45,782 nucleotides of DNA from Sedimentisphaerales bacterium (GTDB taxonomy: Bacteria > Planctomycetota > Phycisphaerae > Sedimentisphaerales > SM23-30): assembly GCA_028281535.1 (NCBI GenBank), contig JANQJS010000007.1, positions 1 through 45,782 on the forward strand, written 5' to 3'. Numbering within the stretch: position 1 is the stretch's first letter; each line of letters opens with the position of its first letter. The notes below the pieces were generated by a model. That model ran no database searches, was not told the origin of the DNA, and was given only the letters and a program-made list of their open reading frames with translations. Positions 1-45,782 of this stretch are shown here, piece by piece. Made by a program: the position numbers and the translations under genes.

Positions 1-247
1 GAGAGGTGTCTCGAAAAAAGAGCGTCTCATTCGTTGTAATCGCATCGACAATTTTGTCACGAAGTTCTTGTTCACCGTCGTATCGCGCTTTGCAATAGAG
101 CTCACTAAAATCTTTGCATCCCGCCTCTTCAGCAACCGAAGACAAACGTGATTCCAGCAAATAGCTCTTGGTCTCATCCAGTTTAATACCGCAGAGATCA
201 TAGATGAACATAGACATGATGTGCAGTTCCTCTGCTGTTATATTCAT
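1..247 (-). CDS. cheR: CheR chemotaxis protein methyltransferase, N-terminal part (runs off the window)
   Basis: This is the first 82 codons of a SAM-dependent glutamate methyltransferase that methylates chemoreceptor signalling helices. Translating the minus strand from the ATG at 247-245 gives a start MNITAEELHIMSMFIYDLCG and then, near residue 73, ITTNETLFFRD, the hallmark of the CheR all-alpha N-terminal domain (TTNETxFFRE/D). The catalytic SAM-binding domain lies beyond position 1. The start codon overlaps the cheB stop by the ATGA tetranucleotide at 247-244, so the two adaptation enzymes are translationally coupled. The frame stays open to the window edge. Family identity is clear from the motif, and only the missing C-terminus limits the call. 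Confidence 0.93.
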   Translation of the reverse strand, partial: MNITAEELHIMSMFIYDLCGIKLDETKSYLLESRLSSVAEEAGCKDFSELYCKARYDGEQELRDKIVDAITTNETLFFRDTS

Positions 248-1311
248 ACGACTGCTCCGCGACAAATTTGTTTTTTGATTTCTAATGCAATATTATCTAA
301 AGAGGTGACAATATCCACCAATCCATTTTCAATCGGTTCACGCGGCATACCAAATACAACACAGGTTTCTTTATCTTGAGCAATAATCGGGCAACCTTGG
401 CGTTTTAACAATCGACAACCTAATGAACCATCATTTCCCATCCCTGTCATAATCACACCTAAAGCATTGGCTTTATAAACTTGTGAGATACTACGGAATA
501 AATAGTCCACAGAAGGTGAGCAACTATTCTCAGGTGGATCATCGGTGATCACTATTTTTACTTGATGCAATTCATCTTTAATCTTCATTTGCTTACCACC
601 TGGTGCGATATATACATGATTCGGTTCAAGAACCTGGCCATCTTCTGCTTCATGCACAGTGAGTTCACATTTTTTATTCAAATCATCTGCTAATGATTTT
701 GTAAAAACCGGTGGCATATGCTGAACAATTAAAACCGGAACATTTAGATCACAAGTTAAATTGGGAAGCATTTTTGTTAAAGCTTGAGGACCTCCAGTAG
801 AAATGCCTATAGCAACCACCTCTGGAATACCTGTCGTTTCATACTTATGCTGTGCAGCGACATTCGTTAAGCTTGAATCACTAGATTGTTTGTCTTTAAC
901 CCTATTGGCAAGCGCTTCAATTTTTGGAACAAGATCTTTATATAATTTTTCAATGTTCTCTTCAACACTATGCCCAGCAGGTTTAACAATAAAATCTACC
1001 GCACCTAATTCAAGAGCAGCCATGGTTGAATTTGCACCTTCCGTTGTAAAAGCACTTAACATGATCGCCATGACAGGACTATTTTTTTCTTTGAGTGCCT
1101 CTAGGACATCCAAGCCATTCATAACAGGCATTTCAACATCCAACGTGATGATGTCTGGCTTGACCTGCTCAATCTTCTCCATGGCAATCTGGCCATTGGC
1201 TGCAACACCAACAACTTCGACGTTTGGCATATCAGAAAGTACATCCGATACAATTTTACGGTAAATCGCTGTATCATCAACGACAAGAACTTTAATCGGT
1301 TCACTAATCAA
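244..1311 (-). CDS. cheB: CheB protein-glutamate methylesterase/glutaminase
   Basis: Cytoplasmic enzyme that removes receptor methyl groups, opposing CheR, and is activated when CheA phosphorylates its receiver domain. The 355-residue protein has the usual family length. Residues 6-125 form a REC domain with acidic pair D12-D13, phospho-acceptor D58 in TLDVEMPVMNG, and K110 in VKPAG. Residues about 160-350 are the esterase domain with the Ser-His-Asp triad visible as S171 (GISTGG), H198 (VQHMPP) and D294 (MTGMGNDG). It is the penultimate gene visible in the minus-strand chemotaxis cluster, 24 bases after the NIT receptor gene, and shares an ATGA overlap with cheR. All key residues are intact. 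Confidence 0.96.
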   Translation of the reverse strand: MISEPIKVLVVDDTAIYRKIVSDVLSDMPNVEVVGVAANGQIAMEKIEQVKPDIITLDVEMPVMNGLDVLEALKEKNSPVMAIMLSAFTTEGANSTMAALELGAVDFIVKPAGHSVEENIEKLYKDLVPKIEALANRVKDKQSSDSSLTNVAAQHKYETTGIPEVVAIGISTGGPQALTKMLPNLTCDLNVPVLIVQHMPPVFTKSLADDLNKKCELTVHEAEDGQVLEPNHVYIAPGGKQMKIKDELHQVKIVITDDPPENSCSPSVDYLFRSISQVYKANALGVIMTGMGNDGSLGCRLLKRQGCPIIAQDKETCVVFGMPREPIENGLVDIVTSLDNIALEIKKQICRGAVV

Positions 1312-1335
1312 TGAACGGTCTCCTACCCTTTGAGT

Positions 1336-3360
1336 TTAAATCTTAAATTGCCCCACCAGATCCTGCATTTTGTTCGCTAAGGAAGAAAGCTCCTGTCCGG
1401 CAACTTGCGTTTGAGTCGACCCCTTGGCGGTTTCTTTAGCTGCGGTATCAACTTGTGTAATATTTTTGTTAATCTCTTGTGTAGCTACCGCTGATTCGCT
1501 CACACCTTTGGCAACCGTATCTGTAGCTGATGCCACTTGAGCAATACTATCTGAAATTTCTTTTGTTGTTTTGTTCTGTTCATCAACCGCAGAAGCAATC
1601 ATATTGGAAGTACTATTCACTTCATCAATCACTTCACTAATTTGGTTAATGGATTGAACCGAATCTTGCGATGTTTCCTGAATGGCTTTAATACGATTAC
1701 TAATATCTTCTGTTGCAGATGCGGTCTGCTTAGCCAATTCTTTGACTTCGGTTGCAACTACAGCAAAACCTTTACCTGCTTCACCAGCACGTGCCGCTTC
1801 AATCGTTGCATTCAATGCAAGTAGATTGGTCTGTTCAGCAATTTCCTGAATCACTTCGATCACTTTGCCAATATCATCTGCTGCGGTGCCTAACTGGGTA
1901 ATATTGTGATTACTTTGCTGAGCAATCTCAGAGGCCTTTTTAGATATATTTGCTGCTTGTTCGGTATTTTGTGCAATTTCGGTAATCGTCGAAGTCATTT
2001 GTTCAACCGACGAGGCAACTGTTTTAACATTCTGAGACATCCTCTCGCCAGAGTTAGCCATGTTAGTCATATTTATAGACATCTCTTCGGTTGCAGAGGC
2101 CACGGTTGAAGACTGATTACTCATTTGCTCAGCACTAGTAGACATTTTTGTTGCAGTACCTGAAAGATTCGTTGAAGACTCTGATAATGTTTTTGCCGCA
2201 CTGGTGATATCTTTAATGATTTCATGAAGATTCGAAATCACTGTATTGAATGAGGTCGCAATCTGGCCCAATTCATCTTTACGGCTGTCGTCAATGCGTT
2301 GTGTTAAATCACCATCAGCAGCCACTTGAAATCCTTTAACTAGACTTCCATGAAAATCAAAAATAGATTTCAATGTACGAGAAGTCAAAAATAAGGCACC
2401 AAATCCACTAATGGTTAAAATCACTAAAAGAACAATTGTCAGTTTAAAAGCATTTTGCGCGGTCTCTTTAGCCATTGCAGCTTCTTTGACAAGCTGTTCG
2501 ACTAAATGATTTTCATTTTCTTTTAACGAATTAATCTTCTTGGTAATGGTGTCAAACCAGAAATCTGGTTCAATTCCAAACCCTCCCTCTGCCTGTTTGT
2601 CCATAGCCACTTGGCGAAGGCCAACAACTTCCTTGAAGACAGGTCGAGAGGTTAAATTTTGATAAAACTCAACATTGGCAGAACTTGCGAGATCAACAAA
2701 CTCTTTCAAGTAAGTATCCTGCTCGGTCACCAATCGAATGAATTTTGCATACATACCTGGCCCAAAATAATCACGTGCAAACGTATTGGTTAATACGGCA
2801 CGTTCGATGCCGGCACGTTCTTTTCCTTTGAGAAAATTACTGAATGCCATGATTTCATTTTTCATTTTTGGATCATTGGATATCCTCGCCATGTATGAAA
2901 TCGTATCAAGAATACTGGCATTCATCTTAGTATAATAGCTTAAAGCTTGACCTAAGGGCATCTCTAAAGCAGTAATGGCTTTACGTTTTTCTTCAATCTG
3001 TTTTAAAGCGTCTAAAGCGGAATTGTATAAGTCATTAAATCTTTGAGAGTAATGCTTAGGATTAAACGTCGCTAAAAACTCTTGGAGTTCAACACGTTTT
3101 GTATCGGTGACTTTATGTTGGGCAGGCAGTTTATCTGCGAACTTTGCCCCCTTACTACCGATAAACCCAGCGGTGGCACCACGCTCTTTTTGTGTTTCGT
3201 GCACAAGGTTTCCAAATTTGACAGCCAGGTTACAAAGCTCCTGGATATCAGACATGTTATTCGCGGTCTCTTTTTGTCTCATGGCATCTTTACCCTCTAA
3301 AAAGAGAATGATTCCAATCAACAGAGTCACCATCAATACAATTCGCATCCGAATCGACAT
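1336..3360 (-). CDS. Methyl-accepting chemotaxis protein with NIT sensor domain
   Basis: Transmembrane chemoreceptor of 674 residues. TM1 is near residues 6-23. A periplasmic all-alpha region, about 30-300, contains [14 protein letters not shown], the conserved start of the NIT (nitrate/nitrite-sensing) fold. TM2 is about 305-327, a HAMP domain follows at about 330-385, and the cytoplasmic coiled-coil signalling domain fills the rest. The hairpin tip reads [19 protein letters not shown], which binds CheW and CheA. NIT domains are known from nitrate-responsive receptors, but the ligand here is an inference. It lies between the dCache receptor gene and cheB on the same strand. Its signalling domain is almost identical in long blocks to that of the neighbour at 3406-5520. 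No CheR-tethering pentapeptide is present at the C-terminus, which ends LVGQFKI. Confidence 0.92.
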
Positions 3361-3405
3361 TGTTTACCTCGTGGCTTTAACACTAATTTTTCGACAGAGT
3401 TAGGG

Positions 3406-5520
3406 TTATTTAATTTTAAACTGCCCTACTAGTTCCTGAAGGCGACCAGCTAATTGAGCTAATTCCTGACCAGAACCTTGAGTTTGAGCAGATCCTTTCG
3501 CTGTTTCTTTTGCGGCAACATCCACCTGAGTGATGTTTTGAGTTATTTCCTGAGTGGCCACCGCTGTTTCACTAACACCTTTTGCAACTTCATCAGAAGC
3601 GCTAGCGGCTTGCGTAATGTTTCCTGAAATTTCTTTGGTGGTCACATTTTGTTCTTCCACTGCAGATGCAATCATATTTGAAGTCTTATTGACTTCTTCA
3701 ATAACGTCACTAATTTCATTAATAGATTTAACAGATTCTTGTGTGGTTTGCTGAATTGCATTCACTCGATTGCTGATATCTTCGGTCGCACTGGCAGTTT
3801 GTTTGGCGAGTTCTTTTACTTCGGTTGCAACCACAGCAAATCCTTTACCTGCTTCACCTGCTCGAGCAGCTTCGATGGTAGCATTCAAGGCTAACAAGTT
3901 GGTTTGTTCAGCGATATCTTGAATCACCTCAATGACTTTACCGATGTCATCTGCGGCTGTACCCAATTGACCAATATTTTCATTACTGGTTTCTGCGATT
4001 TGAGCAGCTTTCTTTGAAATACTCGCAGCTTGTTCTGTATTTTTAGCGATTTCAGTAATCGTACTGGTCATTTGTTCAACTGAGGTTGCGACCGCTTGAA
4101 CATTTTGTGACATTTTTTCACCAGAGCCGGCAACGGTATTCATGTTCACTGACATTTCTTCTGTTGCAGCAGCCACTGAAGAAGACTGACTAGACATTTC
4201 TTCAGCACCTGAAGCCATTTGCGAAGCGGTTTGAGTTAATTCCTTGGATGAATCAGTCAACGTATTGGCGCTTTGAGCAATATCACCAATAATTCGCTGA
4301 AGTTTTTGTACAAAAACATTAAACCAATGAGCCAACTCACCGATCTCATCATGTTCATTTTCTTGAAGTCGTTTTGTCAAATCACCTTCACCTTCAGCGA
4401 TATCCTGAATCATATTGACAGTTGCACGTATCGGTCTAATTAAAACAGAAGTGAACAACCAAGCAACAATCATAATAGTAATCGCAGAGATCACAATTGT
4501 TATAATAAATGTTTGACGGATAGAATTCACTGCAGCATAAGCTTCATCAGCGGATACACGCACAAGCATATTCCATTTCATACCCGGAAAACCCAAAGCA
4601 CCTTTTAATGGTGTAAAACCAGCGGCCTGATCGATCTCTTTACGAGCATGAAATGATCGCTTGATGCTACCATGTTCACCTTTGACAACACGTTGTGCCG
4701 CTTCGACATTTTTTTCGGCGAGATTGAATTTACCAAGAATGTTCATGTCTCGAACAATATCTTTCGTCCCTCTTTCTGTTGGATCATAATCGACAATAAT
4801 ATTTCCTTTATCATCTAATAATGTCAGCTCGGCAGATCCGAGATGACGCTCTTCCAATTCATGGTAATTGGCAGCGATAATTTCTTCAACAAGGCTAAAT
4901 TTGGCGACATTTTTCCAAATAGCAATAACATTGCCATCAACATCTTTGACAGGAGCAGTAAAACCAAGACACAAACCATCGCAACTGTAAGTCTGCTTGA
5001 CATCTTCATCGACATAGAAATGTTCAACAACGGTTCCAGTAAAACTACCATCTTCTGATTCATAGAAATTGGCATTTTTTGCATCGGTAAACCAAGAGGC
5101 ATTGGCAAAGTTTTTGTCATACAAAAACTGCGTATCAACGGCTTTCGCATCTTGATCTTTGTCATTAACAGCAATAACTTTACCATCCAGATCGACGAGA
5201 ATAGTTAAATAATAAATATCATAGGTATCCACATATTGATTCATCACCTGTGTGATAGGGTTTTCACTACCTTTACGATACCAGGTTGACTCATCATGAA
5301 TTACAGTATTTAAACCAAACGCCTGAACGTCACCGTAACGCTCAAAAAGATTACGATCAATTTTATCCCCAATTTCTTCAGCAATGACATAATAATCATT
5401 TGCCTTATCGGTAACAATATCTTCAGTAGATTTCCATGCAATAATCATCATCACCAACGAAGGTAAAAGACCTAAAAGTAAAAATAATGTCACTAATTTT
5501 TTTCTAATTGTTAATTTCAT
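3406..5520 (-). CDS. Methyl-accepting chemotaxis protein with dCache-like sensor domain
   Basis: Transmembrane chemoreceptor of 704 residues. TM1 lies near residues 9-30. A periplasmic module of about 300 residues follows, whose length and mixed alpha/beta pattern (for example [20 protein letters not shown], then [16 protein letters not shown]) fit a double Cache domain. TM2 is about 340-362, then HAMP (about 365-420) and the signalling coiled coil with tip [19 protein letters not shown]. Double Cache domains usually bind small solutes such as amino acids, but the ligand cannot be read from sequence. The gene is 45 bases upstream of the NIT receptor and 54 bases downstream of cheW. The signalling half closely matches the next receptor, so the pair probably forms mixed arrays with one CheA/CheW set. 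Confidence 0.92.
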
Positions 5521-5574
5521 TGAATTTCTCTCTTGTCGTTATTGATTATTATATAATTTATTAAATAAGGTTAA

Positions 5575-6045
5575 TTAACTTTGCAATTCTAAACTATTTT
5601 CTAAAATTTCCTGTGGAGTTAAAATGGCTAGCAGGTGGCCATCCATTTTGTATATACCTTGAAAGAAACGACTATCAATATTATTGATATTTGCTGGCGG
5701 TGCTTCCATTTCGGATTCTTTAAAGATGACCACATCTGCCACTTTATCGACGAGAAGACCAACATGTTCTTCTTCAGCTTTGATGATAAAGTTTCGACTT
5801 TGTGGGGTAATTTCAGATTCGCCCATACCTAGAATTCGACGCAGGTCTAAGACAGTCACGACTTCACCACGAAGATTAATTACACCTAGCACATCGTCTG
5901 GCGTATGAGGTACCGTTGTAATCTCAAGATGCTGGTTGATTTCCTGCACTTGCAAGATATCAATACCTAATAGCATCCCATCAATATAAAAGGTTGAGAT
6001 TTCTAACTCAGAACCACTTTTATTATGTCTTTTAGTGTCATTCAT
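5575..6045 (-). CDS. cheW: CheW chemotaxis coupling protein
   Basis: Cytoplasmic adaptor that links receptors to CheA in chemosensory arrays. The 156-residue protein is one CheW domain. It begins with a short polar tail, then ISTFYIDGMLLGIDILQVQE, PHTPDDVLGVINLRGEVVTV (the conserved GVINLRG segment that packs against CheA P5) and a C-terminal strand pair ending IYKMDGHLLAILTP. It starts 12 bases after the cheA stop, so the two are almost certainly co-transcribed, and precedes the two receptor genes. Length and motifs are normal for the family. Confidence 0.95.
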   Translation of the reverse strand: MNDTKRHNKSGSELEISTFYIDGMLLGIDILQVQEINQHLEITTVPHTPDDVLGVINLRGEVVTVLDLRRILGMGESEITPQSRNFIIKAEEEHVGLLVDKVADVVIFKESEMEAPPANINNIDSRFFQGIYKMDGHLLAILTPQEILENSLELQS

Positions 6046-6057
6046 ATTTATATCACC

Positions 6058-9000
6058 TCAACTAACCGTTTGATTGACTTGTGACAATCCTGCATTATGT
6101 TTTGATTGTTTTAGTAAGCGTTTAATCGATTCTAAAAGTTGATCTCGATCTAATTTCACCTGGTATTCATCCACGCCGGCTTCTTTACCGCGTTTTTGAT
6201 CTTCTTGTCCAGCTAACGATGTCACTGCAACCACAGGAATATGTGCAAAGCAAGGATCGGTTTTTACTTTATTGGTAAATTGCAATCCATCCATGTTTGG
6301 CATTTCGACATCGGTGACAATGATATCAAATTTCTGATCAGGATCTTGAAGTGTCTCCCAGGCAACCTGACCATCTTCGCAGCCTGTGACTTCATAACCA
6401 ACCGACTCCAGAAAGTTAACCATTTGCTGTCGGAAGAAACTAGAATCTTCTGCCAATAATACTTTAGGATGTGAATCATCTTCTTTTGCTTGAATCATTT
6501 CCTGTTGCTCCCATTCAGGGAATGCCTCTTTGGAAATTTCATAGACGTCGATGACGCGGACGGCTTTTTCATTGATAATCGTAGAGCCTACCACACCATT
6601 TTCACGGAAGGTTTTCGTATCGATATCCACAGGTATTTCATGAATATCAACAAGTTCTGGAGCGATGAGCCCCACTTCTTGATCACCGATCTTGAAGACG
6701 ATAACATAGAGCGATGTTGATTCAGGTCGCGGTTTGGCCTTAATATATTTATCCAAACTAAGAAGCGGCAGAGAAGTCCCGCGGTATTGGAGGACTTCCT
6801 GGCCACCGACACTATCAATCTGTTTTTCTTGTATGCGTTCAATTCTCGCAACAAAAGAAACAGGGATAGAAAAATGTTCATCTGATGCATATGAAAAGAT
6901 CATCGTTGACTGTGTCTCATCTGTTTGGTCTTCAGACACTTCCTGTTCAATATGATGTTCTTCAATTGCAGCTAATTTCATGTACCCGGCAATACCGGCA
7001 ACATCCAGGATCATGGCCACTTGACCATCGCCTAAGATTGTGGCACCTGCCAGGCATTGGGCATCTTTCAAGTGTTTACCTAAAGGTTTGACAACAATTT
7101 CTTTTGAGTCAAAGAGTTCATCAACAATCAAACCATATTTCAAATGCTCTGATTCAACGACAATGATATTTAAAGCGCCTGCAGTAGTATTATTTCGGCG
7201 ATCTTCGCCGCTTCGCATTTCAACGATGTCTTCATCGACAGGTTGATTTTCACGACGATCATCAACTTGCTGGCGATTATTAACTTGAAGTTGATTGGTT
7301 TCAGGATCGGCAAACATTGATTTATTATCAAGTACCTGATTCATTCTTAGCAGTGGCAATAGACGTCCTCTTAAACGTAAGACTTCAGCATTTTTGACCC
7401 GTTCAATTTTTTCAGAAACTTCTGAGGATTTAATGCGGACCAATTCACTGATATTTACTTGCGGTATGGCAAAACGATCTTCGCCACCTCGAACGACCAA
7501 GGAAGGGATAATTGCCAGGGTTAACGGAAGCTTAACGATAATCTCAGTACCTTTTCCAGGCGCAGTTTCGATATCGACTGTACCGCCCAGATTTTCGATA
7601 TTGGTACGAACAACATCCATACCAACACCTCGGCCACTGACATCTGTGACTTTTTCTGCAGTAGAAAACCCAGGATGGAAAATTAATCGAACCGCATCAC
7701 GGTCTGACATTTCTTCAGCCTGGTCAGTTGTAATGACACCTTTTTCAACAGCCTTGGTTTTCATTTTTTCAGCATCAATACCCCCACCATCATCAATGAT
7801 GGCGATATTTACTTTACCGGCTTGGTGGTATGCTTTTAAATGAATAGTACCTGTTTCAGATTTTTGCCGTTCTTTTCGTACTGAAGGTAATTCAACACCA
7901 TGATCGACAGAATTTCGGATTAAGTGCGTTAATGGATCACCGATACCTTCGATAATGGTTTTATCGAGTTCGACATCTTTACCTTCGATTTCCAGGTCAC
8001 ATTTTTTATTTAATTTTGAACTCAGATCGCGAACAATTCTTGGGAATTTACTAAACACTGAACCAATCGGCTGCATACGTGTTTGCATGATGGCTTCCTG
8101 GAGTTCACTGGTCACCTGATCAATTTTAGCTGCAACGGAATCAAATCCACTGTGATCCTTAGTGCTGGCAATTTGGATCATTTGATTTCTGCCGAGAACT
8201 AACTCACCAGCCAGGTTCATCAGGGTGTCAAGTACTTTCACATTGACACGTAAACTGGTCGGTGCAGCAGGTGCGGTAGATTTAGCAACATCTCCTGCAG
8301 GGCTTGCGGCTTGTGGTTTTTCAGGTGCTTCAGGAGCAGCCTGAACTTCGACAGAATCTTCTTTTATAGTTGCTTCAGCTGGCGTTGACTCTGGAACAGT
8401 TGTATTTGATGGCGACTCTTCTTTTATCCAATTCTTCTGATCAGCAGAAGCAATTAAGTTGATTTTATCTTTGTCTAATTTAAGTGTTTCAGCCAGATTG
8501 TCTCTTTTCCATTTTGATGCGTAAAGCAACATTAATGTCATTGAATCAGGTAATGAGCTGCTCAAGGTTCCCATACCTGCCGTACTTAGATAACTTTCAA
8601 CCAGTTCACCTTGAGAATATAATTCTTTGAGAAAATCCAACGGTTTTCTATTTTTGTCTTCAAGGTCTTGGATCATATCTATTTCTAAAAGATAAACATG
8701 CATCCCTTGATTTTGACGCGATACAAGCTCCAGCTCTTTGATCATGACAAAAGCCAGCCCGCCATTTGGATGAGAAACATCGACATCACGGTTCAGACTT
8801 TCTTGAGTTTCAGCAGACGCTTGTCCAGAAATGGCTTGCTTTAATGCTTGAATTTCATTTGAGACATCAATCTCATTGGAATTGGTCACATCGGCAATCA
8901 TGTTTCGAAGAACATCTGCCCCTTTGAGAAGAGGGTCTATAATCGCTGATGTAGGTACCAGCTCATTGTTACGAATCAAATTAAGAACATTTTCCATTTC

Positions 9001-9204
9001 GTGGGCTAATGAGCCGATGGATGTCAGGCCCAAGAAACCAGAGGATCCTTTCATGGAGTGAATTCCACGAAAGACCTTATTTACCAGTTCGGTGTCAAAG
9101 TTTTTTCCAGCTTCTTCGATTTCCAGGAAATCGTTTTCAACTTCAGCTAATACTTCATTGGCTTCTTCGATAAATGAGCCATATAAATCAAATTCTTCTG
9201 ACAT
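6058..9204 (-). CDS. cheA: CheA hybrid histidine kinase with two CheW domains and a C-terminal receiver
   Basis: Central kinase of the chemosensory array, 1048 residues. Order: HPt domain (1-110) with phospho-acceptor H49 in RGIHSMKGSSG; a poorly recognisable middle region ending in a Pro/Ala-rich linker (about 265-315); dimerisation P3 (about 318-380); HATPase_c (about 390-560) with HLIRNSVDHG, DDGGGID and VSGRGVGMDVV; a first CheW-like domain (about 560-760) interrupted by an Arg/Asp-rich insert containing DDRRENQP and SGEDRRNN; a second CheW-like domain (about 770-900); and a REC domain (about 915-1035) with TDVEMPNMDG. Classical CheA of about 650 residues has one CheW domain and no receiver. 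The REC may act as a phosphate sink or internal output. It lies 37 bases after the STAS gene and 12 before cheW. Confidence 0.95.
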   Translation of the reverse strand: MSEEFDLYGSFIEEANEVLAEVENDFLEIEEAGKNFDTELVNKVFRGIHSMKGSSGFLGLTSIGSLAHEMENVLNLIRNNELVPTSAIIDPLLKGADVLRNMIADVTNSNEIDVSNEIQALKQAISGQASAETQESLNRDVDVSHPNGGLAFVMIKELELVSRQNQGMHVYLLEIDMIQDLEDKNRKPLDFLKELYSQGELVESYLSTAGMGTLSSSLPDSMTLMLLYASKWKRDNLAETLKLDKDKINLIASADQKNWIKEESPSNTTVPESTPAEATIKEDSVEVQAAPEAPEKPQAASPAGDVAKSTAPAAPTSLRVNVKVLDTLMNLAGELVLGRNQMIQIASTKDHSGFDSVAAKIDQVTSELQEAIMQTRMQPIGSVFSKFPRIVRDLSSKLNKKCDLEIEGKDVELDKTIIEGIGDPLTHLIRNSVDHGVELPSVRKERQKSETGTIHLKAYHQAGKVNIAIIDDGGGIDAEKMKTKAVEKGVITTDQAEEMSDRDAVRLIFHPGFSTAEKVTDVSGRGVGMDVVRTNIENLGGTVDIETAPGKGTEIIVKLPLTLAIIPSLVVRGGEDRFAIPQVNISELVRIKSSEVSEKIERVKNAEVLRLRGRLLPLLRMNQVLDNKSMFADPETNQLQVNNRQQVDDRRENQPVDEDIVEMRSGEDRRNNTTAGALNIIVVESEHLKYGLIVDELFDSKEIVVKPLGKHLKDAQCLAGATILGDGQVAMILDVAGIAGYMKLAAIEEHHIEQEVSEDQTDETQSTMIFSYASDEHFSIPVSFVARIERIQEKQIDSVGGQEVLQYRGTSLPLLSLDKYIKAKPRPESTSLYVIVFKIGDQEVGLIAPELVDIHEIPVDIDTKTFRENGVVGSTIINEKAVRVIDVYEISKEAFPEWEQQEMIQAKEDDSHPKVLLAEDSSFFRQQMVNFLESVGYEVTGCEDGQVAWETLQDPDQKFDIIVTDVEMPNMDGLQFTNKVKTDPCFAHIPVVAVTSLAGQEDQKRGKEAGVDEYQVKLDRDQLLESIKRLLKQSKHNAGLSQVNQTVS

Positions 9205-9241
9205 TTTGCCGCTCCCAAGTTAAAGCGATATGCAATTATTT

Positions 9242-9553
9242 TTATTCATTGGATCCACGAACGGTGAAGTGTTCATCTAAACGCATCACACGAAACAATC
9301 CTTTAAAATCTTCGTTATCTGTGACAATCGATAAATCGCCACCCTTTTCTTTTAGACTCTTATGGCATACAATAAATACAGCAATACCCTTTGAATCAAG
9401 AATATCAACATCATTAAGGTCGATGACCAATTCGGTTTCTCCACCTTCGACCAGTTCCAATAACTCTTTTCTGAATTCATCAACACCTGCGGCGGTGATT
9501 TTTCCAGAAGGCCTAACCCACATTGCGTTGTCTTTTTTTTCTGCAGTTAACAT
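9242..9553 (-). CDS. STAS-domain anti-sigma-factor-antagonist-like protein
   Basis: Small cytoplasmic STAS protein of 103 residues, the class that acts as anti-anti-sigma factor or partner-switch antagonist. The switch helix reads VDILDSKGIAVF, with S54 in the position phosphorylated by RsbW-type kinases. It is the gene immediately upstream of cheA (37 bases) and follows a 247-base gap after an RsbW-like kinase and a PP2C phosphatase, the two enzymes expected to phosphorylate and dephosphorylate it. The partner could be a sigma factor, the RsbW-like kinase alone, or a diguanylate cyclase as in other bacteria. None of these outputs is encoded next to it. Confidence 0.88.
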   Translation of the reverse strand: MLTAEKKDNAMWVRPSGKITAAGVDEFRKELLELVEGGETELVIDLNDVDILDSKGIAVFIVCHKSLKEKGGDLSIVTDNEDFKGLFRVMRLDEHFTVRGSNE

Positions 9554-9800
9554 AGCACTAGTTCCTTAATAATTTCTTAATCAATTACACACCGATAGCA
9601 CATGACTCTTGCCGCAACACCCCTTAATCTTACTCAATCTAATGATCGACTAAAAATTCCAGTCAAATAAGCCATTAAACAATCGCAAATTACCTGTTCT
9701 TACGATTAATCATTGTCCTTTTTTTTATCAGGTTTTCTCTTAATTTTTTCACTGTTTCTATTCAATAAAATTACTTTTTATTGGTCCTTGAAATTTCGAG
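9554..9800 (-). other. Intergenic gap between the RsbW-like and STAS genes
   Basis: This 247-base AT-rich gap interrupts the otherwise tight minus-strand cluster. I see no credible gene in it. A TTGACT hexamer on the minus strand (9666-9661) stands 18 bases before TTAGAT (9642-9637), a weak candidate promoter for the STAS-cheA-cheW unit. No terminator-like hairpin was noticed. Confidence 0.35.
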
Positions 9801-10235
9801 TTATTTACAAACTTCTGATGCAACGGAAATAAAATTCTTTTCTAAGAATATATGGTTCCCTATTTCATTATATGACATTTTATCGGAATATATTTTCATG
9901 AGAGCAAGGCCTCGACCGCTTTCTGCCATGGGATCGATTTTATCGATTCGTGATGCCCAATCGAAACCTTCGCCATAATCAATGACTTCCAGGCTAATAT
10001 GTTTTTCGTTAATCTGACTTATAATTTTCACGATCTTCGTAGGATCTTTCAGTGAACCATGCGCCACGGCATTGAGCGTACTTTCCCTGAAAATTATTCT
10101 CAGAGAAAATAAATCGACATCCACTTTTTTATTCTGAACGAATTCGGTAAACGCATCATCAGCGACATCTAAATTATCTAGTTCGGCTGACATCTCAATA
10201 GAGATTTCATTTTGATTACTCTCTACATTAAACAT
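9801..10235 (-). CDS. RsbW-like serine kinase (HATPase_c), anti-sigma-type
   Basis: GHKL-fold ATPase of 144 residues, the size of RsbW/SpoIIAB anti-sigma kinases that phosphorylate a STAS partner. The N box is FRESTLNAVAHGS, with E51 and N55 as the catalytic and Mg-binding positions. The G1 box is VIDYGEGFD and the G2 region SGRGLALMKIYSD. No sensory or histidine-phosphorylation domain is present, so it is not a two-component kinase. It starts 11 bases after the stop of the REC-PP2C gene and so is in one transcript with it. Its natural substrate is likely the STAS protein at 9242-9553, by analogy with partner switches. Confidence 0.88.
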   Translation of the reverse strand: MFNVESNQNEISIEMSAELDNLDVADDAFTEFVQNKKVDVDLFSLRIIFRESTLNAVAHGSLKDPTKIVKIISQINEKHISLEVIDYGEGFDWASRIDKIDPMAESGRGLALMKIYSDKMSYNEIGNHIFLEKNFISVASEVCK

Positions 10236-10246
10236 TTTGAAGGCCC

Positions 10247-11452
10247 CTAAAATTGAATTCCAAGTAGAACGATATCATCGTCAATGGTTTTCATGTTATG
10301 AATCAGATCATCCACAATATGATCGATACGCTTCTGTAGTGATAATTCTTGATTATTTTTCATTTTCAAGGCAACATAAGATTCACCGATCGCACGACTA
10401 CCTGTTTTTCCTTTTTCATCTGGATAGCTTTCAGTTAAGCCATCAGAGAAAAGGTAAATCTGATCCCCAGGTTCAACGTTAAAAACTTGTGACTGACATT
10501 GGACGGTATCGTGGATACCAAGCACATCACCCGTTAATTCTAAGTATTCATTACTACCATCTGCTTTTTGAATAAGTGCATTTGGGTGTCCGGCATTAAT
10601 GATTTCTACTTGCTTGGTTTCGATATCATATTTCATATAAACCGCTGTGACATATTCTCCAAGAGGTAAGAATTTACACAGCGCATTGTTGAGCATAAAA
10701 ATCGTTTCTTCGACAGAAAGCATTTCGTTAGTAAAACTCACTGTTAAAGCTTTTAATGCACCCGTTAAGTAAGAAATACCTAAATTATGGCCTGAGACAT
10801 CAGCAACAAGAATGCCATATTTGGTATCGCTCAATTGTATGATATCGTAGTAATCGCCCCCAGCTTCCAGGATAGGTTCAAATCTCATGGCACAATTCAG
10901 ATCTTTAAATTGTGCAGGGTCTGCTAGCAACCCTTGCTGTCCACTTTGAATTTGTAACTGCATATCTTGCAAATAGGTTTTGATATTTTTAATTTCATCT
11001 CTTAGTGTTTTCTTATTCCGTGAAAGATTGAGATGTGTGTTTAAACGTGCTGTGAGTTCTGCTTGATTGAATGGCTTTCGGATATAGTCTCCGGCACCAA
11101 TCTTGAAGCAATCGGTAATACGCTGGATATCAGATTCACCCGACATGAATAATACCGGAATATCATCAAAACGTGAGTCTTCTTTAATACGTCGACACAA
11201 TTCGAAACCATCCATGTTTGGCATCATATAGTCGAGGAGCATCAGGTCTGGCTTGTTCTTTTCCAGATATTCTAATGCCATGATGCCATCAATAACGGTA
11301 TCCACCTGGAAGCCTTTTTTAATCAGGACCTTTTCTAATGTGGTCAAACAGATTCGGTCGTCATCAACGACGAGAATCTTATAAATTTTATCAGTTGGAT
11401 CTGATAAGGCTTCTAGTGTTTCTGGTGTTACATGTTCTTTTAAATGTCCCAT
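10247..11452 (-). CDS. Response regulator with PP2C/SpoIIE-type serine phosphatase output (RsbU-like)
   Basis: Receiver-controlled protein phosphatase of 401 residues. The REC domain (about 24-145) has D30-D31-D32, phospho-acceptor D74 in LLDYMMPNMDG and a KPF lysine motif. A short helical linker follows (about 150-190), then a PP2C-type domain (about 195-400) with metal-binding motifs GGDYYD, ADVSGHN, LFSDGLTES and terminal DDDIVLLG. Such proteins dephosphorylate STAS antagonists when their receiver is phosphorylated. It is the first gene of the minus-strand cluster. Because no cheY is present, CheA is a plausible phosphodonor, which is an inference. A GAAAGAG purine stretch precedes the ATG by 3 bases. 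Confidence 0.92.
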   Translation of the reverse strand: MGHLKEHVTPETLEALSDPTDKIYKILVVDDDRICLTTLEKVLIKKGFQVDTVIDGIMALEYLEKNKPDLMLLDYMMPNMDGFELCRRIKEDSRFDDIPVLFMSGESDIQRITDCFKIGAGDYIRKPFNQAELTARLNTHLNLSRNKKTLRDEIKNIKTYLQDMQLQIQSGQQGLLADPAQFKDLNCAMRFEPILEAGGDYYDIIQLSDTKYGILVADVSGHNLGISYLTGALKALTVSFTNEMLSVEETIFMLNNALCKFLPLGEYVTAVYMKYDIETKQVEIINAGHPNALIQKADGSNEYLELTGDVLGIHDTVQCQSQVFNVEPGDQIYLFSDGLTESYPDEKGKTGSRAIGESYVALKMKNNQELSLQKRIDHIVDDLIHNMKTIDDDIVLLGIQF

Positions 11453-11931
11453 AATCTCTTTCTTTATATATAATAGTCCTCAGAGATCTTCTATACTCAT
11501 CGGTAAGCAGGGTTAGCGACTTATCTGATAGATTCGTTGTTTTCTGTGAACTTGTTTTATCTCTTTAAAACTCATCTCAGGTATAGCCTCATTTAGGAAA
11601 AAAATAAAAGGCCTCTATATATAGGACGAAACCTCTGAAATGCACCGGTTTTGGGGATTTTTTCAAAACGATAGACTCCTAAGTCTTTTTAATACATGGA
11701 GATAAAATTTTGATAATTTTTTATTTTTCAAAATAGTCACTACACAAACTGCACCGCTACCCATGGTAATTAATAGAACACAGATTCACCGTCTCTAAAG
11801 CTATGGCGGGACATGTGACGCGGATCATTTGGATTTTCGCTGATTGATTTTCTAAATACACCATCCCCATTTCACCTGCGGTGAACTGAGGCTGCCACTC
11901 TGATATTTTGTATATGTAGGTTATTTCTTAG
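11453..11931. other. Intergenic region upstream of the chemosensory cluster
   Basis: About 480 AT-rich bases without a supported gene. It must hold the promoter of the minus-strand cluster. AT-rich TATATATAG-like tracts lie at about 11617-11626 and 11465-11472, but I cannot identify a convincing -35/-10 pair. A 5-bp stem with four-base loop and a T run (11673-11690, plus strand) resembles a weak terminator, yet no plus-strand gene precedes it. Confidence 0.4.
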
Positions 11932-11960
11932 CATGCTCATCTAAGTGTAAGCCTGGCTCC
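11932..11960. repeat. Degenerate copy of the CATGCTCAC...ATGGCAC REP-like unit
   Basis: The 29 bases begin CATGCTCATCTAA and end TGGCTCC. Aligned without gaps they match the repeat unit at 44898-44925 at about 21 of 28 positions, with the substitutions scattered. It lies in the non-coding stretch before the membrane-protein gene at 12058. The similarity is modest and could be chance on its own. It is listed because two better copies occur elsewhere in the window. Confidence 0.35.
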
Positions 11961-12057
11961 GAACGATATTCTTTTATCAATAAAGGCATAATGGGTTGTT
12001 TGGTATCGGATGAGAATTGGGTGGACAAATGGGTTCTTGGGAGATACAAATAAGATT

Positions 12058-12768
12058 ATGAGTAAAAAACGATCCAATCTCCATGAAGTGAATTTTTATA
12101 CGTATCCGAAGTTTATCTTTACCTGGCCCTTGATTGTGTTGGGGTATTTGTTCTGGGCACTGAATAAGGGTGGTAATATGGACCTGGAAGTCACAGCCTG
12201 GATCTGGGGGATTACTTTGATCATCGTTATGGTGACGGTTGGATTTGATTTGAATCGTAACTATACGATTTTCTGGTTGGCCTTGCTTGGAATGTTCTGG
12301 TTTATTATCCTTTGGCTTAGAGATGCTAAAGGATTTAAAGTTTTTTCTAAAATCTACTATTTGTTGGCAGACTTGAATCCACAATATTCAGTCGGGCTGG
12401 GATTGTTTTTGAGTATTGTCTTATCAATTCTTTATGTCATTATGTGGTTATGGACGCGGTTAAATTGTCGATGGCGAATTACTCATAATGAATTTGAGTA
12501 TTATCAGTTTGGTCGGATGGATGATTCTATCGCACGAGGTGCTAAGCGGATTCGTACGAGTTACCCGGACTTTTTTGAATTGCTTCTTTGTGCAGCTGGG
12601 GATTTAATTATTTTTGATGCTCAAGGTAAGCGGGAGTTGCGTCGAATTCGTCATGTGCCTTTTTTACCTTGGGTAAAAAAGAAGATTAATCGAATTCTTG
12701 AGACAACGGCGGTAACCTCAAGTGAGTTGGAAGATGAGCAAAGTACTGAGGAAGAGCGGGCTTTGTAG
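12058..12768 (+). CDS. Four-helix membrane protein of unknown function
   Basis: I do not recognise a named family. From the ATG at 12058 (MSKKRSNLHEV) the protein is 236 residues with four hydrophobic segments: FIFTWPLIVLGYLFWAL, VTAWIWGITLIIVMVTV, YTIFWLALLGMFWFIILWL and VGLGLFLSIVLSILYVIMWL. A soluble C-terminal part of about 90 residues begins WRITHNEFEYYQFGR, where a short beta-rich, PH-like or regulatory fold is possible, and an acidic tail ends it. The frame is open to an earlier ATG at 12010, but that extension has no recognisable ribosome site, whereas GGGAGA stands 13 bases before 12058. It is the only plus-strand gene between the two large minus-strand clusters, so context says nothing about its role. 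A REP-like half element starts right after its stop. Confidence 0.75.
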   Translation: MSKKRSNLHEVNFYTYPKFIFTWPLIVLGYLFWALNKGGNMDLEVTAWIWGITLIIVMVTVGFDLNRNYTIFWLALLGMFWFIILWLRDAKGFKVFSKIYYLLADLNPQYSVGLGLFLSIVLSILYVIMWLWTRLNCRWRITHNEFEYYQFGRMDDSIARGAKRIRTSYPDFFELLLCAAGDLIIFDAQGKRELRRIRHVPFLPWVKKKINRILETTAVTSSELEDEQSTEEERAL

Positions 12769-12770
12769 GG

Positions 12771-12788
12771 TAAACGTGAGAATGGCAC
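12771..12788. repeat. REP-like half element
   Basis: The 18 bases TAAACGTGAGAATGGCAC match 44908-44925 at 17 of 18 positions (A instead of T at the eleventh). They begin two bases after the stop codon of the membrane-protein gene. The other arm of the 28-base unit is not recognisable upstream, because that sequence is coding. Two near-identical non-coding copies 32 kb apart suggest a dispersed repeat rather than a conserved regulatory site. Confidence 0.6.
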
Positions 12789-12883
12789 CTAACGATTTAT
12801 CTCATATCAATAAAACATAGATTTTCGCACGTTCGACATAGCTTAGTGCAGGTTCTTTGACTAACGCAAACGTTTTTATGAGT

Positions 12884-14023
12884 TTATTGCCAGGTATTCG
12901 CGACTGGGGTAAGGTAATGATTTCGGAATTTTGTGGGTGTTTGTGGTAGGTTGATGGCGTTGAAAGTGATATTAGAATTTTGGTTACAAGTTAAAGTCTT
13001 AGTTACAATAACGATGCCGTTAATAGCTTGGTTTTCTGCGACATCAAGATTGGCATCAACATATACCAAACCTGTAATCGGATTTAAGGCACTATCACAT
13101 TCAAGATAGACTTGACCTCCGCTAGCGAGTATAGCAGGATTATTTAAGCTGGCATCTTTTGTGACGTATGAATAATCATCGATCCTAAAAGAATTGCCTC
13201 CAGTACCAAAATTTGTGACTATGAGTGTTCCAGTAATTACACAGGTACCATCCAATTCAAATTTTTGACCACCACAATCTATCCAGTAAATTCCTTCCGG
13301 GTTTACAGTACCACTGTACGTATTAGTGGTTTTTGAAAGGGTGTGATTTGTCATTTTATTTATATATGGAAGCAGAGTTGCTTTGGCCTGGTAATAAGCC
13401 AATATATCGCCAGGAGTTGGAATCGTTTTTTGGGGTACTAATGTGGTCTTGATTCCTGTGATAGTAGCACCTACAAGATTAGTAATATTTCCTGTGGCAT
13501 CGGTGTTACCAGTAATTGATGAATTAGTATTTCGCATTAAAATGTTTGTTTGAGTGTAGACATTACCTGTTACTTGGGCATTCGTATCAAACTCTATATT
13601 ATTTGCGGAAATGGCATAACTAAGGACATCTAATGGGTATTGTTGTGATTGTACAGAATGAACACGTGTCACATCATCAATGGTAACCTGACATGCCAGA
13701 GTAACGCGTTGGGATTCATCATTAGCTAAATTTGCATCGAAGGTATCTACGCCTGAAACCGTATAGGATGCATTTCCCATTGTAGCTGTGGGAATCCATG
13801 TTCCATTGGTCAGTGTGGTTCGCCATGTGGGTACCTGGTTAGTAAAATGAATGGCGTGTCGTATACCGAGTTCAGCATACACTTCTGTCTGCCCGATGGA
13901 TTCAAGGCTTTGGGTTACCTTCCGTGAATACATAATTGCAAAGGAGATGGCAGACACCGATGCCACTAGCACCACAGCGGATGCTAAAACCAGAAAATAG
14001 ATGGTTCCTTTACGTTTTATCAT
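12884..14023 (-). CDS. PilX-like membrane-anchored protein, paralogue B
   Basis: 379 residues with one N-terminal membrane helix (about 8-30, GTIYFLVLASAVVLVASVSA) preceded by a short basic stretch, as in PilX/GspK-type pilus accessory proteins, but without the prepilin GFxLxE cleavage motif. The rest is predicted extracytoplasmic. Residues 160-360 are rich in short polar beta segments (NNIEFDTNAQVTGNVYTQTN, then NQAINGIVIVTKTLTCNQNS) like polymer-forming beta-helix repeats. The protein is a clear paralogue of the next gene upstream: both share QTEVYAELGIRHAI..FTNQ, DTFD.NLAN and a C-terminal KFRNHYL.P.ANTW. It is the last gene of the pilin-like group. A role in pilus tip or pseudopilus assembly is inferred from position. 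Confidence 0.72.
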   Translation of the reverse strand: MIKRKGTIYFLVLASAVVLVASVSAISFAIMYSRKVTQSLESIGQTEVYAELGIRHAIHFTNQVPTWRTTLTNGTWIPTATMGNASYTVSGVDTFDANLANDESQRVTLACQVTIDDVTRVHSVQSQQYPLDVLSYAISANNIEFDTNAQVTGNVYTQTNILMRNTNSSITGNTDATGNITNLVGATITGIKTTLVPQKTIPTPGDILAYYQAKATLLPYINKMTNHTLSKTTNTYSGTVNPEGIYWIDCGGQKFELDGTCVITGTLIVTNFGTGGNSFRIDDYSYVTKDASLNNPAILASGGQVYLECDSALNPITGLVYVDANLDVAENQAINGIVIVTKTLTCNQNSNITFNAINLPQTPTKFRNHYLTPVANTWQ

Positions 14024-14044
14024 TCATCCCACTTTCCCTTGAGA

Positions 14045-15196
14045 CTAATTCCATGTATTTGCAATCGGTGATAAGTAGTGATTACGAAATTTTAATGGCG
14101 GGCTGGATTTGAGCATGGAGTTATAGTTAATCTGAGCGTTTTCTTCAACGACTAAATTACCCGTTACAACGACGGTTCCATTGATAACTTGATTTTCTTC
14201 GATTTCTGCGTTTGCAACATTCATATAGACTAGACCATTAATGGGTAAACCTGCACTATGGCTTTCTAATCGAACATTTCCTCCTTGGAGTATGAGCGCT
14301 GGCTGATTCGCAGGTGCGGTAATCCTTGTCGTTCCATCTATTCGAAATAAATTAGAGCCTGATCCAATATTATTGACAATGATTGTTCCATTAATGGTAC
14401 AATTATTGAAGGTGACATCTTCATTTGCGGCGTTGATTAAATAAATCCCTAATGGATTGGGTGTACCATAAGGATTCGACGTTGAACTAAATGTCCTATT
14501 TGAAATATTCTCCAAATCGGAAGGCAATGGCGTTGCCAAAGACTCATAATAGGTCACAAAATTGTTTTGAGGCAGTGGTTCTAATTGCATTAAATCTGAT
14601 GATGAGTTAATGGCCCCTGAAATAATTCCAAAATTACTATAGCCTTGATTAATCAGTACATTCCCATTAATCACACAGGAGCTATTAGTTAATTGAAGGG
14701 TATTCACACTATAGACATCACCTGAAATTCGAGCGTTGTTATTTAGCCTGACCGATCCGGCGGCTATGGCATAGCTGAGAAAATCCATGGCTTCCTGTCG
14801 GGCCTGGAGAGATCGTGTTCGTGTGATATCATCAATGGTTACAGTGCATGCGAGCGTGACTCGATCCGTTTCATTGTTGGCAAGGTTGCTATCAAACGTA
14901 TCTATACCCGCCAGTTCATACGTGGCATCTCCCATTTTACCGCCTGTTAGCCATGGGCCACTATTTAGCACGGTTCGCCAATTTCCTGCTTGATTGGTAA
15001 AACTGATGGCATGTCGAATACCCAATTCGGCATAGACTTCAGTTTGATCGATGGATTCGATACTTTCTGAGACTTTACGAGAATGCATAATCGTATAAGA
15101 AATACCAATAACGGACAAAACCAACACCAGCGCAGAGGCAAGTACCAAAAAGTAAATGGATCCTTTTTGCTTACCTGTGAAGCGTTTCTTATTCAT
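14045..15196 (-). CDS. PilX-like membrane-anchored protein, paralogue A
   Basis: 383 residues, closely related along its whole length to the downstream gene at 12884-14023. A basic N-terminus (MNKKRFTGKQKG) leads to one membrane helix, SIYFLVLASALVLVLSVIG, followed by the conserved EVYAELGIRHAISFTNQ helix and a beta-rich domain with repeated short strands (LNNNARISGDVYSVNTL, EENQVINGTVVVTGNLVVEE) typical of a beta-helix. A GGGGA ribosome site stands about 8 bases before the ATG. It follows the pilV-like gene by 15 bases, so the two belong to one transcript. The divergence between paralogues is greatest in the middle of the beta region, suggesting different surface partners. Function is inferred only from pilus context. 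Confidence 0.72.
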   Translation of the reverse strand: MNKKRFTGKQKGSIYFLVLASALVLVLSVIGISYTIMHSRKVSESIESIDQTEVYAELGIRHAISFTNQAGNWRTVLNSGPWLTGGKMGDATYELAGIDTFDSNLANNETDRVTLACTVTIDDITRTRSLQARQEAMDFLSYAIAAGSVRLNNNARISGDVYSVNTLQLTNSSCVINGNVLINQGYSNFGIISGAINSSSDLMQLEPLPQNNFVTYYESLATPLPSDLENISNRTFSSTSNPYGTPNPLGIYLINAANEDVTFNNCTINGTIIVNNIGSGSNLFRIDGTTRITAPANQPALILQGGNVRLESHSAGLPINGLVYMNVANAEIEENQVINGTVVVTGNLVVEENAQINYNSMLKSSPPLKFRNHYLSPIANTWN

Positions 15197-15211
15197 ATAG
15201 AATGTCCCCGA

Positions 15212-15751
15212 TTAATATGAGAGCATTTGCGGTGTGTCGGCCAGGACATAGACATGTTCTAGAACGACTTTGTTTTTACTATTTTTTAAAGTAATGGTCA
15301 CTTCTTTATAACCTTGGTCGACCAGCGAGGTTTGCGTGAAATCAGACGCTTTGACCCAACGTACTTTTGTTGATCGGGTCATATCTTCATAACCTGGTAT
15401 ATTTGTGCCATCTAAATATTTTGGGGGATGTTCGATAAGGTTATTATAGTCATCGATATCATCATAAAAGCTACGGTTGCCCCCGATTAATTCACATGGA
15501 TCAGCACCAAAGTCTGTTGGCGTGGTTGGATCCTTATAATTTCTTTCCATAATTTCTTTGATTAAGTCCAGCGAAGCAACCGTAGAAGCATCATGTTTCA
15601 TCACATTGGTTTTCGAGCGTCCCAAATTAGCAAATAGATTTAGAGCTGCCACTAATAGGATCGACATGATCATGGTCGCCATGATAATTTCTACATACGA
15701 AAGCCCTGCTCGAAATTTTTGTCGATGGATATTCACTTTATTGGATAACAC
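15212..15751 (-). CDS. Minor pseudopilin, PilV/GspI-like
   Basis: 179 residues with a prepilin-type N-terminus. The leader MLSNKVNIHRQKFRAG is followed by LSYVEIIMATMIMSILLVAA, with Glu at the expected +5 position and a long hydrophobic helix. Leader cleavage by a prepilin peptidase would occur after the Gly. The remainder is a variable globular head. The start is GTG at 15751: the sequence AAAGGAGG lies 6-7 bases before it, one of the best ribosome sites in the window, and the gene overlaps the end of the upstream pseudopilin gene by 14 bases. The family call is firm. Whether it serves a pilus or a type II pseudopilus cannot be decided from the protein alone. Confidence 0.82.
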   Translation of the reverse strand: MLSNKVNIHRQKFRAGLSYVEIIMATMIMSILLVAALNLFANLGRSKTNVMKHDASTVASLDLIKEIMERNYKDPTTPTDFGADPCELIGGNRSFYDDIDDYNNLIEHPPKYLDGTNIPGYEDMTRSTKVRWVKASDFTQTSLVDQGYKEVTITLKNSKNKVVLEHVYVLADTPQMLSY

Positions 15752-16199
15752 AGTTCCCCTCCTTTGTGACCGAGACGATTACACTTCGATCGCCTAATAT
15801 CAAAGAAACTTTTCCATGGTTAGCCACATTGCCATTTTGATCAAATGTAAATGTATTTCCACCAGATGTCATTGATAATTGCATGGAGCTAATTTGCCCT
15901 TCACCTGATTGGAAAGAAGTTCCGACGGTTGTTTGAGGCAAATGCCCAGGTACGTTCGGTGCAGCATAGCTTAGATTTGCGACATCGACGGTTAAAGATC
16001 GATTGGTTCTTTCACGCATGGCCTGTTGACGCACTAAAATGAGATCTCCACGTAAACGCTCGGCAGCGTTTTGCAAATTGGCACTTTTTAATGCATTTGA
16101 AAATGAGACCATGGCCACACCTGCCATAATGGATGTAATGATCAAAACTACCAAAATTTCGACCATTGAAAAGCCTGATTTTATTTTTGAACGGATCAT
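15738..16199 (-). CDS. Minor pseudopilin, GspH/FimT-like
   Basis: 153 residues. The prepilin leader MIRSKIKSG precedes FSMVEILVVLIITSIMAGVA, with Glu at +5. The segment after the helix, NAAERLRGDLILVRQQAMRE, is characteristic of GspH/FimT pseudopilins, followed by a beta-rich C-terminal domain. The ATG at 16199 has AAGGG about 8 bases upstream. It sits 8 bases after the pilW-like gene and overlaps the pilV-like gene by 14 bases, the usual arrangement for minor pseudopilins that cap the fibre and prime its assembly. Confidence 0.85.
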   Translation of the reverse strand: MIRSKIKSGFSMVEILVVLIITSIMAGVAMVSFSNALKSANLQNAAERLRGDLILVRQQAMRERTNRSLTVDVANLSYAAPNVPGHLPQTTVGTSFQSGEGQISSMQLSMTSGGNTFTFDQNGNVANHGKVSLILGDRSVIVSVTKEGNCVIQ

Positions 16200-16207
16200 A
16201 TAATCCC

Positions 16208-16720
16208 TTATAAAGAGGATGGATGTTTATAAATCGAATTTAAGAGCCTGATGGTTTTTTGCAAACGCCTGGTGCTACCATCATCATTGGTAATATCTAA
16301 TTTCACCTGCACTTCTTTAATATAATTATTTGTACCCAACATGTGAGTTTTACAAAAAATATCAAAATAGGTTACTTTCCTTGAAAGTACTTCGGTGGAT
16401 GATTCTGTACGCCTTAGTTCATCACCTACTTTTGTATAGATGATTTGTGAAGGAGCCCAAACACGATACTCCCCAGCGATAGGTTGGTAATAGAGTGAGG
16501 CACCGGTAAAATCCTGTTCGATACGACGCATAATATCATTATCATCCTGGAGGGTAACGAGTGATGTGGTGATATTGTCGGTACGCTTTCGCGTGTCCAT
16601 CATCGCAACACTTAACGCAGTGGCTAATACCGCGACAATGACCATACCGACCATGGCTTCGATAAGGGTAAATCCCTTTTTATTTATCGGAAGCTTAGAA
16701 TTATATTGACTCTCGAGCAT
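16208..16720 (-). CDS. Minor pseudopilin, PilW/GspJ-like
   Basis: About 170 residues with prepilin signature KKGFTLIEAMVGMVIVAVLA, leader length about 16 and Glu at +5, followed by a polar head (VTLQDDNDIMRRIEQDF) resembling PilW/GspJ. I place the start at ATG 16720 (MLESQYN), because AAAGGG lies 9 bases upstream. An in-frame TTG at 16726 is less likely. It is the first gene after the strong terminator that follows the major pilin gene, so it needs either read-through or a promoter in the roughly 45 bases between. That space holds a 12-base palindrome, ATGATATATCAT (16752-16763). Confidence 0.8.
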   Translation of the reverse strand: MLESQYNSKLPINKKGFTLIEAMVGMVIVAVLATALSVAMMDTRKRTDNITTSLVTLQDDNDIMRRIEQDFTGASLYYQPIAGEYRVWAPSQIIYTKVGDELRRTESSTEVLSRKVTYFDIFCKTHMLGTNNYIKEVQVKLDITNDDGSTRRLQKTIRLLNSIYKHPSSL

Positions 16721-16766
16721 TCTCAAGACCCTTTGTATCGACCGTACACATATGATATATCATTTT

Positions 16767-16809
16767 AAAAAAAAAGGTCTTGGAGCATACAAGTGTATCA
16801 TCCAAGACC
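16767..16809 (-). terminator. Rho-independent terminator after the major pilin gene
   Basis: On the minus strand the 9-bp arms GGTCTTGGA (16801-16809) and TCCAAGACC (16776-16784) enclose an inner ATAC/GTAT stem. They are followed at once by nine T residues (plus-strand A run 16767-16775). It begins 22 bases after the pilin stop codon. The form is textbook, and the position implies the pilin is made from its own abundant transcript. Confidence 0.88.
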
Positions 16810-16831
16810 CGAAAGCTTTCAAAAAATTAAT

Positions 16832-17317
16832 TTAGTATGCAGCATAATCAGTTTCAGCAGCTCGTATTTCACCTGTGGTTGGATTATAGACCCAGCCAGT
16901 GGTTGCAGCAGTTATTGTTGCTGCAGGAATCGCCGCTGGAGAAGCTGCAATGGTGACATCTGATTTACCAATATTGGTTGCACCTACTGGTAATTTAGGA
17001 ATACCATTTCGAAGGTATGGACCAAATGGGTGCGTTGTAGCATTCAGCGAAGCAGAAACACCACCAGCCGCATTAGAGTATTGCGTCAATTGGTTGATGA
17101 ATTCTGTTGCTGTACCACCTGAACCAGGGAAGGTACCGCCATGATCACTGGCATACCAGTCAATCGCGTTACGGATACTTTGCAAGTTTGCACGTAAAGC
17201 GGCTTCGCCAGCATTCTTACTACCAGAGCTGATTCGCGGAATAGCTATCGCAGCAATGACGCCAAGGATGACAATCACGATTACCAGCTCGACCAAACTA
17301 AATCCACGATTTTTCAT
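16832..17317 (-). CDS. Major type IV pilin / GspG-like pseudopilin
   Basis: 161 residues from the ATG at 17317. That start is chosen because GAAAGGT stands 6 bases before it and gives the short leader MKNRG typical of type IVa prepilins, although the frame is open further upstream. Cleavage after Gly5 exposes FSLVELVIVIVILGVIAAIA, with Glu at +5, then IPRISSGSKNAGEAALRANLQSIRNAIDWYASDHGGTFPG, the GspG-like alpha1 pattern. The head is short and rich in Ala, Thr and Gly, without an obvious C-terminal disulfide pair. It is flanked by a 137-base upstream gap and a strong terminator, so it is probably monocistronic and strongly expressed. It could be the main pilus subunit or a major pseudopilin. 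Confidence 0.88.
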   Translation of the reverse strand: MKNRGFSLVELVIVIVILGVIAAIAIPRISSGSKNAGEAALRANLQSIRNAIDWYASDHGGTFPGSGGTATEFINQLTQYSNAAGGVSASLNATTHPFGPYLRNGIPKLPVGATNIGKSDVTIAASPAAIPAATITAATTGWVYNPTTGEIRAAETDYAAY

Positions 17318-17454
17318 ACTTTTACCTTTCAACATGTGCAGTTCTCCCGCTGTCACTTACAATAAATTGATTAAATTCAATTTACGATACATTTAATCCA
17401 AAGACAAATTTTTCTAATTTTTTTACCAGTAATTATATCGGTTTATCCAAACCC
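17318..17454 (-). promoter_or_regulatory. Probable promoter region of the pilin gene
   Basis: The 137-base AT-rich gap between the PilP/GspB-like stop and the pilin start contains, on the minus strand, TTGTCT and 17 bases later TAAATT, each matching the sigma-70 hexamers at four of six positions, as well as a separate TATAAT (plus-strand 17432-17437) lacking a good -35. Given the terminator after the gene, a dedicated promoter here is expected, but its exact place is uncertain. Confidence 0.35.
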
Positions 17455-18057
17455 TTACTTGGGGTTGATCTTCTTTTTCAGAAAGTTAATGGGGACTCTA
17501 CGTAACCCTTCTTGTCGGGTTCTTGACGATAACTCACCTAAAGGCAAGTAAATATATTCAGTTTTGCTTCGTAAAAACACAGCATCACTATTAATTTTAA
17601 GTAGCTGATAAGGTCCGATAGTTTGTCCTAACATAACAACCTGTCCATTAATTAATGCCTGATCTCCCAGAGGCCCTCTGACAATAGAGGATAGTTGCAA
17701 GTTAATTTCTTCTTGCTGGGTATCAAGGTCATCCTCTTCTGGCGTTTCATTGCTTTGAGAAGGCTTTGACATCGCTTGATCATAATCTCGTGTTAGAGTA
17801 AACAGGTCTCTGGTACGTAAATAGTTTAAATCGTTTATCGGAACTTCCTGGTTTTGCTTCGAGAGAACTTTCATAACAAAAGGGGAAAACTCCCAATCTT
17901 TTTGAACATAATTATAGGTCGATGGACTGTTTGCCGTAGGCTGCGCTTGAGAAACCTGTGGTTGCAAAACAGAATCCTGTTGCGACATTTTATCCCAAGC
18001 CAAGGCTAAAAGGGCAACTGCCAGTATTCCAATATATATCTTTCTAGATTTATTCAT
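17455..18057 (-). CDS. PilP/GspB-like periplasmic assembly protein
   Basis: 200 residues. One N-terminal membrane anchor (MNKSRKIYIGILAVALLALA) is followed by a polar linker of about 100 residues and a small beta domain at about 120-175, LSSIVRGPLGDQALINGQVVMLGQTIGPYQLLKINSDAVF. That pattern (GxxxxALINGxxVxxGxxIGxYxLxxIxxxxV) is shared by GspB C-terminal domains and by PilP/GspC homology regions that bind the secretin. Basic residues dominate the C-terminus. It is the last gene of the PilM-N-O block, where pilP normally stands, which supports a bridge between the inner-membrane complex and an outer-membrane secretin. The secretin itself is not in the window. Confidence 0.72.
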   Translation of the reverse strand: MNKSRKIYIGILAVALLALAWDKMSQQDSVLQPQVSQAQPTANSPSTYNYVQKDWEFSPFVMKVLSKQNQEVPINDLNYLRTRDLFTLTRDYDQAMSKPSQSNETPEEDDLDTQQEEINLQLSSIVRGPLGDQALINGQVVMLGQTIGPYQLLKINSDAVFLRSKTEYIYLPLGELSSRTRQEGLRRVPINFLKKKINPK

Positions 18058-18087
18058 TTTCGTTAATTACGCTATCGCCGTTAGATC

Positions 18088-18669
18088 TTAAAGTGATTGT
18101 AGTTGACTGGGTGAAAAGATGACTAATTCCAATTCAATATCACATAGTTTTTTTTCACCTACATTTTCAGTATCGTCACTTGCGATGAGTGACACTTGTA
18201 TTGATTCAACACGAATGTATTCCATCCCGGTTTGAATTTCTCTAAGGAGCTTTTGGAAATTTAAAAAAGTCCCATTAATCATACATTTCAAATAGGTCGT
18301 CCGATATTGTTGTTCCACTTTTTCGTTATGCGGCTCTATCTCTTTAAGATTCAGACGATATTTTTTACAATAGCTGCCAATATTTCTAACAACTTGATCA
18401 ATACCTGTATTATCTAGCAGCACATCGCGTGTCTCGCTCAAGCTCTTGGCCAGTTGTTCCTGTTGCTGAACAACTAATTGTAATTGGCTTAATTCTTCCT
18501 TCGAAGAAGAGGTATCTTGTGTGTACTTGACCATTTCAGCCTGAATATTAGCATACTTTTCCTGCAAGGGTTTGATGCCAAACATCCAGGTAACTGTCGC
18601 GACAGTTATGATAAGTATCATGCCGATAAGGTCGACATCAAAAATTCTTGGTTTTTGTGATATCTGCAT
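18088..18669 (-). CDS. pilO: PilO-like inner-membrane pilus assembly protein
   Basis: 193 residues: short cytoplasmic N-terminus, one membrane helix (about 13-32, VDLIGMILIITVATVTWMFG), a periplasmic coiled coil (about 35-85, with YANIQAEMVKYTQDTSSSKE) and a ferredoxin-like C-terminal domain. The pattern KCMINGTFLNFQKLLREIQT matches the PilO/GspM fold. It overlaps the pilN-like gene by 32 bases and follows it, as in canonical pilMNOP operons. PilO dimerises with PilN beneath the outer membrane to align the pilus motor. The overlap is unusually long, so translation may start later at the Met at residue 17, but that would cut into the membrane helix. Confidence 0.78.
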   Translation of the reverse strand: MQISQKPRIFDVDLIGMILIITVATVTWMFGIKPLQEKYANIQAEMVKYTQDTSSSKEELSQLQLVVQQQEQLAKSLSETRDVLLDNTGIDQVVRNIGSYCKKYRLNLKEIEPHNEKVEQQYRTTYLKCMINGTFLNFQKLLREIQTGMEYIRVESIQVSLIASDDTENVGEKKLCDIELELVIFSPSQLQSL

Positions 18670-19357
18670 TTTCCAACCTATCTGGTATCGATAAAACGGA
18701 TAAGAAACATTCTATTTCAAAATCAACAGACTGGTTTTTCTGTTCTGATCGTTTTGAATTAACCAGTTTTGTTTTAACAAATAATTTTGAGTTACGTAAC
18801 ATTTCGATATAGTCTGCCACAATGTCATAGTCTAGGGCATTTCCTTGAATAGTCATCACCATTGAATTATCAATTTCAACGAGATCATTCTTTTCAGATT
18901 TTTGTTCCTGACCTGGCTGATTGACCAGGAACATCGAGGCAGCAGGTGGCAACTTAGGCTGCTCATAGAAATCATCCATTTCATCATCTTTTTTCGGACG
19001 CATAAATTTTATATCTGTCAACACCAATAATTCTGGCGTGTAATCTGATAAATATTTTAGAATAAACACATAATCAAAATAGCGGCCCATTTTGTCAAAA
19101 AGAACAATACGATCCTGCCATTGTTCCAGTTGACTTCTTGCTTTAATGAGTTGCTGCATATTATTCTGAATGGTTTGATATTCATTCATGGCAAGGACAT
19201 AGTCATCATTGATTTTCAAATTAATGACATACCGATATCCAAGCCAGCCAGCGTTACCCAGAAGGACCATGATTAATAGAATCACCCAGATCACAAAACG
19301 TTTTTTACGACACTGATTTGCTTTGAGTGATTTTGGGGTCAGGTCAATGTTTGGCAT
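18638..19357 (-). CDS. pilN: PilN-like inner-membrane pilus assembly protein
   Basis: 239 residues. The N-terminal peptide MPNIDLTPKSLKANQ resembles the conserved INLLP-type motif through which PilN binds PilM. A membrane helix follows (about 21-42, VIWVILLIMVLLGNAGWLGY), then a coiled coil of about 50 residues and a periplasmic alpha/beta domain with insertion loops (PKKDDEMDDFYEQPKLPPAA). The gene abuts pilM (one base between stop and ATG) and overlaps pilO. Order and topology support PilN. A GspL periplasmic-part equivalent would be the type II secretion alternative. Confidence 0.8.
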   Translation of the reverse strand: MPNIDLTPKSLKANQCRKKRFVIWVILLIMVLLGNAGWLGYRYVINLKINDDYVLAMNEYQTIQNNMQQLIKARSQLEQWQDRIVLFDKMGRYFDYVFILKYLSDYTPELLVLTDIKFMRPKKDDEMDDFYEQPKLPPAASMFLVNQPGQEQKSEKNDLVEIDNSMVMTIQGNALDYDIVADYIEMLRNSKLFVKTKLVNSKRSEQKNQSVDFEIECFLSVLSIPDRLENADITKTKNF

Positions 19358-19358
19358 A

Positions 19359-20726
19359 CTATTGGACCTCCCCAGCCATGGCTGTTTTTTTGGTATCGCT
19401 ATGTGTGTGATGTTTTAGATGCCCTTTAATATGTGATAGCGCGAGTCCTGTTGCTAACGACCAACTCCCTGCCAATGCTCGAGAGGCGGGTAATATTTCA
19501 ATAATTTCGTCGGTCAATGGATGTTGAATCCAATCGACTTGCATCCCAAACTCCTGCGACAAATATTCTTTAAAATTATGCATATAGCTACCAGACCCTG
19601 ATAGCAAAACCCGTTTTAATCGAGCACCTCGCTGATCCGTAATGACGTAATTTAATGACCGAATCAGTCCTTCAATATATTCATCCAATTTATTATGCAT
19701 CGCAGCAAAAATGGTTTTAGCAATTGTTGAATTCTGTCGACTTACTCCGGCAGGTAAGGCCTGAGGTACATCAGTATGCTTACTTTGAATATCGAGCCCA
19801 TAATTTATTTTGAGTTGCTCAGCTTGATCAATGCCTATCATCAGGTGTTGCGACAAAATACGTGATAATTCGTATCCTCCCAGCGAAAAGCGACGATTAA
19901 AGACAGGGTTATCCTTACTAACAACAATCAAGTTAGAAGAAGAATATCCTACATCAATGATGGCAACAAGTTCATTCACCTGATTTTGAGTCTCATCACT
20001 ATTTTCATTTTCATCCGGTATCTCAAAAGTAGATTCGTCCGAAAAATCAAGCCCTTCAGCCATTTGCGTCATCACACAGGGTAATGGTTCAACAGCAACA
20101 CAATTAAGCCCCAATGATTGAATCAGTTGCATACGTTTTTCGATCCATTCACCATTTGCCGTAACGGCCATAATGTGATATTGACCACGCGTAATATCAT
20201 GATCCAGAACATAATAATCCATCACAGCAGATTCCATTGGAAATTTAATGTAGTCTGCTAACTGAATTTTTAACGCACCAAGGACTGCTTGGCGTGGCAA
20301 CCCTGCAGGGCCGGCAGGTAACGTTATAGAACGCATATCTAATTGTTCTAATGGACAATGTATGACGACATCGCTTCCTTTAAATCCACCTGATTCAATC
20401 AGTCGAGAAATTTTCTTACGAAGATGTTCATTCTCTGCTTTTTCAATCATTTCATTGGGATTATCCTGCTCTTTTGTTTCGGTTTCCTGGGATTGCCCTT
20501 GCATTTTGGATAATAATTCTTCAGGATTCATATCCAATAACATAGCATCCATGTTCATCGCTTCCTGGTCGGGCATATTAAAGCTCGGTGCCATTTCTGT
20601 TAATATTTCAAGTGCGGAATAAACACGTAAAGATCCGTAATGGCGTTGCAATTGAACGGCACGTATGCCCCAATGGCCTATATCCAATCCTATAGGAGAT
20701 ATCGATTTATTATGTCTATTCAACAC
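19359..20726 (-). CDS. pilM: PilM-like actin-fold pilus assembly ATPase
   Basis: Cytoplasmic actin-like protein of about 455 residues. The N-terminal phosphate-1 motif IGLDIGHWGIRAVQLQRHYG and the later LVAIIDVGYSSSNLIVVSKD and RVLLSGSGSYMHNFKEYL motifs match the PilM/FtsA nucleotide fold. It contains an extra acidic Met- and Gln-rich insert (about residues 40-90 and again near 230). I place the start at the GTG at 20726, 17 bases after the pilC stop, with a GAG purine site nearby. The frame extends to an ATG at 20798, but that would overlap pilC by 56 bases and adds unlike residues. PilM binds the PilN N-terminus and the PilB ATPase. Confidence 0.86.
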   Translation of the reverse strand: MLNRHNKSISPIGLDIGHWGIRAVQLQRHYGSLRVYSALEILTEMAPSFNMPDQEAMNMDAMLLDMNPEELLSKMQGQSQETETKEQDNPNEMIEKAENEHLRKKISRLIESGGFKGSDVVIHCPLEQLDMRSITLPAGPAGLPRQAVLGALKIQLADYIKFPMESAVMDYYVLDHDITRGQYHIMAVTANGEWIEKRMQLIQSLGLNCVAVEPLPCVMTQMAEGLDFSDESTFEIPDENENSDETQNQVNELVAIIDVGYSSSNLIVVSKDNPVFNRRFSLGGYELSRILSQHLMIGIDQAEQLKINYGLDIQSKHTDVPQALPAGVSRQNSTIAKTIFAAMHNKLDEYIEGLIRSLNYVITDQRGARLKRVLLSGSGSYMHNFKEYLSQEFGMQVDWIQHPLTDEIIEILPASRALAGSWSLATGLALSHIKGHLKHHTHSDTKKTAMAGEVQ

Positions 20727-20742
20727 GTGCGTCTCGTTTCTT

Positions 20743-21999
20743 TTATGATCCGGCAATTTTTGATAAATCAAACATAGGTAATACGAGTGATATCGCAATC
20801 ACACCAATAATGAGTCCCATAAAAATCAGAATCACGGGTTCCATAATACTGGTTAAGGTTGATATTTTTGTATCATTCTTATCGTCCATATAATCGGCTA
20901 ATAAGGTCATGACTTTACCAATCTGTCCATTTTCTTCACCGGTTTGCACCATTTGTGAGATACTGGCATCCACCAGATTACTACGCTGCATGACTTCGAA
21001 CATGGGTTGTCCGACCAAGACATTATCATGAATGTCCTGAATCAATTCTGCATAAAGAAAATGATCGGTCGAATTTTTAGTCAAAGCTAATGAGTCAAGA
21101 AATGGCACGTCAGATTCTAATAAAAGTCCTAGCAATCGGAAAATTCGAGCATTGATTAATGAAGTAATCAATGAACCAAATATTGGGACTTTTATACTAT
21201 ATTTTGAAATCAGACGTTTGCCATGACTGCTTCGTATCCAATAGATAAAGCCAACAATCGCCATGATGACCGCAAGAATGGATAGTACCAGATTATTTCG
21301 AACTAAATGCGATATGGCCAACAACACTTTCGTGCTACCTGGTAGATCGACCTTCATTTCGACAAAGATATTTTCAAATCGAGGTAAGACAAAGAAAATT
21401 AATACTGACAACACATTGATAGCAATGAATGTCAATAAAGCTGGATATATCATTGCCGATTTGATTTTACTATTAATACGGTCTGCTCGTTGTGACAAAT
21501 CAGCCAGGCGGTTTAGAATTTCTGACAGGCGACCCGAGGTTTCCCCTGCTGAAATCATACTGACATAAATCGGATCGAATATTTTTGGATATAGTTCAAC
21601 CGCACTTGCCAGGCTGCCCCCTTCTTCGACATGTTGGCGCAATTGCGAAACAACGAATTTCCAATTGGGACACTTAAGTTGTTTCTCAATCGCCAATAAA
21701 GAAGGAGCGACCTGGGTACCGGTCTCCAAAAGAATTGCCAATTGTGTGATAAAGAAAGGAAGTTCTTTTTTGCTGGCCTTATCAGGGCCATTGGTCGTAG
21801 ACTTACTATTAAAAGAATTAACCAATTGTTGAATAGAAAAACCATCGTTACCTGCGCCTGAACTTTTATCCTCTTTGACGCTAACAGGAACAAGTCCACG
21901 CTGGGACAGTTCTGTATAGACTTGTGACATATCGTCAACGACAAGAGTATCGTTAATGATATGTCCGCTATTGTTTATGGCTTTAAATTCAAACTTCAT
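20743..21999 (-). CDS. pilC: PilC/GspF inner-membrane platform protein
   Basis: 418 residues of polytopic membrane protein on which pilins are assembled. Two T2SSF repeats can be seen: LAILLETGTQVAPSLLAIEK in the first and FRLLGLLLESDVPFLDSLAL in the second. Each has a cytoplasmic helical bundle followed by hydrophobic segments (YPALLTFIAINVLSVLIFFV, VLSILAVIMAIVGFIYWIRS, and the final PVILIFMGLIIGVIAISLVL). The protein has the usual family length. It follows pilB by 14 bases and precedes pilM, a normal pilB-pilC-pilM order. All conserved features are intact, so it should be functional. Confidence 0.93.
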   Translation of the reverse strand: MKFEFKAINNSGHIINDTLVVDDMSQVYTELSQRGLVPVSVKEDKSSGAGNDGFSIQQLVNSFNSKSTTNGPDKASKKELPFFITQLAILLETGTQVAPSLLAIEKQLKCPNWKFVVSQLRQHVEEGGSLASAVELYPKIFDPIYVSMISAGETSGRLSEILNRLADLSQRADRINSKIKSAMIYPALLTFIAINVLSVLIFFVLPRFENIFVEMKVDLPGSTKVLLAISHLVRNNLVLSILAVIMAIVGFIYWIRSSHGKRLISKYSIKVPIFGSLITSLINARIFRLLGLLLESDVPFLDSLALTKNSTDHFLYAELIQDIHDNVLVGQPMFEVMQRSNLVDASISQMVQTGEENGQIGKVMTLLADYMDDKNDTKISTLTSIMEPVILIFMGLIIGVIAISLVLPMFDLSKIAGS

Positions 22000-22013
22000 A
22001 ATTAATTATTTGT

Positions 22014-23786
22014 CTATGCAGGATTCTCGATCGCTTCATCTTGACTAGCTGTTTGATTGTCTTCAACAGGGGTATCATTCACTTCTTCTACATAGCAGAC
22101 ACGCATCATTTCTTCGATACTGGTAACACCTTGCTCGACATACCGCATAGCTTCTTCTTTAAGATCTTTCCATGTTCCCTGTCGAAGAATTTGTTTTAAT
22201 TCTCCTGCACTCGGTCGTGTTAAAATTAAATTTCGAAGCGGTAAAGACATCTCCAAAACTTCACACACAGCACGTCGTCCTTTAAAACCACTGTCATGAC
22301 ACAATGGACATCCAGTACCACGGTGAAAGGCTCGGTTGTGTGGACCTTGCCAGTTAATATCCTGTAAAACCGTATCATCAGGAAAATAGGTTGTTTTGCA
22401 TTTTGGACAAATTGTTCTAACCAAACGCTGCGCAACAACACCGACCAGGCATGATGCCAATAAGTAGGGTTCGATCCCCATATTTAACAGTCGGGTAATC
22501 GCACCGGGACTATCATTCGTATGGAGTGTGCTCAATACCAAGTGACCTGTTAACGCTGCTTGAACAGCTACTTTTGCCGTTTCTTCATCACGAATTTCAC
22601 CGACCATGACGATATCCGGGTCTTGACGCAAAACAGAACGTAACGTACGAGCAAATGTCAACCCAACCGATTCATGCGTTTGGATCTGATTGATTAATTC
22701 CAGCTGGTATTCAACCGGATCTTCAATGGTCAGGATATTTCGTTCTTTATTACGTAATAGATCTAATGCAGAATAAAGCGTGGTCGTTTTACCACTACCT
22801 GTAGGACCTGTGACCAAAAATAAACCGTGAGGTTTATTGAGCATACGTTTCAATGAAGAAACCATATCTGAAGCGTAACCCAATTTGTCCAGATTCAACT
22901 GCAAATTACTTTTATCTAAAATACGCATTACGATTTTTTCACCCAAAATGGTCGGCATGGATGATATACGCAAATCAATTTCGCGGTTTTCGACGAAAAT
23001 ATGTATACGTCCTTCCTGTGGGATTCGCTTTTCAGCGATATCCATTCTTCCGACAACTTTAATTCGCGAAATAATGGCGGCATGCCAATCTTTAGGCGGT
23101 GTCATTAAGTCATGCAGAATGCCATCAATACGATAGCGAATTCTTACACAGGATTTATCAGGTTCGACGTGAATATCACTAGCACCTTCTTTGACTGCTT
23201 GAAGGATACTCATATTAACCAGGTTCACCACCGGGCTGCCATCACTCATTTCAGACAGGTCGATGATACCTTCGTCAATTGCTTCTTTTTCAACAAACTC
23301 AATGTCAGATTCTTCCAGGCTTGATACAAACGTATCGATTTTGACATTTTGAGCATAATACTTCTTAATGAATTCTTTGATGTTGGCTTCGAGTGCAATA
23401 ACAGGTTGAATCTGCATGCCGGTGGCACGTTCCATGTCATCGACCACCAATAATGCCTGAGGTTCTGCCATGGCAACCGTTAAGGTGTCTTCCACCTTGA
23501 ACATGGGAATGATCGTATTGGCCTCGGCCATTTCCTTGTCGATGGCATCAACCACCAACGGATCGATTAAGCCAGGTTTTAATCGAACAGCGGGCAACCC
23601 CAAGCTTTCAGATAGGCTATCAAGTATGACGGATTCATCAACAATTTTTTCTTCCACCAGCAGTTCACCCAATTTTTTTCGGGCAGACTTTTGGCGTCTT
23701 AAGGCCTTATTGAGTTCTTCCTCAGATAAGTGCCCATCATTGACAAGCTTGGTTCCTAATTTAATCGCCTGATTAAGTAATTTCAT
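22014..23786 (-). CDS. pilB: PilB/GspE assembly ATPase
   Basis: Hexameric ATPase that drives fibre extension, 590 residues. The N-terminus has MshEN-type repeats (about 8-70, with LGELLVEEKIVDESVILDSL), a family known for c-di-GMP binding, although the exact binding residues were not checked. N2 domain: about 175-290 (SDIHVEPDKSCVRIRYRIDG). Walker A GPTGSGKTT is near 327-335, Asp box in TIEDPVEY, Walker B DIVMVGEIRD near 391-400 and His box TGHLVLSTLHTND near 414-426. A tetracysteine zinc site is formed by CPKC (about 460) and CPLC (about 493). The last distinguishes extension ATPases (PilB/GspE) from PilT. It overlaps the upstream STAS gene by ATGA at 23786-23783. Confidence 0.93.
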   Translation of the reverse strand: MKLLNQAIKLGTKLVNDGHLSEEELNKALRRQKSARKKLGELLVEEKIVDESVILDSLSESLGLPAVRLKPGLIDPLVVDAIDKEMAEANTIIPMFKVEDTLTVAMAEPQALLVVDDMERATGMQIQPVIALEANIKEFIKKYYAQNVKIDTFVSSLEESDIEFVEKEAIDEGIIDLSEMSDGSPVVNLVNMSILQAVKEGASDIHVEPDKSCVRIRYRIDGILHDLMTPPKDWHAAIISRIKVVGRMDIAEKRIPQEGRIHIFVENREIDLRISSMPTILGEKIVMRILDKSNLQLNLDKLGYASDMVSSLKRMLNKPHGLFLVTGPTGSGKTTTLYSALDLLRNKERNILTIEDPVEYQLELINQIQTHESVGLTFARTLRSVLRQDPDIVMVGEIRDEETAKVAVQAALTGHLVLSTLHTNDSPGAITRLLNMGIEPYLLASCLVGVVAQRLVRTICPKCKTTYFPDDTVLQDINWQGPHNRAFHRGTGCPLCHDSGFKGRRAVCEVLEMSLPLRNLILTRPSAGELKQILRQGTWKDLKEEAMRYVEQGVTSIEEMMRVCYVEEVNDTPVEDNQTASQDEAIENPA

Positions 23787-24118
23787 AAAAAGCTCCTGAT
23801 CGCTGTCGCTGAATCGGGATAAGATTCAAACCGGCGCGACAGACGTGTCAGTGATAATATTTTCTGCATCATTTCATTTAAAGAACAAATCTTCAGTTCC
23901 AGACCATGGCTATTAAATTGTCGATGGTGATGAACGAGCAATTCCAAGCCAGCGCTATCAATAAATACAACTTCAGACATATTAATAACAATACGTTTGG
24001 TCCAATTGTTAAAATATTTGAACAAGTTTTTATCAATATCATCTAACTCACCAGACACCATAGGCCCCAGAGGTTTAATGACAGTCACAGCACCTTCCTG
24101 ACTCGTTACAACTCTCAT
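23783..24118 (-). CDS. STAS-domain protein coupled to pilB
   Basis: 111 residues forming one STAS domain. The switch helix is VVFIDSAGLELLVHHHR, with S55 at the site phosphorylated in anti-sigma antagonists. The gene overlaps the degenerate-GGDEF membrane-protein gene upstream (4 bases) and pilB downstream (4 bases), so production is coupled to both. It may regulate pilus assembly, or be the target of the RsbW-like kinase/PP2C pair encoded at 9801-11452. The sequence alone does not choose between these. Its presence inside a pilus operon is unusual. Confidence 0.85.
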   Translation of the reverse strand: MRVVTSQEGAVTVIKPLGPMVSGELDDIDKNLFKYFNNWTKRIVINMSEVVFIDSAGLELLVHHHRQFNSHGLELKICSLNEMMQKILSLTRLSRRFESYPDSATAIRSFL

Positions 24119-25452
24119 ATGTCAGACACCTCGCTTACATTAGAGGTTAAAACTATTCGTGCAGGATGATTTTGACCGGAACGAATGTCTGTAAATAATT
24201 TTTCGTAAATATCATCCAGCATTTCTGACATAGATCCATTGAAATCGCGATGATCGGAAAGCGACCACTGGATTTCTAGATCCATCATGCCCATGACTTC
24301 ATTGGCATTGGCGTTGAGATTTTCACCCACATCTTTCATTAATGTTTGCATTAAATTATTTGCGATAAATGCATCGGTGCGGGGCAACATAATAGCAAAC
24401 ACATCATCTGCCATTTTTCCCATTAAGGCATCCTGATTTTTCTCTGCAAGACATTCGGTTAATGCCTGTGTCAGCAAGGTGGTAATTTTACGCCAACGCT
24501 GAGATTGCCCTGAAAACATGCCACGAAACCCATAGACCATAACGACAACAACAGAAAAAAGTTGATCCTGTTTAATGGCTCGCATGGCTTTATCTTCGGC
24601 CTGCTCAAGAAATCCATTATGTCTGAGAATTTTATTATCAGGATCATGTTGGCCAATCCATTGCAATTGATTACTGATTTGTAATTGTTCCCAGAAAAGT
24701 TTGATTAAATCTGAGATTTCTTCAAAAGATTTCTGACTACCTGCAATTTTTTTATCAGCGGTGTGTCTAACACAAACTAAAAGTGGCTGTCCATAGTTTC
24801 GGTAAAGGGGAATACAAGCATCACATTCAAAACTACCTTTGATCGCCGATTTTGGAATTGGCTCTGTCACACTCAATAAATAGGGGTTTTTCTCTTCCAA
24901 GGAACGCTGAATGACAAAAGAATCAAGCTTCATTTTATATGGATTACGTTCAATATGCTTATCGACCGTGAATCCATCTGTGAACACGCCAAGGTTCATA
25001 CTCGGTTTAATTTGGCACTCCACAAGGTATTCGCTATGAGGATCAGGATACCACAATGTCACACAACATGGACCTAAAATATGGTAGAAACCATCTTCTA
25101 TGATTCTAATAAAGCATTGGTATCGCTGGTAAACATCATCACAACTATGCATCAAACTCAGTTCGCTTAACACCCCTTGAAGATATTCACTCTCTTGATG
25201 CGGCAATTTAGACATCGTTTTAGTGTTTTGTTGCGGAGAAATTTCTTTCGACGTCGTTTGCGGGTTGCAATATTCTGGCAATGGGTTCGATCTATTGCGA
25301 TTTATAAATAGGCCGGTTAACCCGATCATCATCACCAAAACAGCAAGAAGTGAAGACTCAAATGTAATGGTCTCGTGAACTTTTAGCAATACCACCAGAG
25401 CAATAAACCCTGTGATAAAAATAAAACATAACTCTTTAAGTCGTATTTTCAT
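24115..25452 (-). CDS. Membrane protein with GAF-like region and degenerate GGDEF domain
   Basis: 445 residues. Two membrane helices at the N-terminus (about 9-24 and 34-51) are followed by a linker, a GAF-like region (about 90-255; FECDACIPLYRNYGQPLLVC resembles the GAF C-terminal strands) and a C-terminal alpha/beta domain (about 265-435) laid out like GGDEF proteins: HDPDNKILRHNGFLEQAEDK, then LFSVVVVMVYGFRGMF, then GKMADDVFAIMLPRTD. The GGDEF signature is ADDVF at residues 348-352, so diguanylate cyclase activity is unlikely. It may act as a receptor or scaffold. It stands 23 bases after the histidine kinase gene and overlaps the STAS gene by 4 bases, linking signalling to pilB. Family assignment is from pattern, not from a search. 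Confidence 0.7.
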   Translation of the reverse strand: MKIRLKELCFIFITGFIALVVLLKVHETITFESSLLAVLVMMIGLTGLFINRNRSNPLPEYCNPQTTSKEISPQQNTKTMSKLPHQESEYLQGVLSELSLMHSCDDVYQRYQCFIRIIEDGFYHILGPCCVTLWYPDPHSEYLVECQIKPSMNLGVFTDGFTVDKHIERNPYKMKLDSFVIQRSLEEKNPYLLSVTEPIPKSAIKGSFECDACIPLYRNYGQPLLVCVRHTADKKIAGSQKSFEEISDLIKLFWEQLQISNQLQWIGQHDPDNKILRHNGFLEQAEDKAMRAIKQDQLFSVVVVMVYGFRGMFSGQSQRWRKITTLLTQALTECLAEKNQDALMGKMADDVFAIMLPRTDAFIANNLMQTLMKDVGENLNANANEVMGMMDLEIQWSLSDHRDFNGSMSEMLDDIYEKLFTDIRSGQNHPARIVLTSNVSEVSDI

Positions 25453-25475
25453 TTTCTCCCGATCGCAATCTTTTC

Positions 25476-27089
25476 TTATGTACTGGAAGGTCCTAAAACA
25501 GGCCCAGTCATTGTTAATGGTAGACGAATCAACATTTCCGTCCCTTTGTTGATTTCGCTATTAACATCAATTGTACCACCATGTTGAGTAATGATTTCTT
25601 TACTTGTTGCCAGCCCCAAACCGGTTCCTGGTATATCTGATAGCTCTTCACGTTCAACACGATAGAACTTATCAAAAATCCGATCCAAATCTTCTGATGG
25701 AATACCATAACCTGTGTCTGTAATTTTGATAAAGAAAAATTCATCATCAACATTCGTTTCAAAAAAGACGGTTCCATTTTCCGGTGTGTATTTAATCGCA
25801 TTGGATAAAATATTATTTACTACAACCGCCAGCTTATCTCTATCAGCAAATAAATTTGGCATCTTAGGATGATAATTAGTTTGCAGCGTAATATTTTTAC
25901 TTGTCGCCATCGCTTTAAGATCATTAATGCATTGACGTAGCAAACGATCCATTACGACTTCACCTTTCGTTAATTTCACAGAACCAGCTTCCATTCGTGA
26001 TAAATCGAGTACTTCATTAACCATGCGCGTTAAGCGAATCGTTTCATCATTAATCACGTTAAACGCCTCTTTTTCCGTATTCGCATCCAGTACCATATCA
26101 GACAAAAGTGTTTCTGCATACGCTCGAATATTTGCAAGCGGGCTTCGCAGTTCATGACTAACATGAGCAATAAAATCATTTTGTGCCGTTTCACTGATTT
26201 TTTGCTGAGTAATATCACGAAATGTAATAATAATATCTGAATTTTTCTGATTATTTGTTAAACGATACCATGAAACACGAATAATCGAGCGTTCCGGACG
26301 AGGTTGCGATTCAACGGATCCTTTACCAGATTCTTCGTTATTATCAGAGTTGATTTCTGGTGCTTTTTCAACAGATGAGTCTAAATGAATTTCAAAATAA
26401 TTGTCACACCCTACAGAAAAATTATTAAGCAGTTGCTGAAAATTTTCTCTAGCTTCTTCATGGTTAAATAAATCACTAATTGAATTTCCAATAATTTGGC
26501 TCAAAGGACGTCCCACCATTCCTTCGCAGGATCGATTGGCCAAGACAACCGTACCAGACATTTCTGCCAGGACAATTCCAATAGGTAAAGAATCAAATAA
26601 GTTAGATAATCGTTGCGACTCATAACTACTAAACACTTGCTCAATGCCATTTTCCGAATCGCTGGCCCCTTGCAAGCTGCTCCGATGATCAATGATATTC
26701 AGCAATTGATTCCAACCACTGGTTATTTCACTGGATACCACTCCAACAGGAAATGGGGCTAAATCTTTAAATGGGTTATCAGATTCAGAATTATTGGCAA
26801 TAGATTTTAAGTTAAATTCTAGATTCTTTAATATATGTTGAAAGCGAAAATATTTACTACAGCAAAACGTAAGGATTAAAAGAACAAGCGAGAGAACACC
26901 CATACCAACCATGGTCAGGTCATAATATTGAAATAAATTGATGTATGTTGTCCGATACACGACCATAAAAACTACACAGCCTGTAGACAGGATCAATCCG
27001 ACCAGCGACAAAACGACCGATAAAGTCATCATGTTAAAACCTGATGACTTTACGGGCTTTGCATGCTTCTCTTTTTGCTTTCGTTTCAT
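25476..27089 (-). CDS. Membrane sensor histidine kinase with PAS domain
   Basis: 537 residues. Two N-terminal membrane helices (about 19-46 and 58-78) are separated by only a short loop, so the signal is probably sensed in the membrane or cytoplasm. A PAS domain (about 165-300; LFDSLPIGIVLAEMSGTVVL) contains an acidic linker insert. HisKA has the phospho-acceptor His in FIAHVSHELRSPLANIRAYA. HATPase_c carries the N box NNILSNAIKYTPENG, G1 DTGYGIPSEDLDRIFDKFYR and G2 GTGLGLATSKEI. It heads the minus-strand pilus cluster and is divergent from a single-domain response regulator at 27351, its most likely partner. PhoR/WalK-like architecture. All catalytic boxes are intact. Confidence 0.92.
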   Translation of the reverse strand: MKRKQKEKHAKPVKSSGFNMMTLSVVLSLVGLILSTGCVVFMVVYRTTYINLFQYYDLTMVGMGVLSLVLLILTFCCSKYFRFQHILKNLEFNLKSIANNSESDNPFKDLAPFPVGVVSSEITSGWNQLLNIIDHRSSLQGASDSENGIEQVFSSYESQRLSNLFDSLPIGIVLAEMSGTVVLANRSCEGMVGRPLSQIIGNSISDLFNHEEARENFQQLLNNFSVGCDNYFEIHLDSSVEKAPEINSDNNEESGKGSVESQPRPERSIIRVSWYRLTNNQKNSDIIITFRDITQQKISETAQNDFIAHVSHELRSPLANIRAYAETLLSDMVLDANTEKEAFNVINDETIRLTRMVNEVLDLSRMEAGSVKLTKGEVVMDRLLRQCINDLKAMATSKNITLQTNYHPKMPNLFADRDKLAVVVNNILSNAIKYTPENGTVFFETNVDDEFFFIKITDTGYGIPSEDLDRIFDKFYRVEREELSDIPGTGLGLATSKEIITQHGGTIDVNSEINKGTEMLIRLPLTMTGPVLGPSST

Positions 27090-27350
27090 ATTTACATACT
27101 TTCCATATGAGACATGTTTCGCTTGTTGACAAACTAACTTTTATCTTTTATCGACTTTAAAAGCTTGAGGATTCGTAGGTTGGCAGAAAATATGTCGTCC
27201 TATAAACGATATTTTGATATTTTTTGACCAATTATTCCGATTATACCACCCAGAAGAAAAAAACACTTAATGTGAAGGGGAAATTACCCGATTCATCAAA
27301 TACCGTTGTTTATCTAAGAGATAAGTTATACCTAATATAGGAACAATCAC
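27090..27350. promoter_or_regulatory. Divergent intergenic region between sensor kinase and response regulator
   Basis: 261 AT-rich bases that must hold promoters for both directions. On the plus strand TTGACA (27126-27131) is followed after 17 bases by TATCGA, a good -35 with a poor -10. Nearer the response regulator, TTATACC lies at about 27328-27334. No gene or strong hairpin is seen. Confidence 0.4.
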
Positions 27351-27716
27351 ATGCGTGCACTATTTGCAGACGATGATCCAAATCTACATACCATCGTCAA
27401 ATTATGGCTAGAAAAGAATGGCCATGATGTTGAATGCGTTTTAAATGGACAATTAGCATTTGAGCGATTACAGCAAGAATCGTTTGACCTGTTGATCTCA
27501 GATGTAAATATGCCCGCGATGAATGGCATCGAACTTGTGAAGGCTGTGATTGAACTACCCAAACCACCAGCACTCATCATTGTATTAACATCACGATGTG
27601 ACTTAGTCGAACTGCAAAAGAAAGCCAATTCAACAAAGATTCACATGTTCTCAAAACCGTTTAGCCCTTCAGCACTTGCAGAATTAATCGATAAACTGTC
27701 ATTGGAAATTGTTTAA
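27351..27716 (+). CDS. Single-domain response regulator (CheY-like)
   Basis: 121 residues, a receiver domain only: acidic triad D7-D8-D9, phospho-acceptor D51 in LLISDVNMPAMNG, Thr/Ser in VLTSR and Lys in MFSKPF. There is no DNA-binding output, so it works by protein contact or as a phosphorelay intermediate. It is divergent from the sensor kinase at 25476-27089 and lies 24 bases before an HD-GYP gene, with which it is probably co-transcribed. It is the only stand-alone CheY-size receiver in the window, so it could also accept phosphate from CheA, although the separation makes the adjacent kinase the better donor. Confidence 0.9.
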   Translation: MRALFADDDPNLHTIVKLWLEKNGHDVECVLNGQLAFERLQQESFDLLISDVNMPAMNGIELVKAVIELPKPPALIIVLTSRCDLVELQKKANSTKIHMFSKPFSPSALAELIDKLSLEIV

Positions 27717-27740
27717 TAACCTTATGAAGTAGAAATATCC

Positions 27741-29081
27741 ATGAGTACAAATAGGCAAGAGTTATTAGAACAGTTACTCATTCTGACAGATCCGACAAAA
27801 GAGCAAGTAAAAGAAACAGGCTCAACGGTCCCCCAGAATGAATCAGATAATATTAGTGACGAAACACTTTTATCAGGTATCCCCGGTCCTACTTCGGATA
27901 TGGTTAAAGATATCATGAGCTCTTTTGAAGCACTTCAATCCGAAAATACCAGCCTGGCAGAAGAAATTATCAACTGTTACAATCAATTAAATGCATCTTT
28001 TGAAACATCTTCTTCCATTGCAAAATGTAATTCTATTCAACAAGCAATTTTAATGCTAATGTCTAAAGTTGGAAGAGCCATTGGAAGTCAATTTTGTATC
28101 TTTATCAAGATGACTGATTTTAATTTTTCATTAACAAACCGGCACTCCGGCAAAGAAGATGAAACCATCTTCTATAACATAGATCTTCGTAGTATGGTCA
28201 GTGCTGAAGAATTTTATGACCGCAACAAAGATGATCTACATGAATTAGCTCAGAAGAGAGCGGATTGTGTTGTCAGCATGATGGATTACCATCGTGAAAT
28301 GGACCCTGATTATGAAGGTCGAGGCAATGTCACATCACTCATATTAAAGCATAGTGATGATAACAGTGATCTTGGTTGTCTGTTTTTTGTCAGGAACGAT
28401 GAACATGAACCCTTCGTAGCTTCTGAAATGAACCTGGCAAAAACATTGATAAAATTGGGCTCTATCGTATTGGGTAATATTATGTATGCCCAGAAAATGC
28501 ATCAGACCTACTTACAAACAATCACCTCGCTTGTCAGGGCCATGGAGGAAAAAGACTCATATACCAGCGGTCATTCAAACCGCGTTGCGGCATTGGCTTG
28601 CAAATTAGGTGAAAAAATAGGCCTGGATGAACAGGTAGAAATCCTTGAATGGGCAGGATTGCTTCATGATATCGGAAAAATTGGTATTCGTGACGAAGTC
28701 CTGTGTAAACCTGGAAAATTAACAGATGAAGAATTTGAACACATCAAAACCCATCCGGTCAAAAGTTATAATGTGCTTGAGCCTATTGATGCATTGCAAT
28801 GTATATTAGGTGCTGCAAAACATCACCATGAACATTTTGATGGTAGCGGTTATCCTGATGGCTTGGCTGGTGAAGATATCCCATTACATGCAAGAGTTAT
28901 TCAGGTAGCTGATGTTTGGGATGCGATCACTTCATCACGTTCCTACCGAAAGGCCATGCCTCTCGAAAAAGCGATCAACATCATGAAAGAGGAGTCAGGT
29001 ACAACCATGGACCCATATCTAGTGAAGGAATTCCTGGAATTACTGGATAAGGGTGAACTCGATGAGATATTAGAAGAGTAA
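27741..29081 (+). CDS. HD-GYP domain c-di-GMP phosphodiesterase with GAF-like N-terminus
   Basis: 446 residues. After a polar N-terminus with a short helix, residues about 70-245 resemble a GAF sensor (IGSQFCIFIKMTDFNFSLTN). The C-terminal HD-GYP domain (about 255-440) has SGHSNRVAALACKLG, LLHDIGKIGI with the HD dyad, HHHEHFDGSGYPDGL with the GYP motif, and ADVWDAITSSRSYRKAM. All metal and GYP positions appear intact, so hydrolysis of c-di-GMP is expected by family knowledge. It follows the response regulator by 24 bases. With the degenerate GGDEF protein and MshEN-bearing PilB across the divergent region, it suggests c-di-GMP control of the fibre. It ends 12 bases from the convergent msrA gene, with no obvious terminator between. 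Confidence 0.93.
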   Translation: MSTNRQELLEQLLILTDPTKEQVKETGSTVPQNESDNISDETLLSGIPGPTSDMVKDIMSSFEALQSENTSLAEEIINCYNQLNASFETSSSIAKCNSIQQAILMLMSKVGRAIGSQFCIFIKMTDFNFSLTNRHSGKEDETIFYNIDLRSMVSAEEFYDRNKDDLHELAQKRADCVVSMMDYHREMDPDYEGRGNVTSLILKHSDDNSDLGCLFFVRNDEHEPFVASEMNLAKTLIKLGSIVLGNIMYAQKMHQTYLQTITSLVRAMEEKDSYTSGHSNRVAALACKLGEKIGLDEQVEILEWAGLLHDIGKIGIRDEVLCKPGKLTDEEFEHIKTHPVKSYNVLEPIDALQCILGAAKHHHEHFDGSGYPDGLAGEDIPLHARVIQVADVWDAITSSRSYRKAMPLEKAINIMKEESGTTMDPYLVKEFLELLDKGELDEILEE

Positions 29082-29092
29082 TATCGCATCGA

Positions 29093-29689
29093 CTAAATTT
29101 GGCAACTACCCAATCCACGTTTTTCTAAATACTGCTGGTGATAATCTTCTGCAATATAATAGGTTTGAGCTGGCTCAATTTCTGTTGCAATCGGCTGAGA
29201 AAATTTTCCACTTTCATCCAGCTGTTTCTTTGATTGTGCGGCAAGCTCTTTTTGTTTTTCATCATGGAAAAAAATTACCGAACGATATTGACGCCCAACA
29301 TCTGGCCCTTGGCGATTGACTTGAGTTGGATTATGGCAAGTCCAAAAAACCTCTAACAACTGATCATAACTGATTTTTTCAGGATCAAATACAACCTGGA
29401 CAACTTCGGCATGTCCAGTGGTATCTGAACAGACTTCACGATAGGTAGGATTTTCTGTCTCGCCACCGGTATAACCGACCGACGTGGAAGCAACGCCTTC
29501 CAATTTTCGAAATGTCGCTTCAACTCCCCAAAAACAGCCTGCTCCAAATGTTGCTTTTTCCATCTTTGCCTCACTTTCACTCATCATAGACGCTGTCAAT
29601 TGAGAATCTGATGTTTTGTCAACTGAACTCTCTAAACAGCCTGAAATAACCAGAAACATTAATATAAAACAGGTTATAATTATTTTCAT
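29093..29689 (-). CDS. msrA: Exported peptide methionine-S-sulfoxide reductase, lipoprotein
   Basis: 198 residues. MsrA reduces methionine-S-sulfoxide in oxidised proteins. The catalytic motif is [13 protein letters not shown] with C52, and FKxxG-region [20 protein letters not shown] and a C-terminal GLGSC recycling cysteine are also present. An N-terminal lipoprotein signal ([18 protein letters not shown], lipobox ISGC, C18) sends it to the envelope, which many bacterial MsrA lack. I start at ATG 29689, because GGAG precedes it by 9 bases. An in-frame TTG at 29704 would only add MECSG. It stands between the HD-GYP gene (convergent) and the end of the J-like gene, apparently as an independent unit. 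Confidence 0.94.
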
Positions 29690-29760
29690 GCCTGAACACT
29701 CCAAAATGGCCTTAACATTTCATATGAAATTTACTACGTATTTCATGACAAAATGTTCAC

Positions 29761-32700
29761 CTACAAATCAAGAACCTGGACCAATGTATCTGACGCCGCT
29801 AATGCATCGGGAGTATAGAAATCGATACCACCATCACGTAAATGGCTTGCCAAATCAATAACTTTTTGGATCGATTGTCTGGCTTGTGATCCTAAAATTT
29901 TATTGTCAATATCATGATATTTGGCAATTCCACACTGAACCATCCCATGTCCTTGACACTGCTTACATAACTTAACATCATGATCAGCACAATTAGGGCA
30001 TGGTTCAAAACCACTACCACTACATCGTGGACAACTATTTAAAAGTGTATCACCACAATAGGGACATAAACTCGAAATAGCCGCGGTTTCACATTGCCGC
30101 TGAAGTTCATCAAATGGAACAAGTAAAATAGATTCATAAAAATCTACATACTGTTTAAAAGAGGCCAACTTTTCAAATGAAACTAATGCCTCATCTGAAC
30201 GACCATCTAAATAAAATTGCAATGCCTGGATCATAAAATTCAAGGCTTGAATTTTTTCCTGCGAACGGCTATCTATTTCACGAGGAGTCTGATCAAGCGT
30301 TTGGGGATTTTGTGAAGTTATGCGTGAGGTGGTCTCTGTTCTATCTTCACTTTTTTGACGAATCTTCTGAGAAATCCGCTCCCACAAACGATTGGAATAT
30401 AATCCTAATTGTCTCAACTGATGCATTGAAGAAGGTGCATTGGCTAATTTATTTTTCTGAGAAACGTCTTCTGATATTAGCCATGCTCTTTGTGATGGCC
30501 CAGAGTCAATTTGTAATAGAAACTTCTCCTGTAGATTAATCATCCACGCCATTTCAACAAGATACGTTTGCAACCCACTTTGAATGCCTACAGTATATTC
30601 ATCTTTAACCTCGGCCCCATTAACACGCTTTCCCTCTACCGCACTACTCGACTGAACAATAAGTCGTTGTAGCTCGCGATTAACTTTTCGACAGTTATTG
30701 AGTAAATAATCTTGCAACTCTTCTATTTCGGGCAGTTGAATATGTGGTATATCTGGACGCTTCACCAACAGGTTATTATTTTCATCCCAGTTTGTACCAA
30801 TCAATACTTGCCAAATAAGATCAGTATAAACTCCTGAAACAACAATTAATTTAGTCGAAGTTTGGTCAGGCTGCCATAATAAGGGAACTTTATTTTCTTC
30901 CCTTAAATCAACAATGGAAGGATCCCATTTAATTTGTTGCGACTTTAATCGCATCCCCCACCATTTAATGATATTAAACTTATCGTCGCGACTACTTTGC
31001 AGTGATAGCATCCCATTTGATGGAAGTCGCTGGCCAGTCCCTCTTACTAAGGTTTGAGAAATCTGAACAGACACCCTATCATGATTACTTCGGCCGAGAG
31101 CATCCAAAAGTTTAAACGCCATATTTGGGTCGTCGATCAACATCAAACTGTTCAATATTCGACTTATCGTTTTTACACCAGGATAAGGCGAAGCCACTAA
31201 GCGATTCAGCAATAGATCTGTTGCTTCGGGTTGGTTTAAATGTACCAATTGATCAATCGCCTGTATGCGTATCCCAGGGAACTTGGAAAACAAATCTAAA
31301 CTCAATTTATCCAACGATTTTCCCACGATAAATTTGTTGTCACCAAACGAAAATTTTGATAACCCAGGCATGTTTTCAAATAGATACTCTGCCCGTTGAT
31401 TTGACAATAAAAGGTTTTCAAGTTTTTGGTTGAATTGTATAGGTCGCTGGGCCAGCTGGATCAAATAATTCAATGAACTCGACATCGTCATAGCATAATC
31501 GACAAGTAGATCTTCGCGTAAATTTGATGTTGAAAATGCATCCTCCATCTGATCCGAAAATGACAAGACCTCTGTTTCTTTCGCTATCTTTGGCTTTGGA
31601 GGAATTTTCGAAGCATGTTCATCGAACTGATGGAGCGGCTGAGGCTCTGCAGGGATATCATCAACAACTTCAAAGGGCGTTTCTGTCACTTTTGAAACAT
31701 TTTTTACCACCGGATTATTTGTTACATGAAACATAACCGTAAGCATAAAGGTTAACAAACAAACCAAGATAATGGTGGTCATCATTTTATAATTAACTGC
31801 CCGACTCGATAAATCGTTATCTGAAGGTTGAAGATATTCTTTAAGTATAGCATCTATTTTATCACACATATCAAAGTCCACTTGACCAACATAAGACTGT
31901 TGCATACTCGACATAGGCTTCACGGAACGCTCACCAAAATAGTCCTCTAAAACTTCCAATGCCACCGCGTGCGACAACCCATTTTTAGCGGCAAAGGCAA
32001 GTAACTGTTGTCTTTGTGGCTCATCGATGTCATGTTCTGGATAAAGCGCATATACCCAACGTTCAAACTGACGTTTCAGTGCATCAGGATCCCGTGTCCC
32101 ACGGACAAGGCCAGCCGCTTGAATTTCATTGTTGATAATTTTTGAAGCCAAACCAATCCCAATCCCCATGTGATCTGCTAAGGCATACAATTTATCCTCA
32201 TCACTGACAGTTAACACCGGCTGGTTGGCCATAGAGGTTTTCCCCCCCGAAGTTTCAGACAAAAATAAATCAGATTGCGCATAACGAATGACTAGATGAA
32301 TAGAATCAATAAAACTTTCAATGGTATCCTGGTCAACTGGCTTTGGTTTTGATCGAGGCGATGGGATACGATCCATAATAAGACCGATATCACCTGGAGT
32401 AAATCCAATCGATTTTAATTTGACATGCAATTCTTTGCGACTTTCATCCGGTAACGTTCCCTCTTGATCCAAAGCATCAATTAGCAAAGATTTCCCTTGC
32501 CGAATCAAGTCTGCCCTGGTCGGAGCTTGAGGACCAACGGGTTTTTGAAGGGAACGCTGGCGAAGAGTCTCCACATAATGTTGACATTTTTCTGGATCTC
32601 GTAAAGTCTCTGCCGCGACCTGTAAAATATCCTGCTCAAACTTTGAAATCAAAGCTAAAAACTGAGGGCCAGGAATATTCTCACGCAATATTTTTTTTCG

Positions 32701-32835
32701 GTTGGCCAAGGCCCGATCAATCAAATCGGCATCACATTGACGAGGATCAACGCCAAGCAAATGATAATAGGTGGGCTGTGAGATGTCATCTGGAATTCCC
32801 AACAACCGATACATTAATGTCCAATCTTCAATCAT
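29761..32835 (-). CDS. Large J-like / HEAT-like / DnaJ-type zinc-finger membrane protein
   Basis: 1024 residues from ATG 32835, chosen because it overlaps the upstream TPR gene stop as ATGA (32835-32832). The frame extends further upstream without a ribosome site. A J-like helical domain at about 1-90 (PTYYHLLGVDPRQCDADLID, ending TLRDPEKCQHY) lacks the HPD tripeptide, so stimulation of DnaK is doubtful. One membrane helix lies near residue 350 (MTTIILVCLLTFMLTVMFHV), then HEAT-like helices (LLLNRLVASPYPGVKTISRI) and a long helical region. A zinc-finger cluster begins about 100 residues from the C-terminus, with CPYC, CPRCSGSG, CPNC and CKQCQGHG, two of them in DnaJ CxxCxGxG form. It is the last gene of the vWA/ExbBD operon. 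Function unknown. J-like proteins of this shape are familiar to me from Planctomycetota. Confidence 0.72.
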   Translation of the reverse strand: MIEDWTLMYRLLGIPDDISQPTYYHLLGVDPRQCDADLIDRALANRKKILRENIPGPQFLALISKFEQDILQVAAETLRDPEKCQHYVETLRQRSLQKPVGPQAPTRADLIRQGKSLLIDALDQEGTLPDESRKELHVKLKSIGFTPGDIGLIMDRIPSPRSKPKPVDQDTIESFIDSIHLVIRYAQSDLFLSETSGGKTSMANQPVLTVSDEDKLYALADHMGIGIGLASKIINNEIQAAGLVRGTRDPDALKRQFERWVYALYPEHDIDEPQRQQLLAFAAKNGLSHAVALEVLEDYFGERSVKPMSSMQQSYVGQVDFDMCDKIDAILKEYLQPSDNDLSSRAVNYKMMTTIILVCLLTFMLTVMFHVTNNPVVKNVSKVTETPFEVVDDIPAEPQPLHQFDEHASKIPPKPKIAKETEVLSFSDQMEDAFSTSNLREDLLVDYAMTMSSSLNYLIQLAQRPIQFNQKLENLLLSNQRAEYLFENMPGLSKFSFGDNKFIVGKSLDKLSLDLFSKFPGIRIQAIDQLVHLNQPEATDLLLNRLVASPYPGVKTISRILNSLMLIDDPNMAFKLLDALGRSNHDRVSVQISQTLVRGTGQRLPSNGMLSLQSSRDDKFNIIKWWGMRLKSQQIKWDPSIVDLREENKVPLLWQPDQTSTKLIVVSGVYTDLIWQVLIGTNWDENNNLLVKRPDIPHIQLPEIEELQDYLLNNCRKVNRELQRLIVQSSSAVEGKRVNGAEVKDEYTVGIQSGLQTYLVEMAWMINLQEKFLLQIDSGPSQRAWLISEDVSQKNKLANAPSSMHQLRQLGLYSNRLWERISQKIRQKSEDRTETTSRITSQNPQTLDQTPREIDSRSQEKIQALNFMIQALQFYLDGRSDEALVSFEKLASFKQYVDFYESILLVPFDELQRQCETAAISSLCPYCGDTLLNSCPRCSGSGFEPCPNCADHDVKLCKQCQGHGMVQCGIAKYHDIDNKILGSQARQSIQKVIDLASHLRDGGIDFYTPDALAASDTLVQVLDL

Positions 32836-35225
32836 GGCACATCGTTCGCTTCTAACTGCAATTCCTGGATTAAATGATCTACAGGTTTTTGCCAATCTCC
32901 TAAATCAAGGCCCATAGATTTGACAAGAAAATAGTCCAATTTCAATTTTGCTTCTGCCAATTTTTTGATGCGAATATAGCATTGAATCAGATACACATTG
33001 GCTTCAACCCAATCTTCTGTTGTTGGATCAAGACCACTGGTTAATAACTGCCAATGATCTATGGCCTCCTCATATTGCTTTAAGTTCTCATGAGACAAGG
33101 CAATCGCACGAATTTCTTGTAATGTTAACGTCAAATCATATTGATTTTTCAGTGCAACAAGTGCCTGAATGGCTTTTGTATCTTCACCAAGATAATAATA
33201 ACTTAACGCTAAACGTCGCTGCAATGCAATCTTATCTTTTGCTATCACGGACCGGTTCTTTGCTTGAGCATGACGAACCAGCAAACGATACATCTCTTTA
33301 AGCAATTCAGCTTTTTGATTTAACGGTTGCTTGCGGTATGACAATTCGAGTTTATCAAGTTGATTATATATATAAATGGCTCTTTTTTCAGTTATGCTCG
33401 GTGCGGCTAAATAGGCCTTGACGCACTTCAGTGCCTCTGGTGTATTTCTTAAGTCAAATGCTAAATCGCATTCCAGACGGGCCGCAATTTCACCCAAATG
33501 CGAAACATCTTTTAAACTGGAAATTTTATTTGTAATTTGATGTTGCAAATAATGATCCGGAGCCGTCTCAATAATTTTTTTCAATATAATCCCTAACAAT
33601 TCAATCGCATTTTGATCTAATTCAATCGCACTATCTACTAATTCCTCTTTATCAAAATAGCGAAACAATTGCGAACATGCCTTCTCAAAATAAACCATAG
33701 ATTTGGAAGAACTTTCTAAAGCTAATTGATAATTAGTAACAGCTATACCATATATGGCTTGCCGATAAACGGGTGAATCTCTTTCGATTAATTGTAAAAC
33801 CGACAAAGCCTCACCAAAACGTTTCTCTTCAATCAAATATAAAGCTCTGACCCAATGTAGCGTCTCACCAGATGCCCCTGGAGCAAAGGACGGATCTATC
33901 AAATCAAGTAATTCGAGCATCTGCTTTCTCTCTGATGCTTTTTGGCCATGGAGTGTTTTCTGAGCTTCTGCAATAACGATTTCAATAATAGATGAATGAC
34001 CAAAATGTTTCTTTTGAGTAATCAAAAAGCGTTTAATCTCACTGAGATGTTTTTTGATACCCTGAATTTTCCAAAGAGCGACTAATCTATAATAGTCCAA
34101 ATCAGCTCTATAAGCACTACCAGAATCACTTTTTGCCAAACCTGCCTGTGCAAACTTAACGGCCTGCTTATAATCCTCGGATTCATAAGCCTGTCGAGTA
34201 TTAACAAGAGAAGCTAATGCTCCCCCTAAAGCATTGGAAGGCAAAACAGAAAACAACTTCTCTTGCCAAATAGGACCATAAGAATATATTTGATTCACTA
34301 ACTCAATTAATTTCCCCATACATTCTTTTTTATCTTCACGCTGTTTTTTCCGGCAGACCTCTCCAAACGCAGCAGCATAATCAATCATCATATCAAGCTC
34401 TAAAGCATCAAATAACGCATCCCTATCCATTCCGGAAAGATAATCCTGAACATATTGCACTAACAGATCATTCTCTCTAAGCTCTTTACACAACGCCACC
34501 CGTAATAGTGTCATGCGTTTAAAAATATCTGCAGGCGTAGACTTTACTGTCGCTGGTGCAAGAAGTGCAAGCGATTCTCTAAATTGTCCCAACTCAAAAA
34601 GACTCAAGCCTTGACCTAAAAAACAATCCGCTATAATTGGATGAGATTGATATCCATCTAAAGTTAAATTCGAGAAATAATCGATGGCGATACGAAGCCC
34701 TTCTTCTTTTTCCTGGCGACTTTGCGACACCATAGATAAATAATAATATATCCATGCGTTCGAATATTCACAACGAGCAAGCATGCTATTAGCATGCATC
34801 CACTCTTTATCCTTTTTCAATTTTTCACTTGAATTGGACCTCTCTAAACGTTCCATCACGGATATCGACATCAACTCTAATCGTTCATACCGATCCAATG
34901 CCTGCTGTAATTGTCGATATGCTCTCAAGCGTATGACTTCTTGCGATATATCTTTTTGCCAGAATGTCATTAACACACGTCCATATGTTTGATAAATCTG
35001 ACATTCAAGTAACAAAAGATCCATATCATTGTTTATATCCTGCCCAGTCTCAAACAAACGCTGCTTGGCAGATTCGAAAATTACCTGAGTCTGATCGACC
35101 GATGTTACCATCAAGGCTTTTTTTAATATTTGATGAATATCATGCTCTACTGAAGATGTTTGACAAAACAACAGACTATTGAGACAAAAAACCATGAGAA
35201 AACTAAATTTTAAATTCCTACTCAA
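32832..35225 (-). CDS. Exported TPR-repeat protein
   Basis: 797 residues. A Sec signal (MSRNLKFSFLMVFCLNSLLF, then CQTSS) sends it to the periplasm. The rest is almost wholly alpha-helical with recurring helix pairs of TPR type (GQGLSLFELGQFRESLALLA, YRLVALWKIQGIKKHLSEIK, LALSYYYLGEDTKAIQALVA, LSHENLKQYEEAIDHWQLLT). No catalytic motif is evident. It is coupled at both ends by ATGA overlaps, to the second ExbD upstream and to the J-like protein downstream. A scaffold or peptidoglycan/outer-membrane adaptor for the ExbBD motor is a reasonable inference. Homologous roles in PVC bacteria are not well established. Confidence 0.78.
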   Translation of the reverse strand: MSRNLKFSFLMVFCLNSLLFCQTSSVEHDIHQILKKALMVTSVDQTQVIFESAKQRLFETGQDINNDMDLLLLECQIYQTYGRVLMTFWQKDISQEVIRLRAYRQLQQALDRYERLELMSISVMERLERSNSSEKLKKDKEWMHANSMLARCEYSNAWIYYYLSMVSQSRQEKEEGLRIAIDYFSNLTLDGYQSHPIIADCFLGQGLSLFELGQFRESLALLAPATVKSTPADIFKRMTLLRVALCKELRENDLLVQYVQDYLSGMDRDALFDALELDMMIDYAAAFGEVCRKKQREDKKECMGKLIELVNQIYSYGPIWQEKLFSVLPSNALGGALASLVNTRQAYESEDYKQAVKFAQAGLAKSDSGSAYRADLDYYRLVALWKIQGIKKHLSEIKRFLITQKKHFGHSSIIEIVIAEAQKTLHGQKASERKQMLELLDLIDPSFAPGASGETLHWVRALYLIEEKRFGEALSVLQLIERDSPVYRQAIYGIAVTNYQLALESSSKSMVYFEKACSQLFRYFDKEELVDSAIELDQNAIELLGIILKKIIETAPDHYLQHQITNKISSLKDVSHLGEIAARLECDLAFDLRNTPEALKCVKAYLAAPSITEKRAIYIYNQLDKLELSYRKQPLNQKAELLKEMYRLLVRHAQAKNRSVIAKDKIALQRRLALSYYYLGEDTKAIQALVALKNQYDLTLTLQEIRAIALSHENLKQYEEAIDHWQLLTSGLDPTTEDWVEANVYLIQCYIRIKKLAEAKLKLDYFLVKSMGLDLGDWQKPVDHLIQELQLEANDVP

Positions 35226-35650
35226 GAATCCCCCCCACGAACACTAAAGATCACTTTTTTCAAATCAGCCATATGGCAAGTATCCAATGCTTGGATTAAA
35301 TAACCAAAAGCAACGTCACCTTGCCCTTCAATGATCACAGGAACATCGGCTATATTTCTACGTTGCTTGAGAAGCTCAAAAAGGTGATCAAAATTGCTAC
35401 AAACACTCGCATCACAAAGTATTCCAACGCCATCAGACAATGAACGGATTTTAATTCGAACAGGTTCCAGGAGATCTCGACTCGTTTTTTCATTCGAAAT
35501 CGATGGCAACTGAGTCGGTAAAGCTTTTTCTACTATTTTGAACGATGCGGTACAGATAAAAAAGATTAACAATAAGAAAACAACATCAATCATCGATGTA
35601 ATATTTAATTCTGGCAAATCACGGGTCGGTTTTCGACGATGTAATTTCAT
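35222..35650 (-). CDS. exbD: ExbD/TolR-family protein (second copy)
   Basis: 142 residues. Cytoplasmic N-terminus, then one membrane helix ITSMIDVVFLLLIFFICTAS with the conserved proton-relay Asp at D22, then a small periplasmic domain. It pairs with ExbB/TolQ as proton-driven stator. It begins inside the stop of the other exbD gene (ATGA) and ends inside the start of the TPR gene (ATGA), so translation of the trio is coupled. It differs from the first copy in the periplasmic domain (PVIIEGQGDVAFGYLIQALD) and has a C-terminal DLKKVIFSVRGGDS. Two distinct ExbD copies probably form a heteromeric stator. Confidence 0.92.
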   Translation of the reverse strand: MKLHRRKPTRDLPELNITSMIDVVFLLLIFFICTASFKIVEKALPTQLPSISNEKTSRDLLEPVRIKIRSLSDGVGILCDASVCSNFDHLFELLKQRRNIADVPVIIEGQGDVAFGYLIQALDTCHMADLKKVIFSVRGGDS

Positions 35651-36087
35651 GGCGTCATCATCTCCAAAGTGGAAACTTTTGGCGTTACGGCGACCTCAAC
35701 ATCTGAAATGCCCAGCTTGGCACATTGCGCCATAATTTCACGTGACACTTCCCAGGAAGATTTAAAATCGCCACGGATCAAAACCGAAACGTTTTCCTGA
35801 CCAAGCTCTGAAATTTTCTTTGATAGAAATTCTGGTATCTGTGAAGATTGATAGATACGTTGATCAATGATAATTCGATCGGTTGCCTGAATATTAACAA
35901 TGACGATTTCTGCCTGAGGCGGCTGCGATTCTCCCTTGACAGCCTCAGGAAGCGTCAAGGGTTCTAAGTCAAATCGTGTGATTTGTGTCACCATCATTAA
36001 AAAAATGATTAATAACAAAATAATATCAATCATGGGTGCCAGATTGACTGCAAGATTCACTTTTTTTTGTCGTTTTTGTAAACGCAT
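35647..36087 (-). CDS. exbD: ExbD/TolR-family protein (first copy)
   Basis: 146 residues with a basic N-terminus (MRLQKRQKKVNLAVN), one membrane helix LAPMIDIILLLIIFLMMVTQ carrying the conserved proton-relay D21, and a periplasmic domain (FLSKKISELGQENVSVLIRG). It is 14 bases after the exbB-like gene and overlaps the second exbD by the ATGA tetranucleotide. It matches ExbD/TolR in length. Both copies keep the catalytic Asp, so neither is a dead partner. Tol-specific or TonB-specific genes are absent nearby, so the family label does not tell which envelope process it powers. Confidence 0.92.
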   Translation of the reverse strand: MRLQKRQKKVNLAVNLAPMIDIILLLIIFLMMVTQITRFDLEPLTLPEAVKGESQPPQAEIVIVNIQATDRIIIDQRIYQSSQIPEFLSKKISELGQENVSVLIRGDFKSSWEVSREIMAQCAKLGISDVEVAVTPKVSTLEMMTP

Positions 36088-36101
36088 CTTAAGATCCGAT
36101 C

Positions 36102-36851
36102 TTAGAGATTGGAAGATTTCCTAAAACGCCCCATCAACCGCTCGACAACGGTTTCAGCTTCAGCAACATAACTATCAATACGATTACGGAAAAATGAAAC
36201 AAAAAACATGGTTGGGATAGCGATAATCAATCCAAGACAAGTGGTTACCAAAGCTTCAGAAATACCATCCGCCAATTGTGAGGGCTTGGCAGCACCATCC
36301 GAAATAGCAATTTGATTAAAGGATGCAATCATACCAGTGACCGTACCTAACAATCCCAACATGGGAGCCGTCGCAGCTATAAAGGATAGATATTCCAGCT
36401 TTCGATACAAACGAGACAATTCACGCTCACTCGCTTCTTGCATCGCGGTCTGCATATCGTAAAAACCTAACATAGATCCAAAGTGTGACAAACCGCTACT
36501 AATCACAATCGCCAAATAAGATCCATGCTCATCGCAGATTGTCTTAGCTTCAGCAATTTTTCTCGATTCCAAAATCGGTTCAAGACGTTCTTCTAAATCG
36601 TCCGGGATTAACTGGCTACGTCGTATACTCATAAAATGCTCTATAACAAACGCCGTAGCAACAAGTGACATCAATAATATGAAATAACCAATAACACCTC
36701 CTGATGTCACAGTACTCCAAAGAGAGATCTCTTGAGTTGGCTCAACAGTATCACGACTATCCTGCGAAAATCCTATCTGGCAAAATAATGTTAATACCAA
36801 ACATATCGCCAAACAATAATGCCAGATAACATTCTTTGAACTCTTGATCAT
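36102..36851 (-). CDS. exbB: MotA/TolQ/ExbB proton-channel family protein
   Basis: 249 residues from ATG 36851, picked because AAGGAG lies 5 bases upstream (an earlier ATG at 36887 lacks such a site). An N-terminal Sec signal (WHYCLAICLVLTLFCQIGFS) is followed by TM helices IGYFILLMSLVATAFVIEHF, SFIAATAPMLGLLGTVTGMI and LVTTCLGLIIAIPTMFFVSF. The AATAPMLGLLGTVTGMI and TTCLGLIIAIP segments are the family signature lining the proton path. It stands between the vWA gene (40 bases) and the first exbD gene (14 bases). It should form a pentameric motor with the two ExbD proteins. An added signal peptide is typical of ExbB-like proteins in some non-enteric phyla. Confidence 0.93.
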   Translation of the reverse strand: MIKSSKNVIWHYCLAICLVLTLFCQIGFSQDSRDTVEPTQEISLWSTVTSGGVIGYFILLMSLVATAFVIEHFMSIRRSQLIPDDLEERLEPILESRKIAEAKTICDEHGSYLAIVISSGLSHFGSMLGFYDMQTAMQEASERELSRLYRKLEYLSFIAATAPMLGLLGTVTGMIASFNQIAISDGAAKPSQLADGISEALVTTCLGLIIAIPTMFFVSFFRNRIDSYVAEAETVVERLMGRFRKSSNL

Positions 36852-36891
36852 ACATACTCCTTTTAAATCCGTTAAGATTCCATTCAATCAC

Positions 36892-37791
36892 TTAGGGACT
36901 GACGAATCGATAATTGCCACGATTTTGCCTGGCGATAAGCCTTAAACTATCCTCACCACTATTATCAGCAAACGCAATTGTATGAATGGGAATACGACTA
37001 ATTTGATTTGTGGCTCGTATCTGATCAACAACAGAATCATTCTCAAATTCCCCATCCGAGAGAAGCCAGATCGCATCTGGTTTTAAACGCAAAGCAAATT
37101 GAATCGCTTTCGTTGGATCTGTCGAACCAGCCGCCGGAACGGTTCGTGCCCATTCAAAATAAATCTCGCGGTTGTGCCGACTCGCTTTAACAAGTCCTTC
37201 AGCCTCCATCTTTAGATAATCGACATCATAAAATATGATAAAAAATGACATGCGAGATGTTAATGACTCTATTGAGTGAAACAACTCATTTCTTGCAGCA
37301 TCAAGTCGGCCATTTGCCATACTCGCAGAACGGTCAACGACATAAACAAATTTCCCGCCCCTGGCTTGCAATCCAAAAAATGTGGCACCTAATTCACCAA
37401 GATTACTCTGACTCATAAAGCTGGCCCAATTACCTGAAAGTGAATTTTCCAAATCACTAGGTGACATTTTCATGGATATCGTAGGCTCTGATGTTGTGAT
37501 CTGAGAAATCTCTTCGAGAACTTGTACATCAGGTTGCTGCGGGGTTTGGATAGCCCAAGGATTCAAAGCTGATACCTGAATGGCATCCAATGGCTGCTGT
37601 TCTGCAATCAAATCTTTTGAGTCTGACACCTCAATAGATACTTTCTTGCCATCATGAATTTTCCCTGGCTTGCCTGGCCTGGATTGTGTAATCAACAAAA
37701 GTAAAATGACCAGCAGCACATGGATCAAGATAGACCCTGACCAACTACTAATTTGTGCAACTTTTTGTTGTCGACGATACTTAAAGATCAT
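36892..37791 (-). CDS. Membrane-anchored von Willebrand A-like protein
   Basis: 299 residues. One N-terminal membrane helix (about 19-36, GSILIHVLLVILLLLITQS), a polar linker of about 100 residues, then a vWA-type domain (about 145-299) with an intact MIDAS: D153-x-S155-x-S157 in VVDRSASM, Thr in AGSTDPTKAI and Asp in LLSDGEFENDS. vWA domains bind divalent metal and protein ligands, and the domain faces the periplasm if the anchor is a signal-anchor. The N-terminus resembles a TonB/TolA-like anchor helix. It heads the operon with exbB, two exbD, TPR and J-like genes. It could be the moving partner of the ExbBD stator. A promoter should lie in the 169-base divergent gap upstream. Confidence 0.85.
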   Translation of the reverse strand: MIFKYRRQQKVAQISSWSGSILIHVLLVILLLLITQSRPGKPGKIHDGKKVSIEVSDSKDLIAEQQPLDAIQVSALNPWAIQTPQQPDVQVLEEISQITTSEPTISMKMSPSDLENSLSGNWASFMSQSNLGELGATFFGLQARGGKFVYVVDRSASMANGRLDAARNELFHSIESLTSRMSFFIIFYDVDYLKMEAEGLVKASRHNREIYFEWARTVPAAGSTDPTKAIQFALRLKPDAIWLLSDGEFENDSVVDQIRATNQISRIPIHTIAFADNSGEDSLRLIARQNRGNYRFVSP

Positions 37792-37960
37792 TGAAGGTTC
37801 TCACCAAAAACGGACGATGTTGTTGGCTTCATATTATAATAACTACTTATCTTGCAGGAAATTAAAAATATCAACTTTCTGGTTGGAAAAAGGCGGTTCC
37901 TTTGCTAAGCTCATTGAAATCACACAACCCCCGCAATGAATCCAGGTTTATATATATTTT

Positions 37961-39115
37961 ATGGCGTTCAATTTGAAAATGACAAGGATGAATCAAAAAA
38001 ATCTACTTACGACACTTTTAGTATTCATCATTTTGATGGGCACATCATTTGGCTGTGAAAATGAAAAAACAATCAGCCCCAAACCCCCTACCGCAAAAAC
38101 ACAACCAATCCCTCACCGAGGCGTCAATCATGCACATATTCACCGACAAAATCGCGGTTATGGCTCAGAAACATCTGCCAAAGAATTAACCTATCTTAAA
38201 ACAATCGGCATCAATGCAATAGCTGTAACACCATTTGGCTACCAAAGATCAGCAACCTCTGACACAATTATCAACGCTTCAAGCCAAAATCAGAATGGGC
38301 GATTGCGCGACCCGACTTTATCGCATCAGAATATTGCAAACGAAATAGAGAATGCTAGACAATTGGGCCTAAAAGTCGTTCTTAAGCCACATATCTGGTC
38401 AAGAGCTTTTCACGATGGAAATGAATGGCATGGCACGATCAGACAAAATTCTCAACAGGAACATGACAAATGGTGGAATGATTACCAGGATTTAGCGATT
38501 TATTTTGCAAAACTTGCCCAGAATACACAATGTGAGATCTATTGCATTGGCACAGAACTGGCGATGATGACCATGCAGTACCCACAGGAATGGCGAAACC
38601 TTATCAAAACCATAAAAACAATTTACCATGGCAAATTAACCTATGCGGCTCACTGGGATCAAGAATATCAAGCGATCGAATTCTGGGATCAACTGGACTA
38701 CATTGGCATCACGGCCTACTTTCCACTTCATGCACCAGATAATGCTAACATCAAACAACTCACCACAGCATGGCAACCACATATCCCCCCCATGGAAACG
38801 ATTCAGGCTAAATTCCAAAAACCCATACTCTTTTTAGAGGCTGGATATCGGCCTGTTACTGGCCACTATAAAACACCCTGGACCTATGATGGTGGAACTC
38901 CAGACCAAAATGCTCAATCCAATGCATACCAGGCACTCTTTGAAGTATTTTCACCCAAACCCTGGTGGCATGGCATCTATATCTGGAAAACATTTACCGA
39001 TCCGAATAGATATGGACGAAGACCAAGTCGGAACGATTTTAAATTCCGCGACACCCCCTCAGAAAAAATCATCCAACATTGGTTTCAAACACAAAAAAAC
39101 AGCTTAACAGATTAA
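37961..39115 (+). CDS. Lipoprotein with GH113-like (beta-mannanase-like) TIM-barrel
   Basis: 384 residues, a lipoprotein signal near MNQKNLLTTLLVFIILMGTS ending GTSFGC (lipobox Cys32), then a TIM-barrel hydrolase domain. The pattern HRGVNHAHIHRQNRGYGSET at the first strand, LKVVLKPHIW, CIGTEL (E199, acid/base candidate), YIGITAYFP and ILFLEAGYRP (E293, nucleophile candidate) follows the order of family GH113 enzymes, which cleave beta-1,4-mannan-type chains. Substrate is not established here. Start choice is uncertain: ATGs at 37961, 37979 and 37988 are in frame and none has a strong ribosome site, but the shortest version (MNQKNLL) gives the most canonical lipoprotein signal. It is divergent from the vWA operon and shares no genes with it. 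Confidence 0.78.
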   Translation: MAFNLKMTRMNQKNLLTTLLVFIILMGTSFGCENEKTISPKPPTAKTQPIPHRGVNHAHIHRQNRGYGSETSAKELTYLKTIGINAIAVTPFGYQRSATSDTIINASSQNQNGRLRDPTLSHQNIANEIENARQLGLKVVLKPHIWSRAFHDGNEWHGTIRQNSQQEHDKWWNDYQDLAIYFAKLAQNTQCEIYCIGTELAMMTMQYPQEWRNLIKTIKTIYHGKLTYAAHWDQEYQAIEFWDQLDYIGITAYFPLHAPDNANIKQLTTAWQPHIPPMETIQAKFQKPILFLEAGYRPVTGHYKTPWTYDGGTPDQNAQSNAYQALFEVFSPKPWWHGIYIWKTFTDPNRYGRRPSRNDFKFRDTPSEKIIQHWFQTQKNSLTD

Positions 39116-39210
39116 TCTTTTCTTAGTTGCAATCCTCGCCTGGATCAGTAAAATACCGACGTTAACTGGGAAATCATCTTAATTTAAGAAAAAACCGAAA
39201 GGATAGTGCC

Positions 39211-39792
39211 GTGTCAGAACTCAGCAACGAAGATCGTTATTTTATGCAAAAAGATGAAGAATTACGGGCAAAAATGAGAGCCGAACTGGAGCAAAAAGCT
39301 CAAGAGCTCGAACATCACGAAGCCGTCTCAGAGCACACAGGCATAAATGATGAATCAACCTCAAAGCATATCAAAGATCTTGGCTTTGATGCAGATACAA
39401 TTCCCGTATTACACTTAATGCCTCTTGTGGCGGTAGCTTGGGCAGATGGCGAAGTCTCTCACGACGAAAAAGAAGTCATTTTATCAGCCGCCAGTGCTCA
39501 TGGTATCGAACCTGGCACACCAGCAGCCACCCTGCTTACATCGATGCTGGAAGTAAAACCTTCCGATGCGGTTGCTCATCAAGTATTAGAAGTGCTTCGT
39601 GAAATTCTCATCGCAAAAGATATGCACCCGCACAGCATTGTCGAAGCCTGCCTGGATGTCGCTCAAGCCAGCGGTGGTTTCTTTGGTCTAGGCAATAAAG
39701 TCAGCGGCGATGAAAAAGAACTCATCGAAAAAATCTCCGCAACATTTAATGCTGACAAACAGAAAGAAATTTCTGAACTGTTAGATCTATAA
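39211..39792 (+). CDS. TerB-like protein
   Basis: 193 residues. An N-terminal helical stretch rich in Glu and Lys (about 8-40, a likely coiled coil) leads to a domain at about 60-190 with LMPLVAVAWADGEVSHDEKE, the acidic metal-binding motif of the TerB/DjlA-like fold. The family is named for tellurite resistance operons, but lone TerB-like proteins without other ter genes occur widely and are of unknown role. The GTG start at 39211 is preceded by AAAGGA at a suitable distance. It is convergent with the PQQ-type gene at 39807 and shows no other ter neighbours, so resistance to tellurite is not implied. Confidence 0.8.
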   Translation: MSELSNEDRYFMQKDEELRAKMRAELEQKAQELEHHEAVSEHTGINDESTSKHIKDLGFDADTIPVLHLMPLVAVAWADGEVSHDEKEVILSAASAHGIEPGTPAATLLTSMLEVKPSDAVAHQVLEVLREILIAKDMHPHSIVEACLDVAQASGGFFGLGNKVSGDEKELIEKISATFNADKQKEISELLDL

Positions 39793-39806
39793 TTAGACAC
39801 TAATTG

Positions 39807-41999
39807 CTAGGGCACACTCACAAGATCATTGGCACTAAACGAAACTGAAGTAATATCAAAATTGATATTATTCCCGGTATCCAATGCCCCTGCATCTTTG
39901 ATTGACAGCTTGATTGTGCACTTATCGAAATCAATATCTAGTTTCGCAACAAAACCATTACCACCTTTTGGTTTTTTATATGAAAATTTACGCCCTTTTT
40001 TATTGGTAAAACTTTGATCTGGAATTACTTCATTAAAACTGCCCCATGTCACTGTCACTGCTTCGTTAACCAGATTTAAATTCAAATCTACTGCAGCGAT
40101 CTGGCCACTCAAGTTAAGTGAGGAGCCTTTTTTATTGGTTTTCACTGCCGCCTTGGTGGTATCCAATATATCAGCAACACCTGTCATCAAACAAAGAGGC
40201 AAAGTTTTTTTACCTAAAAGAGCAGTTTCAACAGTATCCTCTTCATCAAAATCACCAAAACTGACAAACACATCAAATGGCGTCGACAAGCCACTCAAAT
40301 CCACTCCTTTTGCACTGATTGAAAATGTTCCTTTATTCAAATCAATCTTCAAGGATGTCCCCGTCGGAATCTTTTTACTTAACTTACCTTTTTTCACATC
40401 GCCTTCGGCAAGATCAATCGTTTCACTAAAGATGCCATCACCAATATCGAAAGTAAAATCATCAGCCCCCGTCAGCTCATTGGCATTGGTCGTCAAAGTG
40501 CCAGACAGTGAAATCTGATCCACAGGGTTCTGGCGATCTTTACCAGCTTTAACAGAAATTTTTGTGACACCTAGGCTATCAGCAACGGGAGCTTCTTCAT
40601 CATTGGCTTGCAACCTGAAAATATGGCCACCAGTGCCTGTCGTTCCACCATTTTCGCTGGCAACTAGAAACAATTCATTATTCTCTCCCATGCCAAATCC
40701 ACGGATATACATGTTGAGGGAATTGCCTTCAACCTCCAACTCTTTTATAATAGCATCATCTAAGTCTGTGTAAAACAATCTCCCTTTCTTACCGCCACCT
40801 TTTCCAACCCAGTCACCAAAAACATACATACCATCCAGAGCGGAACCATTAGCAGACTCATAAACATAACCCCCTATGACACTCACGCCTTCATCATGAT
40901 CATATTCAACCAGGGGATCCACCAATCCTGCGGGTAATCCTGCCAAATCATCAGAAACAAAAACCTCTGCATCAAATGTTTGCGGATCAAAAACAAAATT
41001 AAATCGAAACTGCCCTTCTTTTTCATTCCAGCCAAAATTCTGATTTGCTTGCACTAGATTAACCTCTTCAATATCTTCCTCACCCACATCCGCAACCAAT
41101 AATGCCCCGGAACTAGGCTCTATACTCATACGGTATGGATTCCTAAAACCATAAGCATAGATTTCATCCACCCCTTCAATTCCTACCAGTGGATTACTGG
41201 CAGGAACACGATATGCACCATTATTACTGATAGCATCAGCACTACCTGGCGTTAGCGAAGGATGCAATGGGGCAATTTTTAATATTGAACCGTAGACATT
41301 TGAATGGTCCTGACTAATATTATTGGGAAAACCATTATCACCGCCCGCAAAATCAGAACCCCCATCGCCTATCGCAATACAGAGATAGTCATTCTCATCG
41401 AAAACCAAAGCTCCCGCATTATGCCAATATTGCGGCTGATCAATTCGTAAGATATCACGACGACTCGCTGGATCTACTTGATCAGGAAAATTTGGATCGA
41501 CCGTCCACTCAGCAACAACGCTCTCATGGTCAAAAAAGAAAAAACCAGGATGAGTAAAATCTGCATTAAATGTAGTATCTTGACTAAAATAAGTATAAAC
41601 TTTTCCAAATCCGGGTAGCTCGCTATCATCAAAATCAGGATGGAAAGCCAACCCCAATAATCCTCGTTCATCTTCACCATTAAATGAAATATCAACGACT
41701 TGATCCGTAATATCCATAAACGGTGTTCCCAAGACAGCGCCATTTTCAATAATTTTGACGACGCCAGCCTGTTCAACTACAAATAATCGATTACTGCCAT
41801 CGCCTGCATTTGCCAAATGCACTGGAGCACTAAAGCCGTCTGCGACTTCAGTCAATACCGCAGAGATATTTCCTTTTTGAATCGATTGCGGAAAAGGGTT
41901 CGTCAGTGGCGTTTGGCCCATTAATAACGAATTAAAACCAAGAGTTACCAATAATAATGAGTAAAGTGACTTCAATGATTTGATTAGGTCCAGCTGCAT
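39807..41999 (-). CDS. Secreted PQQ-type sugar dehydrogenase-like protein with duplicated C-terminal domain
   Basis: 730 residues. A Sec signal (about 1-28, LYSLLLVTLGFNSLLMGQ) precedes a six-bladed beta-propeller (about 45-470) of the soluble glucose/aldose dehydrogenase family: LTEVADGFSAPVHLANAGDG, DERGLLGLAFHPDF, WHNAGALVFDENDYLCIAIG, NPYRMSIEPSSGALLVADVG and VNLVQANQNFGWNEKEGQ. The residue after about 485 contains two similar beta-rich repeats, each starting with a Lys-rich strand (KISVKAGKDR; KAAVKTNKKG) and ending in an Asp-Phe-Asp-type strand. They are not part of classical enzymes and may bind surface glycans. Whether it still uses PQQ cannot be read securely. It is isolated between convergent tails, with a 338-base upstream gap. 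Confidence 0.82.
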   Translation of the reverse strand: MQLDLIKSLKSLYSLLLVTLGFNSLLMGQTPLTNPFPQSIQKGNISAVLTEVADGFSAPVHLANAGDGSNRLFVVEQAGVVKIIENGAVLGTPFMDITDQVVDISFNGEDERGLLGLAFHPDFDDSELPGFGKVYTYFSQDTTFNADFTHPGFFFFDHESVVAEWTVDPNFPDQVDPASRRDILRIDQPQYWHNAGALVFDENDYLCIAIGDGGSDFAGGDNGFPNNISQDHSNVYGSILKIAPLHPSLTPGSADAISNNGAYRVPASNPLVGIEGVDEIYAYGFRNPYRMSIEPSSGALLVADVGEEDIEEVNLVQANQNFGWNEKEGQFRFNFVFDPQTFDAEVFVSDDLAGLPAGLVDPLVEYDHDEGVSVIGGYVYESANGSALDGMYVFGDWVGKGGGKKGRLFYTDLDDAIIKELEVEGNSLNMYIRGFGMGENNELFLVASENGGTTGTGGHIFRLQANDEEAPVADSLGVTKISVKAGKDRQNPVDQISLSGTLTTNANELTGADDFTFDIGDGIFSETIDLAEGDVKKGKLSKKIPTGTSLKIDLNKGTFSISAKGVDLSGLSTPFDVFVSFGDFDEEDTVETALLGKKTLPLCLMTGVADILDTTKAAVKTNKKGSSLNLSGQIAAVDLNLNLVNEAVTVTWGSFNEVIPDQSFTNKKGRKFSYKKPKGGNGFVAKLDIDFDKCTIKLSIKDAGALDTGNNINFDITSVSFSANDLVSVP

Positions 42000-42337
42000 A
42001 ACAAAACCTCCATATAGTTTAATGTTAAACTAACGACATTATTTGTTAAATGAGTGAGAGAGAAACAGAAACGGTGATGCTTTGCGCATTGTTTTGTATT
42101 GTGCGTTTCCCAAATTTAATAATATTGTGTTGATTCTATAGAATAATCATATTTTGAATAGTTAAATTCTGCTATTCCGACATTTTTTCTGAAATATGGA
42201 ATTCTGACATTTCGATGACATAAACTCATCAATTATTCATTTGTTTTGACATTAAAATCCAACATGTTACACTATGCACTTTTTGATATGGGTAGATGGG
42301 CGGGGGGTAAAATGTTAAAATAGGAAAGAAGGACATC
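42000..42337. other. Intergenic region between the PQQ-type gene and the DUF1015 gene
   Basis: 338 AT-rich bases divergently flanked (the PQQ gene reads leftward, DUF1015 rightward). It must hold both promoters. A candidate for the rightward direction is given separately at 42246-42273. I see no gene, and no strong hairpin. The leftward promoter could not be located. Confidence 0.5.
42246..42273 (+). promoter_or_regulatory. Probable sigma-70 promoter for DUF1015-serC
   Basis: TTGACA at 42246-42251 is a perfect -35 hexamer. After 16 bases, TACACT (42268-42273) matches TATAAT at four positions and is preceded by TGT, an extended -10 feature. Transcription would begin about 60 bases before the DUF1015 start, leaving room for the AAGGA ribosome site near 42328. 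Confidence 0.5.
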
Positions 42338-43675
42338 ATGAATGTAATCCCTTTTAAGGGCTATCGTTACGACGCTTCTGTCGTTGGAAATCCAGGTGAC
42401 TGTGTGGCCCCGCCATACGATGTGATCGACGCTGATCAACAGGACGATCTTTATGCTCGAAATGAAAATAATGTTGTCCGCTTGATTAAGGCAAAACCTG
42501 AGTCAAATGACAACGACACCAACAATGTCTATACCCGTGCAGCTGAATCCCTCAAAGCTTTTATCAGCAGCGGCGCTCTTGTCGAAGAAGACAAAGACTC
42601 TATATATGTATATAGTCAAGATTTCAAGCTCGGCGACCAAACCATCACCCGAAATGGCTTTATCGCACTGGGTCAATTGCAAGCCTATGGTGACAAAATC
42701 AAACCCCACGAACAAACCCTCGCTGGGCCAAAAGCAGATCGACTGAATTTGACCCGCGCGATTAAAACCCAGGTTGGCCAGATTTTCATGCTTTATAGTG
42801 ATGCTGAAAAAACCATTGATGCCATCCTTGCCAAAGCCTGCCAAGGCCAACCACTCACCTCACACACTGATGAAGATCAAGTGGTTCATAATCTATATGT
42901 GATTAATGACGAGCAGGACATTGCTACAATCACGAAAGTTATGGGTGACAAAGATGTCTTTATCGCCGATGGTCATCATCGTTATGAAACCGCATTGAAC
43001 TACAAGGCAGAATCTGGCAACCCAAAGGCTGATTACCAGCTCATGACCTTTGTAAACACACACAATGAAGGGCTCGTTGTTTTACCTACCCATCGCCTGG
43101 TACATAGCGTTAAAAATTTCAATCCTGAAGAATTGGTCGAAAGCTTAAAAGGACAATTTGATGTTGCCCAGCTTACTTTCGACGACATGCTGGATAAAAA
43201 AGAGAAACAACAAGCCATGACAGACGCACTCATTGCCGAATTCGAAATCGGCCAGCGTGCATTTGGCATGTACTTCAATAATGGTTCATTCTATGTAGCG
43301 ACTTTAAGAGATATCTCAAATATGGAAGTCGCTGCTCCTAATCAAAGCCAAGCCTGGCGTGAATTGGATGTGTCTATTTTACACAAACTCATCCTGGAAC
43401 AACATCTCGGAATCGACGAAGCGGCTTTAACCGCCCAATCTAATGTAAAATACATTAAGGATTTTGGAGATGCCACAGCTCGTGCTATGGACCGCGTTGA
43501 TAGCGGCGAAGCTCAAGGATTATTCTTTATGAACCCAACCCGCATCGAAGACGTGGAAGCCGTTGCCATGGGCGGCGAAAAAATGCCTCAAAAAAGCACC
43601 TTCTTTTTCCCAAAAATATTTTCAGGACTCGTTTTGAATTGCCTGGAAGAAAAAGAAGCCTTATTAAACGCATAA
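42338..43675 (+). CDS. DUF1015 family protein
   Basis: 445 residues, the family's usual length (about 400-450). The N-terminus reads IPFKGYRYDASVVGNPGDCV and then APPYDVIDADQQDDLY, the family hallmark, and DGHHRYETAL at 211-220 is a nucleotide/phosphate-binding-like motif also seen in ParB/sulfiredoxin-type proteins, including the archaeal ADP-dependent serine kinase SerK. The remaining C-terminal part has no recognised catalytic motif. No signal peptide or membrane helix. It is 52 bases (64 to my preferred ATG) before serC, and families of this type frequently neighbour serine-pathway genes. The AAGGA ribosome site is about 8 bases before ATG. Function is unknown. A role in serine or phosphoserine metabolism is inferred. 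Confidence 0.9.
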   Translation: MNVIPFKGYRYDASVVGNPGDCVAPPYDVIDADQQDDLYARNENNVVRLIKAKPESNDNDTNNVYTRAAESLKAFISSGALVEEDKDSIYVYSQDFKLGDQTITRNGFIALGQLQAYGDKIKPHEQTLAGPKADRLNLTRAIKTQVGQIFMLYSDAEKTIDAILAKACQGQPLTSHTDEDQVVHNLYVINDEQDIATITKVMGDKDVFIADGHHRYETALNYKAESGNPKADYQLMTFVNTHNEGLVVLPTHRLVHSVKNFNPEELVESLKGQFDVAQLTFDDMLDKKEKQQAMTDALIAEFEIGQRAFGMYFNNGSFYVATLRDISNMEVAAPNQSQAWRELDVSILHKLILEQHLGIDEAALTAQSNVKYIKDFGDATARAMDRVDSGEAQGLFFMNPTRIEDVEAVAMGGEKMPQKSTFFFPKIFSGLVLNCLEEKEALLNA

Positions 43676-43739
43676 AATATTTTATTCATTAACTTTTTGT
43701 CGGGTCTGACCCGGTATACAACGATAAATGGAGAATCAA

Positions 43740-44828
43740 ATGGATCGCCTTCACAATTATTATGCTGGTCCTGCAGCATTACCTACAGAAGTACTCGAAG
43801 AAGCCCGCGAAGAATTGCTTAACTTTCAATCGAGCGGCTGCAGCGTCATGGAAACCTCTCACCGCAGCAAAGAATATGATGCAGTACACAACGAAGCGGT
43901 TTCTCTGGTAAAAGAACTGATGGGACTGGATGACAAATTCCATGTCATCATGGTACAAGGTGGTGCAAGTTCTCAATTTGCCATGGTGCCAATGAACTTA
44001 CTGAGTGAAGGAAAATCAGCTGATTACGTTTTAACAGGCTCATGGAGTCAAAAAGCGATCAAAGAAGCTAAAAACATCGGCACTGTTCGTGTTGCAGCTG
44101 ACACATCAGTCGATGGCGTTTTTACCAGCCTACCCAAACAAGATGAATTGGATTTAGATAGCAATGCAACCTATTGCCATATTACATCCAATAATACGAT
44201 TTTTGGTACACAGTTCCGCACGTTTCCAAATGTTGGCAATGTACCATTAGTGGCTGACATGTCGAGTGATATTTTGTCTCACAAATTTGACCCAAGTCCA
44301 TTTGGTATCATCTACGCTGGTGCTCAGAAAAACCTGGGGCCATCGGGCGTTACACTCGTCATTATTCGGGATGACGTCTTACAACAGTGCAACACAAATC
44401 TACCGACCATGTTTACTTATAAAACACATGTCGATAAAAACTCATTATATAATACGCCTCCAACTTTTGGCATCTATCTGATGAACAAAGTTCTCAACTG
44501 GATTAAATCCAATGGCGGCATCAAAGGTGTGGCAAAAGAAAATACTGCCAAAGCCGAATTACTCTATGGCACAATCGATAATTCAAATGGCTTTTACGTC
44601 AACAATATTCCTGCAGATGATCGTTCACAAATGAACGTAGTCTTCCGTCTTCCAAGTGAAGATCTAGAGAAAAAATTTGTGGCAGATGGTCTTGATGCTG
44701 GATTTTTAGGGCTCAAAGGACACCGAAGTGTTGGTGGCATCCGAATTTCAATGTATAACGCCACCCGCCTAAGTTCGATCGAAAAATTCGTTGGATTCAT
44801 GAACGATTTTTCTGCCAAAAATGGCTAA
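43740..44828 (+). CDS. serC: Phosphoserine aminotransferase
   Basis: PLP enzyme converting 3-phosphohydroxypyruvate and glutamate to phosphoserine, the second step of serine synthesis. 362 residues. The N-terminus HNYYAGPAALPTEVLEEARE is the canonical SerC start, and MVQGGASSQFAMVPMNLL, GSWSQKAIKEA, the PLP lysine K197 in YAGAQKNLGPSGV, and NTPPTFGIYLMNKVLNWI all match. I start at ATG 43740, because GGAG stands 6 bases before it. An ATG at 43728 is also in frame. The protein ends RRSVGGIRISMYNAT-like then FVGFMNDF (family C-terminus; GHRSVGGIRISMYNA). It follows DUF1015 in the same direction and precedes trpB after a repeat-bearing gap. Serine is a TrpB substrate, so the order makes metabolic sense. 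Confidence 0.97.
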   Translation: MDRLHNYYAGPAALPTEVLEEAREELLNFQSSGCSVMETSHRSKEYDAVHNEAVSLVKELMGLDDKFHVIMVQGGASSQFAMVPMNLLSEGKSADYVLTGSWSQKAIKEAKNIGTVRVAADTSVDGVFTSLPKQDELDLDSNATYCHITSNNTIFGTQFRTFPNVGNVPLVADMSSDILSHKFDPSPFGIIYAGAQKNLGPSGVTLVIIRDDVLQQCNTNLPTMFTYKTHVDKNSLYNTPPTFGIYLMNKVLNWIKSNGGIKGVAKENTAKAELLYGTIDNSNGFYVNNIPADDRSQMNVVFRLPSEDLEKKFVADGLDAGFLGLKGHRSVGGIRISMYNATRLSSIEKFVGFMNDFSAKNG

Positions 44829-44843
44829 TAAGTAAAAAACAGG

Positions 44844-44871
44844 GTGCCATGCCCATACTTGTATGGGCATG
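44844..44871. repeat. REP-like hairpin unit, left
   Basis: A 28-base unit starting GTGCCATGCCCATAC and ending GTATGGGCATG. Its arms 44848-44858 and 44861-44871 pair over 11 bases with a two-base loop. It begins 16 bases after the serC stop. No T run follows, so it is a poor intrinsic terminator. It pairs with the unit at 44898-44925, which is its inverted relative: the first 7 and last 4 bases are identical after reverse complement, and the internal arm differs by paired changes. Confidence 0.65.
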
Positions 44872-44897
44872 CATTCGTTATAATTTGACTGAATTAA

Positions 44898-44925
44898 CAT
44901 GCTCACCTAAACGTGAGTATGGCAC
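44898..44925. repeat. REP-like hairpin unit, right (inverted)
   Basis: A 28-base unit CATGCTCAC, loop CTAAAC, GTGAGTATG, then GCAC. The 9-bp arms include one G-T wobble. Reverse complemented it begins GTGCCATACTCACG, like the left unit, so the two form an inverted pair (outer GTGCCAT/ATGGCAC) separated by 26 bases. The same right half occurs at 12771-12788 with one change, and a weak copy at 11932-11960. Confidence 0.65.
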
Positions 44926-44952
44926 TGAAAATAATGAACATTCCATTCATTA

Positions 44953-44971
44953 TTTAGTATATAATACTAAA
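44953..44971. promoter_or_regulatory. 19-base perfect palindrome before trpB
   Basis: TTTAGTAT (44953-44960), centre ATA, ATACTAAA (44964-44971) form perfect 8-base arms, and the centre contains TATAAT (44960-44965), a -10-like hexamer. It ends 8 bases before the trpB ATG and covers its weak ribosome site. It could be an operator or an RNA hairpin limiting translation. It does not match the enteric TrpR operator sequence. Confidence 0.5.
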
Positions 44972-44979
44972 GATCACTC

Positions 44980-45782
44980 ATGAAAAAAGAAGGACGTTAC
45001 GGACAATTTGGCGGCTACTATGTCCCTGAAGTGCTTATGCCAGCACTTGAGGAGATTGAAGCTGCGTTTGAAAAATTTCGCGACGATCCTCAATTCTGTA
45101 GCGACTTAGCTGAACTTCTCAAAAACTATGCCGGCCGGCCAACCGCTCTCTATTTCAGCCAAACACTCAGTGATCGAGTGGGAGCTCAGATTTACTTAAA
45201 ACGCGAAGATCTTATGTATGGCGGAGCACACAAACTCAACAATACATTAGGTCAGGGTTTGCTGGCAAAATATATGGGCAAAAAAAAGATCATCGCCGAA
45301 ACAGGTGCCGGTCAACATGGCCTGGCAACAGCAACCATCGGCGCATTGATGGGCATGGAAGTTAAAATCTTCATGGGTAAAACCGACATTGAACGCCAAC
45401 TGCCCAACGTACAAAAAATGAGACTACTCGGTGCAGAAGTCATCGAAGTCACTGCGGCAACCGGCACACTCAAAGACGCTATCAATGATGCTCTTCGATA
45501 TTGGACATCGCATGTCGATGACACATTTTATGTCTTCGGCACAGCTGCAGGGCCCCATCCATTCCCAGACATGGTTCGTCATTTCCAAAAAATCATTGGC
45601 GAAGAAACCAAAAAACAATGTCAGGATTTATTGGGCAAACTTCCCGATGCGGTCGTCGCATGCGTTGGCGGTGGAAGCAATGCCATCGGTATGTTTGCCG
45701 ACTTCATTGAAGATAAAGAGGTTCGCCTCATTGGCGTCGAAGCCGCAGGCCATGGCGTAAATACAGACAAACATGCTTGCAC
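44980..45782 (+). CDS. trpB: Tryptophan synthase beta chain, N-terminal two thirds (runs off the window)
   Basis: PLP enzyme that joins indole and serine to make tryptophan. The visible 267 codons start [20 protein letters not shown] at ATG 44980. The PLP lysine is K85 in [14 protein letters not shown], the catalytic Glu lies in [15 protein letters not shown], and [16 protein letters not shown] binds the PLP phosphate. Ordinary TrpB has about 390-410 residues, so a third is missing beyond 45782. All landmarks seen are intact. No trpA or other trp gene precedes it, and a downstream trpA cannot be judged. The ribosome site is weak (AAAG at 44969-44972), and a perfect palindrome lies immediately upstream. 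Start chosen as the first ATG in the conserved frame. Confidence 0.95.

Follow-up and report, generated by a model that had tools for sequence, protein, structure and literature searches.

To our knowledge, Ton and Tol are the only systems for which it is known in detail how diderm bacteria supply energy for work at the outer membrane, which has no energy source of its own. A third class of transducer, with an adhesion-type head, has so far been a proposal. In this class, vWA force transducers are encoded together with TolQ-like, two heterologous TolR-like and TPR genes in the PVC group and elsewhere, as described bioinformatically and modelled structurally in an independent study (Williams-Jones et al. 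2025, Mol Biol Evol, PMC12204202).

The window analyzed here is a stretch of 45,782 nucleotides from contig JANQJS010000007.1 of a Sedimentisphaerales bacterium, and all coordinates refer to it. It contains a unit of six genes that was originally predicted to encode an undescribed envelope motor. The motor is not undescribed, as the vWA force-transducer class was proposed in 2025 (PMC12204202). The unit shares with that family an inner-membrane vWA protein composed of an SHLS-type helix, a disordered linker and a vWA head, as well as the TolQ-like gene, the two unlike TolR-like genes and the TPR gene that adjoin the vWA gene. The SHLS motif is present in the vWA helix of this locus, with its last serine replaced by a threonine (T35). 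The unit differs from the published family in that it continues with a J-like/zinc-finger membrane protein; the main text of PMC12204202 contains neither the term "DnaJ" nor the term "zinc". The locus thus adds a linked J-like/zinc-finger module to the vWA transducer class.

Layout and conservation of the six-gene unit

All six genes were found on the minus strand at the positions originally predicted (Table 1). Two of the three ATGA overlaps reported between them are present, at 35650-35647 and 32835-32832, but the third, at 35225-35222, is TTGA and uses a TTG start. The ExbB gene more likely starts at the ATG at 36851, which is preceded by AGGAG, than at position 36887. A sequence scan found no excess of promoter-like sites over shuffled sequences, and terminator-like sites were fewer than in the shuffles.

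Table 1. Genes and features of the six-gene unit, in window coordinates
Feature	Position	Strand	Evidence
Putative vWA force-transducer protein, 299 aa	36892..37791	-	Pfam VWA_3, E 6e-11; AF2 model; Foldseek, PDB vWA domains, E 3e-13
S20-x3-H24, TonB/TolA-type motor-docking signature	37720..37734	-	H24 in 21/21 and S20 in 20/21 aligned homologues
MIDAS motif D153-x-S155-x-S157	37321..37335	-	Invariant in 21 aligned homologues
ExbB/TolQ-type motor subunit	36102..36887	-	Pfam MotA_ExbB, E 4e-31
ExbD1/TolR-type axle subunit, clade D1	35647..36087	-	Pfam ExbD, E 9e-19; Asp21 invariant
ExbD2/TolR-type axle subunit, clade D2	35222..35650	-	Pfam ExbD, E 4e-20; Asp22 in invariant column
Exported TPR-like protein, 797 aa	32832..35225	-	N-terminal hydrophobic stretch; weak TPR matches
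J-like/membrane-helix/helical-repeat/zinc-finger protein, 1024 aa	29761..32835	-	Position kept in five complete relatives
J-like domain, about residues 20-92, no HPD	32560..32778	-	Family profile against PDB DnaJ J domains, E 6e-4; alignment
Single membrane helix of the J protein, residues 342-373	31717..31812	-	Hydrophobic stretch; helix in AF2 model
Four CxxC motifs, two of them CxxCxGxG (putative DnaJ-type zinc fingers)	29944..30066	-	Eight Cys invariant in four homologues

The same order of all six genes recurs in five further genomes, far beyond chance, with the J/zinc part encoded by one or two genes in the five complete relatives. Altogether, the full order was found in six complete cases and in three that are cut by contig ends, and one genome has the J/zinc gene alone, which persists in G121 without the motor genes. 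The predicted gene order is thus kept in a subset of relatives and not everywhere, the core without the J/zinc gene being far more widespread. In all complete relatives the vWA gene adjoins the ExbB gene and the TPR gene occupies the same place in the operon. The initial impression that a transposase had replaced ExbD2 in G055 was wrong, as ExbD2 was found behind the transposase.

The vWA protein and its probable motor

The vWA protein consists of a membrane helix (residues 2-36), a disordered linker of about 95 residues (approximately 40-130) and a vWA domain (135-298). In the AF2 model the helix is confidently predicted, the linker is disordered and the head has a pLDDT mostly above 90. The modelled layout has the same three parts as TonB and TolA. 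The MIDAS was correctly predicted to be intact: the acidic residue D246 is, like D153, S155 and S157, invariant in all 21 aligned vWA rows. The membrane helix carries the docking signature S20-x3-H24-x6-L31-x3-T35, which the first reading of the sequence had overlooked. Among 69 vWA proteins whose genes adjoin an ExbB gene, 66 have a [S/T]xxxH motif, compared with 9 of 275 membrane helices used as controls. The equivalent serine and histidine make contacts in the TonB-ExbB and TolA-TolQ structures (PMC12215075). Judged from its sequence, the vWA protein is more than a passive anchored protein, since it bears the TonB/TolA docking signature.

The ExbB subunit scores higher with the NCBIfam tolQ model (88 bits) than with exbB (60 bits), and both ExbD subunits score best with TolR. 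Pfam confirmed the predicted ExbB and both predicted ExbDs, and the proton-relay aspartate of ExbD is invariant in 18 of 18 rows. ExbB keeps both pore threonines. The equivalents of TolQ Ser28, Thr145, Thr178 and Pro187 are retained in all 14 vWA-motor ExbBs, and solved structures place Ser28 and Pro187 in the docking network for TonB and TolA (PMC12215075). The tryptophan that completes this network in Ton and Tol is absent from the same 14 proteins. However, it is also missing from the genome's own Ton ExbBs, and its loss is therefore a weak argument against docking. For the same reason, the idea that loss of ExbB Trp32 serves as a specificity switch that excludes the TonBs of the same genome was dropped.

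ExbB also has a weak match to the ZorA models (E 6e-5) that covers the channel region common to both, as it might if the unit were a defence system related to Zorya, with its ZorA/ZorB proton motor. This explanation is rejected as extremely improbable: the remaining genes match no PADLOC model, with no ZorB, ZorC, ZorD or ZorE among them, and the core is spread through the class in a fixed order, unlike a mobile defence island.

The ExbD1 and ExbD2 sequences, with 53 rows in each group, are reciprocally monophyletic, showing that the pair is ancient. Members of D1 and D2 stand first and second behind ExbB, and the two groups extend to Desulfobacteraceae, Pseudomonadota, Binatota and Kiritimatiellota. 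This ancient common origin, together with the fixed order of the unlike ExbDs, predicts an asymmetric motor axle.

The unit resembles Tol-Pal in its TolQ/TolR-type stator and SxxxH transducer helix, and Ton in combining an energizer with a transducer that has an SxxxH helix and a disordered linker. It differs from Tol-Pal in that the vWA head takes the place of the TolA C-terminal domain, for which there was no match in the transducer (Pfam gives VWA only). No TolB_N was found in the genome. Neither a Pal nor an OmpA gene is present in the unit, and the genome's three OmpA-family matches all lie outside it. It differs from Ton in having two unlike ExbDs and neither a TonB_C domain nor a TonB-dependent receptor. 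The genome encodes three TonB_C proteins, two on contig C48 beside their own ExbB/ExbD and the third clustered with ExbB/ExbD on contig C60, and TonB-dependent receptor plugs occur nearby; TonB_C and the plugs are confined to contigs other than that of the unit. The original prediction that the usual TonB or TolA partner is absent was therefore half right: the unit has no TonB_C, TolA C-terminal domain, TolB or Pal, but the vWA protein is itself a TonB/TolA-type partner with another head.

It might be argued that the unit is a standard Ton or Tol motor serving a TonB or TolA encoded elsewhere, with the vWA protein as a bystander, given that its ExbB and ExbDs share a superfamily with those of Ton and Tol, score best as TolQ/TolR and share the genome with three TonBs. 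This is very improbable, because these TonBs are located on other contigs together with ExbB/ExbD of their own, TolB_N is lacking, and the vWA gene adjoins ExbB in every complete relative and bears the docking motif itself. The predicted action of the motor on the vWA protein is supported by the docking motif, the TonB-like architecture in three parts, the conservation of gene order and the presence of separate Ton systems.

The six genes thus probably encode a proton-driven, trans-envelope force transducer of the Ton/Tol kind with the vWA protein as the TonB/TolA equivalent, a likelihood that concerns the mechanism and not the role. Persistence of the J/zinc gene in G121, where the motor genes are missing, counts against this reading. 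In the arrangement that we infer, one ExbD1 and one ExbD2 would form an axle inside a ring of five ExbB subunits, and the membrane helix of the vWA protein would dock on the side of ExbB via S20 and H24. The flexible linker would span the periplasm, allowing the metal-binding vWA head to grip a partner located at the wall or outer membrane and to pull on it. The foremost candidate for this partner is the exported TPR protein. Its predicted export is consistent with its N-terminal hydrophobic stretch, whereas its TPR match is below the Pfam threshold (0.0014).

The J-like/zinc-finger protein

The new element of the locus is the J-like/zinc-finger protein, a partly dismantled chaperone-like protein that recurrently accompanies the vWA motor. 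Its J-like domain is supported by the match of the family profile to DnaJ J domains. As was rightly predicted, the domain lacks HPD, and it is thus no normal Hsp70 co-chaperone. The zinc-finger profile matches the Cys-rich domains of BSD2 (E 5e-5) and DnaJ (E 0.005), and in relatives Pfam DnaJ_CXXCXGXG matches fall under its cut-off. A Pfam search with the J/zinc protein alone gave no significant match. A fold search with its full model, which is of low confidence (pLDDT 61), gave nothing at E 0.001 or better, the matches being only helical-repeat-like. By profile, the J-like domain and the putative CxxCxGxG fingers resemble DnaJ (Hsp40) and BSD2-type Cys-rich proteins. Unlike in DnaJ, they lie far apart, with a membrane helix and helical repeats between them, and in relatives they are encoded by separate genes.

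In each of two strongly diverged groups, the J/zinc gene is located after the TPR gene. In group B the J domain keeps an invariant HP and has lost the aspartate of HPD. Only the N-terminal domains of the group A and group B proteins match each other in profile comparison (94.8%, E 5e-8). Homology over the whole length was not adopted, the full-length comparison giving 4.7% and E 0.0085. Several relatives encode the zinc-finger part as a secreted protein of its own, which places the fingers outside the cytoplasm. The protein would be an accessory with a J-like domain in the cytoplasm, a single membrane helix, and helical repeats and zinc fingers in the periplasm that probably bind the partner or a client.

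The DnaJ-like parts in both diverged groups, the secreted zinc-finger proteins adjoining the motor and a transglutaminase-zinc fusion in one relative (Transglut_core, E 5e-23) would fit a machine that exports, folds or matures surface proteins. In such a machine the J-like/zinc-finger protein and the transglutaminase would handle clients while the motor works at the outer membrane. This appears rather unlikely: the loss of HPD leaves no ordinary Hsp70 link, the unit has no gene for an outer-membrane channel, and most of the core operons seen lack a recognizable J/zinc gene.

Possible roles of the motor

Among 198 genomes of the class, TolB_N was detected in one, although a diverged TolB may be missed. 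Homologues of the vWA protein were found in 188, though some of the proteins counted may have no motor. The remaining ten have neither a vWA nor a TolB_N match, implying that the function of the vWA motor is either dispensable there or done otherwise. In a lineage without detectable TolB, replacement of Tol-Pal by such motors becomes a testable idea. A Tol-like role of the transducer in outer-membrane upkeep or assembly is our leading guess, albeit a tentative one. A more specific version is doubtful: that in this class of Planctomycetota a vWA motor with an obligate ExbD1:ExbD2 axle replaced Tol-Pal in its envelope role, and that the J-like/zinc-finger protein became a dedicated cytoplasm-to-periplasm scaffold, derived from a J domain stripped of its Hsp70 function.

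The motor might instead serve gliding or adhesion, like Agl-Glt of Myxococcus, with the vWA domain tied directly to it. The AglR/AglQ/AglS stator likewise has one TolQ-type and two TolR-type subunits and is associated with exported TPR proteins (PMC3169522), Myxococcus has a vWA protein, CglB, and gliding was also suggested in PMC12204202. Nevertheless, this role is quite unlikely. CglB acts as an adhesin at the cell surface rather than as a motor-tied transducer, whereas the vWA protein of this locus is tied to the inner membrane rather than being an outer-membrane lipoprotein, and the presence of its homologues in nearly all genomes of the class looks like that of a housekeeping gene and not of a niche trait.

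Membrane helix and head of the vWA protein

The vWA protein of the window is a predicted transducer of the TonB/TolA type. Its membrane helix carries the motif SxxxHxxxxxxLxxxT; in TonB and TolA, Ser-X3-His-X6-Leu-X3-Ser is the docking motif for ExbB/TolQ, its Ser and His touching a Ser and a Trp in TM1 of ExbB/TolQ, with a Pro in TM3 belonging to the same network (PMC12215075). Among 21 aligned vWA homologues, which are 22-37% identical to the window protein, H24 of this helix is kept in all and S20 in 20. Over all loci, [S/T]xxxH is present in the helix of 66 of the 69 vWA proteins encoded beside ExbB (of the three that lack it, one is truncated at the end of its contig), compared with 9 of 275 other N-terminal membrane helices from the same loci. 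All 14 rows of the ExbB alignment retain the docking Ser and Pro as well as the two pore threonines, but none has the docking-network Trp. Residues 110-203 of the E. coli TolQ row in this alignment match a PDB chain.

In the AF2 model, a helix (residues 2-36) is followed by a disordered linker and then by the vWA head (pLDDT mostly >90). The head matches vWA domains in Foldseek, and its MIDAS residues are invariant. The best reading is Ton/Tol-like pulling, in which the machine would carry a metal-dependent vWA head. The vWA transducers of four loci (L157, L158, L160 and L162) have a zinc-ribbon-like CxxC...CxxC stretch, predicted to be cytoplasmic because it is located before the membrane helix.

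The unit had originally been put forward as a candidate undescribed motor. However, the transducer class was described from structure prediction by Williams-Jones et al. (2025; PMC12204202), and is therefore known. There the class includes a TPR gene and two unlike TolR genes, the authors give it no known function, and neither DnaJ nor zinc appears in the main text.

Relation to Ton and Tol

The six-gene motor unit is not the genome's Ton system. Two of the genome's three TonB_C genes, on contig C48, adjoin their own ExbB/ExbD, and the third clusters with ExbB/ExbD on C60; TonB-dependent receptor plugs lie near these clusters. The Ton system thus has separate ExbB/ExbD on contigs other than that of the vWA motor. 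TolB_N was not found in the genome.

Gliding is a possible role of the motor. From the gene distribution we tentatively favour envelope upkeep, because vWA is near-universal and TolB missing in the class: vWA homologues occur in 188 of 198 genomes scanned (some of them may be vWA proteins that have no motor) and TolB_N in one. Ten genomes, however, match neither profile, which speaks against such a role.

Gene order and the two ExbDs

The genome to which the window belongs, as contig C56, measures 4.44 Mb and is 99% complete. Most of the closest named relatives of the window's ExbB belong to Planctomycetota, which points to a planctomycete, probably of class Phycisphaerae. Two of the three claimed ATGA overlaps are present; the third (35225-35222) reads TTGA, and the start codon there is TTG.

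Coordinates of the motor unit, related loci and other window features
Location	Position	Feature
Window, minus strand	29761-37791	vWA, ExbB, ExbD1, ExbD2, TPR and J-like/zinc-finger genes, in that order
Window	36851	Probable ExbB start (ATG)
Window, minus strand	29093-29704	Peptide methionine sulfoxide reductase, lipoprotein-like start, 56 bases behind J/zinc gene
Window	12884-15196	Two paralogues in tandem (379 and 383 aa), pilin-like N-termini
Window	12001-14000	2-kb block, GC skew +0.19; surroundings mostly negative
Window	244-27089	CheB-, MCP-, CheW-, CheA-like genes (chemotaxis/phosphorelay-like), followed by pseudopilin and type II secretion/pilus assembly-like genes (from reading translations)
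L029 (G000:C2:124000-143000)	7190-13260	Second, diverged vWA motor operon of the same genome
L146 (G121:C33)	5403-12876	J/zinc fusion gene alone, adjoining holA and gyrA
L053	7781-8893	Secreted protein between vWA and ExbB
L094	7818-8927	Secreted protein between vWA and ExbB

The complete order recurs in five more genomes (G010, G033, G032, G028 and G055; loci L032, L033, L035, L036 and L145), and L030, L031 and L034 agree with it as far as their contigs extend. In G055 an IS200-like transposase is inserted between ExbD1 and ExbD2. The proposed co-occurrence of all six genes is thus seen beyond the window, but the core operon without the J/zinc gene is far more widespread. The ExbB scan gave 80 named loci, many with vWA-ExbB-ExbD-ExbD and often TPR, mostly from Planctomycetota, with some from Desulfobacteraceae, Binatota, Kiritimatiellota and others. 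In the L029 operon the vWA gene is followed by those for a protein of 186 aa (weak TPR matches), ExbB, ExbD, ExbD and a protein of 932 aa; a J/zinc gene was not recognised in it. Many core operons encode a secreted protein of ~350-400 aa between vWA and ExbB, which has no clear Pfam match and does not occur in the window's subgroup.

A tree was built from 53 ExbD pairs together with the three Ton ExbDs of the genome. It separates the first from the second ExbDs of the operons, each group needing a single change, as against ~37 in shuffles. Support is 95/85 for the ExbD1 clade and 95/63 for ExbD2 (97/86 for 52 of its 53 rows); inner forks are weak because there are only 147 columns. One ancient duplication, with a 1:1 axle, is the likeliest reading.

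The J-like/zinc-finger protein

Among PDB structures, the J-like domain profile matches the J domains of DnaJ (E 6e-4), and HPD is absent from the aligned domain. Unlinked proteins of planctomycetes (L148, L149) also contain this type of domain. The window and G121 have the zinc-finger part fused to the J protein, and L032 has it fused with a transglutaminase domain; in L033, L035, L036 and L145 it is encoded by its own gene, whose start resembles a signal peptide. The zinc-finger part thus most likely acts outside the cytoplasm, and the J-like domain, N-terminal of the single helix, most likely lies inside. In the literature searched, no description was found of either the J-like/zinc module or the ancient pairing of the ExbDs.

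The methionine sulfoxide reductase gene behind the window's J/zinc gene was not seen in the relatives' loci. In G033 (L033), holA and gyrA are upstream of the vWA gene; the G121 site otherwise matches it, minus the five motor genes. These appear to have been lost, and the J/zinc protein can thus outlive the motor.

Group B is another J family, very diverged, whose gene lies 3' of that for the TPR protein in genomes of the Phycisphaerales type. It was found in 18 of the 198 class genomes; in 16 of them it is 6.2-8.6 kb away from a vWA gene that shares its contig and strand. Its N-terminal domain matches the window's family (94.8%, E 5e-8) and DnaJ (E 3e-5). Many of these operons continue, directly after the J gene, with a gene for a secreted protein that has two CxxC motifs.
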